Source: Subsaxibacter sp. CAU 1640 (GTDB lineage Bacteria > Bacteroidota > Bacteroidia > Flavobacteriales > Flavobacteriaceae). From it: 64,000 nucleotides of DNA. The stretch lies in assembly GCF_023156585.1 (NCBI RefSeq), contig NZ_JALNMI010000001.1, positions 372,001 to 436,000 on the forward strand, read 5' to 3'. Below, piece after piece: positions 1 to 64,000 of this stretch (position 1 is the stretch's first letter; the number at the start of each line of letters is the position of its first letter). The position numbers and the translations under genes were made by a program. Below the pieces are notes generated by a model, which was not told the origin of the DNA, did not search any database, and was given only the letters and a program-made list of their open reading frames with translations.

Positions 1-749
1 CCAATCAAACTTACAGGAAGTGATTCTACTATAAATTCCCTTTCAATATCCAAAGCATTGACCAAAATTTCTCTAATACGTTCTTTTGGAACTTTATTTA
101 CCAAATGTTTATTGTGAAGGTGAACTGCAAAATCGCAGTGTACCCCTTCATCTCTAGATATCAATTCATTGGAAAAGGTCAAACCTGGCATCAACCCGCG
201 TTTTTTCAACCAAAAAATGGAACAAAACGCTCCTGAAAAGAAAATACCTTCAACGGCTGCAAAAGCAATTAGGCGTTCCGCAAAAGAATCCGACTCAATC
301 CATTTCAAAGCCCAGTCTGCCTTTTTCTTAATGGCTGGAAAGTTCTCTATCGCATTGAAGAGTTTACTTTTTTCCGCTTCATCTTTTACATAAGTATCAA
401 TCAACAAAGAATAGGTTTCGCTATGGATGTTCTCCATCATTATTTGAAACCCATAGAAGAATTTTGCTTCGCTATACTGAACCTCGTTTACGAAATTTTC
501 TGCTAAATTTTCATTTACAATACCGTCACTTGCAGCAAAAAATGCCAAAATATGCTTGATGAAATAGCGCTCATCATCATTCAGCTTGTTTTTCCAATCT
601 GATAAATCTTGGTGCAAATCTATTTCTTCAGCTGTCCAAAAACTAGCTTCTGATTTTTTATACCATTCCCAGATATCGTGATGCTGAATTGGGAATATTA
701 CAAAACGATCTTTGTTTTCTTGTAAAATGGGTTCTGTAGTTTGAGACAT
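1..749 (-). CDS. nrdB: Ribonucleotide reductase small (R2) subunit, C-terminal part off the window
   Basis: Reverse-strand reading frame starting at the ATG at 749 and running off the left edge, so only about 249 residues are visible. The protein begins [20 protein letters not shown] and contains the family-typical [11 protein letters not shown] (ExxH iron-ligand block) and RDEGVHCDF (second ExxH block). R2 subunits house the di-iron/tyrosyl radical cofactor that starts reduction of ribonucleotides to deoxyribonucleotides in the large NrdA subunit. A large-subunit partner is expected downstream, to the left, but cannot be seen. No short-frame alternative fits. The 700 bp upstream is non-coding and holds its promoter. 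Confidence 0.95.
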
Positions 750-1011
750 TGTAAAAAAATTGAAAAAATTAGAAAAAAATGGTTCAACTCGTGACTAACA
801 AAGATTCAAAAATGAGGTTGAAAATGAAAGCCATTTTTATAAACAATGTCAACAAGTTTTTAACAACAGAGCTTTATTGATGGCTTTTGAAAATATTCTT
901 ACAAATATTATATATTTCTGAATTTCAAAACTTTAAAAAAATTAACTTGCTTTACAAAGGGTGAAAGACCATAAAAGAAAAGACTTTATGAATCACAAAA
1001 ATTTGCCATAA

Positions 1012-1039
1012 AAAAAGAGAGTCAACAAACTCTCTTTTT
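1012..1039. terminator. Intrinsic-terminator-like hairpin
   Basis: Perfect 11-bp stem (AAAAAGAGAGT / ACTCTCTTTTT) with a 6-nt loop and A/T tracts on both sides, so it could act in either direction. It lies 260 bp upstream of nrdB with no obvious gene ending at it. Confidence 0.55.
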
Positions 1040-1102
1040 ACCCCAATAATTAACTAAACTAACTAAAACTAAATTGAAGAATAAAGTCTTATACGTAGCT
1101 AT

Positions 1103-1134
1103 AAAAAAGTCAGGATTTTACACCTGACTTTTTT
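1103..1134. terminator. Intrinsic-terminator-like hairpin
   Basis: Perfect 12-bp stem (AAAAAAGTCAGG / CCTGACTTTTTT) with an 8-nt loop and a T tract. With the hairpin at 1012-1039 it brackets 60 bp of non-coding DNA. Confidence 0.55.
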
Positions 1135-1267
1135 CTGATTGATTAATAGCATTTAATCAAATTTAAAAGTGAATCCCCACGATCACTCTGTACTTTATGT
1201 TTTTTAGCCGATGAATTAAAATCTTTTGTCAAATATCTATATTTAAATTCTTACCAAAACACACAAT

Positions 1268-1301
1268 TGTATAGTTGGTAATAAAAACTGTATAGTTGGT
1301 A
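1268..1301 (+). promoter_or_regulatory. Candidate LytTR-type operator (two direct repeats, 21-bp period)
   Basis: TGTATAGTTGGTA occurs twice, at 1268-1280 and 1289-1301, exactly 21 bp apart. The core ATAGTTGGT fits the published LytTR site pattern (two roughly 9-bp direct repeats containing GTT, spaced by 12-13 bp) at 8 of 9 positions in both copies. It lies about 150 bp upstream of a LytTR-domain regulator gene, which suggests autoregulation. The function is inferred. Confidence 0.5.
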
Positions 1302-1362
1302 GTTTAAAATTTTGGTGTCTTGAAAGGACAGTTTCGGATTCAATTATGTATTTTAAAAATCA

Positions 1363-1427
1363 AACAAATGTAACCCATTACACAGAAAAACGTACTGACT
1401 ACACAATTGTAATGCTTTACATTTGTT
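1363..1427. repeat. Inverted repeat upstream of the LytTR regulator
   Basis: Arms AACAAATGTAA (1363-1373) and TTACATTTGTT (1417-1427) are perfect complements. Inside them CATTAC (1376-1381) and GTAATG (1409-1414) also pair, giving a long interrupted dyad ending about 20 bp before the ATG at 1449. It could be an operator or a transcript hairpin. Confidence 0.4.
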
Positions 1428-1448
1428 AATATTGCTATCTTTATAATT

Positions 1449-2183
1449 ATGATCAAAGCAGTAATAGTAGACGACGAGCCAAAAGCCATCCAAAGTCTAT
1501 CTTGGGAGCTCACTCATTTCAGCAATGAGATAGAGGTTGTGAATGCGTTTTCCAATCCTGAAGATGCCATTGAATATCTCAACTACAACACGCCAGATTG
1601 TTTGTTTTTGGATATACAGATGCCCACAATGGATGGATTTCAGTTTTTGAGTAAATTGAACAATACCAATTTTGCAGTGGTGATCACAACTGCTTACAAC
1701 GAGTTTGCAATCAAGGCTTTGAAACATGAAGCCATTGATTACCTTCTAAAACCGATTGATTCGGATGATTTGGAAGATACTATTTCAAAAATCAAGAGGT
1801 ATAATGCAAAAATTTTCAATTCGGCAAAAATTGAGGAAGCTTTGTCTAACTTCAATGCCAAGTACGAGCAGAAAAAAATCACCATCAATACTGATGGAAA
1901 ACTAATATTTTTAAATATTGACGATGTATTGTTTGTAGAGTCAGATGGTAATTATAGTACCATTGTTACTGCTGATGGACAAAAGATATTGATTACCAAA
2001 AAATTGAAAGAGGTCAATGATATTTTACCCGAACATTATTTTTTCAGGATTCACAATTCTTATATCATCAACCTTAACAAAATAAAAGAGTTTATAAAAA
2101 ATGAAGGCTACGTCGTCATGGAATCAAATCATAAAATTCCTGTCGCAAGACAACGAAAATCAGACTTTTTAGAAAAGTTATAA
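1449..2183 (+). CDS. LytR/AlgR-family response regulator (receiver + LytTR domain)
   Basis: 244 residues in two domains. Residues 1-120 form a receiver with the acidic pair D8/D9, phospho-acceptor D55 in FLDIQMP, a T/S switch region (VVITTAY) and K101 in LLKPID. Residues about 145-244 form a LytTR DNA-binding domain. It is followed after 6 bp by its sensor kinase, so the two form a two-component operon. LytTR proteins bind paired direct repeats, and a matching pair sits upstream at 1268-1301. The target genes and the signal are unknown. The spacing from promoter to ATG appears short, with a possible box TATCTTTA at 1436-1443. Confidence 0.93.
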   Translation: MIKAVIVDDEPKAIQSLSWELTHFSNEIEVVNAFSNPEDAIEYLNYNTPDCLFLDIQMPTMDGFQFLSKLNNTNFAVVITTAYNEFAIKALKHEAIDYLLKPIDSDDLEDTISKIKRYNAKIFNSAKIEEALSNFNAKYEQKKITINTDGKLIFLNIDDVLFVESDGNYSTIVTADGQKILITKKLKEVNDILPEHYFFRIHNSYIINLNKIKEFIKNEGYVVMESNHKIPVARQRKSDFLEKL

Positions 2184-2189
2184 CGATTT

Positions 2190-4178
2190 ATGTACCATTT
2201 GCTCCCTAAAATAGCAGCATCTATACGATGCAAATTTTTCCTTTGTGTTATTTTTTCAATCACAAGCAACTTCTTACATACGTATTCGCAAACTCCCAAA
2301 GATTCGGTTTTTGATCAGGCTTTGGAGGAAGTCATTAAAACAAAACCAAAAAACTATGAGGCTATAGATTCCCTTTTTGCTGAATTTAGCAAAGACAGTC
2401 TCAAGATGAAAGACCTTTTATATAAAGCAAAATCTATTAAATATTTAGAGGCGGAGTCTTATGCACAAAATTCACTGGGCGTCATTTACAGAAATATTTC
2501 TCATTATGAAAAAGCTCTAGATGTGCACCAAAAGGCTTATATGCTTGCCGAATTGGCCAATAATGTAGAACTGGAAGTTATAAGTTTAAACATGATTGGT
2601 GTGGTTTACAGACGAATGGATGCCATTAAACCTGCTCTAGATTATCATAAAAAAGCACTTGAAATAGCCAACAGAGCAGAAAATCCATCTGATAGACTTA
2701 AGGCGAGCATTGCGGTATCCCAAAACAGTATGGGAAATATCTATCTCACTTTGAAACAATATGATTTGGCCATCAAAGAGTTTGAGAAATCTTTGATAAT
2801 CGAAAAAGAATTCAATAATAGATTAGGTTTGGCAATCAACTATCAAAATCTAGGCTATGCTGATGAAGCTCTGGGCAAATTGGAATTGGCTTTGAAAAAC
2901 TACAAACGCTCTTTGGATTATAACAATCAAATCAACTCCGAAGTTGGGCGCGTCATATGCTACAACAGTATTGGGCAAGTTTACATCAAACAGAAAAAAT
3001 ATGGTGATGCCAAAGTGATCATTGAAGAAGGATTAAAGAAAGCCATTAATATCAATGATCAGTTTTATATTTCCTCTTCCTACATCAATCTTGGATGGAC
3101 AGAAATGGAAATGAAGCTTTATAAGTCTGCCGAAGAAAACTTGAAAAAAGGACTTGAAATTGCCGAAAACTACAGCCTGAAATCAGCCATAGTTGAGGCC
3201 AGTTCAAAACTGTCAGAACTTTACAATAGAACTGGCAACTACAAAGAAGCGATGACCAATTATAAAAAGTCGGTTGAGCTGGAAAAAACCATATTCAACG
3301 AACGAAATATGCAATATGTCAGCGACATTATTATTCAATATGAAAATGAAGCAAAAAACAATGAAATAAAAGCATTGGCAAGTGAAAACGAGATTGTAAA
3401 ATCAAAATTAGAGCGCAATCAAAAAATATTCTGGTTTACCTTATTAGGTCTAATTATACTTGCTGGCTTGGTGATTGCCTTCAACCGAAACCAACAATTG
3501 AAGCAAGAAAAGCAAATTTTGACCCTTGAACAGGATATGCTGCGAAGCCAGATGAACCCACACTTTATCTTCAATTCGCTTAATTCCATCAAACTTTACA
3601 TCATCAACAATGAAAAGGAGAATGCAGTTTATTATCTCAATAAATTCTCAAAACTCATTCGTAAAATCCTGATTGCTTCAACCGAGAAGGAAATGACTCT
3701 TGAAGATGAATTGGACACGATGAAACTCTATATGAATATTGAAAACATCCGATTTTCAAATGAAATCGATTTTCAGGTGGAAGTCGATAAATCCATCAAT
3801 ACATCTAACATAAGAGTTCCTTCCCTTATTCTTCAACCGTTCTTGGAAAATGCACTTTGGCACGGATTGTCTTCAAAAGAAGATAATAAATCTATCATTT
3901 TGAATGTTACCAAACCATCCGAAGATTACATCAGTATTACAATTACTGACAATGGTGTGGGAAGAAAAGAATCTAGCCGAATCAACAACAATAAAATTTT
4001 AAAACGAAAATCTGTAGGAATTGCGATTACCAAAGCTCGTTTGGCCAATTTCTCGAAGGGTTTTACAAGTGATTACAAGATTAATATCGAAGATCTTTAT
4101 GATGCAGCCGGAAAGGCCGAAGGCACAAGAGTCATAGTAAATATTCCCATAAGGTCCAATGTTTTAAAAATTGCTTAG
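2190..4178 (+). CDS. TPR-containing LytS-type sensor histidine kinase
   Basis: 662 residues. A signal-like hydrophobic start (FFLCVIFSITSNFL) is followed by about 330 residues of tetratricopeptide repeats (e.g. NSMGNIYLTLKQYDLAIKEF), a coiled-coil-like helix near 370-405, a single membrane helix (WFTLLGLIILAGLVIAF), a His_kinase domain with H458 in QMNPHFIFNSL, and an HATPase domain (LILQPFLENALWHG, ITDNGVGRK). The TPR part should therefore lie outside the cytoplasm and the kinase inside. This architecture is common in Flavobacteriia and pairs with LytTR regulators such as the gene just upstream. The TPR region presumably senses a protein or peptide, but the signal is not known. Confidence 0.92.
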   Translation: MYHLLPKIAASIRCKFFLCVIFSITSNFLHTYSQTPKDSVFDQALEEVIKTKPKNYEAIDSLFAEFSKDSLKMKDLLYKAKSIKYLEAESYAQNSLGVIYRNISHYEKALDVHQKAYMLAELANNVELEVISLNMIGVVYRRMDAIKPALDYHKKALEIANRAENPSDRLKASIAVSQNSMGNIYLTLKQYDLAIKEFEKSLIIEKEFNNRLGLAINYQNLGYADEALGKLELALKNYKRSLDYNNQINSEVGRVICYNSIGQVYIKQKKYGDAKVIIEEGLKKAININDQFYISSSYINLGWTEMEMKLYKSAEENLKKGLEIAENYSLKSAIVEASSKLSELYNRTGNYKEAMTNYKKSVELEKTIFNERNMQYVSDIIIQYENEAKNNEIKALASENEIVKSKLERNQKIFWFTLLGLIILAGLVIAFNRNQQLKQEKQILTLEQDMLRSQMNPHFIFNSLNSIKLYIINNEKENAVYYLNKFSKLIRKILIASTEKEMTLEDELDTMKLYMNIENIRFSNEIDFQVEVDKSINTSNIRVPSLILQPFLENALWHGLSSKEDNKSIILNVTKPSEDYISITITDNGVGRKESSRINNNKILKRKSVGIAITKARLANFSKGFTSDYKINIEDLYDAAGKAEGTRVIVNIPIRSNVLKIA

Positions 4179-4191
4179 ACTCCGGTAGAAT

Positions 4192-4758
4192 TTACTTGAA
4201 TTTTTCTGCGACTTTCTCCAATTCCATATACCAATCTTCTCCAAATTTTCTGATAAGAGCTTGTTTTACAAATTTATAAACTGGCACTTGTAATTCTATG
4301 CCCAGAGTGCAGGCATCATCACAAATTTCCCATTTATGATAATTAACAGCTGAAAATTCGGTGTAATCTTTAACCCTTATCGGATATAAATGGCACGAGA
4401 CAGGTTTTTTCCAATCAACGGCGCCTTGATTATATGCTTCTTCAATACCACAAAGTGCTGTACCTTTTTTATCAAAAATAACATAAGCACAATCAGCTCC
4501 ATCAATAAGTGTTGTTTCGTGTTCACCCCAATCATTGGTAGTAAATGTTCCTTGCGCTTCAATTGCAGCGATACCTTCTTTGCGAAGAAATGGCTTCACT
4601 TTTGGATAAATGGCTTCCAAGATTTTTGTTTCCTCCAGTTCCAATGGGGCTCCTGCATCACCATCTACGCAGCAGGCTCCTTTGCACGCAGAAAGATTGC
4701 ACACAAAATCTTTTTTGATAATATCTTCGGATATGATGGTTTTTCCTAGTTGAAACAT
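4192..4758 (-). CDS. DUF3109 family cysteine-rich protein
   Basis: 188 residues with a cluster CNLSACKGACCVDGDAG near the N-terminus and further conserved cysteines (GADCAYV, TALCGIEEA, VSCHLYPIR, EICDDAC). This pattern is that of DUF3109, a family widespread in Bacteroidetes and related to putative zinc/iron-chelating cysteine-cluster proteins. Metal binding is inferred from the cysteines and the biochemical role is not established. It converges with the sensor kinase gene (13 bp between stops) and is divergent from marC. The ATG at 4758 is the only sensible start because the cysteine cluster follows closely. Confidence 0.85.
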   Translation of the reverse strand: MFQLGKTIISEDIIKKDFVCNLSACKGACCVDGDAGAPLELEETKILEAIYPKVKPFLRKEGIAAIEAQGTFTTNDWGEHETTLIDGADCAYVIFDKKGTALCGIEEAYNQGAVDWKKPVSCHLYPIRVKDYTEFSAVNYHKWEICDDACTLGIELQVPVYKFVKQALIRKFGEDWYMELEKVAEKFK

Positions 4759-4816
4759 CCGGCAAAAATACTTAAAGTTAACTGTTTATTAACGCTCAAA
4801 TTCTGGATTAATGACC

Positions 4817-4824
4817 TACTTTTG
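4817..4824 (+). promoter_or_regulatory. Bacteroidetes -7 promoter box for marC
   Basis: TACTTTTG matches TAnnTTTG and ends 24 bp before the marC ATG. No clear TTTG -33 box is seen. Confidence 0.45.
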
Positions 4825-4848
4825 CAAAAAATTTAAAGCGTTAAAGCG

Positions 4849-5436
4849 ATGAACCTGAATTTTAAAGAAATATTTACGGCTTTTATGGTTCTTTTTGCGG
4901 TGATTGATATTATCGGCAATATTCCAATTATTATTGATTTGCGCAAAAAAGTGGGTCATATTCAAAGTGAAAAAGCTTCGATTATTGCTGGTATCATATT
5001 GATTCTTTTCTTGTTTTTGGGGCAAAACATCCTGTCTCTCATTGGTATTGGAGTAAACTCTTTTGCAGTTGCAGGTGCTTTTATCTTATTTTTTATTGCT
5101 TTGGAAATGATTTTGGGAATCACATTGTATAAACACGAAGAAACTGATATTTCCACGGCCTCGGTTTTTCCTTTGGCGTTCCCTTTGATTGCTGGTCCCG
5201 GAAGTTTGACAACATTACTTTCCCTACGTGCAGAATTCAGAATAGAAAATATAATTGTAGCCGTCATCTTAAACGTAATCATTATCTTTATGGTACTGAA
5301 AACGTCTGCCAAGATTGAACGACTGCTTGGCCAAAACGGTATTAGCATCATCCGTAAAGTGTTTGGTGTGATTTTATTGGCAATTGCCGTAAAGCTTTTT
5401 GCACATAACATCAAGGCCTTGTTCGAAGTAGCTTAA
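4849..5436 (+). CDS. MarC family integral membrane protein
   Basis: 195 residues, almost entirely hydrophobic with about six membrane segments. It starts with FMVLFAVIDIIGNIPIII, the signature N-terminus of the MarC/UPF0056 family, and has the typical FPLAFPLIAGPGSLTTLL segment in the middle. The length fits the family (about 190-220). MarC proteins sit in the inner membrane; their transport role is not settled, and the early link to multiple antibiotic resistance was not supported. The gene is followed after 14 bp by a short membrane protein and then an FAD oxidoreductase on the same strand. Confidence 0.9.
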   Translation: MNLNFKEIFTAFMVLFAVIDIIGNIPIIIDLRKKVGHIQSEKASIIAGIILILFLFLGQNILSLIGIGVNSFAVAGAFILFFIALEMILGITLYKHEETDISTASVFPLAFPLIAGPGSLTTLLSLRAEFRIENIIVAVILNVIIIFMVLKTSAKIERLLGQNGISIIRKVFGVILLAIAVKLFAHNIKALFEVA

Positions 5437-5450
5437 AAAGATTTCTTATT

Positions 5451-5654
5451 ATGAAAATAGCATCTATTATTCTTTCCATAATGGCTGTAGGATTGATTGT
5501 TTTTAACGCGACAAGATTAAATTTTGACGCGCTTTTTAAAGGAGAAAGTCTTATTGCTGCGATTATGATTCTCGCATCACTTTGTGCCATTTTGATCCTT
5601 CAGATTTTATGGACGTCAAAACGAATTGAGAAACTTTCAAAACAGAAAAATTAA
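5451..5654 (+). CDS. Small two-helix membrane protein
   Basis: 67 residues with two hydrophobic stretches (IASIILSIMAVGLIVF and LIAAIMILASLCAILILQILW) and a basic C-terminus (KRIEKLSKQKN). I do not recognise a named family. Its stop codon shares a base with the ATG of the next gene (TAATG), and it follows marC by 14 bp, so the three genes look co-transcribed. A membrane-anchoring or accessory role is only a guess. Confidence 0.75.
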   Translation: MKIASIILSIMAVGLIVFNATRLNFDALFKGESLIAAIMILASLCAILILQILWTSKRIEKLSKQKN

Positions 5655-6256
5655 TGTTTGACGCTTTAATCATTGGAGGTGGAGCTGCTGGACTTTCTTG
5701 TGCATTGGTATTAGGTTCAGCTCAAAACAAACCTTACGCTCAAGACAAGAAAATTGGAATTATCGTTCACCAAAGGACATCGCATCTTCAAAGTGCACTT
5801 TTCAACAATGTATTGGGATTGAAGCCTGGTACTACTGGTCAATCTATTTTAGAGGAAGGTAAATCTCAATTGGCAAATCTTTATTCAAGTGTGCTTCAAA
5901 TTAAAGGTGAAAAGGTAATGGAAATCCGAAGGGAAGAAGATCATTTCATAATCATCACCAATAAAGCGTCGTATAGCTCTAAACTAGTAGTTGTAGCTGT
6001 GGGTTATACAAACCTCATCAATATCAAAGGTCTCGAAGATTATATAGAGCCACATCCCAGAGCAGTTGCTGCAAAAGAACGGATTTGGTTAAAAAATACG
6101 GATCATTTAATTGAAAATGGGCTGTATGTTGCTGGAAGTTTGGCTGGCTGGAGAAGTCAGTTTGCAATTGCTACAGGTAGTGGTGCGCAGGTAGCAACAG
6201 ATATTCTGACTTTATGGAATGATGGCATTGACAGCCAAGTACACGATAAAATCTAA
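5654..6256 (+). CDS. Short FAD-dependent oxidoreductase, thioredoxin-reductase-like
   Basis: 200 residues. It starts with the dinucleotide-binding motif IIGGGAAGLSCAL and has the C-terminal FAD-binding signature LYVAGSLAGWRSQFAIATGSG. Typical thioredoxin reductases are about 310 residues, with an inserted NADPH domain carrying a CxxC active site. Both are absent here, so only the FAD-binding part is kept. The frame is intact from start to stop, with no internal break, so this looks like a natural short family form rather than a pseudogene. The electron donor and substrate are unknown. It overlaps the upstream small membrane gene by one base and converges with the S41 protease gene. Confidence 0.85.
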   Translation: MFDALIIGGGAAGLSCALVLGSAQNKPYAQDKKIGIIVHQRTSHLQSALFNNVLGLKPGTTGQSILEEGKSQLANLYSSVLQIKGEKVMEIRREEDHFIIITNKASYSSKLVVVAVGYTNLINIKGLEDYIEPHPRAVAAKERIWLKNTDHLIENGLYVAGSLAGWRSQFAIATGSGAQVATDILTLWNDGIDSQVHDKI

Positions 6257-6258
6257 AA

Positions 6259-7851
6259 TCACTGATTTTTACTCAACTTTATCACTTCTTCTATCATATC
6301 ATCAGTGGTATTCATAATTTCTTCGTAAGCGTCGTGACCAAACAACTGGTCTGCCAATGAAGCCTTTATAAGTTGTTTTATTTCAGCGTTGTATGCTACA
6401 AAAGTGATTTGTACACGTTCCTTCAAACTCAAATAGTTTTGGAAACGCACCACAATATCATCGCTTACTTCAAAATTTTTGATGAAATCAGCTCGAGTAA
6501 CACCTTCAAAGGCTGACCTGTCTTTATCCAATTCTTCAAACACAAAATAACTGATATAACCTCTATTATTGATGTAACTGATGGTTTCATTATGTACATT
6601 GGTATCCAATGGTACAAAAATATCAGGAATGATTCCGCCACCACCATAAACCACTTTTCCTTTTGGGGTGACAAAACGCAACGAATCTGCAATTCTGATG
6701 TGCGATTCATCAATCAACTCATCATTGCTCAATCTTTTGTAATAATCGTTGTAATAATCTTCATTCTTACCGTTTTCATAAGGTCGCTGAATGGAACGCC
6801 CTGTTGGTGTGTAATATCTAGAAACCGTAAGTCTCACAGCGCTACCATCACCAAGAGCCATTTCGCGCTGTACCAAACCTTTTCCGTAACTGCGCCTTCC
6901 TACAATAGTTCCTTTATCATTATCTTGCAATGCACCAGCTACAATTTCACTTGCAGAAGCTGAATTTTCATTGATGAGAATAAAAACTTCGCCTTCTTCA
7001 AAATCTCCTCTACGAGTGGCGTAACTCTTTTCTATTTTCCCAGATTTATTCTTGGTAAATAAAATCAATTTATCATCTTCCAAAAATTCATCCACTATCT
7101 GTTCTGCAATACCTAAAAAACCTCCAGGATTATCTCTCAAATCCAACGCCAATTTAGTAGCACCTTGGTCTTGCAGCCGATCCAAAGCTTTCTTAAACTC
7201 TTTATAAGTCGATTCCGCAAACCGATTGATTTTTATGTAACCCAATTCTGGAGTCAGCATATAAGCCGCATCGACACTATTGATAGGAATGTCGCTCCTT
7301 TTTACGGTAAAATCCAGCAATTTATTTTCTCCACGACGGTAAACTTTTAATCGAATTTTCGTGTCTTTCTCACCTTTCAGTTTTTGAATAATTTCATCGT
7401 TGCTCATCGTCGTTCCAAAAATGGAATCACCATCCACCATAATAATTCGGTCGCCACTTTTGATTCCTGCTCTTTCACTTGGACCACCTTCAACAGGCCT
7501 GATAATAGCAATCGTATCTTTATAGGTATAAAAACTCACGCCTATTCCCACAAAATCACCCTTCATATTTTCAGTAACACGCTGCATTTCACTTTGGGGA
7601 ATATAGGTAGAATGAGGGTCAAGATTATTCAAAATGCCATTTACGGTCACATCGACAATGCTGTCCGTATTGATATCATCAACATATTCGTAATCAATAT
7701 AATCTATCAGTCTGTTGAGCTTATCTTTTTTACTGTTGGAAGTAAATAAACGATCAGAAGTATCAGTAAAATTAAGCTTACCACCAATGAAAACGCCTAT
7801 CGCAATGGCGAAACCTACAATAAGTGGAATATATTTTCTACTTAATTTCAT
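6259..7851 (-). CDS. S41 family C-terminal processing peptidase
   Basis: 530 residues. An N-terminal hydrophobic helix (YIPLIVGFAIAIGVFIGG) acts as signal or membrane anchor. A PDZ domain spans about 95-175 (GGPSERAGIKSGDRI), followed by the S41 protease domain. The catalytic dyad is readable as S299 in ENSASASEIVAG and K324 in RRSYGKGLVQ, with the same 25-residue spacing as in Prc/CtpA. These enzymes cut periplasmic proteins at their C-termini and act in envelope quality control. The start overlaps the stop of the dCMP deaminase gene by 4 bp (ATGA), so the two are translationally coupled. The C-terminal 130 residues are family-typical. Confidence 0.94.
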   Translation of the reverse strand: MKLSRKYIPLIVGFAIAIGVFIGGKLNFTDTSDRLFTSNSKKDKLNRLIDYIDYEYVDDINTDSIVDVTVNGILNNLDPHSTYIPQSEMQRVTENMKGDFVGIGVSFYTYKDTIAIIRPVEGGPSERAGIKSGDRIIMVDGDSIFGTTMSNDEIIQKLKGEKDTKIRLKVYRRGENKLLDFTVKRSDIPINSVDAAYMLTPELGYIKINRFAESTYKEFKKALDRLQDQGATKLALDLRDNPGGFLGIAEQIVDEFLEDDKLILFTKNKSGKIEKSYATRRGDFEEGEVFILINENSASASEIVAGALQDNDKGTIVGRRSYGKGLVQREMALGDGSAVRLTVSRYYTPTGRSIQRPYENGKNEDYYNDYYKRLSNDELIDESHIRIADSLRFVTPKGKVVYGGGGIIPDIFVPLDTNVHNETISYINNRGYISYFVFEELDKDRSAFEGVTRADFIKNFEVSDDIVVRFQNYLSLKERVQITFVAYNAEIKQLIKASLADQLFGHDAYEEIMNTTDDMIEEVIKLSKNQ

Positions 7852-8282
7852 TCTGCACTCAAATCTTCTATTCGTTCCAATTCAATTCCTGCCTTTTCCA
7901 AAAATTGCAAGCCAGAATCGTCCTTATAACGTTCAAGATACACAACACGTACAATACCTGCTTGATGTATCAACTTACTGCATTCTTTGCACGGAGAAAG
8001 CGTCAAATAAAGTGTTGCACCTTTACACGATTGTGTTGAGGCTGCCACTTTTAAAATAGCGTTGGCCTCGGCGTGCAGCACATACCATTTGGTATAGCCT
8101 TCTTCATCTTCACAATGGTTTTCAAAGCCTGTTGGCGTGCCGTTATAACCATCGGAAATAATCATTCTATCCTTTACAATAATCGCTCCAACCTGCTTTC
8201 TTTTGCAGTGGGATAACTTTCCCCATTCTCTCGCAATTCTTAAATATGCTTTATCGTATCGTAGTTGTTTTTTCTTTGGCAT
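7848..8282 (-). CDS. dCMP deaminase family protein
   Basis: 144 residues with the zinc-dependent deaminase signature: HAEANA (zinc ligand H and proton-shuttling E) followed by LSPCKECSKLI (two cysteine ligands). Its N-terminal region (YLRIAREWGKLSHCKRKQVGAIIVKD) is that of the ComEB/dCMP deaminase branch. The enzyme converts dCMP to dUMP as a source of dTMP. The gene is upstream of, and overlaps by 4 bp, the S41 protease, an order common in Flavobacteriia. Upstream lies an intergenic repeat element at 8299-8396. Confidence 0.93.
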   Translation of the reverse strand: MPKKKQLRYDKAYLRIAREWGKLSHCKRKQVGAIIVKDRMIISDGYNGTPTGFENHCEDEEGYTKWYVLHAEANAILKVAASTQSCKGATLYLTLSPCKECSKLIHQAGIVRVVYLERYKDDSGLQFLEKAGIELERIEDLSAE

Positions 8283-8298
8283 TAAATTTTTAAAGTGT

Positions 8299-8396
8299 TT
8301 GGGCGTTCCCTTCGGTCGGGCTTTCCGCTATATCTTTTTGTCAAAAAAAGTCAGCCTTATATGACAAAAAGGATGCCGCTGCAATCCCTAACGCAA
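8299..8396. repeat. Intergenic dispersed-repeat-like element
   Basis: A GC-richer stretch unlike the AT-rich spacer around it. It has GGGCGTTCCCTTCGGTCGGG at its left end and GGATGCCGCTGCAATCCC near its right end, with a 9-bp stem between (CTTTTTGTC at 8334-8342 and GACAAAAAG at 8363-8371). From memory, very similar segments recur between genes in many Bacteroidetes genomes. Within this window it is single copy, so dispersal is not shown here. Confidence 0.5.
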
Positions 8397-8471
8397 ATCT
8401 ATAACGAATATAGGAGGTTCGTTATTTAATTTATATAATTTAGAGTTAAAATTTTCGTGATTGCCAGCAAT

Positions 8472-9062
8472 TTAGGCAAACAAGCCATTATTGATAAGCA
8501 TTGGGATAAGCACTCCTACTACCACTGCCGAAAGCACCACAACCCAATCTCGTTTTGAAAACCTGAAAATCGTTTGGCATAAAAAGCCTAAAAACACCAC
8601 AATAAAAGCCGCAATTAGTTGCCCCAATTCTATTCCCAAAGCCAATTCCAATAAAGCCACCAATTTACCAATGGTTTGATTGATATGTTTGGAAAAAAGA
8701 CCTACAAAACCAAGACCGTGAACCAGCCCAAAAAATAGAGAAGACAAAAACAATATTCCTATCTTCTCGCTAGTTGCTTTCTTTCCAGCGGTGAAAACGT
8801 TATATAGCGCGACGACCAATATGATTAAAGGAATCAAAAAGTCAATTAGTTTAAGATTCACTTTAATAATGCCATACACTGCCATAAGAAGTGAAAGCGT
8901 ATGACCCAACGTGAAAAGTGAAACCAAAAGCAGCAAACGTTTCCAATCCTTAAATAAAAATGGAACGGATAAAACTATCAGAAACAGAAGATGATGATAG
9001 GCATATACATTGAGAATATGATCTATGCCATAACGCACGTTGAACCAAAAATTGTCTAGCAT
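8472..9062 (-). CDS. HupE/UreJ family membrane protein
   Basis: 196 residues, five to six membrane segments. It has the family hallmarks: an early helix with GIDHIL and YHHLLFL, then LFTLGHTLSLL, and later FFGLVHGLGFV. These histidine-bearing helices are typical of HupE/UreJ proteins, which are linked to nickel handling for hydrogenase or urease in other bacteria. No hydrogenase or urease genes are visible here, so its substrate is open. It stands alone on the reverse strand between the repeat element and the Y-family polymerase. Confidence 0.85.
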   Translation of the reverse strand: MLDNFWFNVRYGIDHILNVYAYHHLLFLIVLSVPFLFKDWKRLLLLVSLFTLGHTLSLLMAVYGIIKVNLKLIDFLIPLIILVVALYNVFTAGKKATSEKIGILFLSSLFFGLVHGLGFVGLFSKHINQTIGKLVALLELALGIELGQLIAAFIVVFLGFLCQTIFRFSKRDWVVVLSAVVVGVLIPMLINNGLFA

Positions 9063-9132
9063 AAGTCTATGAATTTGGGCAAATTCAAAGGTACAAGGAA
9101 ACTGTATTGTTGCAAAATATATTTAGGGCAAA

Positions 9133-10350
9133 TCAAGACCGTCTATTTGCCAACAATGGTGGTGGCTCTCCTGTAAACGGATTCCAACGGCTGATGGTTT
9201 TTGCCTCCATCCCTGCAGCACTGATGACAGCTCTGTCACCGTAACGTTCACGCATTCTGTCGATGGCACTGCTTAAGTTCAAATATTTGGTGTCATCTTC
9301 AAATAAATTTACCTGATGGCCTCCTTCTACCAGATGGCTAAACTTCACGCCTACCAATCGCACCAATAGACGTCGATTGTAGAGTTTTTCAAATAAATTC
9401 AACACTGTCGGAATCAAGCTATGGTCCATACAACTATACGGAATGTGTTGTTGCTGAGTATAAGTCTGAAAGTCAGAATAACGAATCTTAAAAGTTACGC
9501 ACGCTGTCAATTTATTGCCTCTTCGCAATTGATACGCTAGATTTTCAGTCATAGCAATCACGATGCCTTTCAACATCGCCACATCAATTGTGTCCTTATC
9601 AAACGTTCGTTCTGTGGAAATTGATTTTCGTTCGTGGTATTGTATGACAGGAGAGTTATCAATGCCATTGGCTTTATTCCAAATGGTCAAACCGTTTTTC
9701 CCCAGCACTTTATATATCAATTCCATCGGCATCTCTTGTACGGTTTTGATTTGTTTGATGCCCAAATCACACAAAGATTTATAGGTAACACTTCCCACCA
9801 TCGGGATTTTCTTTACAGATAAAGGTGCCAAAAATGGCTTTTCCGTTCCCGAAGCAATCCGAAGTTCATTATTGGGTTTTGCTTCTCCGGTTGCGATTTT
9901 TGAAACCGTTTTGTTAAGTGACAATCCGAAAGATATCGGAAGCCCTGTTTCCTTGATGATGCGTTGGCGCAATTCAGAAGCGAGTTTATGACAACCGAAA
10001 AATTTGTCCATACCCGTTAAATCAATATAAAACTCGTCAATGGAAGTTTTTTCATACAGCGGCACACTTTCTTTGATAACATCAGTGACTTCCGCTGAAT
10101 ATTCTGTGTACAACCCAGAATCACCTCTTAATATAATGGCTTCTGGGCACAACTGTCTGGCCATACGCATCGGCATTGCAGAGTAGACACCAAACTTTCG
10201 AGCTTCATAACTACAGGATGCAACCACACCCCTATCGCTGGTGCCACCAATAAGAATAGGCTTTCCATTCAGTTTACTGTCCCTTTTTCGTTCGCAAGAC
10301 ACGAAAAAGGTATCTAAATCCATATGCACTATTGAGCGATTCTTATCCAT
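9133..10350 (-). CDS. dinB: Y-family DNA polymerase (Pol IV type)
   Basis: 405 residues from the ATG at 10350. A TTG 11 codons upstream is possible but less likely, because Y-family proteins begin just before the first catalytic block. The palm residues are IVHMDLDTFFVSCERK and TSIDEFYIDLTG. The finger motif is SCSYEARKFGVYSAMP, followed by a helix-hairpin-helix region (VKKIPMVGSVTYKSLCDLGI) and the little-finger domain. The C-terminus (NPFTGEPPPLL) is an extra tail I associate with Bacteroidetes forms. The enzyme copies past damaged bases at the cost of mutations. It is last in a reverse-strand run after the VapBC-like pair, 37 bp behind vapC. Confidence 0.93.
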   Translation of the reverse strand: MDKNRSIVHMDLDTFFVSCERKRDSKLNGKPILIGGTSDRGVVASCSYEARKFGVYSAMPMRMARQLCPEAIILRGDSGLYTEYSAEVTDVIKESVPLYEKTSIDEFYIDLTGMDKFFGCHKLASELRQRIIKETGLPISFGLSLNKTVSKIATGEAKPNNELRIASGTEKPFLAPLSVKKIPMVGSVTYKSLCDLGIKQIKTVQEMPMELIYKVLGKNGLTIWNKANGIDNSPVIQYHERKSISTERTFDKDTIDVAMLKGIVIAMTENLAYQLRRGNKLTACVTFKIRYSDFQTYTQQQHIPYSCMDHSLIPTVLNLFEKLYNRRLLVRLVGVKFSHLVEGGHQVNLFEDDTKYLNLSSAIDRMRERYGDRAVISAAGMEAKTISRWNPFTGEPPPLLANRRS

Positions 10351-10387
10351 TTTCGATATAAACAGTTTGGGACGAAGTATCAAATAT

Positions 10388-10810
10388 TTACTTATTGAGT
10401 CTTCCTCTCAAATAAGTTTCAGGCGTCATTACGGCCAGAGTGCTTTTTTTAAAATCTTTTATATTTCTTGTGAGTAATACTCGAATCTTTCCATTTTCCA
10501 AAGCCGAAAAGTTCTGCAAGGCATCTTCAAAATCTGTAAAATCTGAATTAAGCGCATTCAGCACTACTTTTTTATCCATATCAGCAATATCGATGATGGT
10601 CAAGAGTTGTTTCAACTTTTCAATAATCAAATGATGCTTTCCTATCTTCCTTAATAAATAGTACACATTTGAAATCACGACTGGCGTAGTGAATCCCTTT
10701 ATTTTTCCTTCTTCACATAAATTAAGCACTTGTGCCGCATATTGGGAATACGGTTCACGGTCAAAAAAGAAATCCAATAAGACATCGGTGTCTATCAATA
10801 CATCGTCCAT
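10388..10810 (-). CDS. vapC: PIN-domain toxin (VapC type)
   Basis: 140 residues with the PIN nuclease pattern: DVLIDTDVLLDFFFDREP at the start (two acidic residues), a middle acidic residue, and NSDFTDFEDALQNFSA with LLTRNIKDFK near the end. PIN toxins are Mg-dependent ribonucleases, often cutting tRNA or rRNA. The start lies one base after the stop of the antitoxin gene, the standard coupled arrangement. The pair sits between dinB and the dnaE-type gene, which are often neighbours in related genomes, so it was probably inserted there. Confidence 0.88.
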   Translation of the reverse strand: MDDVLIDTDVLLDFFFDREPYSQYAAQVLNLCEEGKIKGFTTPVVISNVYYLLRKIGKHHLIIEKLKQLLTIIDIADMDKKVVLNALNSDFTDFEDALQNFSALENGKIRVLLTRNIKDFKKSTLAVMTPETYLRGRLNK

Positions 10811-10811
10811 T

Positions 10812-11063
10812 TTATAAATATTTTTCTTCCAAACGCTTTTTAATCTCTTTTTTATAATCCACTTTTTTGGACGTTTTAAAGGAGCCCTTCAATGATTTTA
10901 CAATAGGATTAAGTTCTGGTTCATCTCGTTTCCGTTCCTCCATCGTCAATATTTTAAGATAATTTTCAATGATATCGGATAAGCTTCGGTTTTTTTCCTT
11001 TGCATATCGCTTTGCCTTCTCTATGATTTTTTTTTCGATTGTCAATGTCAATTTTGTACTCAT
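10812..11063 (-). CDS. vapB: VapB-like antitoxin (ribbon-helix-helix, DUF6364 type)
   Basis: 83 residues starting MSTKLTLTIEKKIIEKAKRY, a short beta strand then helix typical of DUF6364/ribbon-helix-helix antitoxins (KLTLTIEKKIIEKAKRYAKE, RSLSDIIENYL). The C-terminal half is charged (KKVDYKKEIKKRLEEKYL) and likely wraps the toxin. It is directly upstream of vapC. An inverted pair of ACACGT elements (11104-11110 and 11127-11133) lies between this gene and the end of the dnaE gene and could be its operator. Confidence 0.82.
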   Translation of the reverse strand: MSTKLTLTIEKKIIEKAKRYAKEKNRSLSDIIENYLKILTMEERKRDEPELNPIVKSLKGSFKTSKKVDYKKEIKKRLEEKYL

Positions 11064-11079
11064 AATAATTGTCTTTTTT

Positions 11080-11087
11080 CAAAATTA
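11080..11087 (-). promoter_or_regulatory. Bacteroidetes -7 promoter box for vapBC
   Basis: On the reverse strand TAATTTTG matches TAnnTTTG, 16 bp before the antitoxin ATG. This suggests the toxin-antitoxin pair, and perhaps dinB behind it, has its own promoter. Confidence 0.4.
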
Positions 11088-11124
11088 ATCAAAAAACCAA
11101 TTATACGTGTTATTTTTAAAAATT

Positions 11125-14100
11125 TTACACGTGTATATTCAAATTTTCTGCTACGCTTTTATTGGATGAACTCATTTGTTGTTCCGCATACCTCGGGTCT
11201 TCAATCATAGCTAAATGCTCCATACTGATGACTTCCACGCTTACACAATCAAATTCTATCATCACTTTTCCCGTAATACTATAGATGCCTTTTCCTCGAA
11301 ACGGGAATTGCTCAACCACAGGTGGGAAATGCACGGTATCCACAAAATCGCCATCCCTGTCCAAAAAATTACCGAAATGCATCAGTTCGCCTCGTGATGT
11401 TTTGGTGTCTTTTGTGGTAACCAAATAGCCTTCAATGGTCACTATTTTCCCTTTCAAAGATTCTAAATGCCGTGCTCGTAATGGATTTGTAGAAGTCTTC
11501 TTTAAAAGCTCAAACGGATTGCACAACGGAAAGCCCAACAATTCAATTTCATCAAAGGCATTTTCCAAAGCTGTACTCGGCAATTCTGGTGTTTTAAAGT
11601 TAACACGTTCTGCTCTGAACAGAGTGATTTCCTGCTCTTGAACTTGGTGTTTGCTAATTTTTAAATGGGCTTCCCAAAGCAATTCACGTTTATGGGTGTT
11701 TGTAAAACGAAACGCATTGATTTTTATCAAAATGGAAATCTGTTCTATGGAAATTGGCACGCGTTCCAAAAAATCATCCAAACTTTGAAAGCTGCCGTTT
11801 TTGCTTCGTTCATCAAGGATTCTTTCCATCACTTTTGACTCAAAGGATTGCAAAAACATAAAACCCAAATAAATGGTTTTTCCGTGGATGACCGTTTGCG
11901 TAAAACTTGTGTTGACACAAGGTGGCTCGATGATGCCTTCGTGCATTCGCGCTTCGTGTACATACAATTCGGTACTGTAAAACCCACCGAAATTATTGAT
12001 GGTTGCCACCATATATTCCAAAGGAAAGTAGGCTTTTAAAAACAAACTCTGATAGCTTTCCACCGCATAAGATGCCGAATGTCCTTTTGCAAAGGCATAA
12101 CCTGCAAAACTTTCAGTTTGTCGCCAAACGTCAACCACCAATTCGTAAGGCTTTCCATCCTTCTTACAATTATCAAAAAACTTTTGCTTCACCTTATTGA
12201 ATTCCTCACGCGAACGGAATTTCCCCGACATCCCGCGACGCATCATATCTGCTTCGCCTAAATCTAACTTTGCAAAATAATGGGCCACTTTTATGACATC
12301 TTCTTGATACACCATCACACCATAGGTTTCGGGCATAATTTCCAATAATTTAGGATGTGCTTCATTGCGACGTTCGGGATGACGATATCGTTGTATATAT
12401 TCGCGCATCATCCCGCTTTTGGCAACACCAGGGCGTATGACGGAACTTGCCGCAACCAGTCCCAAATAATCATCTACCTGCAATTTTTTCATCAGCATAC
12501 GCATCGCAGGCGATTCCACATAAAAACAGCCAATTGCTTTGGCGTTTCTCAATAAGTGTTTGATTTTTTTATCTTCTTTAAACCGCTTGATATCGTGAAT
12601 ATCAATAGGTGGCTCCTGCGGATGGTTGTAAGCCACAATCTCCGTGGCTTCCTTGATTTTTCCGAGTCCTCGTTGGCTTAAAATATCAAACTTATAAAGC
12701 CCAATGTCTTCCGCCAAATGCATATCAAACTGCGTCGTCGGATAATTTTTCGGAGGCAAAAACGTCGCACCATAGTAGTGAATCGGTCTTTCTGAAATGA
12801 TGATGCCACCAGCGTGGATGCCCAAATAATTGGGAAACCCTTGTATATAAGTGCTGTACTTGATAACCAACCTGGATAGCTTATCCAATTGATTGAGATT
12901 ATATTTCCCTGTTGTGAGTACATCCATTTCAGACTTTGGAAGTCCAAAAACTTTTCCCAATTCGCGCACAGCAGCCCTAAATTTGAAGGTATTGTAAACC
13001 GTCAGAAGTGCTGTGTTTTTAAAGGTCTTGAAAATGAAATCGGTAATATCATCCCTATCTTTCCAAGAAAAATCAATATCAAAATCGGGTGGATTTTGCC
13101 GGAATACATTGATAAACCGTTCGAAATACAAATCCAACTCTATCGGGTCAACATCTGTAATCCGAAGCAAGTATGCCACGATACTATTGGCGCCACTGCC
13201 ACGACCCACATAGAAATAGCCCTTGCTTCGCGCATATTCCAAAATTTTCCAATTAATCAAAAAATAAGAGACAAAACCTTGTTTCTTGATGATGGAAAGT
13301 TCTTTTTCAATCCTACTAAAGACCTTTTCATCGTAATCGGGATATCGATACGCGACACCATCATAAGCCAGTTTCTCCAACTTTTGAAAATCCTCTTCTT
13401 CAGTACCGACAAGTGATTTTTGATTTTTTGGAGTCGGTTTTTCAAAGTCAAAACGAACGTTGCAATTCTCCAAAATCCTTGATGTATTTTTCAAAAACTC
13501 TGGAAACTCCTGATATAGATTACACAACTCTTGATAAGGCAGCATACAGTCGGTTTCTTTGCCTTCCTCACTTTTCGGGAGTTTGCTCAACAGCGTATTG
13601 TTGTCAATCGCTCGCAGCAATCGATGTATATTGAAATCCTTTTTATCTTGAAACGAAACGGTTTGTAACACCACCAATTTGCTTCTGAAGATATTCCATT
13701 TTGAGAATTTCAAATGGTTCAAATCTTGTGGTCTGATGCCCAAAAACTCATTTTCCTTCAGATGATATTCCTTTTTATGTACATAAGGATAAATGACAAA
13801 CACATCCTCCAGTTCAGGTGCGGTTTCAGGTATTTTCAATTCATAATTATGCAAAAAATCAGATAGGTAAGCATTGATATTTTGAAACCCATTATTGTTT
13901 TTGGCAAGCAAAACAAACTGCTGTTGAACACCATTCCGAAAGTCGACACCCAGTACAGGTTTTATGTCGTAATTGGACGACAAGCGCATAAACTCCAAAC
14001 AAGCTGCCGTTGTATTGATATCCGTCAATGCCAAGGTCTGCACACCATTTTTTGAAGCAATGGCAAGCAACTGCTCCGGCTCGATGGTGCCGTATCGCAA

Positions 14101-14130
14101 ACTGAAATAACTATGGCAATTGAGGTACAT
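11125..14130 (-). CDS. DnaE-type DNA polymerase III alpha subunit (second copy/error-prone type)
   Basis: 1001 residues from the ATG at 14130. A 34-codon upstream extension in the same frame lacks similarity and crosses the divergent promoter. The N-terminal PHP domain (YLNCHSYFSLRYGTIEPEQ, ALTDINTTA) is followed by the C-family polymerase core, with catalytic PPDFDIDFSWKDRDD, the YVGRGSGANSIVAYLL block, and GYAFAKGHSASYAVESYQS. It is shorter than replicative DnaE (about 1160-1450) and is paired with a Y-family polymerase and a LexA-like repressor, the setting of DnaE2/ImuC-type damage-tolerance polymerases. That role is inferred. The replicative dnaE should be elsewhere. Confidence 0.9.
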   Translation of the reverse strand: MYLNCHSYFSLRYGTIEPEQLLAIASKNGVQTLALTDINTTAACLEFMRLSSNYDIKPVLGVDFRNGVQQQFVLLAKNNNGFQNINAYLSDFLHNYELKIPETAPELEDVFVIYPYVHKKEYHLKENEFLGIRPQDLNHLKFSKWNIFRSKLVVLQTVSFQDKKDFNIHRLLRAIDNNTLLSKLPKSEEGKETDCMLPYQELCNLYQEFPEFLKNTSRILENCNVRFDFEKPTPKNQKSLVGTEEEDFQKLEKLAYDGVAYRYPDYDEKVFSRIEKELSIIKKQGFVSYFLINWKILEYARSKGYFYVGRGSGANSIVAYLLRITDVDPIELDLYFERFINVFRQNPPDFDIDFSWKDRDDITDFIFKTFKNTALLTVYNTFKFRAAVRELGKVFGLPKSEMDVLTTGKYNLNQLDKLSRLVIKYSTYIQGFPNYLGIHAGGIIISERPIHYYGATFLPPKNYPTTQFDMHLAEDIGLYKFDILSQRGLGKIKEATEIVAYNHPQEPPIDIHDIKRFKEDKKIKHLLRNAKAIGCFYVESPAMRMLMKKLQVDDYLGLVAASSVIRPGVAKSGMMREYIQRYRHPERRNEAHPKLLEIMPETYGVMVYQEDVIKVAHYFAKLDLGEADMMRRGMSGKFRSREEFNKVKQKFFDNCKKDGKPYELVVDVWRQTESFAGYAFAKGHSASYAVESYQSLFLKAYFPLEYMVATINNFGGFYSTELYVHEARMHEGIIEPPCVNTSFTQTVIHGKTIYLGFMFLQSFESKVMERILDERSKNGSFQSLDDFLERVPISIEQISILIKINAFRFTNTHKRELLWEAHLKISKHQVQEQEITLFRAERVNFKTPELPSTALENAFDEIELLGFPLCNPFELLKKTSTNPLRARHLESLKGKIVTIEGYLVTTKDTKTSRGELMHFGNFLDRDGDFVDTVHFPPVVEQFPFRGKGIYSITGKVMIEFDCVSVEVISMEHLAMIEDPRYAEQQMSSSNKSVAENLNIHV

Positions 14131-14202
14131 AAAATAATTTTTAACAAATTTAGCTATTATATGTAGTTGTAGTTGCTTACATTTGTAGCAAATAGTGTTA
14201 AA
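14131..14202. promoter_or_regulatory. Divergent promoter/operator between dnaE-type gene and XRE-S24 repressor
   Basis: 72-bp shared control region. TTGCTTACATTTGTAGCAA at 14173-14191 is an interrupted dyad (TTGC/GCAA and TACA/TGTA, off by one base). TGTAG occurs three times, starting at 14162, 14168 and 14184. On the reverse strand TAAATTTG (14145-14152) fits the -7 box for the dnaE-type gene, 14 bp before its ATG. It is a plausible repressor-binding site for the adjacent XRE-S24 protein. Confidence 0.5.
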
Positions 14203-14973
14203 ATGAAATATATCCAAGCCAACCTTAAGCATTTGAGAGCTTTAAAGGAACTTTCCCAAGAGCGTTTTGCAGACGAATTGGGCTGGTCGCGTTCCATTGT
14301 AGGTTCTTACGAAGAAGGTCGCTCCGAGCCACCCATTGACCGATTGATTGATTTGTCAAACTATTTCAATATTCCTATTGATATTTTGGTGAGAAATGAT
14401 TTACGATTGGCAAAAGACACTTCATTTATTGAAATTGGCAATAAGCGCGTTCTATTTCCCGTAACTGTCAATGAAAACAATGAAGACCTCATCGAAATTA
14501 TCCCGACGTCGGCTTCCGCAGGTTATTTAGCTGGTTATGATGACCCAGAATACATTGAACAACTTCAAAAGATAAAATTGCCTTTCCTCCCGACAGGTAC
14601 GCATCGTGCGTTTCCCATCAAAGGAGATTCTATGTTGCCAGTGAAAGATGGTTCATTTGTGGTTGCAAAATTTGTTGAAGACATACAAGATATCAAAAAC
14701 GGTCGCACCTACATTATTTTAACAAAAGAGGATGGCTTGGTTTATAAACGTATCTATAATTTGATTCAGGAGAAACAATCGTTACTTTTAAGTAGTGATA
14801 ACAAAGCTTATCAACCCTACGAAGTTTCTATTGAAAACGTGTTGGAAGTTTGGGAATTCACTTGCTGCATCAATACACAGGAATATGACGAGAAAGAGTT
14901 GAAATTGAGTAGTATTATGACGATGTTTCAAGAATTAAAAGTAGAATTGGAAGCCGTTCAAAATATTGCATAA
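14203..14973 (+). CDS. LexA-like XRE-S24 transcriptional repressor (self-cleaving type)
   Basis: 256 residues from the ATG at 14203, chosen because the HTH begins at once; an in-frame start 30 bp earlier lies inside the candidate operator. Residues 5-65 form an XRE helix-turn-helix (SQERFADELGWSRSIVGSYE). Residues about 95-215 form an S24 peptidase domain with the self-cleavage bond at A106-G107 (TSASAGYLAG), catalytic S143 in KGDSMLPVKDG and K182 in GLVYKRIYN. Such proteins cut themselves when RecA filaments form, releasing their operon. It is divergent from the polymerase gene and coupled (TAATG) to the exonuclease/GIY-YIG gene, so it probably controls both directions. Confidence 0.92.
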   Translation: MKYIQANLKHLRALKELSQERFADELGWSRSIVGSYEEGRSEPPIDRLIDLSNYFNIPIDILVRNDLRLAKDTSFIEIGNKRVLFPVTVNENNEDLIEIIPTSASAGYLAGYDDPEYIEQLQKIKLPFLPTGTHRAFPIKGDSMLPVKDGSFVVAKFVEDIQDIKNGRTYIILTKEDGLVYKRIYNLIQEKQSLLLSSDNKAYQPYEVSIENVLEVWEFTCCINTQEYDEKELKLSSIMTMFQELKVELEAVQNIA

Positions 14974-16364
14974 TGGCAAAAACCAAGGTTATATATACCA
15001 TTATCGATGTAGAAACCACTGGACGTGGCAACAAAATCACTGAAATTTCCATTTTTAAACACGATGGTGAGCAAGTGATTGACGAATTTACATCACTCGT
15101 CAACCCAGAAGCCTTAATTCCTGACTACATCACAGCATTGACTGGCATTGATAACGCTATGGTAGCCAATGCACCAACATTTTCTGATATAGCCCAAGAT
15201 ATCCTTGACATTACGAAGGATAGCATTTTCGTGGCGCACAATGTCAACTTCGATTACAATGTGATTCGTAATGAGTTTAAAGCGATTGATATTGATTTCA
15301 GAAGAAAAAAACTCTGTACCGTACGACTTTCAAGGAGTTTGTTTCCGGGTTTTCGCTCTTACAGTTTGGGGAAATTATGCAATTCATTGAATATTGATTT
15401 GGTTGATAGACATCGTGCAAGAGGCGATGCCGAAGCGACTACAATACTTTTCGAACAGATTTTGGCACATCAATATTCAAAAAAGACAATTGCTTCATTT
15501 TTAAAGAAAAACTCCAAGGAGGCTACACTTCCGCCACATTTGGAAAGTCAAGTATTTAATGATATTCCAAATGCGCCAGGTATTTATTATTTCAAAAATA
15601 AAAAAGGTAAAATTATTTATGTCGGGAAAGCCATCAACCTTAAAAAGCGTGTGCTTGGCCATTTCTATGATAAATCTGACAAGGAACTGAACCTCTGTCG
15701 TGAAACGGCTGATATCGATTTTGAACTTTCCGGTAGCGACCTCATCGCTCGACTTATGGAAGATGCTGCCATAAAACATCATTTTCCTATTTACAATCGT
15801 GCCGCAAAACGTCCTCCAAAACCTTATGCCATTTTCAGTTATGAAGACAGACGAGGCGTCATACATTTAGCTTTCAATACTTTAAAAGCTACTCCAAATC
15901 CGTTGCAGGTATTTCATAGTATTAGAGATTGCCGACTTTATTTAGAGCAAATTTGTGAGCAATTTGAATTATGTCCAAAATATTGTCATCTACAAGAAAG
16001 TGTTTGGACCTGTTCTCATTATAAATTGACGAATTGCAAAGGCGTTTGTAGAGATGAAGAATCAGTTATGAATTATAATGAACGTGTCAATTTAGCACTA
16101 AATCATATACATTCTTCCAACGAAAATTTGATATTGAAGGAAAAAGGGCGAAATATTGAAGAAGAAGCGTTCATCTTAATTAAAAATGGTGCGTATTTAG
16201 GCTATGGATTTATAGAAAAATCTGAACAAATAGTACATTCCATTGACTTGGAAAGGTTTTTAATTCCCCAAAAGGAAACTGCAGAAACTAATGGCATCCT
16301 CAAAAGCGCATTAATTACTCATAAAAATCGCGTTCAATTAGAAACATATTCAGACACAGAATAA
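14973..16364 (+). CDS. DEDD exonuclease fused to GIY-YIG (UvrC/Cho-like) endonuclease
   Basis: 463 residues. The N-terminal 160 residues are a DnaQ-like 3'-5' exonuclease with D12/E14 in IIDVETTG, VAHNVNFDYNV, and H147/D152 in DRHRARGDAEAT (DEDDh type). After a linker comes a GIY-YIG nuclease domain (APGIYYF at 201-207, IIYVGKAINLKKRV at 214-227), then a UvrC-like region with a cysteine cluster (FELCPKYCHL, WTCSHYKLTNCKGVC). The fusion resembles the exonuclease-Cho proteins of other phyla. It overlaps the repressor gene by one base and so is likely DNA-damage inducible. A role in excision repair or in editing for the locus polymerases is inferred. Confidence 0.88.
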   Translation: MAKTKVIYTIIDVETTGRGNKITEISIFKHDGEQVIDEFTSLVNPEALIPDYITALTGIDNAMVANAPTFSDIAQDILDITKDSIFVAHNVNFDYNVIRNEFKAIDIDFRRKKLCTVRLSRSLFPGFRSYSLGKLCNSLNIDLVDRHRARGDAEATTILFEQILAHQYSKKTIASFLKKNSKEATLPPHLESQVFNDIPNAPGIYYFKNKKGKIIYVGKAINLKKRVLGHFYDKSDKELNLCRETADIDFELSGSDLIARLMEDAAIKHHFPIYNRAAKRPPKPYAIFSYEDRRGVIHLAFNTLKATPNPLQVFHSIRDCRLYLEQICEQFELCPKYCHLQESVWTCSHYKLTNCKGVCRDEESVMNYNERVNLALNHIHSSNENLILKEKGRNIEEEAFILIKNGAYLGYGFIEKSEQIVHSIDLERFLIPQKETAETNGILKSALITHKNRVQLETYSDTE

Positions 16365-16396
16365 AAAAAAGCCTCAACATTTCTGTTAAGGCTTTT
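16363..16396. terminator. Terminator, originally behind tRNA-Leu
   Basis: Stem AAAAGCCT/AGGCTTTT extended by AACA/TGTT with an A8/T tract. It follows the exonuclease gene directly and abuts the duplicated tRNA end at 16396. Read on the reverse strand it ends in T8, so before insertion it would have terminated the tRNA-Leu transcript. Confidence 0.75.
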
Positions 16397-16419
16397 GTAC
16401 TCAAGGTGGGAATTGAACC
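16396..16419 (+). other. attL: duplicated 3' end of tRNA-Leu
   Basis: TGTACTCAAGGTGGGAAT is identical to 21127-21144 minus its final base context, followed by one mismatch (T for C) and GAACC, so 23 of 24 bases match the 3' end of the intact tRNA-Leu at 21127-21150. It marks the outer left end of an integrated element. Confidence 0.85.
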
Positions 16420-16548
16420 TATTTAATTTTGATAGTTTCTTAAACGCTCTAAAAATACATACAACACCCTTATTTTATTACTACTTACAAACGTTTTGCG
16501 ATGTTATTAAAATTAGTTGAGGTTCTAAATAATTAATCTAAATTAGGT

Positions 16549-16572
16549 AAATGTTGTACACTATGTCGGCAC
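16549..16572 (+). repeat. 24-bp direct repeat, left copy (candidate integrase arm site)
   Basis: 24-bp segment containing TGTTGTACACTATGTCGGCA, identical to 21047-21070. It lies 153 bp inside attL and 51 bp before the integrase gene. Confidence 0.7.
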
Positions 16573-16622
16573 TATGGAATTTTAGACTATATTTGATTTG
16601 TTCAAATGTTAGATTATAAATA

Positions 16623-17936
16623 ATGGCTTCTTTAAAGTACTTCATTAAGGGAAACCAAAACCCTACGACAATTTATTTACGCTTCACTCAAGGCCGTAAA
16701 ATCGATTTAAAACGCTCAACTTCTTTACTCATAAATCCGAAATACTGGAATGCAACCAAAGGAGCTGTTAAACAAATTTCAGAATACGCCGATAAAAAGA
16801 ACCTACAAAACGACCTCAACGGATTAAAGACGGCTATTTTAAACAGTTTTAACGAACATTATTCAAAAGGTGGCATCATTAACGCCGAATGGCTAAACCA
16901 AACCGTAAAACAGTATTTTCAGCAAGACGGTAAAACCGATTTGAATTACTTTTTGGATTATTCACAGTACTACAAAGACAATTTGACTTCAAAAGTACAA
17001 TCGACTGGTAAAACTGGCGTGACCAGTAACACTCTTAAACGCTATAACACCATCATCAATAAAGTTACCGCCTTTGAAACTCATCAAAAGAAACGATACA
17101 CCTTTGAAATGATTGATTTGAAGTTTTACAAGGATTTCAAAAACTATCTAATCAAAGTTGAAAATCTTAACCTAAATACTACTGGCCGTTATATCAATTA
17201 TATCAAAACGATATGCATAGATGCTAAAAAATACGGCATCAAGATTAATCCAGTAGTGCTAAATGGCGAATTTAGACCAACTAAAGAACCTGTTAATTTT
17301 ATCACGCTATCAAAAACCGAAATCGACACGATTTTTAAACACGATTTCAGCAATACACCTTATTTGGATAATGCGAGAAACTGGCTAATCATTGGCCTAT
17401 GGACTGGCGCACGTGTTAGCGACCTTTTAAAATTCACTAAAAACAACATCCAAAACGGTTTTATTGAATATACAGCCAAAAAGACTGGACAAAAAATCAT
17501 TTTGCCTTTGCATCCACACGTTAGAGAAATTTTAGAAAACCTCAACGGCGAATTTCCTAAAGAGATTTCGAGCCAAAAACTCAATGACTATATAAAGATT
17601 GTTTGTAAGACAGCTGGACTAAATGAGGTTGTCAAAGGATCCAAACAAGTTGAGGTTAAAAATAAAATTTGGCGAAAAGAAAACGGCCATTACCCGAAAT
17701 ACGAATTAGTTTCTACTCACATTTGCCGTCGTTCTTTTGCCACTAACCATTACGGACAACTACCTACGCCTGTTATAATGGCTGTTACTGGACATACAAC
17801 CGAAAAAATGTTTTTGAACTACATAGGCAAAACGGCAAAGGACAACGCCAATGTTTTACACGAATTTTGGCAAGTCCAGGAACAAAAGAAACTTCAAAAA
17901 CCTCATCTAAATCTAATTAAAACACAAACAGCGTGA
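16623..17936 (+). CDS. Tyrosine recombinase/integrase of the tRNA-Leu element
   Basis: 437 residues. The N-terminal arm-binding region (KYFIKGNQNPTTIYLRFTQ) and a SAM-like core-binding domain (about 110-215) are typical of Bacteroidetes integrases, followed by the catalytic domain. The active-site residues are all present: R in GARVSDLLKF, K in KKTGQKI, HxxR in STHICRRSFATN, H in VTGHTTEKMF, and the nucleophile Y in LNYIGKT. It sits next to attL, transcribed into the element, and presumably joins attP to the 18-bp identity in tRNA-Leu. It overlaps a short downstream gene by GTGA. Confidence 0.95.
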   Translation: MASLKYFIKGNQNPTTIYLRFTQGRKIDLKRSTSLLINPKYWNATKGAVKQISEYADKKNLQNDLNGLKTAILNSFNEHYSKGGIINAEWLNQTVKQYFQQDGKTDLNYFLDYSQYYKDNLTSKVQSTGKTGVTSNTLKRYNTIINKVTAFETHQKKRYTFEMIDLKFYKDFKNYLIKVENLNLNTTGRYINYIKTICIDAKKYGIKINPVVLNGEFRPTKEPVNFITLSKTEIDTIFKHDFSNTPYLDNARNWLIIGLWTGARVSDLLKFTKNNIQNGFIEYTAKKTGQKIILPLHPHVREILENLNGEFPKEISSQKLNDYIKIVCKTAGLNEVVKGSKQVEVKNKIWRKENGHYPKYELVSTHICRRSFATNHYGQLPTPVIMAVTGHTTEKMFLNYIGKTAKDNANVLHEFWQVQEQKKLQKPHLNLIKTQTA

Positions 17937-18106
17937 AAACATCAAAAGACATAACAACACCAATAGGTTTTTTCAATACATATTTTGACCTTTTGCCACA
18001 ATATAAAACCAATAAAGATGCATTTGATTATCTGAATACTCAAGTTGAATACATCACAGGCAGAAAACTCTTTAAGAACTACGAACAATGGCAAAATAGC
18101 CAATAA
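17933..18106 (+). CDS. Small GTG-start ORF coupled to the integrase
   Basis: 57 codons beginning with GTG at 17933, which overlaps the integrase stop (GTGA). The product starts MKTSKDITTPIGFFNTYFDL and ends KNYEQWQNSQ. I recognise no family. It contains DAFDYLNT, encoded by 26 bp that are identical to a stretch of the next gene (18017-18042 versus 18481-18506, both in frame). The coupling and open frame support a real small protein, but it could also be a leftover of a recombination event. Confidence 0.5.
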   Translation: MKTSKDITTPIGFFNTYFDLLPQYKTNKDAFDYLNTQVEYITGRKLFKNYEQWQNSQ

Positions 18107-18120
18107 ATACTTTTGTTCAA

Positions 18121-18747
18121 ATGTCAAATAATACACTTAAAACCAGTTATCGAGAATTGCAAGACCACTTAAGGGCAATTTCTGAAATTCCAGAACGAGT
18201 AAATCGTTGCGATGAGGTTTTAAAAAAAGAGCTGTTAGAACACATCGACAATAGAATACAAGACGTTTTAGGCACTATAAACGGCGTATTAATGGTAAAT
18301 TCCGACTATAATTATCCTAATGAATACTTGCCTAATCGACAATTTGAATACTGGGCTGAAAGAGTTAATCAGGAATTCAACTATTACCAGTTTGTAAGAT
18401 TGAGGGAATTTATTTTAAACAGTATTGAAGTTAGAGCCGTACGAAATAAACACGAAAGGCATTTTTTTGAAACTGGATTAGATGCATTTGATTATCTGAA
18501 TACTCATTTTACCGACAAGGATAGGGCGTTAACAACTAAATATACAATTCTGTATCATTTTTTGAGATATAAAAACCTCATAAGGGCTACAGCTGTAGAA
18601 TACCAGTCTTTTGTTAGAGAATACACATCACTACCTCAAAAATTCAGTAGATTGAATTTTGACAACTCCGACAATCCAATTTATTTAACTCACGAACGAC
18701 ATCTAATAGAACTTTATAAGGAATTTCTATCACTTCAAAACAAATGA
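18121..18747 (+). CDS. Unrecognised 208-residue protein of the element
   Basis: Soluble, mostly helical-looking protein without signal peptide, membrane segment or nuclease motif that I can see. It begins MSNNTLKTSYRELQDHLRAI and has an aromatic-rich centre (FEYWAERVNQEFNYYQFVRL). It shares the in-frame 26-bp DAFDYLNT segment with the small ORF upstream. It lies 14 bp after that ORF, between integrase and excisionase-like gene, a position often used for accessory recombination or regulation genes. No function is assigned. Confidence 0.75.
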   Translation: MSNNTLKTSYRELQDHLRAISEIPERVNRCDEVLKKELLEHIDNRIQDVLGTINGVLMVNSDYNYPNEYLPNRQFEYWAERVNQEFNYYQFVRLREFILNSIEVRAVRNKHERHFFETGLDAFDYLNTHFTDKDRALTTKYTILYHFLRYKNLIRATAVEYQSFVREYTSLPQKFSRLNFDNSDNPIYLTHERHLIELYKEFLSLQNK

Positions 18748-18819
18748 ATTAGATTGATATAATATTGAATTAATCACTACTCAATTTTGCCATAACTTTA
18801 ATTTTAAATGTTTTGAGTT

Positions 18820-19104
18820 ATGGAAACAATCCAATTTTTAAACACCAGTCCAAACGCATTGGCTAATCTAATTGATGAGAAATTAAAAGAGCAATTAGAT
18901 GACCTTAAAAAGAACTTCACGCCAAAAGAACCGGAAGAATTTATGTCACGGAATGAAACGGCTAAACTTCTTAAAATATCGTTGGTAACATTACACGACT
19001 GGATTAACAAAGGCATATTACATCCTTATAAGATGGGTAACAAAACGTATTTCAGTCGTAAAGAGATTACCGAGACTATTTACAGCTCCAACAAATCGAA
19101 GTGA
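18820..19104 (+). CDS. Excisionase-family helix-turn-helix protein
   Basis: 94 residues. The C-terminal half (FMSRNETAKLLKISLVTLHD, then WINKGILHPYKMGNKTYFSR) is the winged MerR-like HTH_17 domain found in excisionases of Bacteroidetes mobile elements. The N-terminal 40 residues form a charged helix (NLIDEKLKEQLDDLKKNF). In such elements this protein steers the integrase to excision and may also regulate promoters. It has its own 72-bp upstream spacer, and its TGA overlaps the ATG of the next gene (TGATG). Confidence 0.85.
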   Translation: METIQFLNTSPNALANLIDEKLKEQLDDLKKNFTPKEPEEFMSRNETAKLLKISLVTLHDWINKGILHPYKMGNKTYFSRKEITETIYSSNKSK

Positions 19105-19637
19105 TGAAAACGGCCGAAATTGAATTTTTGAGGGCTATCTATTCAAAGACCTCATCTAAAGTAAATGATACAATCATTGAATATAATCTACTGGCCAATG
19201 ATGAGGTTATTGATGAACCTTTGTTCACTCCAATTGTGAGACTTGAACTTGATAACGGCTTTCACGATAGAAGTAGGTATTTTGATTACTGGCTTTATTT
19301 CAGAAATGACACCAACTGGAAAAGGTGCGCACGTACTGGATTAGCAAAAACAGACTTCAACTATATTCTTGAGGGCAATATATCGAGGGAATTAAACCTT
19401 TCCACTAAAACAGCCAAAGGCAAAAACTTTGAGACACCTCAACATTTGGTGATAGTTCAAAGTGCTGACATACATTCTTATTTGATTGTTGATATCTTCA
19501 AAGACTTCTACATTAGGAAAAAACAGATTTTAAAACACTTTATCAAAGACCACATCAAAGAACATCCTGCAACAAAAAAAGAGCCGTTAAACAGCTCTTT
19601 AGTTTGTTCAAATGTTTGTAATAACGGACCACGTTAA
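19104..19637 (+). CDS. Unrecognised 177-residue protein of the element
   Basis: Starts at the ATG that overlaps the excisionase stop (TGATG). A GTG one codon earlier is possible. The sequence begins MKTAEIEFLRAIYSKTSSKV and contains FDYWLYFRNDTNWKRCARTG and a basic helix near the end (RKKQILKHFIKDHIKEH). I recognise no family. A hairpin with flanking A/T tracts (19578-19600) lies inside the last 15 codons, so transcription may partly end within the gene. Coupling to the HTH gene suggests joint function. Confidence 0.7.
   Translation: MKTAEIEFLRAIYSKTSSKVNDTIIEYNLLANDEVIDEPLFTPIVRLELDNGFHDRSRYFDYWLYFRNDTNWKRCARTGLAKTDFNYILEGNISRELNLSTKTAKGKNFETPQHLVIVQSADIHSYLIVDIFKDFYIRKKQILKHFIKDHIKEHPATKKEPLNSSLVCSNVCNNGPR
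19578..19600 (+). terminator. Terminator-like hairpin inside the 3' end of a gene
   Basis: Stem AAAGAGC (19578-19584) and GCTCTTT (19594-19600), preceded by an A tract. It lies within the coding region that ends at 19637 and separates the integrase-side genes from the candidate replication gene. Confidence 0.4.
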
Positions 19638-19666
19638 AACAATGGCAATATACAAAATCGATACTT

Positions 19667-20104
19667 ATGAATTACCGAAAACAAGATACACAAAAAGAAC
19701 AATATATAACCATACCAACGTGGTTAATAAAAATGACCTCAAACAGAAAATCTCCTATTTTTCTAACTCCATTTGAGCGCGAACTATTCTGTTTGATTAA
19801 AGGCTTAAGTATAAAGGCTCCGTGTTATGCCAATGACCAGTACTTTGCATCAACGTTTAATGTGACAATAAAACATATAAACAAGAGTATTTCAAACCTT
19901 TCAAACAAAACTTTTCTAAATATTGAACACGACAATTTTAAAAGGTTGTTAAGTGTTAATAAAGACTTCGACAAGGACGCTGGGTTTGTATTCTTTGACA
20001 ATTTAAACAATAAAATATTTGTTTGTGATTGCAATAATGAGATATGGACAACTCGAAATGATATTGAAAGAGATACCATTGATTTCTTTAAAAAGTGTTC
20101 TTAA
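19667..20104 (+). CDS. Winged-helix/HTH protein, candidate replication initiator
   Basis: 145 residues. After a polar start (EQYITIPTWLIKMTSNRKSP) comes a segment FLTPFERELFCLIKGLSIKA, then NDQYFASTFNVTIKHINKSI. This is the helix layout of HTH_36-type winged-helix domains, which occur in replication initiators and plasmid or phage regulators. Directly after its stop lie four 22-bp iteron-like repeats and AT-rich DNA, the usual rep-iteron order of theta plasmids. Initiator function is inferred from this context. A simple regulator binding the repeats is the alternative. Confidence 0.55.
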   Translation: MNYRKQDTQKEQYITIPTWLIKMTSNRKSPIFLTPFERELFCLIKGLSIKAPCYANDQYFASTFNVTIKHINKSISNLSNKTFLNIEHDNFKRLLSVNKDFDKDAGFVFFDNLNNKIFVCDCNNEIWTTRNDIERDTIDFFKKCS

Positions 20105-20107
20105 TAC

Positions 20108-20194
20108 TATTAACCTACAGGTGCATTGGTATTAACCTACAGGTGTATTGGTATTAACCTACAGGTGCATTGGTATTAACCTACAGGTGTATTA
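20108..20194 (+). repeat. Four 22-bp iteron-like tandem repeats
   Basis: Units TATTAACCTACAGGTGCATT+GG at 20108-20129, 20130-20151, 20152-20173 and 20174-20194 (last one incomplete). They differ only at one base, which alternates C, T, C, T. Each contains the 10-bp dyad ACCT-AC-AGGT. The 22-bp period places every site on the same face of the helix, as in plasmid origin iterons. An AT-only stretch follows at 20191-20218. Confidence 0.9.
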
Positions 20195-20415
20195 TATAAT
20201 ATAATTAATACTATAATTTAAAAGATAGTGTATATACCTTTCGCTAAAATGATTTTGATTTATTAAAGGGATATGGGGTAAAATCACTACGATAAATATT
20301 GCTCCTACATCGCTGTTTAGTCAGAATTTTATACACGACAATTTTTTATTAGGGGGGGGTTACTTCGATTAAATCAATATTTATATTTTCATATCTTTAA
20401 TAAAATTGACGAGTT
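20195..20415. other. Non-coding stretch after the iterons
   Basis: AT-rich DNA following the repeats, a candidate unwinding region (20191-20230), then a run of eight G at 20352-20359, then a possible -7 box TATCTTTA at 20392-20399 before the gene at 20416. No gene is seen. Confidence 0.55.
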
Positions 20416-21018
20416 ATGGAACATAATTTAAATAGTGATTTTCAAATGCATTACTGGGATTTTATGTATGCCATAGAATTCGATTTAAAAACGTTATCAA
20501 GGTATATTGAGTTAAATGACAACAACCTAAACACTTATTCTATAGAATTGGTGCGACTGTATTTATCAACTTGTTCAGAAATTGAGGTGGTTTTAAAAGA
20601 GTTCTGCAAGATTTTAAACGATAGTTCGGAGCCACGAAATATAACGCAGTATAGAAATATAATTAAACCTGAAAGGCCTCAAATGCTTGATGAGATTGTG
20701 AATATTGGTTTTAAAAAAACAGTAACGCCGTGGGTTGATTGGAAAAAAGACACTACGCCTAAATGGTGGAAAGACTATCAATTAGTCAAACATAGTAGAA
20801 ATGAATACTATCACCTGGCTACTTTGGAAAATGTCTTGCATTCAGTTGGAGCTTTGTTCTTATGCGTACATTTTTATTATTTGGAATATTTATCCCAAAT
20901 CCCAAAGAGCATTTTACCTCGCGAACTATCATTAAAGGATATAACATCTATATTCAATTCAGGTAACAACTTTTTGAAACTAGCATCAAAACATCAGCAA
21001 GGATTTTTATCTATATAA
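20416..21018 (+). CDS. Putative HEPN-like cargo protein
   Basis: 200 residues, helical, no signal peptide. The segment LVKHSRNEYYHLATLENVLH contains R128-N-E-Y-Y-H133, the RX4H pattern of HEPN ribonucleases, set before a hydrophobic helix (SVGALFLCVHFYYLEYL), as in HEPN four-helix domains. It also has PWVDWKKDTTPKWWKDYQ. It is the last gene before attR, separated by a 311-bp spacer and with its own promoter-like box, the usual place for cargo. A defence or toxin-type RNase role is inferred from one motif and context. No antitoxin is visible beside it. Confidence 0.5.
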   Translation: MEHNLNSDFQMHYWDFMYAIEFDLKTLSRYIELNDNNLNTYSIELVRLYLSTCSEIEVVLKEFCKILNDSSEPRNITQYRNIIKPERPQMLDEIVNIGFKKTVTPWVDWKKDTTPKWWKDYQLVKHSRNEYYHLATLENVLHSVGALFLCVHFYYLEYLSQIPKSILPRELSLKDITSIFNSGNNFLKLASKHQQGFLSI

Positions 21019-21046
21019 AATAGATAAGATTTTTTAGGTTTTGATT

Positions 21047-21070
21047 AAATGTTGTACACTATGTCGGCAC
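21047..21070 (+). repeat. 24-bp direct repeat, right copy (candidate integrase arm site)
   Basis: Identical in all 24 bases to 16549-16572. It lies 57 bp inside attR. In an excised circle the two copies would flank the joined att core in the same orientation. Confidence 0.7.
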
Positions 21071-21074
21071 AAAT

Positions 21075-21109
21075 AAAAAACCCTATCTACAAACTTATTG
21101 TAAATAGGG
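21075..21109 (-). terminator. Terminator for tRNA-Leu supplied by the element
   Basis: Stem CCCTAT/ATAGGG (21081-21086 and 21104-21109) extended by TACAA/TTGTA. On the reverse strand it is followed by TTTTTTATT. It sits 20 bp beyond the tRNA 3' end and replaces the original terminator now found at 16363-16396. Confidence 0.7.
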
Positions 21110-21128
21110 CGTTCTAAAGAATTAAATG

Positions 21129-21208
21129 TACTCAAGGTGGGAATCGAACCCACACTCCGAAGAACTGGATTTTGAATCCAGCGCGTCTACCAATTCCGCC
21201 ACTTGAGC
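21129..21208 (-). tRNA. tRNA-Leu (anticodon CAA)
   Basis: Reverse strand. Acceptor arms GCTCAAG (21208-21202) and CTTGAGT with discriminator A at 21129; the first pair is G-U. The anticodon stem CTGGA/TCCAG encloses loop TTCAAAA, giving anticodon CAA. The T arm is GTGGGTTCGATTCCCAC. The variable arm is of class II type. CCA is not encoded. The 3' end doubles as attR of the element, and the gene remains complete. Confidence 0.95.
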
Positions 21209-21302
21209 ATTATTGAATTATTGGACTGCAAAATTATAAAATATTTTATAACTAACAATTAAAATTTGTGACTTTTATGCTTTAGCAGTCCAAATAAATT
21301 CC

Positions 21303-21310
21303 TAAATTTG
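21303..21310 (+). promoter_or_regulatory. Promoter of prs
   Basis: TAAATTTG matches the Bacteroidetes -7 consensus, with TTTA at 21281-21284 as a weak -33 element 18 bp upstream. The prs start is 52 bp downstream. Confidence 0.5.
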
Positions 21311-21362
21311 CAGCCTGATAATCAAAACAACGATTAATTCGTTATAAAACAAACTTTTATCA

Positions 21363-22304
21363 ATGCCCGAAGTTGCTACAGAAGCTAAAATTTTTGCATG
21401 TTCACAAAGCACTGAACTTGCTGAAAAAATCGCAGCCACTTTTGGTGCTCCTCTAGGTAATGTCATAACATCAACCTACAGTGATGGTGAGTTTCAACCT
21501 TCTTATGAAGAATCAATAAGAGGAACGCGAATTTTCATTATTGGGTCTACTCATCCTGGACCTCAAAATTTAATGGAAATGTTGTTGATGATTGATGCCG
21601 CCAAACGTGCGTCTGCTCGACATATTACAGCAGTATTGCCATATTTTGGCTGGGCAAGACAAGATAGAAAAGATAAACCAAGAGTGCCCATTGCGGCAAA
21701 ATTGGTAGCTAAAATGCTAGAAGCAGCAGGTGCTACTAGGATCATCACGATGGATTTGCATGCTGACCAAATTCAAGGTTTCTTTGAAAAACCAGTGGAT
21801 CATTTATTTGCATCTACTGTGTTTTTACCTTATTTGCAAAGTTTGAACCTTGACAATTTGACTATTGCATCTCCAGATATGGGAGGTTCCAAAAGAGCAT
21901 ATGCCTATTCAAAAGCTTTGGAAAGTGACGTAGTGATTTGTTATAAGCAACGCGCAAAGGCCAATGTTATTTCTCACATGGAATTGATAGGTGATGTTAC
22001 TGGTAAGAACGTGGTTTTAGTAGATGACATGGTGGACACGGCCGGAACTTTAACAAAAGCTGCTGATTTAATGATGGAAAGGGGCGCTTTGAGTGTCAGA
22101 GCAATTTGTACACATCCTATTTTATCTGGCAATGCTTATGAACGTTTGGAGAATTCTAAGCTTGAAGAGTTAATTGTCACTGATTCTATTCCGTTAAAAC
22201 AAAAATGTGATAAAATCAGAGTGATTAGCTGCGCTGATCTATTTGCAGGAGTAATGCACAATGTACATTACAACAAGTCTATCAGCTCTAAATTTTTAAT
22301 GTAA
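21363..22304 (+). CDS. prs: Ribose-phosphate pyrophosphokinase (PRPP synthetase)
   Basis: 313 residues, the usual length. It shows the PRPP synthetase signature around the Mg/diphosphate-binding site (RIITMDLHADQIQGFF), the ATP-binding part YFGWARQDRKDKPRVPIAAK, and the ribose-5-phosphate loop VLVDDMVDTAGTL. It makes PRPP from ribose 5-phosphate and ATP for purine, pyrimidine, histidine and NAD synthesis. It is followed 25 bp later by rplY and then pth, a conserved gene order in Bacteroidetes and other bacteria. Confidence 0.97.
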   Translation: MPEVATEAKIFACSQSTELAEKIAATFGAPLGNVITSTYSDGEFQPSYEESIRGTRIFIIGSTHPGPQNLMEMLLMIDAAKRASARHITAVLPYFGWARQDRKDKPRVPIAAKLVAKMLEAAGATRIITMDLHADQIQGFFEKPVDHLFASTVFLPYLQSLNLDNLTIASPDMGGSKRAYAYSKALESDVVICYKQRAKANVISHMELIGDVTGKNVVLVDDMVDTAGTLTKAADLMMERGALSVRAICTHPILSGNAYERLENSKLEELIVTDSIPLKQKCDKIRVISCADLFAGVMHNVHYNKSISSKFLM

Positions 22305-22329
22305 ATTAATATTAATATAAACACAAACA

Positions 22330-22989
22330 ATGAAATCAATTACAATCAATGGATCTCAAAGAGAAAGCGTGGGCAAAACATCAACAAAAGCCTTACGTAA
22401 TGCTGGTCAGGTTCCTTGCGTATTATACGGAGGAGACAAACCAGTGCATTTCTCTGCACCTGAATTGGCTTTCTCTAAACTGGTTTATACGCCGAATGCG
22501 CATACAGTTGTGATTGAGCTAGAAAACGGAACGTCTTACAATGCTATTATGCAAGACATCCAGTTTCATCCTGTAACAGACAGAATCTTACATATAGATT
22601 TCTATCAGTTATTTGAAGATAGAGAAATCACCATGGAAATTCCAGTACATATTATTGGTACATCCAGAGGTGTGTTAAACGGAGGTGTTCTTCGTAGAAA
22701 TCAACGTAAGTTGAAAGTGAAGGCTTTGCCTGCCAATTTACCCGATTTTATTGAGGCTGATATCACTCCGTTAAGAATTGGAAGTAAACTTTACATTACT
22801 TCTTTGGTTAATCCTGATTACAAATTTTTACATCCAGACAACACCGTGGTGTGTCAAGTGAGACGTTCTAGAGCAAGTGTTGCTGAATTTGAAGAAGAAC
22901 AGGAAGAAGCAGCGGCTGAAGAGGCTGCAGCTGAAGCTGGAGAGACTGCAGAAGCTACTACAGAAACATCTTCAGAAGGACAAGAATAA
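22330..22989 (+). CDS. rplY: 50S ribosomal protein L25/general stress protein Ctc
   Basis: 219 residues, the long CTC form. The N-terminal 5S rRNA-binding L25 domain ([35 protein letters not shown]) is followed by the TL5 beta domain (about 95-185) and an acidic Glu/Ala-rich tail ([18 protein letters not shown]) typical of Bacteroidetes. It binds 5S rRNA in the central protuberance. It sits between prs and pth, as in many genomes. Confidence 0.96.
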
Positions 22990-23060
22990 ATCATTCGATT
23001 TAATATTACATTTAAAGCATTCTGATATTTCAGGATGCTTTTTTATTTTTACCCAAAATT

Positions 23061-23693
23061 ATGTTTAAGCTTTTGTACAATCTTTTTAGTCGTTCTAAAT
23101 ACAGAAAAGCTTCTGAAGAAAATGATATGAAAAAATATCTAATTGTTGGTTTAGGAAACATAGGTGACGATTATTCCAATACACGTCATAACATTGGTTT
23201 TAAAGTTTTGGATTTCTTGGCAAAACAAGAATCGCTATCTTTTGAAACCCAAAAACTGGGAGATATTGCTATCTATAAATTTAAAGGTAGAGCATTTATC
23301 TTACTCAAACCAAACACTTATATGAATTTAAGCGGTAAAGCGGTGCTGTATTGGCTAAATAAAGAAAATATCCCCTTGGAAAACTTACTTGTCATTACAG
23401 ACGACCTCAATCTGCCTTTCGGCACCATTCGTCTCAAAACTAAAGGGAGCGATGGTGGTCATAACGGATTGAAAGATATTCAAGATAAACTGCAAACCAC
23501 TAATTATAATCGTTTTCGATTTGGAATCAGTGATGCCTTCAGCAAAGGAAGACAAGTAGACTATGTTTTAGGTCATTGGACAGATGCAGAAGCGCAGAAA
23601 CTCCCTGAACGCTTAGAAAAAGCGACCGAACTTATAAAATCATTCGGAACAGCAGGTGTTAATATCACCATGAATACTTTTAATGGATCATAA
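23061..23693 (+). CDS. pth: Peptidyl-tRNA hydrolase
   Basis: 210 residues. The Pth core begins [20 protein letters not shown], with catalytic His in NTRHNIGF; then [31 protein letters not shown] and [12 protein letters not shown]. It frees peptides from tRNAs dropped by stalled ribosomes. The ATG at 23061 adds 22 basic residues before the core, an extension also seen in relatives. The ATG at 23127 (MKKYLIVG) is an alternative. It is the last gene of the prs-rplY-pth run and is followed by a strong terminator. Confidence 0.95.
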
Positions 23694-23723
23694 AAAAAGG
23701 AGAGGCAAAAACCTCTCCTTTTT
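23694..23723. terminator. Bidirectional terminator between pth and the metalloprotease
   Basis: Perfect stem AAAAAGGAGAGG / CCTCTCCTTTTT with a 6-nt loop, between two convergent genes. It can serve both. Confidence 0.85.
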
Positions 23724-23741
23724 ATTTATTACAATTATTGC

Positions 23742-25796
23742 TTACTCAACAATAATCTTTTTGGTTGCTTGTTTCTGGCCATCACTTACTTTTACCAAGT
23801 ACATTCCAGATTGAACGTTATTCATTTTAACCACTTGGTTAAAATTTGAGGAATTTTCAAATGCATTTTCATACACTTTTCTACCTCTCATATCGTAAAC
23901 AGTGACTTTTACATTATCATTTGAACCAGAATTCAAACTGATGTTAAACTGTCCTTTGTTAGGATTTGGATAAATGGAGAAGTTATCTAGTCCGAATTCA
24001 TCAACGCCCAATTGAACATCAACGTTCAATGTATAATCTTCAGTCTCTCCATCATAACCCGTTAAACACGCCATAGGTAAGCCTGGATCGTCAGTATTAA
24101 CGTATTTTGTAGCCACTCGCATCACGGTATTACCTAAAGTTGCTCCAACCGGAACCGTAATTGAATAAGGTGAGGCACTAGTAAGACCATTTGTTACATT
24201 CGCCGCATTTCCTAAAATATATTCCTCACCAGAATCTCCAAAACTGCAATTTTGATTCCAATCTATCCACACTTTAGTTTGAGTTGGATAATTACCGTCG
24301 GTATTCACCCTTACTGATAAAGCATATGTAGAATTTCTATTAACCGTAGTAACTTGCCCAGTGAAATTGCCATAACCTCCTGCTGATTTACCAGAATTTA
24401 GATTATTTATTGTATTGAAAGTGACTCCTGTTGTGCTGGTGTTAAAACTCATATTTCCATTTGATGTACAGGGTGTATTTCTTAAATTCAAAACAACATT
24501 TTGTGTATTTGTTATGGAAGTTGAAGTACCTGTAACAGTAATCGTATAATCAGAAATTGGAGCGCTGCCCAAATTAGAAACGGTCATTGTAAATGGCCCA
24601 GTTGTACTTCTAGAAGTAGGATTGAAAGTAACACTTGCTGCTGCAGGCTGTCCCATCGCTGAAAACACTGTATTTTCATTAAACCCTTCTTGAGAAGTAA
24701 ATGTAAAATTATAAGTTACAGAACCTGCTGATGGACAGGCGGTTTGAGGACTGTTTGATGCAACCATCGTAAAATTTGGTCCAAAAGTACATTCTGTCAC
24801 ATTTGGTTTAAATTGAGCCTGCAAAACATTCAAATAAGCATCCATTACAGCAGCTTGACCTGCAGTAAACATATACATGCAAGCATCATTGGTATAATCC
24901 ATATAATTCATTGTTAATGCCTTCTGACCTGAAACACAACCATTAACTGAACCATTTGATGGACATCCAAAAGTGGGAGCTGCCACTTGAGGTGTATCGG
25001 CTAGACCATCATCATCCGCACCACAACCGTTTGTGTTCCCAAATGTATGGTTCAAATTATAAAAATGCCCCAACTCATGCGTTACAGTTCTTCCTAGATT
25101 GTAAGGTGCTCCAGGAGCAAATCCCGCACAACCAGCACCTGAACCAAAAGCATTGTTATCCATTGTAACGGCTTGACCCGCCGCAATACTTCCACCCAAT
25201 GGAGAAAAACCTAAATCGCTAATATTCCTTATTACAAAATTCATATAGCCAGACCATCTTGAGTCAGTATTACTTCCTCCCGCACCTCCAAAAGGCCACC
25301 CAATAGTAACAGCAGGGCCTCCTTCAACCAAGTCTGTATCAGTATTCGTTGGGTGATTAATGGTTGCTAGACAGAAATAGTAGTTTATTGAACCTAGATT
25401 GACTCCTGGATAAAACACACTAGCAGCATTCCACAAAGATATATCCGTATTTGTAGCAGTATAGTCTTTATTTAAAATATCCACTTGATTTTGAGCAAGT
25501 GCCTCTAAACATGCCCGATTAGCTTCATTGCCCGTGGGAAAATGCACGGCAACAGGAATAACAACAGGGTTTCTTCTATTTGAAGTAGCACCTCTTTGCA
25601 ATACTTTTTCTAATTCTTCTCTAAACTTCAATTGATTTGCTTCATATTCTCTGACAAATTCAGGATCTGTCATTTGTTGCTGCATATAAGCATCCATTCC
25701 ACATGTTCTCTCTTGCGCTGATAAAAATGAACAGCTCAAAGCAAAAATTGCGGCAAATAGAACATTTTTAGCATTATGGGTAATTGTTCTAATCAT
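23742..25796 (-). CDS. Secreted M43-type zinc metalloprotease with T9SS sorting domain
   Basis: 684 residues. Signal peptide (NVLFAAIFALSCSFLSAQ), an M43/cytophagalysin-like catalytic domain (about 55-335) with zinc site HELGHFYNLNH, then DDGLADTP and MNYMDYTNDACMYMFTAGQ, a middle adhesion-like region, a GEVED domain (WIDWNQNCSFGDSGEEYILG to DGETEDYTLNV), and a C-terminal type A sorting domain (FSIYPNPNKGQFNI, GMYLVKVSDGQKQATKKIIV). The last directs export by the type IX secretion system. The third zinc region has N where metzincins usually have G (HxxGxxH). It stands alone and converges on pth. It is likely a nutrient-acquiring exoprotease. Confidence 0.93.
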   Translation of the reverse strand: MIRTITHNAKNVLFAAIFALSCSFLSAQERTCGMDAYMQQQMTDPEFVREYEANQLKFREELEKVLQRGATSNRRNPVVIPVAVHFPTGNEANRACLEALAQNQVDILNKDYTATNTDISLWNAASVFYPGVNLGSINYYFCLATINHPTNTDTDLVEGGPAVTIGWPFGGAGGSNTDSRWSGYMNFVIRNISDLGFSPLGGSIAAGQAVTMDNNAFGSGAGCAGFAPGAPYNLGRTVTHELGHFYNLNHTFGNTNGCGADDDGLADTPQVAAPTFGCPSNGSVNGCVSGQKALTMNYMDYTNDACMYMFTAGQAAVMDAYLNVLQAQFKPNVTECTFGPNFTMVASNSPQTACPSAGSVTYNFTFTSQEGFNENTVFSAMGQPAAASVTFNPTSRSTTGPFTMTVSNLGSAPISDYTITVTGTSTSITNTQNVVLNLRNTPCTSNGNMSFNTSTTGVTFNTINNLNSGKSAGGYGNFTGQVTTVNRNSTYALSVRVNTDGNYPTQTKVWIDWNQNCSFGDSGEEYILGNAANVTNGLTSASPYSITVPVGATLGNTVMRVATKYVNTDDPGLPMACLTGYDGETEDYTLNVDVQLGVDEFGLDNFSIYPNPNKGQFNISLNSGSNDNVKVTVYDMRGRKVYENAFENSSNFNQVVKMNNVQSGMYLVKVSDGQKQATKKIIVE

Positions 25797-25941
25797 GATA
25801 ATTTTATTTATTTATTAAGGTGGGGCCTAAAATACTGAAAATATCGGTAATCCCAATAGTTGAATACTTTTATTTCGTGAATGTTAGCAAATATTTTTTG
25901 AAGAACTATTTAAACAAAATAGTATCCTCTAAAAATTGGCA

Positions 25942-25976
25942 TTTGGTGATGTTTTCATACTCATTTACTAAATTTG
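25942..25976 (+). promoter_or_regulatory. Promoter of ribF
   Basis: TTTG (25942-25945), a 23-bp gap, then TAAATTTG (25969-25976), both matching the Bacteroidetes consensus, 51 bp before the ribF ATG. Confidence 0.5.
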
Positions 25977-26027
25977 AAACGTTTAAGTCATAATTTCAAA
26001 TAATACGGTAAAATACCTTTTATATTA

Positions 26028-26960
26028 ATGCAACAACCTAAAACCCATCATTCTAAAATTTATAAAAGTAATAGTGTCGTTACCATTGGTACTTTTGATG
26101 GCGTACATATAGGCCATCAAAAAATCATTAAAAGACTGACAAATTCCGGAAAGGAAAAAAAATTAAAATCAGTAGTGCTGACTTTTTTTCCCCATCCTAG
26201 AATGGTTTTACAAAAACATTCCGATATAAAACTATTAAATACTATAAATGAGCGAGAAAGCATCCTTAAGGATCTAGGCCTAGATGAGATGATAGTTAAA
26301 CCATTCACAAAAGACTTTGCAAATCTGTCTGCTCATGAGTTTGTAAAAACTATATTGGTGGAAGAGCTCCAAGCCAAACATGTTATCATAGGTTATGACC
26401 ATCAATTTGGAAAAAACAGAAGTGCCGACATCAATGATTTAAAAGGTTTCGGGAAGGAATTTGGCTTTACTGTTGAGGAAATTTCTGCACAGGATGTAGA
26501 AGATGTTGCTGTTAGTTCTACTAAAATAAGAACAGCTTTAAACCAAGGCGACATAACTGTAGCCAACGCCTATCTCGGTTACAACTATTTTATAAATGGT
26601 ATTGTAGTTAAAGGTAAAGGTCTTGGTAAAAAAATCGGCTTCCCAACTGCTAATATTGAAGTGATTGAAGATTATAAATTGATTCCTAAAGATGGTGTGT
26701 ATGCCATAAAATCAAACCTGAACGATGAGCCTTTGTTGGGAATGATGAATATCGGCAATAACCCCACAGTTGGCGGTTCCAACAAAACAATTGAAGTTAA
26801 CTTCTTTGACTTTGATGAAGACATTTATGGCAAATCTCTCAAAATTGAATTTATATCCCGTTTGAGAGACGAGCAAAAGTTTGAGTCTGTAGAATTGTTG
26901 CAAGATCAACTTAAAAAAGATAAATTGGAGACAATAAATTCACTTCGAAATCATGGTTAA
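26028..26960 (+). CDS. ribF: Bifunctional riboflavin kinase/FAD synthetase
   Basis: 310 residues. The N-terminal FAD synthetase (nucleotidyl transferase) domain has VVTIGTFDGVHIGHQKII and HVIIGYDHQFGKNRS. The C-terminal flavokinase domain has VVKGKGLGKKIGFPTANIEV, GVYAI and NIGNNPTVGG. It converts riboflavin to FMN and then FAD. The last 8 bp overlap the HTTM gene start, so the two are co-translated. It diverges from the metalloprotease gene. Confidence 0.97.
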   Translation: MQQPKTHHSKIYKSNSVVTIGTFDGVHIGHQKIIKRLTNSGKEKKLKSVVLTFFPHPRMVLQKHSDIKLLNTINERESILKDLGLDEMIVKPFTKDFANLSAHEFVKTILVEELQAKHVIIGYDHQFGKNRSADINDLKGFGKEFGFTVEEISAQDVEDVAVSSTKIRTALNQGDITVANAYLGYNYFINGIVVKGKGLGKKIGFPTANIEVIEDYKLIPKDGVYAIKSNLNDEPLLGMMNIGNNPTVGGSNKTIEVNFFDFDEDIYGKSLKIEFISRLRDEQKFESVELLQDQLKKDKLETINSLRNHG

Positions 26961-28284
26961 CTTCCTTTTTAAGCGTATCGATAATAGCCCTCTCATAGTT
27001 TTTCGAATCGCTTTTGGGCTTTTGATCTTTCTGGAAAGTGTTGGAGCTATCTTTACGGGCTGGGTAAGTCGAAACCTGATGCAACCCAAATTTACATTTT
27101 CATTCATTGGGTTTGAGTGGCTTCAACCACTTCCTGGGAATTGGATGTATGTGTTCTACGCGGTGATGGGAATTTTTGGGCTGTTGGTGATGATTGGTTA
27201 CAAATATAGATTGAGCATCATTGCATTTTCGCTGATGTGGGCCGCAACCTATTTAATGCAAAAGTCTTCCTATAACAACCATTACTATCTATTGATTCTT
27301 TTGAATGCCATTATGGTATTTCAACCTGCCAATAGATATTTTTCGGTGGATGCAAAATTAAATCCGAGCATCAAAGATATGTCAATGCCTCAATGGTGCA
27401 GTTGGGTATTCATTCTACAAATGTTCATTGTCTATACTTATGCATCTATCGCAAAGCTGTATCCAGATTGGCTGAACACCTCTGTTATGGAAACCATTCT
27501 TCGAGGTAAAAGCGATTATGCTCTAGTTGGTGATTTGTTACAACAAAAATGGTTGCATTATGTTTTAAGTTACGGGGGAATTCTATTTGATGGACTAATT
27601 ATCCCATTACTTCTTTTTAAACCGACGAGAAAATGGGCATTCCTTGTATCACTATTTTTTCATTTGTTCAATTCTTTTGTATTTCAAATAGGAATTTTTC
27701 CATATCTCTCCATAGCATTTTCAGTATTCTTTTTCGAACCAAAAACCATTCGAAATATATTTTTGAAAAACAAACCGTTTTATTCTGAAAATGAAGTGGT
27801 TGTCCCAAGCTACAAAACACCTTTTATGGTTGTTTTAATCCTTTATTTTATAATTCAAATAGGGCTGCCCCTTCGCCATCATTTCTTCAAAGATGATGTC
27901 CTTTGGACAGAAGAAGGCCATCGATTATCTTGGAGAATGATGCTTCGCTCTAAAAGCGGTTACACAACATATCGAGTGGTGGACAAAAAAACCAACGTGG
28001 AAATCCCTATAAATTTAAATGACTATCTCACAATGAGTCAACAACGCACGGCAAGCACAAAACCCGATGTTATTTGGCAATTTGCGCAATATCTTAAAAA
28101 AGATTTCACCAAAAAAGGTATGGATGTAAAAGTTTTTGTGGATTCAAGAATAAAGGTTAATAGCGGAAAAATGCAACGTCTTACTGATCCACAAGTGGAT
28201 TTAGCAAATGTTGATTGGCACCCTTTAAAACACAGTGATTGGTTGCTCCCTTCCGTTCAAGATGAACAGCCTAGGAGACAGTGA
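26953..28284 (+). CDS. HTTM domain membrane protein (vitamin K-dependent carboxylase-like)
   Basis: 443 residues with about eight membrane helices. The N-terminal region (SPLIVFRIAFGLLIFLESVG), the YNNHYYLLILLNAIM motif and FIVYTYASIAKLYPDW are those of the HTTM domain, shared with vitamin K-dependent gamma-carboxylase. The soluble C-terminal part (about 300-443) begins with a loop RHHFFKDDVLWTEEGHRLSW. Bacterial HTTM proteins have no settled function, and glutamate carboxylation is not shown. The gene overlaps ribF by 8 bp, a pairing common in Flavobacteriia. Confidence 0.88.
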   Translation: MVNFLFKRIDNSPLIVFRIAFGLLIFLESVGAIFTGWVSRNLMQPKFTFSFIGFEWLQPLPGNWMYVFYAVMGIFGLLVMIGYKYRLSIIAFSLMWAATYLMQKSSYNNHYYLLILLNAIMVFQPANRYFSVDAKLNPSIKDMSMPQWCSWVFILQMFIVYTYASIAKLYPDWLNTSVMETILRGKSDYALVGDLLQQKWLHYVLSYGGILFDGLIIPLLLFKPTRKWAFLVSLFFHLFNSFVFQIGIFPYLSIAFSVFFFEPKTIRNIFLKNKPFYSENEVVVPSYKTPFMVVLILYFIIQIGLPLRHHFFKDDVLWTEEGHRLSWRMMLRSKSGYTTYRVVDKKTNVEIPINLNDYLTMSQQRTASTKPDVIWQFAQYLKKDFTKKGMDVKVFVDSRIKVNSGKMQRLTDPQVDLANVDWHPLKHSDWLLPSVQDEQPRRQ

Positions 28285-28352
28285 TTTTTGATAATAGTTA
28301 TTGATTCGAAAATTCCTCCATAAATACTGCCAATTGAAGTACAAAATTTATT

Positions 28353-28360
28353 TACTTTTG
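28353..28360 (+). promoter_or_regulatory. -7 promoter box of serS
   Basis: TACTTTTG matches TAnnTTTG. TTG at 28334-28336 lies 16 bp upstream. The serS ATG is 19 bp downstream. Confidence 0.5.
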
Positions 28361-28378
28361 CCTTCAAATTTATAATCA

Positions 28379-29647
28379 ATGTTACAAGTATCTTACATCA
28401 GAGACAACAAAGAAACTGTTATTAAAGGATTGGCAAAACGAAACATCGATGCCACCCAAATGATAGACGAAGTTATTTCATTGGATGAAGACCGACGAAA
28501 TCTACAAACACAATTGGACAATGTTTTGGCAGAATCCAACAGCCTGTCCAAAGAAATTGGAAACTTGTACAAATCTGGTGAAGCAGATAAAGCCAATAAA
28601 CTCAAAGAAAAAACAGTTCAATTAAAAGATGATTCAAAATCTTTGGGAGAACAACTTGATGCAAAAGCGGAAGCTTTGAACCAACTTTTGTATAAAATCC
28701 CGAATGTACCTTGCTCTTTGGTTCCTGCGGGAACTTCTGAAACTGATAATGAAGAGGTTTTTAGAGAAGGTGACATTCCTGTTTTGCACAAAGATGCTTT
28801 ACCGCATTGGGAACTGGCAAAAAAGTATGACATCATTGACTTTGAATTGGGCAACAAAATTACAGGTGCTGGATTTCCTGTTTACAAAGGAAAAGGTGCC
28901 AAATTACAGCGTGCATTGATTTCTTACTTTCTCGATAAAAATACTGCTGCTGGTTATAGTGAGTATCAATTGCCTCATTTGGTTAATGAAGCTTCTGGTT
29001 TTGGAACAGGGCAATTGCCTGACAAAGAAGGACAAATGTACCACGTTACTGCTGACAATCTTTATTTGATTCCGACGGCCGAAGTTCCAGGTACTAATAT
29101 CTTCAGAGATGAATTGCTTAATGAAAGTGATTTGCCAATAGGAATTACTGGTTATACGCCTTGTTTCCGTCGTGAAGCTGGAAGTTATGGTGCGCACGTA
29201 AGAGGATTGAACCGTTTGCACCAATTTGACAAGGTTGAAATATTAAGAATCGAGCATCCTTCTCGTTCTTATGATGCGCTTGATGAAATGGTAGCGCACG
29301 TCAAAACCATCTTGCAAGAACTAAAATTGCCTTACAGGATTTTACGTTTATGTGGTGGTGATTTAGGCTTTACTTCTGCACTTACTTATGATTTCGAGGT
29401 GTTTTCAACAGCGCAGGATCGTTGGTTGGAAATTTCTTCAGTATCAAATTTTGAAACGTTTCAGGCAAATCGTTTAAAACTGCGATTCAAAAATTCTGAA
29501 GGTAAAAATGAGTTGGCTCACACACTCAACGGCAGTTCTCTTGCGCTTCCAAGAGTCTTGGCTGGAATTTTAGAAAATTATCAAACTGAAGATGGCATCA
29601 AAATTCCTGATGTTTTAGTTCCTTATACGGGCTTTGATAAAATATAA
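28379..29647 (+). CDS. serS: Seryl-tRNA synthetase
   Basis: 422 residues, the usual length. An N-terminal two-helix coiled-coil arm (about 25-105, ending LLYKIPNVP) binds the tRNA-Ser long arm. The class II catalytic core follows, with motif 2 GYTPCFRREAGSYG and motif 3 NGSSLALPRVLAGILENYQ. It charges tRNA-Ser and tRNA-Sec-like substrates with serine. It is a single gene with its own promoter box and a strong terminator at 29671-29717. Confidence 0.97.
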   Translation: MLQVSYIRDNKETVIKGLAKRNIDATQMIDEVISLDEDRRNLQTQLDNVLAESNSLSKEIGNLYKSGEADKANKLKEKTVQLKDDSKSLGEQLDAKAEALNQLLYKIPNVPCSLVPAGTSETDNEEVFREGDIPVLHKDALPHWELAKKYDIIDFELGNKITGAGFPVYKGKGAKLQRALISYFLDKNTAAGYSEYQLPHLVNEASGFGTGQLPDKEGQMYHVTADNLYLIPTAEVPGTNIFRDELLNESDLPIGITGYTPCFRREAGSYGAHVRGLNRLHQFDKVEILRIEHPSRSYDALDEMVAHVKTILQELKLPYRILRLCGGDLGFTSALTYDFEVFSTAQDRWLEISSVSNFETFQANRLKLRFKNSEGKNELAHTLNGSSLALPRVLAGILENYQTEDGIKIPDVLVPYTGFDKI

Positions 29648-29670
29648 TTTGTAGGAATAATTCTATGATG

Positions 29671-29717
29671 AATCGTTGAAATGCTAAAATTTTACGTTGT
29701 TCAACGATTTTTTTTGC
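29671..29717 (+). terminator. Terminator of serS
   Basis: Stem AATCGTTGAA (29671-29680) with TTCAACGATT (29700-29709), followed by a run of T. Confidence 0.8.
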
Positions 29718-29780
29718 TTTTCTTTTGTTTTTTCCAAAATAATTTTGATGTTAGTGACGTAATTTGAAGACCTACTTATT

Positions 29781-29849
29781 ATGAAAAACATTATGCGTCT
29801 TGTTTTACTTGCATCTTTAGTAGTTATGGTAAGTAAAATTTTATTTTAG
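29781..29849 (+). CDS. Candidate 22-residue membrane peptide
   Basis: The short frame encodes MKNIMRLVLLASLVVMVSKI plus LF, a basic start and one hydrophobic helix, like a lone signal peptide or membrane peptide. It lies in the 395-bp gap between serS and the TPR gene and is followed by 100 bp of non-coding DNA and then a perfect terminator (29953-29984), which suggests a separate short transcript. No family is recognised. It could equally be the incidental start of a small RNA. Confidence 0.35.
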   Translation: MKNIMRLVLLASLVVMVSKILF

Positions 29850-29952
29850 AAACACATTTTTGCTCCACTAGAAGCTAAAACATAGAAAATGCACTAGCAG
29901 AATAATTGAATCATTTTAAAGTAATGATTAATAGCACATTTATTTTGATGGT

Positions 29953-29984
29953 AATGCCTGGACTGATAGTCCAGGCATTTTTTT
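29953..29984 (+). terminator. Strong intrinsic terminator
   Basis: Perfect 12-bp stem AATGCCTGGACT / AGTCCAGGCATT with a 3-nt loop and a T tract. No annotated gene of normal size ends here, so it probably ends the short transcript from about 29770. Confidence 0.8.
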
Positions 29985-30042
29985 ATCATAACATTCACAA
30001 TAAGAAACTTTCTCATTTGTTATATTTACACAAATTCATCCT

Positions 30043-31821
30043 ATGAACAAGTTGTTAGCTTTTATCTTTTTATTTACAAGCACTTTGCTTTTTTCGCAAA
30101 GCGAACAACTTTCTGATGATTATTTCAAAAGAGGTGAATTTGAAAAAGCACTCATTGGCTATCAGCAACTGTATCAAAAAAATCCGTCGAATAATAATTA
30201 CCTTTTCCAACTCATAAAATCGCATCAGCAGTTAAAACAGTACGATGCGGTGCAACAGCTTCTTTTGGAAAAAATTGCCATTAACAACAATCCTCAATTA
30301 CTGGTGGAGCTTGGTTACAACTATCAATTGCAGGAAAATGTAGCATCTGCTAAAAAATATTACGATGAAGCATTTTCAAAGATTGAAGAAAATCCAAATT
30401 TTGTGTTCGGCATAGCACATCAATTTGAAGACCATTCATTGCTTGAAGAGGCTATTAGAGCTTATAAGAGAGCGATGGAGCTTAATCCAAATCTCAATTT
30501 CAACATTCAATTGGCACAAATTTATGGTGAACAAGGCGATGTGGAAGGAATGTTTTCCAATTATCTCGATTATATCGAAACAAAACCAGCCTTTATCAAT
30601 AACGCTAAACGTGCGTTTAGTGATTTCGTTTCAGAAAACAAAGAGAATGAAAATAATCTCATTCTAAAAAAATTGCTTCTTAAAAATCTACAATCGCAAC
30701 CTCACGATTACTGGTATGAATTATTGAGTTGGATGTTCGTACAGGAAAAGGATTTCTCAAAATCGTTTGTTCAGGAAAAGGCTTTGTATAGAAGAAATCC
30801 CGAAAGCTTAAGCAGAATCATAGAATTGGGTGTAATGGCTAACGAAGACGAACAAGATGAAGCTGCCGTTGAGATTTTTAGTTTTGTCTTGGAAACAGCA
30901 CAGGACGTTGACACCAAACTATTGGCAAATCAATATCTTCTGGATATCGAAGTGGAAAACGCCCAAGAGAAAGATTTTTCTTCTATTAACAAAAAATATT
31001 TAGACATTTTTGAGACTTATGGAACCTTTGAGCAGACGCTATCTCTTCAAATTTCTTACGGAAACTTTTTGGCTTTTTACCTTAAGCAGCCTCAAGAAGC
31101 AAGCAACTTTTTGAAGAAAAGCTTAAAATTGAACATTTCTCCATTTCAAGAAGCAAGTGTAAAGCTGAAACTCGGAGACATTCTGGTGTTGCAGGAAAAA
31201 TTCAATGAAGCTTTGATTTACTATTCTCAAATTCAAGCGAACTTGAAAAACAGTACCATTTCGCAAGAAGCTCGCTTTAAGGTTGCTAAAACTAGTTATT
31301 ACAAAGGTGATTTTGAATGGGCTGAATCACAACTGAAAATACTCAAATCATCAACATCGCAACTCATTGCCAATGATGCTTTGGATTTAAAACTTCTCAT
31401 TTCCGACAATAAATATGAAGATTCCCTTCACGTTGCACTAAAATTATATGCAAAAGCCGATTTGATGGCCTTTCAGAATAAAACTGATGAAGCCATTGAT
31501 TTGTTGGGCAAAATTTTGACCGAACACAAAGGAGAAAGTGTGGAAGATGAAGCACTTTTGAAGCAAGCGCAATTGTTTGAAAAGAAAAAACAATATGAAA
31601 AAGCTGTGACGAACTATAAGAATATTATTGCCAATTATTCCGAAGAGATTTTGGCTGATGATGCTTTGTATTTTCTGGCAGAACTTTACAACAATCATTT
31701 GGCAGAGCCTGAAAAAGCTAAAGAACTTTACGAACAAATTATTTTCAAGCACGAAGACAGTATTTATTCTGTAGAAGCTCGGAAAAAATTTAGGATGTTG
31801 CGTGGTGACGCTATTAACTAG
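30043..31821 (+). CDS. Secreted/periplasmic tetratricopeptide repeat protein
   Basis: 592 residues. Signal peptide (LLAFIFLFTSTLLFSQS) followed by TPR units along most of the length (e.g. YFKRGEFEKALIGYQQLYQK, AIRAYKRAMELNPNLNFNIQ, LAELYNNHLAEPEKAKELYE). No catalytic motif. TPR arrays of this kind serve as scaffolds in the envelope. A partner is not evident. The protein is a conserved Bacteroidetes type. It is followed by a GNAT gene 66 bp downstream on the same strand. Confidence 0.87.
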   Translation: MNKLLAFIFLFTSTLLFSQSEQLSDDYFKRGEFEKALIGYQQLYQKNPSNNNYLFQLIKSHQQLKQYDAVQQLLLEKIAINNNPQLLVELGYNYQLQENVASAKKYYDEAFSKIEENPNFVFGIAHQFEDHSLLEEAIRAYKRAMELNPNLNFNIQLAQIYGEQGDVEGMFSNYLDYIETKPAFINNAKRAFSDFVSENKENENNLILKKLLLKNLQSQPHDYWYELLSWMFVQEKDFSKSFVQEKALYRRNPESLSRIIELGVMANEDEQDEAAVEIFSFVLETAQDVDTKLLANQYLLDIEVENAQEKDFSSINKKYLDIFETYGTFEQTLSLQISYGNFLAFYLKQPQEASNFLKKSLKLNISPFQEASVKLKLGDILVLQEKFNEALIYYSQIQANLKNSTISQEARFKVAKTSYYKGDFEWAESQLKILKSSTSQLIANDALDLKLLISDNKYEDSLHVALKLYAKADLMAFQNKTDEAIDLLGKILTEHKGESVEDEALLKQAQLFEKKKQYEKAVTNYKNIIANYSEEILADDALYFLAELYNNHLAEPEKAKELYEQIIFKHEDSIYSVEARKKFRMLRGDAIN

Positions 31822-31887
31822 TTCGCAATATGCGGTAACAGTAGGCAGTTTTGAAGTATCAAATAACATCTTACATTAAGTAAATTT

Positions 31888-32421
31888 ATGGTTATTGGTG
31901 AAACCAACCGGCTTTTGATTGCCAAAATCACTTTGGAGGATGCGCCATTTATTTTGGAACTGCTCAACACGCCAAATTGGATAAAATTTATTGGTGATAG
32001 AAACGTCAAAACCTTGGAAGAAGCTGAAATCTATCTTCAAAATGGCATTTTAAAAAGTTACGAAAACTTTGGGTTTGGATTTTACAAACTTTTACTTAAA
32101 TCTGAAGATAACAAAATCATTGGTACGTCTGGTCTCATAAAGCGAGAGCAATTGGAGCACGTCGATATTGGATTTGCTTTCCTTCCTGAATATGAAGGGA
32201 AAGGTTTTGGTTATGAATCTTCAGTGGCTATTATGGATTTAGCAAAAAACAAATTTAATTTGAAAAAACTTTTGGCCATTACTTTAGAAAACAATTTGAA
32301 CTCCATTAAATTACTGGAAAAACTTGGCCTCAAATACGAGAAAAAGATAAAACCTTTTGAAGATGACGATGAACTTCTGTTATTTGCAAAAGAATTAGAC
32401 AGCGAAAAAACAACTTTATGA
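31888..32421 (+). CDS. GNAT family N-acetyltransferase (RimJ/RimL-like)
   Basis: 177 residues. It begins ETNRLLIAKITLEDAPFILE and has the acetyl-CoA motif region IGFAFLPEYEGKGFGYESS and the late ALTLENNLNS-like part (LAITLENNLNSIKLLEKLGL), typical of the Acetyltransf_3 branch that modifies small molecules or ribosomal protein N-termini. The substrate is unknown. The stop overlaps the start of the DUF4286 gene (ATGA). Confidence 0.88.
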   Translation: MVIGETNRLLIAKITLEDAPFILELLNTPNWIKFIGDRNVKTLEEAEIYLQNGILKSYENFGFGFYKLLLKSEDNKIIGTSGLIKREQLEHVDIGFAFLPEYEGKGFGYESSVAIMDLAKNKFNLKKLLAITLENNLNSIKLLEKLGLKYEKKIKPFEDDDELLLFAKELDSEKTTL

Positions 32422-32738
32422 TTATTTACAACGTTACCTCAAACATAGAAGAATCGGTTCACGAACATTGGCTGATATGGATTAAAGAACACATCCCACA
32501 AGTGTTGGCATCAGGTTGTTTTACGAAAGCAAAACTCACAAGGGTTCTAGTTGATGAGCATCAAGGCGTCACTTATTCTGTCCAATATCACGCAAAAAAC
32601 AGAGAAGATTTGGAACGTTATTATAATAATTATGCCAATGCTTTGCGAAAGGATGCGCTTCAACTGTTTGGAGACAAGGTCTTGTCTTTTAGAACCGAAC
32701 TTGAGGTTATGGACGAATATTCCGTGAAGTTTGATTGA
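32418..32738 (+). CDS. DUF4286 family protein
   Basis: 106 residues beginning MIIYNVTSNIEESVHEHWLI, with VTYSVQYHAKNREDLERYYN in the middle. This matches DUF4286, a small alpha/beta family of unknown role in Bacteroidetes that typically lies just before rsmA, as here. It overlaps the GNAT gene by 4 bp. Confidence 0.87.
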   Translation: MIIYNVTSNIEESVHEHWLIWIKEHIPQVLASGCFTKAKLTRVLVDEHQGVTYSVQYHAKNREDLERYYNNYANALRKDALQLFGDKVLSFRTELEVMDEYSVKFD

Positions 32739-32769
32739 ATTGAATCATAAGGTATCAGTTCATTTCTTG

Positions 32770-32777
32770 TATCTTTG
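32770..32777 (+). promoter_or_regulatory. -7 promoter box of rsmA
   Basis: TATCTTTG fits TAnnTTTG, 42 bp before the GTG start. Confidence 0.4.
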
Positions 32778-32819
32778 AATTTATAGCTTCATTTTTCAAT
32801 CAAAATCATTCATAAATTC

Positions 32820-33623
32820 GTGGCACATCATCAAAATCATTCCAATTCTCATCAAGTAAAAGCAAAAAAGCATCTTGGCCAGCATTTTTTGAATGACGAA
32901 AACATTGCTTCAAAAATTGCTGATACATTGTCTTTGGAAGGCTATAAAAATGTGTTGGAAATCGGCCCTGGAATGGGTGTTTTGACCAAATATCTTCTGA
33001 AGAAAGATATCAAAACACACGTTATTGAAATTGACACAGAATCTGTTGAATATCTCAAGGCAAACTATCTCAATCTGGCCGATAGAGTCATTGAGCAAGA
33101 CTTTTTAAAATATGATTTAAAGAAGGTTTTTAATGATGAACCGTTCGCCATCATTGGAAACTATCCGTACAATATTTCTTCGCAAATAGTATTCAAAACT
33201 CTGGAAATGCGTGACCAAATTCCTGAATTTTCAGGAATGTTTCAAAAAGAGGTTGCCTTGCGTATTTGTTCTAAAGAAGGTAGCAAGGTGTACGGCATTC
33301 TTTCGGTTTTGACACAAGCTTTCTATGATGCCGATTATCTTTTTACCGTACCTCCTAGTGTTTTTAATCCACCTCCAAAGGTCGATTCTGGAGTGCTGCT
33401 GTTAAAGCGAAAAGAAAATTATGAACTTCCTTGTAATGAAGTGCTGTTTTTTAAGGTGGTAAAAACATCTTTTCAACAACGCCGAAAAACGCTTCGTAAC
33501 AGTTTAAAAACATTCAATTTATCAGATAATTTAAAAGCAAATGTTATCTTTGACCAACGCCCAGAGCAGTTGAGTGTTGAACAATTCATCACACTCACGC
33601 AACTCATTGAAAAGGAACTCTAA
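32820..33623 (+). CDS. rsmA: 16S rRNA dimethyladenosine transferase
   Basis: 267 residues from a GTG start; there is no upstream ATG in frame. The core begins [20 protein letters not shown], with the SAM-binding motif [16 protein letters not shown] and the catalytic motif [16 protein letters not shown]. It methylates two adenosines in the loop of helix 45 of 16S rRNA. Its histidine-rich start ([17 protein letters not shown]) is unusual. It is followed 8 bp later by mgtE, a conserved neighbour in Flavobacteriia. Confidence 0.95.
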
Positions 33624-33631
33624 ATTTTTAA

Positions 33632-35017
33632 TTGAAGATACCCTTGTCTGAAGAAAACGAAAACATACAGTTTGAGCTTACGGACGACCTCATCGCGGAA
33701 GTAGAACAACTTATCGAACAAAAAAACGATAGGGAACTTCGAAAACTGCTAAAAGGTTTCCACTATGCCGATATTGCTGAAATTCTAGATGAAGTAAATC
33801 TGGAAGAGGCGATGTATGTCATCAAACTATTGGATTCCGAGACTACTTCAGATGTGTTGATGGAACTCGATGACGACAATCGAGAGAAAGTCCTTGAAAA
33901 TTTATCTGCAAAGGAAATTGCCGAAGAAATTGAAGAGCTGGATACAGATGATGCGGCTGATATCATTGCCGAGCTTTCCGAAGAACGTCAACGAGAGGTA
34001 ATTGGTCACATTGAAGACGAGGAGCACAAGGCAGAAATCACCGAGCTTTTACGCTATGACGAAGACACCGCTGGTGGATTGATGGCAAAAGAGCTTGTGA
34101 AAGTATTTGAAACCTGGACGGTTGCTGGTTGCTTACGTCGCATCAGAGGTCAGGCGAAAGATGTCACAAGAGTGCACTCTATCTACGTTGTCAATAAACA
34201 AAATAAACTGATTGGTCGCTTATCTCTAAAGGATTTGATTGTCGCCAAGAGCGATGAGAAAATCGCAGATATCTATATCAAAAATGTAGATTATGTTAAG
34301 GTGGATGAAGATCCGGAAGAAGTTGCAAAAGTGATGGCAAAATATGACTTGGAAGCAATTCCTGTGGTGGATGATGAAATGACCTTGTTGGGTAGAATTA
34401 CCATCGATGATATCGTCGACGTTTTAAGAGAAGAAGCTGATAAAGATTATCAATTGGCAGCAGGTATTACTGGCGACGTTGAAGCCGATGACAGCATTTG
34501 GGAATTGACACGAGCACGTTTGCCTTGGCTGTTGATAGGAATGTTCGGAGGCATAGGAGCTGCAAGTATCATCAACGGATTTAGCGATGCGATGTTTAAA
34601 TTCCCTGCGTTATTGATGTTTGTCCCTTTAATTCAGGCGACAGCAGGTAATGTTGGTGTACAATCTTCAGCCATCGTGGTACAAGGTCTTGCCAATGATT
34701 CTATAGATGGCAATATTCTCAATCGTCTTTTGAAGGAATCACTATTAGGATTGGTAAATGGCTTGGCAATTGCCTGTATTGTGTTGCTTATTAGTCACTT
34801 TGCCTTTAATACAACCTATCTAGAGTCTTTGACCATTTGCGTAGCACTTATTGTCGTCATCATTATGGCTGCCTTGATAGGCACATTCATCCCAATATTT
34901 TTAGACAAAAGAGGCATCGATGCTGCCGTTGCTACAGGGCCATTTATCACTACCAGTAATGATGTGTTCGGTATTTTGATGTACTTTTTGATTGCAAAAC
35001 TGATTTTAGGATTTTAA
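33632..35017 (+). CDS. mgtE: Magnesium transporter MgtE
   Basis: 461 residues from TTG at 33632. The next in-frame ATG would remove part of the N domain. An acidic N-terminal superhelix (about 10-130) is followed by a CBS pair (about 135-260; VHSIYVVNKQNKLIGRLSLK, IPVVDDEMTLLGRITIDD) and five membrane helices with the pore signature FVPLIQATAGNVGVQSSAIV. The cytoplasmic N and CBS domains close the channel when internal Mg is high. It sits directly between rsmA and a hydroxyacid dehydrogenase (zero spacing to the next ATG). Confidence 0.95.
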   Translation: MKIPLSEENENIQFELTDDLIAEVEQLIEQKNDRELRKLLKGFHYADIAEILDEVNLEEAMYVIKLLDSETTSDVLMELDDDNREKVLENLSAKEIAEEIEELDTDDAADIIAELSEERQREVIGHIEDEEHKAEITELLRYDEDTAGGLMAKELVKVFETWTVAGCLRRIRGQAKDVTRVHSIYVVNKQNKLIGRLSLKDLIVAKSDEKIADIYIKNVDYVKVDEDPEEVAKVMAKYDLEAIPVVDDEMTLLGRITIDDIVDVLREEADKDYQLAAGITGDVEADDSIWELTRARLPWLLIGMFGGIGAASIINGFSDAMFKFPALLMFVPLIQATAGNVGVQSSAIVVQGLANDSIDGNILNRLLKESLLGLVNGLAIACIVLLISHFAFNTTYLESLTICVALIVVIIMAALIGTFIPIFLDKRGIDAAVATGPFITTSNDVFGILMYFLIAKLILGF

Positions 35018-35980
35018 ATGAAAATTCTTCACCTCGATACCAATCATCCTTTGTTGATTACCCAATTGAATGATTTGGGATTCACAAATGATGAAGATTA
35101 CACGTCTTCTAAAGAAATCATTGAATCCAAAATTTCACACTATGATGGCATCATCTTACGAAGCCGATTTTCTATTGACCAACAGTTTTTGAATACTGCA
35201 ACAAACTTGAGATTTATCGGAAGAGTTGGCGCAGGATTAGAGAATATCGATTGTGATTATGCAACTCAAAAAGGTATCAAACTCATAGCAGCGCCCGAAG
35301 GCAATCGAAATGCCGTGGGCGAACACGCCTTGGGAATGTTGCTTTCGCTCATCAACAAATTGAACAAGGCAGACTGCGAAGTGAGACAAGGACTTTGGCA
35401 ACGTGAAGCGAACAGAGGCATTGAATTGGATGGTAAAACCATTGGCCTTATTGGATATGGAAATATGGGCAAAGCTTTTGCGAAAAAGTTGAGAGGTTTT
35501 GATGTAGAGGTTTTGTGCTATGACATTAAATCTAATGTTGAAGATGGTAACGCCAAACAAGTATCTTTGGAAGAACTTCAAAAAAAGAGTGATGTTTTGA
35601 GCCTTCACACACCTCAAACGCCTCAAACTGTCGGTATGATCAATTCAAAATTCATCAATGATTTTAAAAAGCCGTTTTGGTTTATAAACACAGCACGTGG
35701 CAAAAGCGTCATCACCAATGATTTGGTTGCTGCGCTAAAATCTGGAAAAATTTTTGGTGCTGGACTTGATGTGTTGGAATACGAAAAGTCATCTTTTGAA
35801 GATATGTTTAAAATGGATGCCACATCGAGCGCAGTCGAGATGCCAGAAGCGTTTGACTACCTCATCAAAGCTGATAATGTTTTGTTGACACCTCACGTTG
35901 CTGGCTGGACCGTTGAAAGCAAAGAAAAATTGGCACAAACGATTGTCGATAAAATAAAGGCTGAATTTTATAATTCGTAG
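35018..35980 (+). CDS. D-isomer-specific 2-hydroxyacid dehydrogenase
   Basis: 320 residues. NAD-binding motif TIGLIGYGNMGKAFAKKLRG. Catalytic residues are recognisable as R in NTARGKSV, E in LDVLEYE and H in LLTPHVAGWTVES. The closest known type is phosphoglycerate dehydrogenase-like, but without a C-terminal ACT domain, so the exact substrate is open. It starts immediately after the mgtE stop. Confidence 0.9.
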   Translation: MKILHLDTNHPLLITQLNDLGFTNDEDYTSSKEIIESKISHYDGIILRSRFSIDQQFLNTATNLRFIGRVGAGLENIDCDYATQKGIKLIAAPEGNRNAVGEHALGMLLSLINKLNKADCEVRQGLWQREANRGIELDGKTIGLIGYGNMGKAFAKKLRGFDVEVLCYDIKSNVEDGNAKQVSLEELQKKSDVLSLHTPQTPQTVGMINSKFINDFKKPFWFINTARGKSVITNDLVAALKSGKIFGAGLDVLEYEKSSFEDMFKMDATSSAVEMPEAFDYLIKADNVLLTPHVAGWTVESKEKLAQTIVDKIKAEFYNS

Positions 35981-35983
35981 ATT

Positions 35984-36394
35984 TTGAAAAAAACTATTTT
36001 GGTTTTCGGATTGCTCATTCTGGCCATTCTGCTGCTGTTTCAATTGAGCAAATATTCTATGGTTTCTGGAGCTCTAGATGTGGAAATCATCGTAGCCATT
36101 ATTGCAATTGTTTTCTTCATTGTCGGAGTTTTCATCAACAAAAAAAGTCTTCATAAACCAGTCAATACTACCACTGAAATTGACCATCAAAAAATCAAGG
36201 AACTCGATATCAGCTCTCGGGAGTACGAAGTGCTTCAAGAAATCGCTTCGGGATTATCCAACAAAGAGATTGCGGACAAATTATTTTTATCTGAAAGCAC
36301 CATCAAAACGCACGTTTCAAATCTGCTGGTGAAGCTAAATGCCAAACGTCGTACCCAAGCAGTACAAATTGCACAAGAACTCAACATACTCTAA
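35984..36394 (+). CDS. Membrane-anchored LuxR-type HTH regulator
   Basis: 136 residues from TTG at 35984, 3 bp after the dehydrogenase stop. Two N-terminal membrane helices (TILVFGLLILAILLLFQL and VEIIVAIIAIVFFIVGVFI) are followed by a short linker and a complete GerE/LuxR helix-turn-helix (SREYEVLQEIASGLSNKEIA, LFLSESTIKTHVSNLLVKLN). No receiver domain. The HTH is held at the inner membrane, an unusual design for a DNA-binding protein. It probably regulates nearby genes: GTACTTT elements repeat in the spacer before the VOC operon. Confidence 0.88.
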   Translation: MKKTILVFGLLILAILLLFQLSKYSMVSGALDVEIIVAIIAIVFFIVGVFINKKSLHKPVNTTTEIDHQKIKELDISSREYEVLQEIASGLSNKEIADKLFLSESTIKTHVSNLLVKLNAKRRTQAVQIAQELNIL

Positions 36395-36400
36395 AAATTA

Positions 36401-36474
36401 GTACTTTTAGACGAAAGTACGAGGGGTTTGGTACTTTAGTATGAGTGTCTATTCTACGCTTGTCTGTACTTTTG
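36401..36474 (+). promoter_or_regulatory. GTACTTT repeats and promoter before the VOC operon
   Basis: GTACTTT at 36401, 36431 and 36466, plus its inverse AAAGTAC at 36414-36420. The last copy forms the -7-type box TACTTTTG (36467-36474), 29 bp before the first operon ATG. Confidence 0.45.
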
Positions 36475-36503
36475 ACATCACAATTAACTATAAAAACAAT
36501 TAG

Positions 36504-36875
36504 ATGAATTTAGGAGCATTTTCAATGAGTTTAAGCGTCAATGACCTTAAAGTCTCAAAAGAATTTTACGAAAATCTAGGATTTAACGTGTTTGCTGGAG
36601 CTATGGAACGCAACTACCTTATTATGAAAAATGGCAATGCGTTGATAGGGCTTTTTCAAGGGATGTTTGAAAATAACATTTTGACTTTTAATCCAGGTTG
36701 GGATGAAAACGCTGATCCTTTGGAGTCATTTACTGATGTTAGGGATATTCAAAAACATTTGAAGTCGAAACATATTGAGTTGACCTCTGAAGCAGATGAA
36801 AGCACTTCAGGACCTGCAAGCCTTGTAGTGATGGATCCTGATGGTAATGCTATTTTAATCGACCAGCACGTTTAA
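36504..36875 (+). CDS. VOC (glyoxalase/bleomycin-resistance fold) protein
   Basis: 123 residues in the two-beta-alpha-beta-beta-beta layout of VOC proteins: SMSLSVNDLKVSKEFYENLG at the start and VVMDPDGNAILIDQHV at the end. The metal-ligand glutamate of glyoxalase I is not obvious. The substrate is unknown. It is first in a four-gene forward run with DUF4199, DUF1801 and a second VOC gene. Confidence 0.85.
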   Translation: MNLGAFSMSLSVNDLKVSKEFYENLGFNVFAGAMERNYLIMKNGNALIGLFQGMFENNILTFNPGWDENADPLESFTDVRDIQKHLKSKHIELTSEADESTSGPASLVVMDPDGNAILIDQHV

Positions 36876-36892
36876 TATAAAAAATCTGAAAA

Positions 36893-37402
36893 ATGAAACA
36901 AACTGTTTTAAAATATGGTGGTTATGGCTTACTCACAGCTGCCGCTTTGTTCTTGTTATCCTTGACCTTCGGAAAAGGATTAAGTTATTCGGCACAAGAA
37001 GTTTTAGGCTACACGTCTATGATTGTATCGCTTTTGTTTATTTTTTTTGGCATCAAGCATTACAGAGATAATGTAAACAATGGTGAGGTCAGTTTTGGGA
37101 AAGCGCTTCTCATTGGATTGTTGATTTCGGCTTTGACAGGCCTGGGAATTGCAATTGTCGATTATCTTTACACAACCGTCATCAATCCAGATTTCGCTTC
37201 AGAATATTTAGACACGATGCTGAAATCTCATGAAGCAATGTATTCTGGTGCAGAATTGGAAGCGAAAAAAGCTGAATTGACTCAACAAATGCAAGATTAT
37301 GGTGGCTCCGGATTTATGGCTGCCTTAATGTTTGTAACTGTTGTGTTGATTGGATTTGTAATCTCCTTGATATCTGGATTAATTCTACAACGTAAAAAAT
37401 AA
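36893..37402 (+). CDS. DUF4199 family membrane protein
   Basis: 169 residues with four membrane helices (ALFLLSLTF..., MIVSLLFIFFGIKHY, ALLIGLLISALTGLGIAIV, FMAALMFVTVVLIGFVISLI). The motif FFGIKHYRDNVNNGEVSFGKA is diagnostic of DUF4199, a Bacteroidetes inner membrane family of unknown function. It is 17 bp after the VOC gene. Confidence 0.88.
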   Translation: MKQTVLKYGGYGLLTAAALFLLSLTFGKGLSYSAQEVLGYTSMIVSLLFIFFGIKHYRDNVNNGEVSFGKALLIGLLISALTGLGIAIVDYLYTTVINPDFASEYLDTMLKSHEAMYSGAELEAKKAELTQQMQDYGGSGFMAALMFVTVVLIGFVISLISGLILQRKK

Positions 37403-37407
37403 CCATT

Positions 37408-37863
37408 ATGCAATATAAAGCTACTTCACCTGAAGATTACATCAGTCAGGTTCCTGAAGAACGTCAGGCAACGCTTAAAAAACTTCGTAAAACGGTAAAG
37501 GACAATTTGCCAAAAGGTTTTGAGGAAGGCATTCAATATGGAATGATTGGATATTTTGTGCCTCATAGCACTTATCCTGATGGTTATCACTGTACGCCTT
37601 CGGAACCTTTGCCATTTATGAGTTTTGCATCACAAAAAAATTCTGTGAATCTCTATCATAGTGGCATTTATGCCGTTCCTGAAATTCACGATTGGTTTGT
37701 AAGCGAATATCCGAAGCATTCCAAAAGAAAACTCGATATGGGAAAAAGTTGTATCCGTTTTAAAAATATGGATGACATTCCTTTTGATTTGATTGGCGAA
37801 TTGTGCAAAAAACTTACTGTCGATGAATGGATTGCTATTTATGAAAAAGCACTTAAAAAGTAA
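37408..37863 (+). CDS. DUF1801 family protein (YdhG-like)
   Basis: 151 residues. It starts YKATSPEDYISQVPEERQAT, then LKKLRKTVKDNLP and EEGIQYGMIGYFVP, the pattern of DUF1801, small soluble proteins of unknown biochemical role. It sits 5 bp after DUF4199 in the same operon. Confidence 0.87.
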   Translation: MQYKATSPEDYISQVPEERQATLKKLRKTVKDNLPKGFEEGIQYGMIGYFVPHSTYPDGYHCTPSEPLPFMSFASQKNSVNLYHSGIYAVPEIHDWFVSEYPKHSKRKLDMGKSCIRFKNMDDIPFDLIGELCKKLTVDEWIAIYEKALKK

Positions 37864-37880
37864 AGTTTAACTAAATAAGA

Positions 37881-37898
37881 TTCCCACTTTCGCGGGAA
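37881..37898. repeat. Short palindromic intergenic repeat
   Basis: TTCCCACTTTCGCGGGAA, a small hairpin before the second VOC gene. Its form matches TCCTGCCTTCGCAGGA at 53021-53036. Confidence 0.5.
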
Positions 37899-37904
37899 AT
37901 TAAT

Positions 37905-38291
37905 ATGAAAAAAAGAGTTACAGGAATTGGTGGCTTGTTCTTCAAGAGCAAAGACCCGAAAGCAGCAAAAGAATGGTACAAAAAACATTTGGGATTCAAT
38001 ACAGATGATTACGGTTGTACATTTTGGTGGAAAGACAAAGAAGGAAATGATTGCTCCACACAATGGAGTCCGTTTGCAGAAGACACCAAGTATTATGAAC
38101 CGTCAAAAAAAGACTTTATGTTTAATTATAGAGTCGAAAACCTAGAAGAACTTTTAAAAACTTTAAAGGAAGAAGGTGTCACAATCATTGATGAAATGCA
38201 AGAGTATGAGTACGGCAAATTCGGATGGATTATGGATAACGATGGCAATAAGATAGAGCTTTGGGAACCAGTTGATAAGGCCTTTTTGTAA
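37905..38291 (+). CDS. VOC family protein
   Basis: 128 residues of VOC fold: ITGIGGLFFKSKDPKAAKEW-like start (GIGGLFFKSKDPKAAKEWYK), YVENL-type centre (FNYRVENLEELLKTLKEEGV) and IMDNDGNKIELWEP end, where the E of IELWEP is the usual metal ligand. Proteins of this type are often annotated glyoxalase or bleomycin-resistance-like. Last gene of the run 36504-38291. Confidence 0.86.
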   Translation: MKKRVTGIGGLFFKSKDPKAAKEWYKKHLGFNTDDYGCTFWWKDKEGNDCSTQWSPFAEDTKYYEPSKKDFMFNYRVENLEELLKTLKEEGVTIIDEMQEYEYGKFGWIMDNDGNKIELWEPVDKAFL

Positions 38292-38342
38292 ACCAATTAT
38301 TTTTTTTACTACCTTTAGTCTCTAACCGTTAAAAAATTATAT

Positions 38343-38765
38343 ATGTCTGATAATAGAAATTTAGGCGACGATCTTGACGATATGTTGGATGACGCGAAAA
38401 AAGGTGCAAATGAATTTTCTGAAGGTGCCAAACAAACTGCAAATGATTTTGAAAACCAAACTAACAATAATATGAACGACGGAAAAAATATAGCATTAAT
38501 TGCTCACATCACTTTAATTGGCTGGATCGTCGCACTTGTGATGAACAATAATTCAAAAAGCGAGTTTGCTTCATTCTACATAAGACAAATGTTAGGCCTA
38601 ATGATTATCGCATTTGTGTTAAGCTTTATCCCGTTTGTAGGTTGGATTCTAAACCTTGGAATGTTAATACTTTGGATTTTAAGCCTAATAGGAGCCGTAA
38701 ATGGTGAAAAGAAATTAACGCCTGGTCTTGGTGCTTACTTTCAAGACTGGTTTAAATCACTATAA
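38343..38765 (+). CDS. DUF4870-like membrane protein
   Basis: 140 residues. A polar, acidic N-terminal 45 residues (DDLDDMLDDAKKGANEFSEG) precede three hydrophobic helices (ALIAHITLIGWIVALVM, LGLMIIAFVLSFIPFVGWIL, MLILWILSLIGAVNG). The SEFASFYIRQMLGLMII block matches the DUF4870/Tic20-like group. Function unknown. Single gene with its own spacer. Confidence 0.82.
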   Translation: MSDNRNLGDDLDDMLDDAKKGANEFSEGAKQTANDFENQTNNNMNDGKNIALIAHITLIGWIVALVMNNNSKSEFASFYIRQMLGLMIIAFVLSFIPFVGWILNLGMLILWILSLIGAVNGEKKLTPGLGAYFQDWFKSL

Positions 38766-38826
38766 AAATTAAGAAAACACCAAGTTATTCAGACTTGGCG
38801 TTATTTCATTATACTTAAACTCAATA

Positions 38827-39858
38827 TCAATCAGTTGATGTTTTATCCATCAATTGATAATCAAACGGCATCGCGTCTCCCAAACGTTGTGTACCCAAAT
38901 CGCCACTAAAAAGAACATTTTCTATAGGCGCGTAATTGCCATATTGATCGATTACGAAGCTTTCCCCTAAAAGCTCAATCTTTGATTGTCTCTTTTTGTC
39001 AAATAAAATATTCAGTTGTTTTGAAATTGATATTTTCACATTTTTGCTATCCTCAATGCTATCAACTTGGATAAACTTATAGGGAGGCACTTCAAAACTC
39101 TTGTCAAAAATTTTATAACCATCTTCCTTCAATCTCTTGTGTGAAAGCGACCTCATAAAATGCATATGCGAGCCTTCATAAGTTCTTTCTCTTTGCTTTA
39201 CGGTCTTTTTACTTTGCAACGTATCTTGGTCTGTGTAAAAACTGGTTCCTAAATATGTAACCGAATGTGTTTTGAAATAATTCCCAAGCAAATCGACGTA
39301 GCTGTAATTAATAACAAAATCTTGCAATTCAAAACTGATTAGATATTTCAAATTGTCATTCTCAACCATAATAGGCCTACGAGCACTTGCCGTCAATTGT
39401 TTCTTCTTTTGATTGTAGCGCAGGTTCAGGTCAGATTCATTTAAAATCCTACACGATCTGCCATTCTCTGTAACACCCAAAAATTCCCTCCTAAACTGTT
39501 TAAGCTTTTCGGCTTTTGACATACCATCATCGGTAGAAATAACAACTTCTTCAAGCGTATTGACATCTTCTGCCATCATCACTTTATAAAACTGATCTGG
39601 ATTATAAGAGTTTACCACCACTCTTTGATAACCCATAAAGGAAATAATCAAAGGCGAAGTCACACCTTCCACCAACGTAATTTTAAAATTACCTTCAGAA
39701 TTACTTGATGTTCCTTTAGTTGTTCCATCAAAATAAATGGCAGCACTTTCTATGGGAAGATTGGTTTTGGCATCCAAAACAATACCTTTTAAGGTTTGAG
39801 ATTGAAGTAAACAAACGGTAGAAAAAACTATAAAGAAAAGCAGATACCGTTTAATCAT
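38827..39858 (-). CDS. Carboxypeptidase-D regulatory-like domain outer protein
   Basis: 343 residues from the ATG at 39858; an in-frame ATG 5 codons earlier is possible. Signal peptide (YLLFFIVFSTVCLLQSQ), then a CarboxypepD_reg-like beta domain (LKGIVLDAKTNLPIESAAIY to FMGYQRVVV). The remaining 230 residues are conserved in flavobacterial relatives but of no known function. The start overlaps the stop of the acyltransferase gene by 8 bp, so the two are co-translated. Confidence 0.85.
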   Translation of the reverse strand: MIKRYLLFFIVFSTVCLLQSQTLKGIVLDAKTNLPIESAAIYFDGTTKGTSSNSEGNFKITLVEGVTSPLIISFMGYQRVVVNSYNPDQFYKVMMAEDVNTLEEVVISTDDGMSKAEKLKQFRREFLGVTENGRSCRILNESDLNLRYNQKKKQLTASARRPIMVENDNLKYLISFELQDFVINYSYVDLLGNYFKTHSVTYLGTSFYTDQDTLQSKKTVKQRERTYEGSHMHFMRSLSHKRLKEDGYKIFDKSFEVPPYKFIQVDSIEDSKNVKISISKQLNILFDKKRQSKIELLGESFVIDQYGNYAPIENVLFSGDLGTQRLGDAMPFDYQLMDKTSTD

Positions 39859-41680
39859 TGCCATTATCAGCAAATTTACGTTCCATTTCTGCCTGAAACT
39901 CTTCCAAGACTGGTTTTACGGTACTTTCCGGTAAATCTGCTATGCGAATGTACATCAAACCATCAACAGCATTGTTAAATAACGGATCGACGTTAAAAGC
40001 AATCACTTTTGCGTTTTGCTTGATATATTTTTTGATCAAAACAGGCAGACGTAGAGTTCCTGGCTCCAGTTCATCAATGATTTTATCAAATTTCATCAAG
40101 TCGGCTTCTGTTTCATCAAACACAAAATCTTTGTCAGCATCCTTCAGTTTTACTTTGAATTCTTTCTTCGGATGCACATATTGCGCCACATAAGGGTCGT
40201 AATAGTTTGATTTCATAAACTCAATCATCAGCGATTTTGAGAAATTCGTGAATTTATCACTGATGGTGACACCGCCTATCAAATATTTATGCTCTGGATA
40301 GCGAAGCGTGGTATGAACAATGCCTTTCCAAAGTAAAAATAAAGGCATAGGCTTTTGCTGATATTCACTGATTATGAAAGCACGTCCCATCTCAATGGAT
40401 TCGCTCATCATTTTATAAAGTTCCGGCTCAAACCTAAATAAATCTTGCAGGTAAAAACCATCGATGCCATATTTAGAAAAAATCTTGGAGCCCAAGCCCA
40501 TTCGATAGGCACCAGCCAGTTTATTGGTGTCATTATCCCATAGAAACATATGATGGTAATAATTATCAAAACCATCCAAATCGATGGCTTCATTCGTTCC
40601 TTCGCCAACTTCTCTAAATGTTATTTCGCGCAATCGACCTATCTCGCGTAGAATATTTGGGATGGCTTTAGAATCCGTCAAGAAAACTTCGTAGTTCTTG
40701 CTTTCGAGTAACCTGCAGTCCGTTTTTCTCAACTGATCTACCTCCTTCTTCATCAAATCGACACTTACAGGAGTTACGATGTTTTTAACAGGTTTGGGAA
40801 CCTTCAATGTTGATGAAATGGAACTCAAAACATTTCCTTTTTGATCAAAGGAATTGGATAGCATATAAGTTTTCTTTCTTAAAAATTCTGAAAACTCCTG
40901 CAACGTTTTTTGCTCTTTTTGGTCTGCAACAGAAAGCGGTCTTCCAATGCGTACCTTGATGACTCTTCGCTTTTGCGTCAACAATTCTGAAGGCAATTTT
41001 GCAGTCCTGAACGTATCGCTAATTTTTGAAAGTTTATAGAATAACTTGCTGTTTTTTGCGTGAAAATAGATAGGAACCACCGGCACTTCAGCCTTTTGAA
41101 CCAATTTCATAGCTGCTTCTTCCCAAGGCCTGTCTATGACCAATTTGCCATCGCGATAAGTCGATACTTCTCCTGCAGGAAAAATTCCCAGAGGATAACC
41201 ATCCCGCAAGTGTGTAATGGCGCTTTTGAAACCAGCGATGCTAGACTTTGCATCTTTATGCTCCTCAAACGGATTCACCGCTAAAATGTATGGCTTCATT
41301 GGTTCAATACGATGCAGGAGAAAGTTGGCCATAATCTTGAAATCTGGCCGTTGTTGCAGCATCAATTTCAATAATAAAATACCATCAATACCTCCAAGTG
41401 GATGATTGGAAATGGTAATATAAGCACCATCTTTTGGCAATCGTTTAAAGTCTTCTTCGGGAATTTCAAACTTGATTTGGAAATCATCTAAAATAGCATC
41501 CAGAAATTCAACGTTGCTTAAATGCTTGTTACGATTGTAGATTTTATTGAGCGTAGAAATCTTTAGGACTTTCATAAGTAACCATCCCGTAAAAGTTCCA
41601 AAAATGCCATACTTATCCGCATTGATGGCTTTTGCCACTTCTTTGGCTGTTACTAATCCAGTTTCTGGTGGTTTGGTCAT
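39851..41680 (-). CDS. olsF: Bifunctional acyltransferase, ornithine-lipid synthase (OlsF type)
   Basis: 609 residues. The N-terminal half is a PlsC-type acyltransferase with the HX4D motif in ISNHPLGGIDGILLLKLM and GIFPAGEVSTY. The C-terminal half (about 320-570) is a GNAT/hemolysin-like N-acyltransferase (LREITFREVGEGTNEAIDLD, LFRFEPELYKMMSESIEMGR). This fusion is the architecture of OlsF, shown in Flavobacterium johnsoniae and Serratia to make ornithine lipid by N- and O-acylation of ornithine. Substrate use here is inferred. It is the first gene of a two-gene reverse operon. Confidence 0.8.
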   Translation of the reverse strand: MTKPPETGLVTAKEVAKAINADKYGIFGTFTGWLLMKVLKISTLNKIYNRNKHLSNVEFLDAILDDFQIKFEIPEEDFKRLPKDGAYITISNHPLGGIDGILLLKLMLQQRPDFKIMANFLLHRIEPMKPYILAVNPFEEHKDAKSSIAGFKSAITHLRDGYPLGIFPAGEVSTYRDGKLVIDRPWEEAAMKLVQKAEVPVVPIYFHAKNSKLFYKLSKISDTFRTAKLPSELLTQKRRVIKVRIGRPLSVADQKEQKTLQEFSEFLRKKTYMLSNSFDQKGNVLSSISSTLKVPKPVKNIVTPVSVDLMKKEVDQLRKTDCRLLESKNYEVFLTDSKAIPNILREIGRLREITFREVGEGTNEAIDLDGFDNYYHHMFLWDNDTNKLAGAYRMGLGSKIFSKYGIDGFYLQDLFRFEPELYKMMSESIEMGRAFIISEYQQKPMPLFLLWKGIVHTTLRYPEHKYLIGGVTISDKFTNFSKSLMIEFMKSNYYDPYVAQYVHPKKEFKVKLKDADKDFVFDETEADLMKFDKIIDELEPGTLRLPVLIKKYIKQNAKVIAFNVDPLFNNAVDGLMYIRIADLPESTVKPVLEEFQAEMERKFADNGND

Positions 41681-41701
41681 ACCTACAAAAATAATAAAAT
41701 G

Positions 41702-42952
41702 TTAGTTAGTAACCATCTGTACCGTTTCTTGCGTCAATTGCTTCAAAAGCACGTTCTTTCCGTCTTCCAAATCATTTATGGCCTCATTGGTGTAATGACG
41801 AACGGTGTACAAAGAAACGTTCTCATAGCAAGTGACTTTGAATTTGGCCTTCAGGTGTTGCAACAACTTTTCAAGGTTGTTATAGATATTATCTACACAA
41901 ACCGAAAAACTGATGGCAGAATTCTGAATGACATCGACTTTCATCTTATACAAATGCAACAAACTGAAAATTTCGCTGATGTTTTCTTCTACAATGTAGG
42001 AAAAATCTAAAGAAGATAATGAGATCAACACCTGTCCTTTTTTGACAATAAAACAAGGAATATTGGGCTCAATTTTCTTACCTCGCCCTACCATAGTTCC
42101 CAGTTGTTCCGGATTCACAAATGATTTGACAAACAACGGAATTTCCTTGGCTTGCAAGGGCTGCAATGTTTTCGGGTGAATGACCGAAGCGCCATAGAAT
42201 GCCAACTCAATAGCTTCACTGTAAGAAATCTGATTGAGCAATTGTGCATTTTCAAAATAGCGTGGATCAGCATTCAACACACCTGGAACATCTTTCCAGA
42301 TGGTTACACTTTCGGCATTCAAACAATAGGCAAAAATAGCAGCAGTATAATCACTACCTTCTCGTCCCAAAGTGGTCATAAAATTATTGGCATCACTACC
42401 TATAAATCCTTGTGTGATGTTGAGTCGCTTTTTATCAAAGTTTGCACTGATTTGCTCTTGCGTACCTTCCCAATTGATATTGGCTCTACGGTAATAATTA
42501 TCTGTTTTGATGAAATCGCGCGCATCAATCCAATGATTTGAAAGGCCAATTTCATTGAGATAATGACTCACAATCACAGTCGAAACCAACTCACCAAAAC
42601 CAATAGTTTGGTCATACACAAAGTTATAATCGGGTGATTTGTTTCTATCAAAAAAACTCTTCAATTCATCAAACAATTCTGATGTTTTCTGAAAAACAGG
42701 ATGTCTCTCATTATCAAAAAGCTCAAGCAGTATTTCATTGTGATACTTCTTGACATCTTGAAGAGAGCTTTGTAATTCACTTTTATTGTTGAAATAATTA
42801 TCAATCACAACCTCAATGGCATTGGTAGTTTTACCCATAGCCGAAATCACAATCAGTGTGTCCTGATAGCCTACTTTTTGAAGTACATTCGCAACATTTT
42901 TTACACCCTTGGCATCCTTTACCGATGCACCACCAAATTTGAATACTTGCAT
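41702..42952 (-). CDS. Aspartate kinase (monofunctional)
   Basis: 416 residues. It starts MQVFKFGGASVKDAKGVKNV, the nucleotide-binding KFGGxS motif, and has TLGREGSDYTAAIFAY (aspartate/ATP site) and YGASVIHPKTLQPL. The C-terminal 120 residues form ACT regulatory domains that usually sense lysine or threonine. It catalyses the first step of lysine, threonine and methionine synthesis. It abuts the GNAT gene upstream with no spacer, so the pair is co-transcribed. Confidence 0.93.
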   Translation of the reverse strand: MQVFKFGGASVKDAKGVKNVANVLQKVGYQDTLIVISAMGKTTNAIEVVIDNYFNNKSELQSSLQDVKKYHNEILLELFDNERHPVFQKTSELFDELKSFFDRNKSPDYNFVYDQTIGFGELVSTVIVSHYLNEIGLSNHWIDARDFIKTDNYYRRANINWEGTQEQISANFDKKRLNITQGFIGSDANNFMTTLGREGSDYTAAIFAYCLNAESVTIWKDVPGVLNADPRYFENAQLLNQISYSEAIELAFYGASVIHPKTLQPLQAKEIPLFVKSFVNPEQLGTMVGRGKKIEPNIPCFIVKKGQVLISLSSLDFSYIVEENISEIFSLLHLYKMKVDVIQNSAISFSVCVDNIYNNLEKLLQHLKAKFKVTCYENVSLYTVRHYTNEAINDLEDGKNVLLKQLTQETVQMVTN

Positions 42953-43432
42953 TTACAATTTTGAAATATAATTCTTGATACCTTGCTCATTGAGATGTAC
43001 CACATCCCAATCGCGTTTCACATCTGCTCCTTTGTTTTTATAAAATTCGATTGCTGGTTCATTCCAATCCAAAACTTCCCAACTGATTCTTTTGACTCCT
43101 AATTGGTTGCCATACTTCACAACCTCATCCAGCAATGCTGTTCCCAGTCCGTGGCCTCGCATCTTCTGGCTGACCACCAAATCCTCAAGGTGCAATACGT
43201 TGCCTTTCCAAGTGGAAAAACGGTTGTAAACTAATGCGATGCCTTCAATTTTATGATCGGCCTCACCTACAAAGCACGTAAAGGTTGGTTGCTCACCAAA
43301 ACCATTCGCTATCAGCTCATCCTCGGTGACCTCAACGGCATCTGGTTCTTTTTCAAATACGGCCAATTCCTTGATGAGCAAAAGAACTTGCGCCATATCA
43401 TCTTTAGTAGCCAATCGTATTGAAAAATTCAT
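42953..43432 (-). CDS. GNAT family N-acetyltransferase
   Basis: 159 residues. MNFSIRLATKDDMAQVLLLI start and acetyl-CoA motif LEDLVVSQKMRGHGLGTALL, then VKRISWEVLDWNEPAIEFYK. This resembles diamine/thialysine acetyltransferase-like GNATs, but the substrate is not shown. It directly precedes aspartate kinase and is divergent from fbp, an arrangement common in Flavobacteriia. Confidence 0.89.
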   Translation of the reverse strand: MNFSIRLATKDDMAQVLLLIKELAVFEKEPDAVEVTEDELIANGFGEQPTFTCFVGEADHKIEGIALVYNRFSTWKGNVLHLEDLVVSQKMRGHGLGTALLDEVVKYGNQLGVKRISWEVLDWNEPAIEFYKNKGADVKRDWDVVHLNEQGIKNYISKL

Positions 43433-43587
43433 CCTTGAAATTTTAAGTAAAGATAATTTAAACTTAAAGATATAAAAGCATTAAATCTCAACGAAAACGT
43501 TGTAGTCTCACAAAAAATACGATATTTGTAGCGTTAAAAAACCAATCAGCATTCCATCAATGCTTCTATAAACCATCCTTACGTTCA

Positions 43588-44595
43588 ATGGCTAAAAAAC
43601 ATCAAACTCTCGGCGAATTTATCATAGAAAACCAAGCTGCTTTTAAATATACTTCTGGCGAATTATCTAGTTTAATCAATTCCATCAGATTGGCTGCAAA
43701 AGTGGTCAATTATGAAGTGAACAAAGCTGGTTTGGTAGATATCATTGGTGCAGCAGGTGAAACGAATGTGCAGGGTGAAGACCAACAAAAATTGGATGTC
43801 TATGCCAACGAGAAATTCATCCAGACAATGACCAACCGTAACATTGTGTGCGGCATTGCGAGTGAAGAGGAAGATGATTTCATCGCCATTAATAGTCAAG
43901 ATGAAAACCATCAAAATAAATATGTGGTGTTGATTGACCCTTTGGATGGTTCTTCAAATATCGATGTCAACGTCTCGGTTGGGACCATTTTCTCCATCTA
44001 TCGACGCGTGACACCTATTGGAACACCAGTGACGATTGATGATTTCTTACAGCCTGGCAACCAACAAGTAGCTGCTGGTTACGTGGTTTATGGTACCTCG
44101 ACAATGATTGTGTACACCACTGGTGCAGGCGTGAATGGGTTTACATTGAATCCAGCAATTGGAACGTTTTACCTATCACATCCAAATATGCAATTCCCAG
44201 AAGATGGAAAGATTTATTCTGTAAATGAGGGTAATTACATCCACTTCCCTCAAGGTGTCAAAAATTACATCAAATACTGCCAAATGGAAGAAGGAGACCG
44301 ACCGTACACGTCTCGCTATATTGGTTCTTTGGTGTCTGATTTTCATAGAAATATGATTAAAGGTGGTATCTATCTGTATCCTAAAAGCTCTCTAAATTCA
44401 GAAGGGAAGCTGCGACTTTTATATGAGTGCAACCCAATGGCTTTTCTTGCCGAACAAGCCAATGGCAAAGCGAGTGATGGATTCAGACGTATTTTGGATA
44501 TTCAACCAACCGAATTGCATCAACGTGTACCATTCATTTGTGGCAGCAGAAATATGGTGGAGAAGTGCGAAGAATTTATGAGAAACGCGCAATAA
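43588..44595 (+). CDS. fbp: Fructose-1,6-bisphosphatase, class I
   Basis: 335 residues. Metal-binding motif [20 protein letters not shown], the preceding [11 protein letters not shown], and substrate-binding [20 protein letters not shown] are all present. It dephosphorylates fructose 1,6-bisphosphate in gluconeogenesis. Divergent from the GNAT-aspartate kinase pair, and followed by a clear terminator at 44643-44671. Confidence 0.96.
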
Positions 44596-44642
44596 GATTC
44601 AAAGTTTAAAATTCAGAGTTAAAGGTTCTAAACGCCAATAAA

Positions 44643-44671
44643 AAAACCGTCCCAAATTCTGGAACGGTTTT
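44643..44671. terminator. Terminator after fbp
   Basis: Stem AAAACCGT/ACGGTTTT extended by CC/GG, followed by TGCTTTTT. It lies between convergent fbp and the TerB-like gene and may serve both. Confidence 0.75.
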
Positions 44672-44728
44672 GCTTTTTATAGAGACCCAAGTCTAAAATC
44701 TTAAGTCTAACACCTCAAGTCTCTTCAA

Positions 44729-45160
44729 CTATCGATTCATATTTTTAATTTCTTCCATAAAGGTGTCCAAATCCACACCGTCATTTACTAAAGTCAAAGC
44801 TTTGTCCACCACATACATCACATTGTTAGGAGAAAATCCTAAACCAATTCCTATTTTCTTCAACAAAAGAACTTGTTTTTCACCTTTGATGTGGTCTGCA
44901 TACACCATACGTGCCAAATCATATAAACGCTCCAAACGTCTGTCATAAGACGTTGGTGGGTTGATTGGGTGCGATTGGTAATCCTTTAGAATTTGCTTGT
45001 AATCAGCCTCACTGATGTCAAGATTGCGTGCCAAACGGTCCAAGAACGCTTTTTCGTCCTCTGTGATAATTCCATCATCCATTGCTACTCTAACGATGGC
45101 CGCAAAATGGTCCTCGTTACGCTTTTTAAATCCGCTATCAAATAAATCTGAAATTGACAT
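44729..45160 (-). CDS. TerB-like (tellurite-resistance domain) protein
   Basis: 143 residues from ATG 45160, chosen because the in-frame extension to 45205 reads into unlikely leader sequence. The helical domain has the TerB pattern: FAAIVRVAMDDGIITEDEKA with its acidic metal-type turn and ARNLDISEADYKQILKD, then IGIGLGFSPNNV. TerB-fold proteins bind metals or scaffold stress responses. The role here is unknown. Single gene, convergent with fbp and divergent from mfd. Confidence 0.83.
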   Translation of the reverse strand: MSISDLFDSGFKKRNEDHFAAIVRVAMDDGIITEDEKAFLDRLARNLDISEADYKQILKDYQSHPINPPTSYDRRLERLYDLARMVYADHIKGEKQVLLLKKIGIGLGFSPNNVMYVVDKALTLVNDGVDLDTFMEEIKNMNR

Positions 45161-45272
45161 AATCTTCTTGTTTTTAAAAGTGGTGCAAATATAGTCAAAC
45201 TTCATTCATTTTTTAAACGAAAAATAGAGCTTTTTTAAGATTAAATTCACGCTTCCATTAAATTGTAAACTT

Positions 45273-45280
45273 TATATTTG
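45273..45280 (+). promoter_or_regulatory. -7 promoter box of mfd
   Basis: TATATTTG fits TAnnTTTG, 17 bp before the TTG start. Confidence 0.4.
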
Positions 45281-45297
45281 TCTCAAAATAAATTGTC

Positions 45298-48200
45298 TTG
45301 AGTAAATCTTATCTCTCGCAAACATATGCACAGGCTTTGCAACTGCAAAATCTGCAAAATACTATTGCCCAAAATCAAAGTAAAGTACATCTCAAAGGCC
45401 TTGTAGGCTCCTCGCTTTCATTTGTAACTGCCGAGGCTTTCAAACAGTCCGACTTGCCTTTTTTGCTCATTTTTGATGATAAGGAAGAGGCTGCATTTTA
45501 TTTGAATGATCTGGAATTGCTCATCAATGATAAAGATGTGCTGTTCTATCCCGGAAGTTACCGACGTCCTTACCAAATCGAAGAAACGGACAATGCCAAC
45601 GTGTTGTTGCGCGCAGAAGTGTTGAATCGCATTAACTCTCGTAAAAAACCAGCAATCATCGTCACCTATCCTGATGCCTTATTTGAGAAAGTGGTGACCA
45701 GAAAGGAATTGGAGCGCAATACCTTAAAAATTTCATTAAACGACAATCTCTCCATCGATTTTGTAAACGAAGTGTTATTTGAGTACCAATTCAAACGTGT
45801 GGATTTTGTAACGGAACCTGGCGAATTTTCTGTGCGTGGTGGTATTGTGGATGTCTTTTCGTTTTCTCACGATGAGCCGTATCGTATTGAATTTTTTGGC
45901 GATGAAGTCGATAGCATCCGAACCTTTGATGTGGAGACGCAATTATCTACAGAACGAGTAAAGAAAATCAACATTATGCCGAATGTTGAAAACAAGTTCT
46001 TGGAGGAAAGTCGCGAAAGCTTTTTGAAATACATCAACTCAAAAACGGTAGTGTTTACCAAAAATGCCGATTTGTTATTTTCTCGAATTGATGATTTTTT
46101 CGGAAAAGCGGAAGAGGCATTTCAGAAGCTATCAAAAGAAATCAAACACGCCTCCCCTGAAGAATTGTTTTGCAATTCCGATCTATTGAAGCGTCAATTT
46201 CTCGATTTTACATTGGTGGAATTTGGTTCTGGAAGTTATTTTAACGGAAATACAATACAATTCAATACCTCACCGCAACCGTCTTTCAATAAGCAGTTCA
46301 ATCTGTTGATTGAAGATTTGAACACCAATCATGATAAGGGTTACACCAACTATATCGTCTGCGTCAGCGAGCAACAGGCCAAACGATTTCACGATATTTT
46401 TGAGGATGTTGAAGAAGATGTGCATTATCAAACCATTGTCCTAACGCTCTATCAAGGTTTTATCGACCACGACCACCAAATTGTTTGCTACACAGACCAT
46501 CAAATCTTCGAGCGCTACCATAAATTTCATCTCAAAAATGGCTATGCCAAAAAGCAGGCAATTACGCTGAAGGAGCTGACAAATCTCGAAATTGGCGATT
46601 ACGTGACGCACATCGATCACGGGATTGGAAAATTCGGAGGTCTTCAAAAAATTGATGTAGAAGGAAAAAAACAGGAAGCCATCAAATTGGTGTATGGCGA
46701 GCGCGATGTCCTCTACTTGAGCATTCACTCACTGCACAAGATTACCAAGTTCAATGGCAAGGATGGAAAACCGCCTAAAATCTACAAGCTTGGCAGTAGC
46801 GCTTGGAAAAACCTAAAACAGAAAACCAAATCACGAGTTAAGGAAATTGCCTTCAATTTGATACAAGTGTATGCCAAAAGAAAGCTCGAAAAAGGCTATC
46901 AATACAATCCTGACAGCTATATGCAGCACGAGTTGGAGGCATCGTTTATATATGAAGATACGCCTGACCAAATGACCTCAACAGCCGATATCAAAGCTGA
47001 TATGGAAAGTGAACGTCCGATGGATCGTCTGGTATGTGGTGATGTTGGTTTTGGGAAGACGGAAGTCGCCATAAGGGCTGCTTTCAAAGCTGTCGACAAT
47101 GGCAAGCAAGTGGCTGTGTTGGTGCCAACCACCATTTTGGCCTATCAACATTACCGAACCTTTACAGAGCGTTTGAAGGATTTTCCAGTGACAGTAGATT
47201 ACGTCAATCGTTTTAGAACGGCTAAAGAAAAACGCGAAACACTTGAAGGATTGGAGAATGGTCGTGTGGACATCATCATCGGCACGCATCAATTAGTGAA
47301 CAAGAATGTAAAGTTCAAAGATTTGGGATTGTTGATTGTAGATGAGGAGCAAAAATTTGGTGTTGGCGTCAAAGAAAAACTCAAAACACTCAAAGAGAAT
47401 GTCGATGTTCTGACGCTGACGGCCACACCTATTCCTCGTACACTCCAATTTAGTTTGATGGCGGCTCGTGATTTGTCTGTCATCACCACACCACCTCCCA
47501 ATAGATATCCTATCGAAAGTCACGTGGTGCGTTTTAATGAGGAGACCATTCGAGATGCCATTAGTTATGAGATTCAACGTGGCGGACAAGTGTTTTTCAT
47601 CCACAATCGCATTGAGAACATTCGCGAAGTGGCTGGCTTGATCCAGCGTTTGGTGCCTGATGCTAAAATTGGTGTTGGTCACGGACAATTGGATGGCAAA
47701 AAGCTGGAAGAATTGATGCTCTCCTTTATGAATGGCGAATTTGATGTACTCGTTAGCACTACGATCGTTGAAAGTGGTCTGGACGTACCAAATGCGAATA
47801 CCATTTTCATCAACAATGCCAATAATTTCGGCTTAAGCGATTTGCACCAAATGCGTGGTCGTGTAGGTCGAAGCAACAAAAAAGCATTTTGCTACTTCAT
47901 CACGCCTGATTATGCAGAAATGACTACAGATGCTAGAAAACGTATCTCGGCATTGGAGCAATTTACAGAATTGGGAAGTGGTTTCAACATTGCAATGAAA
48001 GATTTGGAAATAAGAGGTGCAGGCGATTTGCTCGGTGGCGAACAAAGTGGATTCATCAATGACATCGGTTTTGATACCTATCAGAAAATATTGAATGAAG
48101 CCATTGAGGAACTGAAGGAAAACGAATTCAAGGATCTCTATCAAGAGGATCAAAAGGATAAAGAATACGTGAAAGACATCACTATTGACACTGATTTTGA

Positions 48201-48633
48201 GCTGTTGTTCCCAGATGATTATGTCAACAACATCACCGAACGCCTGAATCTGTACACAAAACTGAATGACATCAAAACCGAAGAGGAACTTCAAAAGTTT
48301 GAAACAGACCTCATCGACCGTTTTGGTGAAATGCCAAAACAGGTGGTAGATTTATTGAACAGTGTCCGCATCAAGTGGGTTGCCACGAAAATCGGTCTTG
48401 AAAAAGTGGTGATGAAGCAAGGCAAATTGATAGGATATTTCATCAATGACCAGCAGAGTGCGTTTTATCAAAGTCACGGCTTTACAAAAGTGCTTCAATA
48501 TGTACAAACGCATCCGCAAGCTGCTAAAATGAAAGAAAAACAGACACGTGCTGGTTTGCGCTTATTGCTGACATTTGAACATATTAAAACCGTAAAGCAG
48601 GCGTTGTCTGTATTAAAACCAATCATAGATTAA
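45298..48633 (+). CDS. mfd: Transcription-repair coupling factor
   Basis: 1111 residues from TTG at 45298, near the family length. UvrB-homology N-terminal region (QTYAQALQLQNLQNTI to PGEFSVRGGIVDVFSF), the RNA-polymerase-binding CarD-like domain (IGDYVTHIDHGIGKFGG), then the SF2 helicase with Walker A CGDVGFGKTEVAIRAAFKA, DEEQKFGV box, LTATPIPRTLQFSL and QMRGRVGRSNKKAFC, and a TRCF C-terminal domain. Mfd removes stalled RNA polymerase and recruits UvrA. It is a single gene. Confidence 0.97.
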   Translation: MSKSYLSQTYAQALQLQNLQNTIAQNQSKVHLKGLVGSSLSFVTAEAFKQSDLPFLLIFDDKEEAAFYLNDLELLINDKDVLFYPGSYRRPYQIEETDNANVLLRAEVLNRINSRKKPAIIVTYPDALFEKVVTRKELERNTLKISLNDNLSIDFVNEVLFEYQFKRVDFVTEPGEFSVRGGIVDVFSFSHDEPYRIEFFGDEVDSIRTFDVETQLSTERVKKINIMPNVENKFLEESRESFLKYINSKTVVFTKNADLLFSRIDDFFGKAEEAFQKLSKEIKHASPEELFCNSDLLKRQFLDFTLVEFGSGSYFNGNTIQFNTSPQPSFNKQFNLLIEDLNTNHDKGYTNYIVCVSEQQAKRFHDIFEDVEEDVHYQTIVLTLYQGFIDHDHQIVCYTDHQIFERYHKFHLKNGYAKKQAITLKELTNLEIGDYVTHIDHGIGKFGGLQKIDVEGKKQEAIKLVYGERDVLYLSIHSLHKITKFNGKDGKPPKIYKLGSSAWKNLKQKTKSRVKEIAFNLIQVYAKRKLEKGYQYNPDSYMQHELEASFIYEDTPDQMTSTADIKADMESERPMDRLVCGDVGFGKTEVAIRAAFKAVDNGKQVAVLVPTTILAYQHYRTFTERLKDFPVTVDYVNRFRTAKEKRETLEGLENGRVDIIIGTHQLVNKNVKFKDLGLLIVDEEQKFGVGVKEKLKTLKENVDVLTLTATPIPRTLQFSLMAARDLSVITTPPPNRYPIESHVVRFNEETIRDAISYEIQRGGQVFFIHNRIENIREVAGLIQRLVPDAKIGVGHGQLDGKKLEELMLSFMNGEFDVLVSTTIVESGLDVPNANTIFINNANNFGLSDLHQMRGRVGRSNKKAFCYFITPDYAEMTTDARKRISALEQFTELGSGFNIAMKDLEIRGAGDLLGGEQSGFINDIGFDTYQKILNEAIEELKENEFKDLYQEDQKDKEYVKDITIDTDFELLFPDDYVNNITERLNLYTKLNDIKTEEELQKFETDLIDRFGEMPKQVVDLLNSVRIKWVATKIGLEKVVMKQGKLIGYFINDQQSAFYQSHGFTKVLQYVQTHPQAAKMKEKQTRAGLRLLLTFEHIKTVKQALSVLKPIID

Positions 48634-48759
48634 ACATAACACTTGAATGGAAGCGATTCCTTAAAATATTGAAAAAGATTACAAATGACCTCGAGTCAAA
48701 AGCCTGAAAGCATTTGAAAAAAAATTAGGTGTGATAGAAAATTTTGTTTACATTCAATT

Positions 48760-48963
48760 ATGCAAATAGAACGAACAAAGAAAGAAATATTGATCCGGCT
48801 ATCTTCCGATACAGATCTGGTTGGGCTTCAACGTATTTTAGACTATCTAAAATTCCGAGAAATTGCATCTCAAAGTAAGGCTTCCCAAAAACAAATCGAC
48901 GAACTTTCTTCCGATTCCAAATCCTCCTGGTGGAACAAAAACAAGAGTCGTTTTGTAAAGTGA
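48760..48963 (+). CDS. Antitoxin of a PIN-type toxin-antitoxin pair
   Basis: 67 residues: MQIERTKKEILIRLSSDTDL, then VGLQRILDYLKFREIASQSK, ending with a charged C-terminus (SWWNKNKSRFVK). Small helical protein in the classic antitoxin position, with its TGA overlapping the GTG of the PIN gene (GTGA). It does not resemble the vapB at 10812. The RLQRILDYLKF-like part is common in antitoxins paired with PIN toxins of the COG1569 type. Confidence 0.75.
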   Translation: MQIERTKKEILIRLSSDTDLVGLQRILDYLKFREIASQSKASQKQIDELSSDSKSSWWNKNKSRFVK

Positions 48964-49400
48964 AAATTGTAGTTGATACCAATATAATTTTTAGCGGACT
49001 TTTAAGTTCAAAAGGAGTGATAAGCGACCTTTTGCTGAATTCTTCGAATACATTCGATTTTTATTCACCTTCCTTCGTGTTGGAGGAACTGGATAATCAC
49101 AAAGAGAAGATATTAAAGTTAACTGGGTTTTCAGAAAAAGAACTGGTTTACCTTCAGCGAAGCCTCTTAAAAAAGATAGATCTCATCGATTTGGAATCAA
49201 TAAAAGATGTTACTTGGGAAAAGGCCATCGAGCTGACACAAAATATAGATGAATTTGACGCTCCTTTCATTGCACTTGCATTGGAGTTGAAATCGCCACT
49301 ATGGACAGGTGACAAAAAGTTAATAAAAGGACTTCAAAATAAGGGTGTTGATTGGGCATTGACCACAGATATCATCACCAATATCAGAAACGAAGAATGA
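48960..49400 (+). CDS. PIN-domain toxin component (COG1569 type)
   Basis: 146 residues from GTG at 48960, which overlaps the antitoxin stop; the upstream ATG at 48930 is inside the antitoxin gene. It starts MKIVVDTNIIFSGLLSSKG with the PIN acidic residue D6; E in SFVLEELDNHK; and NIDEFDAPFIALALELKSPL with LWTGDKKL near the end, completing the metal-binding set. This is the 'putative toxin-antitoxin system toxin, PIN family' group, predicted ribonucleases. It sits behind mfd, unrelated by sequence to the vapC at 10388. Confidence 0.85.
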   Translation: MKIVVDTNIIFSGLLSSKGVISDLLLNSSNTFDFYSPSFVLEELDNHKEKILKLTGFSEKELVYLQRSLLKKIDLIDLESIKDVTWEKAIELTQNIDEFDAPFIALALELKSPLWTGDKKLIKGLQNKGVDWALTTDIITNIRNEE

Positions 49401-49542
49401 CAAACCTCGTAAATAAAAGATATGAACCATCGCAATAATTTTTCCACCTTTTGGCTTTACGACCTATGTACTAAATAGTGAGGACTCACTTTATACTAAT
49501 CGGTAAAGTTGCCGAAAACTTAAAAACATAAAACCTTTTTTA

Positions 49543-50865
49543 ATGAACAAACTTTCTCTTCTTTTTGTCCTAATACCAACCTTTATATTTTCACAACACT
49601 CAATACAGGGTACGTTCTCACCGGCAGAAAATTTTACGTACGCCTTCTTGTATAAATCAAACCCTACAAACATCAGTTACCTCAACAGAGGCAAGGTTGA
49701 TGAAAACGGTACTTTTAAGATTGAATTGGACTCTACCATCACCGCTGGGATGTACAAAATAGTCTATGGTGTGCCGGAAAGTGAAAACAATTTCGACTTT
49801 ATCTACAACGGCAAAGAAGACATCATCCTGACGTTTAGTTTAAACGATGGTCTCGAATTCAAGGAATCGTCTGAAAACAAACTTTGGGCATCCTACACCA
49901 AAAGTATGGAGTTGGTAAATATGACCATCAGCAATTTCTACCAACAGGAAAGCTCGAATAAAAAGGCTTTTAAGGAAATTTTCAAGACGCTCAAAGATAC
50001 ACAAGCTGCCTTTGAAGATGCGTCCAAAGGAACAATGGCTGCAACTTTCATCCAAGCAAACAGACCTTATATTCCAACGGACTACGAGGATATTTCTACC
50101 TATTCAAACAACCTGAAAAATACCTTTTTCAAAAACGTAGATTTCAGCAACACGCTCCTTCAAAGTTCAGATTTTTTGACAGATAGAGTTTTGGCGTATG
50201 TTTTCGGGATGTCGGCAACCAACAGTAACGACGATTACAAAAAAAATATAGATACAGTAGTTGCTGCTATTAACGACAAAGATCTATTTGTAAAAACGTC
50301 TCTGTTGGAAAACATCTGGGGAAAAATGATTGACGCCAATAATATTGAAGTGGCCAATTACATCAGCGACACCTATCTGTTCAAACTGGCAAGGGACACC
50401 AACAACCAAGAACTTTATAAATCGTTGATGGTCTATAAAAACAGCGCGCTTGGTGCTACTGCTATGGACTTTCCCATCACGTATGAAGCCGATGGCAAAC
50501 CTATCAATACCAGCTTGCATAAATTGAGCGGATTCGAGCACTACATTTTGGTGTTTTGGAGCAGCACGTGTGGTCATTGTTTAAATGAATTGCCACAGTT
50601 GAAATTCTATTTAAATGAAAATCCTAAAAACTTAAAGGTAGTGGCTTTCGGTCTGGAAGATGAAAAAGACAATTGGTCCAAAACCATTTCTCAATTTCCA
50701 GAATTCATACACGTTTTGGGTCTTGAGCATTGGAACAATCCTGTAGCCATAGCCTATGGTGTCAATTCTACGCCCACCTATTTAGTGTTGGATAAAGACA
50801 AAAAAATCATCGCAAAGCCGGAAGACTTAAATGTTCTTAAAGAGGTATTGGATGGGTTGAACTAA
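49543..50865 (+). CDS. TlpA-like thioredoxin-fold lipoprotein/secreted protein
   Basis: 440 residues. Signal peptide (LSLLFVLIPTFIFSQ), a long N-terminal DUF4369-like region, then a thioredoxin-fold domain from about 325 with active site FWSSTCGHCLNELPQLKFYL (CGHC). Later GVNSTPTYLVLDKDKKI holds the cis-Pro. Such proteins reduce or rearrange periplasmic disulfides. The partner is unknown. The gene stands alone and converges on the lipoprotein gene at 50932. Confidence 0.88.
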   Translation: MNKLSLLFVLIPTFIFSQHSIQGTFSPAENFTYAFLYKSNPTNISYLNRGKVDENGTFKIELDSTITAGMYKIVYGVPESENNFDFIYNGKEDIILTFSLNDGLEFKESSENKLWASYTKSMELVNMTISNFYQQESSNKKAFKEIFKTLKDTQAAFEDASKGTMAATFIQANRPYIPTDYEDISTYSNNLKNTFFKNVDFSNTLLQSSDFLTDRVLAYVFGMSATNSNDDYKKNIDTVVAAINDKDLFVKTSLLENIWGKMIDANNIEVANYISDTYLFKLARDTNNQELYKSLMVYKNSALGATAMDFPITYEADGKPINTSLHKLSGFEHYILVFWSSTCGHCLNELPQLKFYLNENPKNLKVVAFGLEDEKDNWSKTISQFPEFIHVLGLEHWNNPVAIAYGVNSTPTYLVLDKDKKIIAKPEDLNVLKEVLDGLN

Positions 50866-50931
50866 AAAAGATAGCGCTCATCCAAAATGAATCGGACGAG
50901 CGTATCTCGAAACTAAATAACCAACCAAAAT

Positions 50932-51879
50932 CTAGCTTCTTTCGTTTATGCGTGGATTGTCTTTCTTGACGGTTTTTTGCTTACGTTTTTTAGGCTCTGT
51001 CGTTCTTTTGGTGATTTCGCCTTTCGCATTGCTTTCTCTCAAATATTGAATGTAACCACGACCTGTAAACTGATAGGTCGTTCCTGATGAAGGGTGGTAA
51101 AGTTCAATTCTTTGGTCATTAATAACGCTCAATTCAAAGAATTCATTGTCGAAAAAGTCATAATCTAATGTTAGTGTTTTCAAATACATATTTCCAGAGA
51201 CATTCCCTACACCATACACACCTGTATAATCCCAGTAGATGTTGTTCGGATTGTTGATGTTCACGTCTTGCGAACTTCTAAAGGTAGAGTCATTGCCTCC
51301 AGCCAAAAACTGTAAATAATTCTCATTGTCAAACTCATTCAATGCGCCTACCTGACTGGTAAAGGTCTTTTCCCAAGCTTCATATTCCTGAAGGAAATAA
51401 TGAATGTTATCATAAAACACAAAGTCATAATCAAACGTAGAACGCTGCGACCCGTGTAAAAAGTAAGAGGTGTCATTAAACGGATTGTATAATTCAATCG
51501 TATTGTTATCAACCTGATACACATCAAAGGTTTCATAGCCATCAATATCGTGGTACACGTCTAGTATCATATCGTAGGCATCATAATCACCTACAGGAAT
51601 TCCGAAGCCATTGCCTTGGCTCCCGAAACCAACCAAATTATTATTGGCATACAGCACACCATTTCTAAATGATACGGTAAAGGCTATCTGTAAAAATGGT
51701 GTTTCACCATATCCTACGGTCTGATTAACGTCTACATACCATAATTCATAAGAATTCAATAATTGATTCAAAGTAATCCCTGGTACTGGATGGTAGTCGT
51801 CAACAATCACTTCTCTGGTACAAGAAGTCAAAAGGGTCGTGGCTAGGGCAAATCCGAAAAGTAGTTTTAATGTCTTCAT
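50932..51879 (-). CDS. Conserved lipoprotein of unknown function
   Basis: 315 residues with a lipoprotein signal (LLFGFALATTLLTSC, Cys at 20) and a mature part rich in beta strands, D, Y and N (LNSYELWYVDVNQTVGYGET, FYDNIHYFLQEYEAWEKTF). The last 35 residues are strongly basic (KKRKQKTVKKDNPRINERS). Relatives occur in other Flavobacteriia, sometimes with unreliable enzyme names in databases. No enzymatic motif is seen. Divergent from gpsA. Confidence 0.82.
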   Translation of the reverse strand: MKTLKLLFGFALATTLLTSCTREVIVDDYHPVPGITLNQLLNSYELWYVDVNQTVGYGETPFLQIAFTVSFRNGVLYANNNLVGFGSQGNGFGIPVGDYDAYDMILDVYHDIDGYETFDVYQVDNNTIELYNPFNDTSYFLHGSQRSTFDYDFVFYDNIHYFLQEYEAWEKTFTSQVGALNEFDNENYLQFLAGGNDSTFRSSQDVNINNPNNIYWDYTGVYGVGNVSGNMYLKTLTLDYDFFDNEFFELSVINDQRIELYHPSSGTTYQFTGRGYIQYLRESNAKGEITKRTTEPKKRKQKTVKKDNPRINERS

Positions 51880-51981
51880 AATCCAATAATTTTAGGGTTA
51901 CTGTTTAACGAAGTTTCAAAACGCGTGCCAAAAATTAAAAACCCGCTTCAAGGCAATCCTGACAAAGACTTAAATTTTATG

Positions 51982-51989
51982 TATTTTTG
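51982..51989 (+). promoter_or_regulatory. -7 promoter box of gpsA
   Basis: TATTTTTG matches TAnnTTTG and ends 24 bp before the ATG at 52014. It overlaps the alternative TTG start at 51987, supporting 52014 as the true start. Confidence 0.5.
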
Positions 51990-52013
51990 AACTTATCATT
52001 TAATGAAACAGGA

Positions 52014-53015
52014 ATGGGAAAACCACAAAAATATGCTGTCTTTGGATCTGGTAGTTGGGCAACAGCCATTGTAAAAATGCTTTGCGAAAATTTAGACGAA
52101 GTAGGATGGTATATGCGAAGTGTCTATATCAAAGAACATTTGCTCAAAGAACAGCATAATCCGAGTTATTTGAGTTCTGTGGAATTCAAATTGGACCAAT
52201 TGAAGTTGAGCAACGATATCAACGAAATTGCCGAATATGCAGATGTGCTCATATTTGTGATTCCTTCGGCGTTTATCCATTCTGAACTTGAAAAAATAAC
52301 GGTCGATGTCAAGGACAAAATCATTGTGTCTGCCGTAAAAGGGATTATGCCAGAATCCGGCAAATTGGTAGGCGAGCATTTTCACGACATCTATAAGGTG
52401 CCGTTTGAAAACATTGCGGTCATTGCAGGACCTTGCCACGCAGAAGAGGTGGCGTTAGAGCGTCTGTCCTACCTCACCATTTCCTGTGCTGATGAATCCA
52501 AAGCAAAGGAAATCGCCAAAAAATTGTCCAGCGATTATATTAAAACCACCACAAGCGATGATATCATCGGTATGGAATATGCCGTAATGCTTAAAAATAT
52601 TTATGCCATTGCTTCTGGTATCGCCCACGGACTCGGTTATGGCGATAATTTCCAAAGTGTGTTGATGAGCAATGCCATTCGCGAAATGAAACGTTTCATT
52701 AAGAAAATGCACAAAATGAAACGCAACATCAACGATTCTGCCTATTTGGGCGATTTATTGGTAACAGGATATTCCGTGTTTTCCAGAAACCGAATGTTTG
52801 GCAATATGATAGGTAAAGGCTACACTGTAAAATCAGCCCAAATGGAGATGAGTATGGTAGCCGAAGGTTATTATGCTACCAAGAGCGCCTATCGCCTCAA
52901 CGAAAAAAACAAGAAAAAGACGAAGCTTCCCATCATCAATGCCGTTTACGACATCCTATACGAAGGGAAAGACCCAAAAAGTACGTTTAAAAAGCTCACG
53001 GAGAAGTTAAATTAA
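52014..53015 (+). CDS. gpsA: NAD(P)-dependent glycerol-3-phosphate dehydrogenase
   Basis: 333 residues from ATG 52014. The NAD-binding motif YAVFGSGSWATAIVKML is at the N-terminus, with AVKGIMPESGKLVGEHFHDI, AGPCHAEEVA and the C-terminal catalytic region MEYAVMLKNIYAIASGIAHG containing the conserved Lys. It makes sn-glycerol 3-phosphate for phospholipids. Bacteroidetes forms of this length, with a long basic C-terminal part, are common. The 3' end is followed by a small palindrome and then the 21-bp repeat array. Confidence 0.93.
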   Translation: MGKPQKYAVFGSGSWATAIVKMLCENLDEVGWYMRSVYIKEHLLKEQHNPSYLSSVEFKLDQLKLSNDINEIAEYADVLIFVIPSAFIHSELEKITVDVKDKIIVSAVKGIMPESGKLVGEHFHDIYKVPFENIAVIAGPCHAEEVALERLSYLTISCADESKAKEIAKKLSSDYIKTTTSDDIIGMEYAVMLKNIYAIASGIAHGLGYGDNFQSVLMSNAIREMKRFIKKMHKMKRNINDSAYLGDLLVTGYSVFSRNRMFGNMIGKGYTVKSAQMEMSMVAEGYYATKSAYRLNEKNKKKTKLPIINAVYDILYEGKDPKSTFKKLTEKLN

Positions 53016-53020
53016 CGCAG

Positions 53021-53036
53021 TCCTGCCTTCGCAGGA
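53021..53036. repeat. Short palindromic intergenic repeat
   Basis: TCCTGC-CTTC-GCAGGA hairpin just after gpsA, similar in form to 37881-37898. Confidence 0.5.
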
Positions 53037-53050
53037 ATCTCAACTTTTTT

Positions 53051-53239
53051 ACGCAGAAGCGTTCTACTTTGTTGCAGAGCTGTTCCAGTTTAGTGCACAG
53101 CCGTTCTTGTTTTACGCAGAGCCGTTCCAAAGTTTCGCACTCGCGTTCTAGGTTTACGCACAGCCGTTCCAGTTTTACGCAGAAGCGTTCTAAAGTTACG
53201 CAGAGGCGTTCCATTTTTACGCAGAGCTGTTCCACCTCA
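53051..53239. repeat. Nine-copy 21-bp tandem repeat
   Basis: Nine consecutive 21-bp units, imperfect, around the consensus ACGCAGAGCCGTTCCAGTTT plus one base. Read on the reverse strand from GTG 53235 to 52996 it forms an open frame of 79 codons in seven-residue repeats of the type LERLCVK (MEQLCVKMERLCVTLERFCV...). The open frame runs into the gpsA 3' end. Whether it is translated is unclear; array size and codon periodicity make a heptad coiled-coil peptide possible. Confidence 0.85.
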
Positions 53240-53358
53240 CTATAAAGTATTGAAAATAAACAGATTTAAAAATTTGCTGAATTTTTTAACACTGATGCAT
53301 TTTAGCCTTTAATCATCAATCGTTGTCAAGCCAAAGGCAAAAGGCTATAAGCTAAAGG
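53240..53358. other. Intergenic spacer after the tandem repeat
   Basis: No gene seen. The end of the stretch contains short direct repeats CCAAAGGCAAAAGGC and GCTAAAGGC (53331-53359), a low-complexity pattern common between genes in this group. Confidence 0.4.
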
Positions 53359-53754
53359 CTACTTCACCAATACCCCTTTCACCTTCATCAACGGAATGGT
53401 CTGTAAGGCTTTTTCATTGATGGTATTTTTCCGGAAGAGATAGGTTTTATCAAACATTTGATTGCCTTCAAAAAAACTGACTTTAAATTCGTTGTTCAAC
53501 GCAAACAGTTCTTCTGGCATCAATTCTATTTTGGCAAAACTTTTTGCAGGAAGTTTATCTAACTTTTTTCTGAAAACAGAGGTTGTCTTTTCTTTTGAAA
53601 AACCACTGGTCACAATCAATACCACGTCCAAATCGACGGTTTTATCATTGATGATATAGGCATTCCAGTCTTGCGTTTTGTAGACCTCGTTAAACTCATT
53701 GACAACAGCTATATAAACGCCTTCAACCTTCGGAATTTGAATATCTTTTTTCAT
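53359..53754 (-). CDS. Conserved small protein of unknown function
   Basis: 131 residues, soluble, no signal peptide, alternating beta/alpha (VEGVYIAVVNEFNEVYKTQD, LDVVLIVTSGFSKEKTTSVF). Relatives in other Flavobacteriia sometimes carry a misleading 'phenylalanyl-tRNA synthetase alpha' label; the sequence does not resemble that enzyme. Divergent from the S9 peptidase gene. Confidence 0.78.
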   Translation of the reverse strand: MKKDIQIPKVEGVYIAVVNEFNEVYKTQDWNAYIINDKTVDLDVVLIVTSGFSKEKTTSVFRKKLDKLPAKSFAKIELMPEELFALNNEFKVSFFEGNQMFDKTYLFRKNTINEKALQTIPLMKVKGVLVK

Positions 53755-53829
53755 CTAATTTCTTGCTTCTTCAGAAAACAGTTAAATTAGGGCAAAAATA
53801 ATTCTTTTAAATAATTATCCCTATTTCAA

Positions 53830-56190
53830 ATGAAACAACTCACGTTCCTCCTACTGTTTTTAGTTACAAGTCTTTGTCTATCCCAAACCGAAAACCAATC
53901 ATCCCTCACCATTGACCAGATTATGCAAGGCGAAGATTTCGTAGGCTATCTTCCTACAGATATTGAATGGTCTGATGATAGCAAGAACATTTATTTCAGT
54001 TGGAATCCTGATAACGATACCATTCGTTCTACGTATGAAGTGAATATCAACACTAAAAAAATCAACAAACGCTCGTTTGAAGCATTAAAGAACAGCTCAA
54101 GTTCAGGTGACTTTTCAAAAGATTTCAAATGGAAAGTGTACGAAAAAGGAGGTGATTTGTTTCTTCAGAATACTACTGACTTCACTTCAAAACGTATCAC
54201 CAATACCTTGGATAGGGAATCAAACCCAAAATTTTCTGGCGACCAAAAATCAATCATTTACCAACAAAGCAATAATCTATATCAATGGAATATTGAAGAT
54301 GGCACCACCAAACAATTGACCGATTTCAAAAGTGGGAAAGAAAAACCGGAAAGCAAACTCAACGAGCAAGACCAATGGCTGGAAGACGACCAATTTGAAA
54401 ACATAACGATTTTAGGAAAACGAAAAAACGAGAGCGATGCCCGAAAATATAGAAGGGAAAAAGCCCAGTTCGAGCGTCCTGAAACGGTTTATTACGGTGA
54501 TAAAAACCTCTTCGGATTGAATATCTCACCAGATTTGAACTATGTTGTGTATCGTTTGTATGCTGCTCCCAACAATAAAAATACCAATGTACCTTCTTAT
54601 GTTACTGAAAGCGGCTATACTACCGATTTAAACACCAGACCAAAAGTGGGAAGCGAGCAATACACCTATGAATCGTGGATTTTTAATGTGAAAACAGGCA
54701 AACACTATCAGATTAAAACCGATGACATAGAAGGCATCAAGGACAAACCGAAATTCTTAAAGGAATATGCCGAAAATCCTTCGGAATATAAAGAAGAATA
54801 CGAAAATCCGAGAGAGGTAGAAATCAGCAATCCTATGTTTTCTGAAGATGGAAAAGCTTTGGTCAACATCACCTCATCAGATTATAAAGACCGTTGGATT
54901 ATGACCGTTGATTTATCTGATGGAAGTCTAAAATTAATTGACAGACAACACGACGACGCTTGGATAGGCGGTCCTGGAGTGGGCTGGTTTTCGTCTCCTG
55001 CAATGGGATGGCTCGATGATGAAACCATTTGGTTCAAATCAGAAAAAACTGGTTATGCGCATTTGTATTCCGCAAATGTCAATTCAGGAAAAATCAAAGC
55101 CTTGACCGAAGGAAACTTTGAAATTTTGGACGTTAACCTTTCCAAATACAAGAAAACCTTTTACCTCATCAGCAATAAAGTGAGTCCGCACGAACAGCAC
55201 TTTTATCATTTGCCTACTTCAGGTGGAAAAATGACACAAATCACTTCAAAAAAAGGTGGTCACGAGGTAACGGTTTCACCAGATGAAAAGCAGTTGGCAA
55301 TTCGCTATTCATACACCAATAAACCTTGGGAATTGTTTGTAATGCCCAACAAAGCTGGCGCCGAAATGACGCAATTGACCACATCAACCACAAAAGATTT
55401 TGAGTCTTATAATTGGATAGATTCTGAAATCATCAACTTCACCGCAAGAGATGGTGCCAGTGTGCCTGCAACGCTTTACAAACCAAAAACCGACAAGAAA
55501 AATGGCGCTGCCGTCATTTTTGTGCACGGCGCAGGTTATTTACAGAATGTGCATTATTGGTGGCCTTCTTATTTCAGGGAATATATGTTTCACAACATCT
55601 TGGTTGATAATGGCTATACCGTTTTGGCCATCGATTTTAGGGCAAGTTCCGGGTACGGTCGCGATTGGCGAACTGGTATTTATAGACATATGGGAGGCAA
55701 AGACCTCAATGACCAAGTTGATGGTGCAAAATATTTGGTAGAACAGCAAGGCATCGATAAAGATAGACTTGGTATTTACGGTGGTTCCTACGGTGGGTTC
55801 ATCACGCTGATGGCATTGTTTACATCGCCAGAAACTTTTAAAAGCGGTGCTGCATTGCGCTCTGTAGCAGATTGGGCACATTACAACCACGGTTACACTG
55901 CCAATATTTTGAATACACCTGTTGAAGACCCGAAAGCCTACGAGCAAAGCTCACCTATTTATTTTGCAGAAGGTTTAAAGGGTAATTTATTGATGCTACA
56001 CGGAATGATTGACACCAACGTCCATTTTCAAGATGTTGTACGCTTATCGCAACGCCTGATTGAATTGAAGAAAGAAAATTGGGAGTTGGCTGTATTTCCT
56101 TTGGAAGACCACAGCTTTGTAGAAAGTTCCAGTTGGAGTGATGAATACAGACGCATCTTTAAATTGTTTCAAGAAACTTTGAGAAAGTAA
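53830..56190 (+). CDS. S9 family prolyl oligopeptidase/DPP IV-like peptidase
   Basis: 786 residues. Signal peptide (FLLLFLVTSLCLSQT), a beta-propeller N-terminal domain with repeated strand blocks (e.g. WSDDSKNIYFSWNPDNDTI), and a C-terminal alpha/beta hydrolase domain. Nucleophile Ser is in IYGGSYGGF, Asp in LMLHGMIDTNVHFQD, His in PLEDHSFVESS. It cleaves peptides, probably X-Pro type, in the periplasm or outside. Its last 22 bp overlap the convergent TetR gene. Confidence 0.92.
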   Translation: MKQLTFLLLFLVTSLCLSQTENQSSLTIDQIMQGEDFVGYLPTDIEWSDDSKNIYFSWNPDNDTIRSTYEVNINTKKINKRSFEALKNSSSSGDFSKDFKWKVYEKGGDLFLQNTTDFTSKRITNTLDRESNPKFSGDQKSIIYQQSNNLYQWNIEDGTTKQLTDFKSGKEKPESKLNEQDQWLEDDQFENITILGKRKNESDARKYRREKAQFERPETVYYGDKNLFGLNISPDLNYVVYRLYAAPNNKNTNVPSYVTESGYTTDLNTRPKVGSEQYTYESWIFNVKTGKHYQIKTDDIEGIKDKPKFLKEYAENPSEYKEEYENPREVEISNPMFSEDGKALVNITSSDYKDRWIMTVDLSDGSLKLIDRQHDDAWIGGPGVGWFSSPAMGWLDDETIWFKSEKTGYAHLYSANVNSGKIKALTEGNFEILDVNLSKYKKTFYLISNKVSPHEQHFYHLPTSGGKMTQITSKKGGHEVTVSPDEKQLAIRYSYTNKPWELFVMPNKAGAEMTQLTTSTTKDFESYNWIDSEIINFTARDGASVPATLYKPKTDKKNGAAVIFVHGAGYLQNVHYWWPSYFREYMFHNILVDNGYTVLAIDFRASSGYGRDWRTGIYRHMGGKDLNDQVDGAKYLVEQQGIDKDRLGIYGGSYGGFITLMALFTSPETFKSGAALRSVADWAHYNHGYTANILNTPVEDPKAYEQSSPIYFAEGLKGNLLMLHGMIDTNVHFQDVVRLSQRLIELKKENWELAVFPLEDHSFVESSSWSDEYRRIFKLFQETLRK

Positions 56191-56768
56191 TCATTTGAAT
56201 AGTTTTGTGCACTGATTCCTTTCAAATTATAAATCACAAAATGATTTAAAAGTTCATCATTGCTATAGATGTCAAACAGTTTGTTGTTTTTGAAAGCAAT
56301 CTCTTCAAACCGATGAAAATAGAGTTCGCAAAACAAATCTAAATCTACAGTTTTAATGATAATTCCAGTCTGTTGTGCTTTCTCTAGCAATCCGTAAATG
56401 GTAGTATTTACAATGGTATTTCTAAAACCATCGAACACTTTGTTTGCTTTCGGATAGTATTTTTTAAGCCCGAATACAAAAGAGGGTTTGAAATGTTTTA
56501 AGTATTCAAACCCTGTTTTATATATTTCAATAATGCAAACCATAGGATCTTGATGATTTTGAATGATGGTGTTGACGTTGGCATTAAAATTTTCCACCAA
56601 TAATTCAACACTTGCCACCACAAGATCCTCTTTGCTACTATAATATTTGTAAATGGTCTTTTTGGAAATGCCCAAATTTTGAGCCAACTCGTCCATTGTA
56701 AAGCGTTTGCTTCCAAAGGTGGTAAAATTCGCTACTGAACATTCCAAAAGTTCCTCTTTACTGATCAT
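56169..56768 (-). CDS. TetR family regulator
   Basis: 199 residues. An N-terminal HTH (TFGSKRFTMDELAQNLGISK, KTIYKYYSSKEDLVVASVEL) is followed by a ligand-binding helical domain. It ends the efflux operon (4 bp after the outer-membrane gene) on the reverse strand and overlaps the S9 peptidase by 22 bp. A role as efflux regulator is inferred from position. Confidence 0.9.
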   Translation of the reverse strand: MISKEELLECSVANFTTFGSKRFTMDELAQNLGISKKTIYKYYSSKEDLVVASVELLVENFNANVNTIIQNHQDPMVCIIEIYKTGFEYLKHFKPSFVFGLKKYYPKANKVFDGFRNTIVNTTIYGLLEKAQQTGIIIKTVDLDLFCELYFHRFEEIAFKNNKLFDIYSNDELLNHFVIYNLKGISAQNYSNDYFLKVS

Positions 56769-56772
56769 TTTA

Positions 56773-58188
56773 TTATTTCCAACCGCCTCCTAAAGCTACG
56801 TATAAATCCACGACGCTCAACAGTTGTTGTAATTTATTATCAATCACATTCAATTCAGCGCTCAATGCACTTTGTCTAGCTGTCAATAAATCAAGATAAT
56901 TGGCATACCCATTTTTCAATAATTCTTCTGAATTACTTTCTGCCTGGCGCAAGGCCTCCACTTCATTTTGTCTGTATTCAAACTTTTCGGTTTCAGCATT
57001 GTAAGCGTACAAGGCATTGGAAACTTCGTTACCAGCGGTTAACAAGGTTCTTTTGAAGGTTAGCAATGCTTGTTCTTGTTGCAATTTCGCAACTTCGTGC
57101 TGTGTTTTAATTCTTCTTTGATTGAAGATTGGCTGCGTCAAACCTCCTATTACGGTTGCAAATAAAGAATTTGCACTGAACAATTCATCAAAATCCAAAC
57201 TTTGTAAACCTCCTGTAGCAGTCAGTGTTAATGACGGATAAAAATTACTTCGTGCCACATTGGTCATTTCAAATGCATTGATTAAACCATATTCTGCAGC
57301 AATCACATCTGGTCGATTGCTCAACAATGTTGAAGGTACGCCTAACTTTAATTCAGAATTTAAACTTTGGTCTTCTAGAATGCTGCGCTCAAACTGTTGC
57401 GGACTTTTTCCCAACAAAATACTCAAAGTGTTTTCTGTTTGAAAAATAGCTGCTTCCAAATCCACCTGCAAAGCCCTTGCATTATTGTATTGCGCAACAT
57501 TTTGGTCAACGGCTACTTGCGTTACTTGTCCAGCATCTTTTAAAGCTTTAATAGTCGTCACACTGCTATCTCTTGCATTGATGGTTTTCTTGGTGATTTC
57601 AAGTTGAGCATCCAATGATAACAATTGATAATACGTGGAAGCTATACTAGCCACCAAACGTGTTTTTACTGCCTGATGCGCCGCAACACTTTGAAGATAA
57701 CTTGCTTCAAATGCACGTTTGTTACTTCTGATCTTTCCCCAAATATCAGCTTCCCACGATAAATCTCCAGTAACGGCATATTGGTCTATGGCGCCATTGA
57801 AAAATGACCCAAATTGACTGTTTCTAGACAATTCTTGGTGCGTCACTGAAGCTCCTGCGGATAAGGTTGGAAAATAGCTTGCCTTACCTTGTTTTACATA
57901 AACTTCGGCAGCCAACATTTGTTGAATCGCGATACGGATATCAATGTTATTCTGAAGTCCTTCTTCAATATATTGCACCAAATAAGGGTCAGTGAATAGC
58001 TCTTTCCACGACACATCAGCCATTGAAATACTGTCCGTTGGTAAATTATCCGTTCTATAGAGATTTTCTGTTTCAGGAAGTTCTGGACGTTGATAGTCCT
58101 TTGCCACAAAACAGCTTTGTAATGTAAAGGCGGACACAACTAGAACAAGTCCTATCTGAAGTCTTCTATTTTTAATAATTGAGTTCAT
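56773..58188 (-). CDS. RND efflux outer-membrane channel (TolC/OprM type)
   Basis: 471 residues. Lipoprotein signal (LQIGLVLVVSAFTLQSC). Two OEP repeats with long helices (LAYNNARALQVDLEAAIFQT-like; QYNNARALQVDLEAAIF and FEYRQNEVEALRQAESNSEE) and the typical SLTLTATGGLQSLDF and YLDLLTARQSALSAELNVID motifs. It forms the trimeric channel through the outer membrane. It follows the RND pump by 4 bp and precedes tetR in one operon. Confidence 0.94.
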   Translation of the reverse strand: MNSIIKNRRLQIGLVLVVSAFTLQSCFVAKDYQRPELPETENLYRTDNLPTDSISMADVSWKELFTDPYLVQYIEEGLQNNIDIRIAIQQMLAAEVYVKQGKASYFPTLSAGASVTHQELSRNSQFGSFFNGAIDQYAVTGDLSWEADIWGKIRSNKRAFEASYLQSVAAHQAVKTRLVASIASTYYQLLSLDAQLEITKKTINARDSSVTTIKALKDAGQVTQVAVDQNVAQYNNARALQVDLEAAIFQTENTLSILLGKSPQQFERSILEDQSLNSELKLGVPSTLLSNRPDVIAAEYGLINAFEMTNVARSNFYPSLTLTATGGLQSLDFDELFSANSLFATVIGGLTQPIFNQRRIKTQHEVAKLQQEQALLTFKRTLLTAGNEVSNALYAYNAETEKFEYRQNEVEALRQAESNSEELLKNGYANYLDLLTARQSALSAELNVIDNKLQQLLSVVDLYVALGGGWK

Positions 58189-58192
58189 ATGA

Positions 58193-61100
58193 TTAATCTT
58201 CTTGTTGTTGTTGAGTTACAATGGCTGGTTTACTACTTACTTTTTCTTGCAGCCATTGGAAAAGCATAAATAAAATTGGAATGACAAATACACCGAGGAT
58301 GGTTCCAATCAACATACCACCTGCGGCTCCAGTACCAATGGAATTGTTTCCTTCTGCACCAACACCTTTTGCTAACACTAGAGGCATCAATCCTAAAATA
58401 AAGGCAAAAGAAGTCATTAATATTGGTCGCAAACGTGCCTTTGCTCCGTGAATCGCAGCGTTGACAATAGATTCTCCATTCCTTCGTCTTTGCAATGCGA
58501 ACTCCACTATCAAAATCGCGTTTTTGGCCAAAAGACCAACCAGCATTATCAATGCAATTTGGAAGTAAATGTTATTCTGAAGACCCAACAAGTTTGTACT
58601 GACATAGGCTCCAAACACCCCAAATGGCAAGGATAAGACAACCGCTAACGGCAACAAATAACTTTCGTACTGTGCACTCAATAAGAAATACACAAATAAA
58701 ATACTCAATATAAATATGAAGGTTGTTTGATTACCAGCATTGACCTCCTCACGAGTCAAACCAGAATAAGCGACGGTATAATTGCTTGGTAATTTCTGCA
58801 CTTCCTCATCAATGACTCTGATGGCATCACCTGTACTAAACCCAGGATTTACGGCACCTGTAATGGTTGTTGAGTTGAACAGATTAAAACGGGTAACCGA
58901 TTGCGGACCATAAACACGTTTGAGTGTCACGAACTGTGTGATAGGCGTCATTGCCCCACTATCCGTCCTCACATACATTCCATTTAAGTCATCAACATCA
59001 GCTCTATCTTCTGGCAAGGATTGAATATAAACCCTAAACTGTTTTCCAAATCTGGAAAAGTCTGACGCGTAAACTCCGCCAATATAGCCTTGTAACGTAG
59101 AGAAAATACTGTTGATTGGCACTCCTTTTTCTTTTGCTAAAGGTACATTGACTTCCATTTCATACTGTGGATATTTCGTGTTGAAAGCAGATTGAGCATA
59201 CTGTATCTCTGGATGTTTCATCAATGCCATCGCAAATTCCTGATTCACCTTATCCAACTCTGTAAACTCTCCACCGAATTTATCCAACAAGTTCACTTCA
59301 AATCCAGCAGAATTACCAAAACCTCGAATACTCGGAGGTGAAAAGAAGATGATATTTGCTTCTGGTATGGTGGAGGCAATTCCAAACAGCTTTCCTATTG
59401 TAGCTTGGGATGATAGTGATTCATCTTTTCGTTCGCTCCAATCTTTTAATTTGACAAATCCAATGGCGTAATTACTACCCGAACCACTGATTAAACTTCG
59501 GCCCTTAATAAACGATATCCCAACGACTCCAGGCATTCCATCGATCTTTGAATATAGTTTTTTCGTTACTACATCTGTTCTGTCCAAAGAAGAACCCGCT
59601 GGAAGTTCAATATTGACGAAGACAATTCCTCTATCCTCATTCGGGACAAATCCTGTTGGCGTTGTTTTTGCTGCCCAAAAGATTCCAATAGCAGCGATAA
59701 CCAATAATACCGCTGAAACCCATTTTCTTCTATATAGAAACTCTAGGGATTTCCCGTATCTATTGACAGTTGCGTTGAATCCTCTGTTGAAACGTGCATA
59801 AAACTTCTGTAAAAAATTCTTTCCTTTTAATTCTTCATCGTGCTTATGTTCTTTTAAAACCAAAGCACATAAAGCAGGACTTAAAGTCAATGCATTAACG
59901 GCAGATATTAGAATGGCAATAATCAAGGTGACACCAAACTGCTCATAGAATACACCCGTTGGTCCTGTTATAAAAGTTACCGGAATAAATACAGCAGCCA
60001 TAACCAAGGTTATTGATATGATGGCTCCAGATATTTCATTCATTGCAGTCAACGTTGCAGATTTTGGATTCTTCTCACCTTGGTCCATTTTGGCGTGGAC
60101 GGCTTCCACCACAACGATGGCATCATCTACCACAATTCCAATCGCTAGTACTAGAGCGAACAACGTCAATAAATTGATGGAATACCCAAAAACACTCAAG
60201 AAAAAGAAAGTTCCGATGATGGAAACCGGTACCGCAATGGCAGGTATCAGGGTAGAGCGGAAATCTTGCAAGAATAAAAACACCACCAAAAACACCAATA
60301 AAAACGCTTCTAATAAAGTACTGACCACTTTTTCTATGGACGCATTTAAAAATAAGCTGGTATCGTAGGGAATAAAAATATGCAAGCCTTTTGGTAAATC
60401 TTTTTCAATACCGTCCAATGTAACTTTAATGTTTTCTATAATCTCCTGTGCATTAGACCCCTTGGTCTGAAAAATCCCCATAAACACTGCAGGATGTCCC
60501 AAACTTTCAGCATTTGCAGCATAGGACTGTGCATCCAATTCAATGGTGGCGACGTCATTCAATCTCAAAAATTCACCATTGCCCAAGGCTTTTACGACAA
60601 TGTCTCCATATTGCTTCGCTTCTTTAAAACGTCCACTATAGGTTAATACATAAGAAAATGCCTCTCCATTATTTTGTCCCAATGCACCTGCGGCAGCTTC
60701 CAAATTCTGTTCCCTTAAAGCCGCAGTGATATCCGAAGGAATTAAATTATAGGCGGCTAATTTTTCGGGCTTCAACCATACTCGCATCGCGTAATCCTGC
60801 TGCGAAAACACACTCACATCCCCGACGCCTTTCACACGCTGTAAGGCAGGAATTACATTGATTTTTAAATAATTCTGAATAAATGTGGCATCATATTCTT
60901 CGCTATCCGTATAAGTAGACAAGAACATCAAGGCACTGGTTTCTTGCTTTTGTGTGGTAACACCTGTTTGAATAACTTCTTGAGGTAATAAAGGATTAGC
61001 TCGTGCCACACGATTCTGAACGTTCACGGCTGCAATATCAGCATCAATGCTCTGGTCAAAATATACGGTTATATCTGCTGTACCATTGTTTGAGGCTGTT

Positions 61101-61339
61101 GAGGTGATATAAGTCATTCCTTCCACACCATTGATTTGTTCTTCAATGGGAATAATCACACTTTCTAAAACGGTCTCCGCATTGGCTCCAGGATACGATG
61201 CCGCTACCTTTATGGTAGGTGGTGCAATATCAGGATATTCTTCTATCGGTAAACTGGTGATACTTATAGCCCCAAGCATCACTATTATGATAGATATTAC
61301 GGTCGAAAGAACAGGTCTTTCAATAAATGTTTTTAACAT
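58193..61339 (-). CDS. RND efflux pump inner-membrane transporter (HAE1 type)
   Basis: 1048 residues, the usual length for AcrB/MexB. Twelve membrane helices and two large periplasmic loops. The N-terminus MLKTFIERPVLSTVISIIIV and AVAVPVSIIGTFFFLS-like (IPAIAVPVSIIGTFF) are standard. The proton-relay region in TM4 is present as LALVLAIGIVVDDAIVVVEA (two Asp). The C-terminal ends with MLIGTILGVFVIPILFMLFQ. It should form the proton-driven tripartite pump with its neighbours. Substrates unknown. Confidence 0.96.
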   Translation of the reverse strand: MLKTFIERPVLSTVISIIIVMLGAISITSLPIEEYPDIAPPTIKVAASYPGANAETVLESVIIPIEEQINGVEGMTYITSTASNNGTADITVYFDQSIDADIAAVNVQNRVARANPLLPQEVIQTGVTTQKQETSALMFLSTYTDSEEYDATFIQNYLKINVIPALQRVKGVGDVSVFSQQDYAMRVWLKPEKLAAYNLIPSDITAALREQNLEAAAGALGQNNGEAFSYVLTYSGRFKEAKQYGDIVVKALGNGEFLRLNDVATIELDAQSYAANAESLGHPAVFMGIFQTKGSNAQEIIENIKVTLDGIEKDLPKGLHIFIPYDTSLFLNASIEKVVSTLLEAFLLVFLVVFLFLQDFRSTLIPAIAVPVSIIGTFFFLSVFGYSINLLTLFALVLAIGIVVDDAIVVVEAVHAKMDQGEKNPKSATLTAMNEISGAIISITLVMAAVFIPVTFITGPTGVFYEQFGVTLIIAILISAVNALTLSPALCALVLKEHKHDEELKGKNFLQKFYARFNRGFNATVNRYGKSLEFLYRRKWVSAVLLVIAAIGIFWAAKTTPTGFVPNEDRGIVFVNIELPAGSSLDRTDVVTKKLYSKIDGMPGVVGISFIKGRSLISGSGSNYAIGFVKLKDWSERKDESLSSQATIGKLFGIASTIPEANIIFFSPPSIRGFGNSAGFEVNLLDKFGGEFTELDKVNQEFAMALMKHPEIQYAQSAFNTKYPQYEMEVNVPLAKEKGVPINSIFSTLQGYIGGVYASDFSRFGKQFRVYIQSLPEDRADVDDLNGMYVRTDSGAMTPITQFVTLKRVYGPQSVTRFNLFNSTTITGAVNPGFSTGDAIRVIDEEVQKLPSNYTVAYSGLTREEVNAGNQTTFIFILSILFVYFLLSAQYESYLLPLAVVLSLPFGVFGAYVSTNLLGLQNNIYFQIALIMLVGLLAKNAILIVEFALQRRRNGESIVNAAIHGAKARLRPILMTSFAFILGLMPLVLAKGVGAEGNNSIGTGAAGGMLIGTILGVFVIPILFMLFQWLQEKVSSKPAIVTQQQQED

Positions 61340-61352
61340 AATCTACGGATTT

Positions 61353-62483
61353 CTAGTTTTTAAAAAGTGTTTCGATGGGCTTGGTAACTTCTTCAAAAGG
61401 CACTTCCTGCGGTGTGATAAGGGTGCCATCCTTCAGTTTTCCAACACCTGTAGTCACGATTTTATCATCAGCTGTAACACCAGATTCCAACACATAAAGA
61501 TTGTCTACAGATGCTTTCACCTTTACAATGGTGTTGACCACTTCATTGTCTGCTCCCAATTTAAACAGCATCACATTGCCCTGTTGTTCATAAGTAGCTT
61601 CTTGAGGAACAACAATAGCATTCTCATAAACGGTAGGAATTTGTATCTTTCCACTGTTTCCATTAGTCAACAGTTGATTTGGATTTTCAAAAACAGCTCT
61701 CAAACTTACTGTTCCTGTATTTTGATTGACTTGACCTGTACTTGTTTGAATTTTTCCTTTTTGATTATAAACACTACCGTTTGCCAATACTAGGTTAACA
61801 TTTTGATAATTTGCCAATTTCTCTTCCAATGTTTTACCTTCAGCATTTTGCAGAAAATCCAAATATTGGGATTCATTCAAACTAAAAAATGCATAGACTT
61901 TTTTGATATCACTCACAGTCGTTAAAGGATTCGGGTCACTCGGACTTACCAAGGTGCCTTCACGAAAATTAATCGCACCTACGTAGCCATCCACAGGACT
62001 TGTAATGGTCGCATAACCTATAGTAGCGGCGACACTGCTGTAATTTGCTTTTGCTTGCGCCAAATTGGCTTTTGCAGTTTCCAATTGTACAGGACTAATA
62101 ATGTTCTTCTCTACCAAAGGAATTAATTTATCCACCTCAACTTGCGCCACATTAATACGCGCCTTTGCCGCACCAGCATCCTGACTTAAGGATTCTGTCT
62201 CCAATTTAAACAATACTTGTCCCTTGCGCACTTTTTGGCCTTCATCAACCAATACTTTCTGAATGTAACCAGAAGTTTTTGCACGTACATCACTATTGAC
62301 AATACCTTCAAGGGTTGTAGGATATTCAGTATATCCTGTTACTGTTTTCTTTTGTAGTTGTGTAACAGGAAAAGTAGGTGGCGGACCTTGCGGTGCTTGT
62401 TGAGATTCCTGTTTATCGCCGCAGCTATATATGGCGGAGAACAATCCTAAAAATAATATATATGATATTTTATTGATTTTCAT
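61353..62483 (-). CDS. RND efflux periplasmic adaptor subunit
   Basis: 376 residues. Lipoprotein signal (SYILFLGLFSAIYSCGD), lipoyl domain (VRAKTSGYIQKVLVDEGQKV and the mirrored part TITSPVDGYVGAINFREG), a helical hairpin between them (AAKARINVAQVEVDKLIPLV), then the beta-barrel and membrane-proximal domains. It links pump and outer-membrane channel. First structural gene of the operon, 13 bp before the pump gene and 10 bp after the regulator. Confidence 0.95.
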   Translation of the reverse strand: MKINKISYILFLGLFSAIYSCGDKQESQQAPQGPPPTFPVTQLQKKTVTGYTEYPTTLEGIVNSDVRAKTSGYIQKVLVDEGQKVRKGQVLFKLETESLSQDAGAAKARINVAQVEVDKLIPLVEKNIISPVQLETAKANLAQAKANYSSVAATIGYATITSPVDGYVGAINFREGTLVSPSDPNPLTTVSDIKKVYAFFSLNESQYLDFLQNAEGKTLEEKLANYQNVNLVLANGSVYNQKGKIQTSTGQVNQNTGTVSLRAVFENPNQLLTNGNSGKIQIPTVYENAIVVPQEATYEQQGNVMLFKLGADNEVVNTIVKVKASVDNLYVLESGVTADDKIVTTGVGKLKDGTLITPQEVPFEEVTKPIETLFKN

Positions 62484-62493
62484 TGGTTTATAG

Positions 62494-62991
62494 TTAAAGT
62501 TTATTGTTTTTCTCTGTGATTTTTGATTTCAATTTTAATACGGATTGCATAGCTTCCTCTAAAAATTCGATATAATCGTTGTGAAAATCGAGTTCGAATT
62601 TAGATGCTTCATCTCTAGTTTTATTTGCTTCTTGCTTGTATTCTCGAATCTCTTGGTGTAATTCTTTCTGCGAACTCCAAGTTTCAACCATAGCATCAAT
62701 ACTCAAACAGATGTTGTCCTGGTTGATGATGTAATATTTTTTTCTATCGCCAGGCTTTGTGAAATAAACCACCTTCTTCAAATCCGATAAATGATTGAGG
62801 TGTGTTGAAATAGTACTTTTACTAGCGCAGAGTTTCTCAACCAAATCCTCGAACGTAGTTCCAGCTTTTCCTGTCAGGATGATATAAGAAAGTATACGAG
62901 CGGCCACAGGTGCCAGTTGGTCCTTTTTTTCAATGGCGACGCCTAGTTTTTCAACAAGAGCCTGTTTCTTTAAACATACTTCGTGTGTCAT
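62494..62991 (-). CDS. GbsR/MarR-type regulator of the efflux operon
   Basis: 165 residues from ATG 62991; an upstream TTG at 63033 lies inside the operator-like dyad and is rejected. Winged HTH with LAPVAARILSYIILTGKAGT, FEDLVEKLCASKSTISTHLN and the wing VVYFTKPGDRKKYYI, then a C-terminal helix pair. The first gene of the efflux operon, with an operator-like perfect dyad directly upstream. Probably an autorepressor that responds to the pump's substrates. Confidence 0.88.
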   Translation of the reverse strand: MTHEVCLKKQALVEKLGVAIEKKDQLAPVAARILSYIILTGKAGTTFEDLVEKLCASKSTISTHLNHLSDLKKVVYFTKPGDRKKYYIINQDNICLSIDAMVETWSSQKELHQEIREYKQEANKTRDEASKFELDFHNDYIEFLEEAMQSVLKLKSKITEKNNKL

Positions 62992-63008
62992 AATTGCAAT
63001 AATTTTAG

Positions 63009-63016
63009 CAAAATTA
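63009..63016 (-). promoter_or_regulatory. -7 promoter box of the efflux operon
   Basis: On the reverse strand TAATTTTG matches TAnnTTTG, 17 bp before the regulator ATG at 62991. Confidence 0.5.
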
Positions 63017-63019
63017 ATA

Positions 63020-63043
63020 TTAGTTCGGAACAAACCGAACTAA
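63020..63043. promoter_or_regulatory. Operator-like palindrome of the efflux operon
   Basis: TTAGTTCGG (63020-63028), six bases, then CCGAACTAA (63035-63043): a perfect 9-bp inverted repeat upstream of and next to the -7 box. Likely bound by the GbsR/MarR regulator. Confidence 0.7.
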
Positions 63044-63071
63044 ACGAAGTTAAATGATTGTTAAATAAAAA

Positions 63072-63095
63072 AAACCGATGCGTTAACATCGGTTT
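63072..63095 (-). terminator. Terminator of pheS
   Basis: Stem AAACCGATG/CATCGGTTT with a 6-nt loop, followed on the reverse strand by a run of eight T. It lies 19 bp after the pheS stop. Confidence 0.8.
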
Positions 63096-63113
63096 AAATA
63101 TCTAAATGTGATT

Positions 63114-64000
63114 TTACAAAGCTGATTTAAACTGCTCCAAAAACCGTACGTCATTTTCGCTCAACAACCGAATGTCACCAATTTGATGTAGCAACATGGT
63201 GATTCGGTCAATACCCATTCCGAAGGCGAATCCTGAATAGGTTTTTGAATCGATGCCACAGTTTTCGAGAACATTTGGGTCTACCATACCGCAACCCATT
63301 ATTTCCAACCAACCGGTTCCTTTTGTGATTCTGTAATCAATTTCTGTTTCCAATCCCCAATAGACATCCACTTCGGCACTCGGTTCTGTAAACGGAAAAT
63401 AGGACGGACGCAAACGGATTTTTGATTTTCCGAACATTTCCGTCGTAAAGTATTGTAAAGTTTGTTTCAAATCGGCAAAACTTACATCTTTATCAATATA
63501 CAAACCTTCCACTTGGTGGAAAAAACAATGCGAACGCGCTGAAATAGCCTCGTTTCTATAAACGCGACCTGGAGAAATCGTACGAATTGGCGGTTTGTTA
63601 TTTTCCATATAGCGCACTTGTACTGAACTTGTATGCGTACGAAGCAAAATATCTGGATTGGTCTGGATGAAAAAGGTATCCTGCATATCGCGCGCTGGAT
63701 GATATTCCGGCAAATTCAATGCTGTAAAATTGTGCCAATCATCCTCAATTTCTGGTCCTTCGCTGACGTTGAAACCAATACGGGAAAAAATATCAATAAT
63801 TTGATTTTTCACTATGGAAATTGGATGTCTAGCACCTATTTCTACCGGCTCGCCTGGACGTGACAAATCGCCATAAATGCCTTTGACTTCTTCCTTGCCT
63901 TCCAATTCTTCCTTTAAAGCATTGACTTTGTCTTCGGCAGTCGTTTTTAATTTATTGATAACCTGACCAAATTCTTTCTTTTGGTCATTGGCAACATTTT
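63114..64000 (-). CDS. pheS: Phenylalanyl-tRNA synthetase alpha subunit, N-terminal part off the window
   Basis: Reverse frame open to the right edge, so the N-terminal coiled-coil arm is incomplete (visible from [20 protein letters not shown]). The catalytic core includes [20 protein letters not shown] (motif 2 region), [20 protein letters not shown]-type block ([20 protein letters not shown]) and [20 protein letters not shown] (motif 3). The enzyme charges tRNA-Phe with the beta subunit, which is not nearby in the visible DNA. Complete C-terminus and terminator present. Confidence 0.96.

Follow-up and report, generated by a model that had tools for sequence, protein, structure and literature searches.

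A 4.7-kb integrative element in tRNA-Leu(CAA) of Subsaxibacter belongs to a widespread flavobacterial family with swappable replication genes and a conserved, predicted small RNA gene

Results

Borders and integration site

The window analyzed here, a stretch of 64,000 nucleotides from Subsaxibacter sp. CAU 1640, contains a 4.7-kb element inside the gene for tRNA-Leu(CAA) (21128–21208, minus strand, by tRNA call), which the insertion restores. A direct repeat, identical at 23 of 24 bp, bounds the element: the distal att core (16396–16419), placed by repeat comparison and by an empty site in a relative, is a copy of the tRNA 3' end, and its partner lies on the tRNA side (21127–21150). Just inside both cores we found a second, perfect direct repeat of 25 bp, TAAATGTTGTACACTATGTCGGCAC; one copy (16548–16572) lies some 130 bp inward of the distal core and the other (21046–21070), placed by repeat comparison, about 57 bp inward of the tRNA-proximal one. 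We infer that these arm-type repeats bind the integrase. Paired arm repeats at similar distances occur in most relatives of the element, and 21 of the 25 bp are common to the window element and the relative L003. The original prediction, made from the letters alone, had correctly seen the duplicated tRNA end around 4.7 kb and had overlooked the arm repeats.

Its proposal that relatives should hold empty sites and second insertions was borne out. In a congeneric genome (G002), the two flanks are joined with a 24-bp overlap, and in three other genera the same tRNA-Leu is occupied; the element and its borders are for this reason not a product of chance. Tyrosine integrase, att duplication of a tRNA 3' end and empty site in a relative together satisfy the definition of a site-specific tRNA integrative element, and its presence is patchy among congeners.

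Genes and family

Seven open reading frames, one fewer than first claimed, lie on the plus strand. As predicted, the integrase (437 aa, 16623–17936) is complete, with Phage_int_SAM_5 and Phage_integrase domains above the Pfam cut-offs, and it is 76–77% identical to the integrases of two relatives (L002 and L003). A 57-aa frame (17933–18106), conserved in the tRNA-Leu(CAA) elements, overlaps it by 4 nt. There follow a 208-aa protein in what we call the regulator slot (18121–18747), with a variable N-terminal part, a helical C-terminal part and no assigned function; a 94-aa excisionase/AlpA-like protein (18820–19104), whose HTH_17 domain, expected from the original prediction, scores above its Pfam cut-off; and a conserved 178-aa protein (19101–19637) that marks the family. 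The AlphaFold model of the latter, mostly beta, is too weak to interpret (pLDDT 55), and a Foldseek search with it returned no match. Beyond the replication gene, the single isolated cargo gene that had been anticipated (200 aa, 20416–21018) matches phrog_19461 (E 8e-6) and has no assigned function.

The order integrase, 57-aa frame, 208-aa slot, HTH_17, 178-aa marker, RNA gene and replication gene recurs at the same tRNA-Leu in L002, L003 and L008, and we found the same gene order there in Oceanihabitans, Winogradskyella and a fourth genus. Other members with this order occupy tRNA-Arg, -Asn, -Gln, -Cys, -Asp and -Leu(TAA) as well as tmRNA, with att repeats of 14–25 bp and paired arm repeats. 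Elements of this kind occur in about 4% of the sampled Flavobacteriales genomes; marker-profile matches in two further genomes (G408 and G125) proved to be unrelated proteins and were rejected. Judged by gene order and insertion site, the 4.7-kb element is thus a member of a widespread family in Flavobacteriales tRNA and tmRNA genes, apparently one undescribed so far. Scans of viral contigs with the 178-aa marker and with the integrase gave no matches, and a scan with the long initiator found in some relatives gave two (L049 and L050).

An interchangeable replication cassette

Downstream of the marker gene lies a winged-helix, replication initiator-like protein of 145 aa (19667–20104, plus strand). 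It matches the phage replication-initiator family phrog_2880 (E 4e-4), and its residues 17–87 show a 39% match to a 'replication initiation protein' of staphylococcal phages 77/85 (E 1e-3). Directly behind it, as the original prediction had described, are 22-bp iterons, 3.9 copies with 95% matches and the core ACCTACAGGT (20108–20193), followed by an AT-rich tract (20187–20260, 18% G+C) that we infer to be a candidate unwinding region. Initiator gene, adjacent direct repeats of 18–23 bp and AT-rich region meet the layout of an iteron-type theta replicon; that the element replicates is inferred. No DnaA box adjoins the iterons, the only one (TTATTCACA at 16958) lying far away inside the integrase gene. 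Compared with iteron theta replicons and phage initiators (phrog_2880 and the Phage_rep_org_N/DnaD type), the element shares the winged-helix initiator, the 22–23-bp iterons within or behind the gene and the AT-rich tract, but its initiator is short and sits in an integrated element.

Elsewhere in the family, the presence of iterons goes with the type of initiator. The initiators of the window element and L003 are homologous (42%), and the two elements share the iteron core ACCT(AC/GT)AGGT; L002, L008 and L009 have initiators other than this pair's, yet again show 23-bp repeat arrays, either within the gene or right behind it. Hence the winged-helix gene does have homologues, or genes standing in for it, beside 22–23-bp iterons elsewhere, another check that the original prediction had set. 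Overall, 22–23-bp iterons accompany five of five short initiators and none of the roughly 20 elements with other initiators; the long-initiator elements have none. On this comparison, the initiator gene forms an exchangeable cassette with matching iterons. For the short 145-aa initiator we found no plasmid relative, and in tblastn searches of phages and plasmids with the initiators and the 178-aa protein the initiator domain of phages 77/85 was the sole match. Profile searches of the long initiators against the PDB found nothing, and these proteins have no identified relative; a likeness to rolling-circle initiators (xKxYxKxx..LRFExK) was seen by eye only and was not retained, and an AlphaFold model of one long initiator was rejected as too weak (pLDDT 37).

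A conserved RNA gene opposite the rep leader

The most unusual part of the element, overlooked by the original prediction, is a predicted small RNA gene on the minus strand (19574–19645), antisense to the rep leader, with two hairpins and a terminator of seven U. RNA genes of this type, about 70 nt long with two hairpins opposite the rep leader, are present in 25 of 25 aligned elements. MAFFT alignments gave no consensus fold, since hairpin lengths vary, and we used a covariance model from three sequences with realignment instead. Built from three other elements, the model finds the window copy (19575–19633) at 33 bits (E 3e-4 over 474 kb). Base pairs are kept at 93%, versus at most 64% when slid, and 14 of 15 show compensatory changes; the structural alignment was fitted to the covariance model itself, which weakens the evidence from pair conservation. 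The window RNA has a folding z of -3.7, and the U run and an excess of G-U pairs favor an RNA on the minus strand. Rfam at gathering scores has no match to this gene, finding only tRNA, tmRNA and the chromosomal Flavo-1.

Among the non-coding blocks of the elements, only the RNA gene is conserved in all, and it persists where the rep gene has been exchanged for an unrelated one. Solitary copies adjoin tRNA or tmRNA genes without element protein genes. Of the 77 genome matches to the RNA model at E up to 0.01, most probably represent ordinary terminators: the four weaker matches that we inspected (L119–L122, 38–40 bits) have no element genes. A Bacteroidetes-type -7 box, TAnnTTTG, is perfect in 17 of 25 RNA genes and has at most one mismatch in 23; the window copy is poor, with three. 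This weak promoter, together with the four of seven genes that remain unrecognised, could mean that the window element is only a remnant, decayed and immobile. We think this highly unlikely: all reading frames are intact, the att cores still match at 23 of 24 bp, the two 25-bp arm repeats are identical, the four iterons are near-identical, and the patchy presence among congeners also speaks against it.

Predicted RNA targets

The exposed single-stranded core of the RNA, CAUUUGAACAAA, is predicted to pair with TTTGTTCAAATGTT in the int leader over 14 nt (16597–16610, plus strand) and with TTTGTTCAAATGT across the start codon of the 208-aa gene (18112–18124, plus strand), both sites resting on complementarity. 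In 20 of 21 elements the core is complementary to the int leader, and often to the start codon of a third gene too. Top pairing sites fall within 40 nt of the int or regulator-slot starts in 19 of 48 cases, versus 0–3 of 48 for 12 shuffled cores; only one of 48 falls at another gene start. Where the core is GGTTTGAAC, the int leader contains GTTCAAACC/GTTCAAAC; where it is CATTTGAAC, the leader contains GTTCAAATG/GTTCAAAT. By these counts, the complementarity between core and int is non-random and covarying. The sequence marks of a trans-acting antisense RNA are met (promoter, terminator, unpaired seed to target starts and seed–target covariation), with a degenerate promoter in the window copy.

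The paired motifs also lie near promoters, so that some of what we see could reflect a DNA operator.

Taken further, the repeated GTTCAAA could be an operator for an element protein, such as the 208-aa slot or HTH_17 protein, with the hairpins serving only as a terminator and no functional RNA made. The motif indeed stands just behind the int -7 box and also where the regulator gene begins, and a covarying operator would likewise differ between elements. We nonetheless regard this as a poorly supported explanation: GTTCAAA sits in the middle of a two-hairpin transcript unit that has a -7 box of its own and a U run on one strand, the first hairpin covaries without being needed for termination, the spacing between motif and promoter varies between copies, and the solitary RNA copies persist with no protein gene beside them. 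Under a pairing mechanism, a change in CAUUUGAAC should be rescued by matching changes in the int leader; with an operator, no such rescue is expected.

Rather than an operator, we favor RNA-based control of quiescence over the int and replication genes, inferring both transcription of the RNA and its effect on the targets. In its full form, which we advance tentatively and rate slightly below even, one element RNA, not a CI/Stl-type repressor protein, would keep the element dormant, acting in trans to block translation of int and the regulator and in cis to block rep; it would be kept while unrelated types of rep cassette are exchanged and could persist alone, perhaps as immunity against incoming relatives.

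Mode of transfer

Scans with Pfam, PHROGs and NCBIfam recognized no relaxase, T4SS or packaging genes in the element, in line with the predicted absence of transfer genes, and none of the PICI/SaPI packaging-redirection genes (terS, ppi, rpp). Nor did we find an oriT, a cos/pac site or a helper match.

Small integrative mobilizable elements with or without relaxase are common, and Bacteroidota carry many conjugative transposons. The element might accordingly be an oriT-only mobilizable element that relies on a resident conjugative element for relaxase and mating channel, comparable to the iOriT elements defined previously (PMC11389934). It fails the relaxase-type definition for want of a relaxase gene, no oriT-like feature was recognized, no non-coding block but the RNA gene is conserved in all elements, and the family marker is missing from 72,556 plasmids; this route seems to us possible, if somewhat unlikely.

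For a phage satellite like the PICMIs and PICIs, which would be switched on by an infecting phage, replicated and packaged into the particles of that phage, the balance is even. PICMIs, the phage-inducible chromosomal minimalist islands of Vibrionaceae, are 5–7 kb long, consist of a core limited to int, an AlpA-like HTH gene and a replication gene, plus variable cargo without virion genes, and have a short gene overlapping int by 4 nt (PMC10803314), all features that the present element resembles. Its initiator and iterons are phage-like; one relative (L037) has a 624-aa virion-like gene (phrog_33803, E 2e-113), and another (L050) directly adjoins a prophage with terminase, sharing a tmRNA core. 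Against this, that record stops inside the prophage, leaving the tandem incomplete; no cos/pac site, terS or capsid-redirecting gene was recognized in the element; and the family marker is unmatched in 50,697 phage records and, for the iteron branch, in IMG/VR. Two PICMI criteria are also unmet: int and HTH_17 co-localize with a phage-type winged-helix/iteron initiator (in relatives, a long one) instead of a primase, and the family integrates at tRNA/tmRNA, here tRNA-Leu(CAA), not next to fis. Unlike PICMIs, the family has a conserved small RNA, and its helper is not identified.

Discussion

An integrative replicon or satellite moved by a helper, as originally proposed, is the best reading of the gene content, and follows from the empty site, the second insertions and the iteron-linked initiators elsewhere; excision, autonomous replication and a helper are not shown. 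We consider it probable, though well short of assured, that the element is a complete small integrative replicon, helper-dependent and quieted by its own small RNA. On this model, Int would join attP to the tRNA-Leu(CAA) 3' end via core and arm sites, the HTH_17 protein would direct excision, and the winged-helix initiator would copy the excised circle from the iterons. Because it has no transfer or virion genes, the element would have to hitch-hike with a helper. Between helper visits the small RNA, made from the strand opposite rep, may keep it quiet, acting as a cis-antisense to the rep leader and pairing through its core in trans with the int leader and the 208-aa gene start; the repressive sign is inferred.

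RNAs with related roles are known. RteR of the Bacteroides element CTnDOT is an element-borne small RNA that acts on tra genes; it is unrelated in sequence, and the predicted targets here are int, the regulator and the rep leader. The copy-control RNAs of plasmids pT181, pMV158 and R1 are likewise transcribed against the rep leader, but in the present RNA an unpaired core complementary to int is conserved as well, and the RNA is retained across unrelated rep genes. The sgm-sRNA of SGI1 also acts on the mobility of its own element, but it is unrelated in sequence and is required for transfer (PMC9299015). Among islands, the 10K island of Riemerella anatipestifer, with excision and a circular form detected by PCR and its own integrase, is likewise flavobacterial and tRNA-located, but has 10 kb, a 53-bp att and tRNA-Arg as its site (PMC6764341). 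The I55-type Pseudomonas islands, moved by a jumbo phage, are also small tmRNA islands with a tyrosine integrase and no transfer genes, but belong to another host phylum and have other genes; the part of that report available to us describes no conserved replication cassette or RNA (PMC12595487).

Genomic islands with an integrase but without transfer genes are numerous, and it is not settled how they move and are kept silent. The present family offers a defined, very small model: some six core genes, a replication cassette that can be exchanged and whose iterons are visible, and a conserved RNA for which targets are predicted. The claims can be tested in the culturable, non-pathogenic marine carriers Oceanihabitans sediminis and Winogradskyella epiphytica. 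If the RNA works as inferred, it would constitute a switch akin to that of lysogeny but built from RNA, and the isolated RNA copies next to tRNA and tmRNA genes would represent a kind of acquired immunity.

An integrated element with relatives at the same tRNA

The 3′ end of tRNA-Leu(CAA) (21128-21208, minus strand), the integration site, is present again at 16396-16419 with 23 of 24 bp matching. Seven ORFs, all in one direction, lie between the two att copies: an integrase of 437 aa, a 57-aa ORF sharing 4 nt with it, a 208-aa protein, an HTH_17 protein of 94 aa, a 178-aa protein, a winged-helix initiator-like protein of 145 aa and, standing apart, a 200-aa protein. The initiator-like gene is followed 3′ by four iterons of 22 bp and a tract rich in A+T, with the isolated 200-aa gene beyond them. 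Just inside each att core we found a perfect 25-bp direct repeat (16548-16572 and 21046-21070), 21 bp of which are common to the Winogradskyella epiphytica locus (L003). In relatives, equivalent paired repeats stand 100-160 bp in from the distal core and 50-105 bp in from the one at the tRNA, where integrase arm sites are expected. The 57-aa and 208-aa genes share an identical 27 bp, AGATGCATTTGATTATCTGAATACTCA, at 18016-18042 and 18480-18506, both encoding DAFDYLNT, which may reflect partial duplication or gene conversion.

The original prediction, an integrative plasmid or satellite inserted at this tRNA, rests on a real observation and is right in outline. A genome of the same genus (G002) carries the empty site: there the window's left flank, ending at 16419, and its right flank, starting at 21127, overlap by exactly 24 bp (L047). 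The tRNA end is also uninterrupted in G001 and G003. Second insertions with the same gene order are found at this tRNA, upstream of prs, in Oceanihabitans sediminis (L002), W. epiphytica and a fourth genus (L008).

A profile search with the 178-aa protein gave matches in 14 of the 397 genomes sampled from the family and in 16 of 396 from the order; one match per set (G125, G408) looks false. Around the matches a plan recurs, int - (small ORFs) - regulator slot (the position of the 208-aa gene) - HTH_17 - 178-slot - rep - cargo - tRNA/tmRNA. The 178-slot gene is missing from two members (L114 and L118). Elements span 4.3-9.6 kb, with G+C below that of their flanks (14 elements, both ends measured). 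A cargo protein of about 196 aa with a CPxTxKxCRKLHL motif and no Pfam family recurs in at least eight elements (L031 4879-5478; L034 9413-10000; L037 3058-3657; L039 4503-5096; L029 6288-6878; L030 10295-10885; L010 14464-15054; L050 4763-5362). L049 (IMGVR_UViG_3300005144_000045, 1-11124), a viral contig that also encodes a DnaB-type helicase, has a related module ordered int - 369 aa - HTH_17 - 97 aa - initiator.

An exchangeable replication cassette

The rep slot, 3′ of the 178-aa gene, is occupied by unrelated proteins in different elements. The initiators of the window and L003 are homologous (42% identity), and their iterons share a core that reads ACCTACAGGT or, in reverse complement, ACCTGTAGGT. 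The window protein shows similarity to the winged-helix domain found in initiators of staphylococcal phages and none to the rep-slot protein of L002. Other short proteins fill the slot in L002, L008 and L009, again with 23-bp arrays, inside the gene in L002 and otherwise directly after it. About 20 elements instead encode initiators of 270-500 aa, which have no match in Pfam, PHROGs or PDB and no iteron-like array beside the gene. Because arrays accompany five of five short initiators and none of the roughly 20 long ones, chance is unlikely, and the distribution supports reading the pair as an initiator plus its binding sites. That the long initiators act by rolling-circle replication is a guess from motifs only.

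A conserved predicted RNA antisense to the rep leader

When the stretch separating the 178-slot gene from rep was aligned, the same block appeared in every element, irrespective of rep type. We predict that it encodes an RNA of about 70 nt (in the window 19574-19645, minus strand) on the strand opposite to rep, with its parts ordered as a -7 box TAnnTTTG, a hairpin whose apex is often GUUGCC, an unpaired core (CAUUUGAACAAA, in some elements GGUUUGAAC), a terminator hairpin and then U. The box, a Bacteroidetes-type promoter motif, is perfect in 17 of 25 copies and has at most one mismatch in 23; the window copy, with three, is the weak point of the RNA case.

A covariance model built from three other elements picks up the window copy and eight more (E < 0.001 in 474 kb), all sharing place and strand. 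In an alignment of 11 copies, 93% of pairs survive, against 41-64% for the slid controls and 0 of 500 shuffles. Double changes are seen at 14 of 15 pairs, with the caveat that this alignment had been fitted to the structure. None of 200 dinucleotide shuffles of the window RNA folds as well as the original (z -3.7); Rfam has no match. Folding alone does not decide the strand (the opposite one folds better in L035), which is indicated rather by an excess of G-U over A-C pairs (12 to 4) and by U runs that are longer on this strand (mean 5.7 versus 3.2).

The RNA gene also occurs in three element-free genomes (L115 6793-6865, minus; L116 6740-6804, plus; L117 7017-7083, plus), 100-200 bp from the 3′ end of tRNA-Leu(TAA) or tmRNA. 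Two of them have arm-like doublets between the RNA and the tRNA/tmRNA end, and no second att core; the L117 doublet, TTCCCCACATATTCCCCACA, is complementary to the arm repeat of L002. These copies look like element ends that kept the RNA and lost the rest, but with only three of them we do not claim selection.

Predicted targets of the RNA

Complementarity to the window core extends over 14 nt in the int leader (16597-16610) and over 13 nt spanning the start codon of the 208-aa gene (18112-18124). Apart from the RNA locus itself, no site in the element pairs better than these two, at -17.2 and -15.0 kcal/mol versus a best of -13.7 in 60 shuffled elements. Of the 48 best pairing sites drawn from 16 elements, 19 lie no more than 40 nt from the start of int or of the regulator-slot gene, compared with 0-3 for 12 sets of shuffled cores and 1 at other gene starts. 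The int leader contains GTTCAAA in 20 of 21 elements.

This motif could be a DNA operator. Core and target change together: GGTTTGAAC goes with GTTCAAAC(C), in L037 GATTTGAAC goes with GTTCAAATC, and the L008 core matches its own regulator start perfectly over 15 nt. Same-type pairing (-13.0 and -10.4) is stronger than cross-type pairing (-10.7 and -8.0), which argues for RNA pairing; judged from sequence, pairing would be clearly the likelier of the two. We infer repression as the natural sign, because the predicted pairing falls on start codons and leaders.

Regulator-slot leaders often contain GGCAACG, complementary to the first-hairpin apex, plus GTTCAAATG (L074 6530-6570; L075 8815-8850; L076 9540-9575), in an order unlike one continuous duplex.

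Mobility and place among known elements

No relaxase, conjugation gene or packaging gene was recognised in the element. An 8-kb relative at tmRNA (L037) carries as cargo a 624-aa phage structural-type (virion-like) protein (3787-5661, minus strand; phrog_33803, E 2e-113). Another member, L050 (1-5519 and onward, IMGVR_UViG_3300012252_000039), adjoins a terminase-bearing prophage, from which a tmRNA core copy at 5505 separates it; no second integrase was found in the 32.8-kb record, whose end falls inside the phage. We consider carriage by phage an even prospect and conjugation through an oriT alone unlikely. Phage-inducible chromosomal minimalist islands have a similar gene set (PMC10803314), but the element lacks two of their defining features.

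We found no description of the family in the open-access literature. We class it as a new family of integrative hitchhikers, themselves a known kind; what makes it unusual is a replication cassette that can be exchanged and a conserved RNA, not catalogued before, whose predicted targets are well supported.
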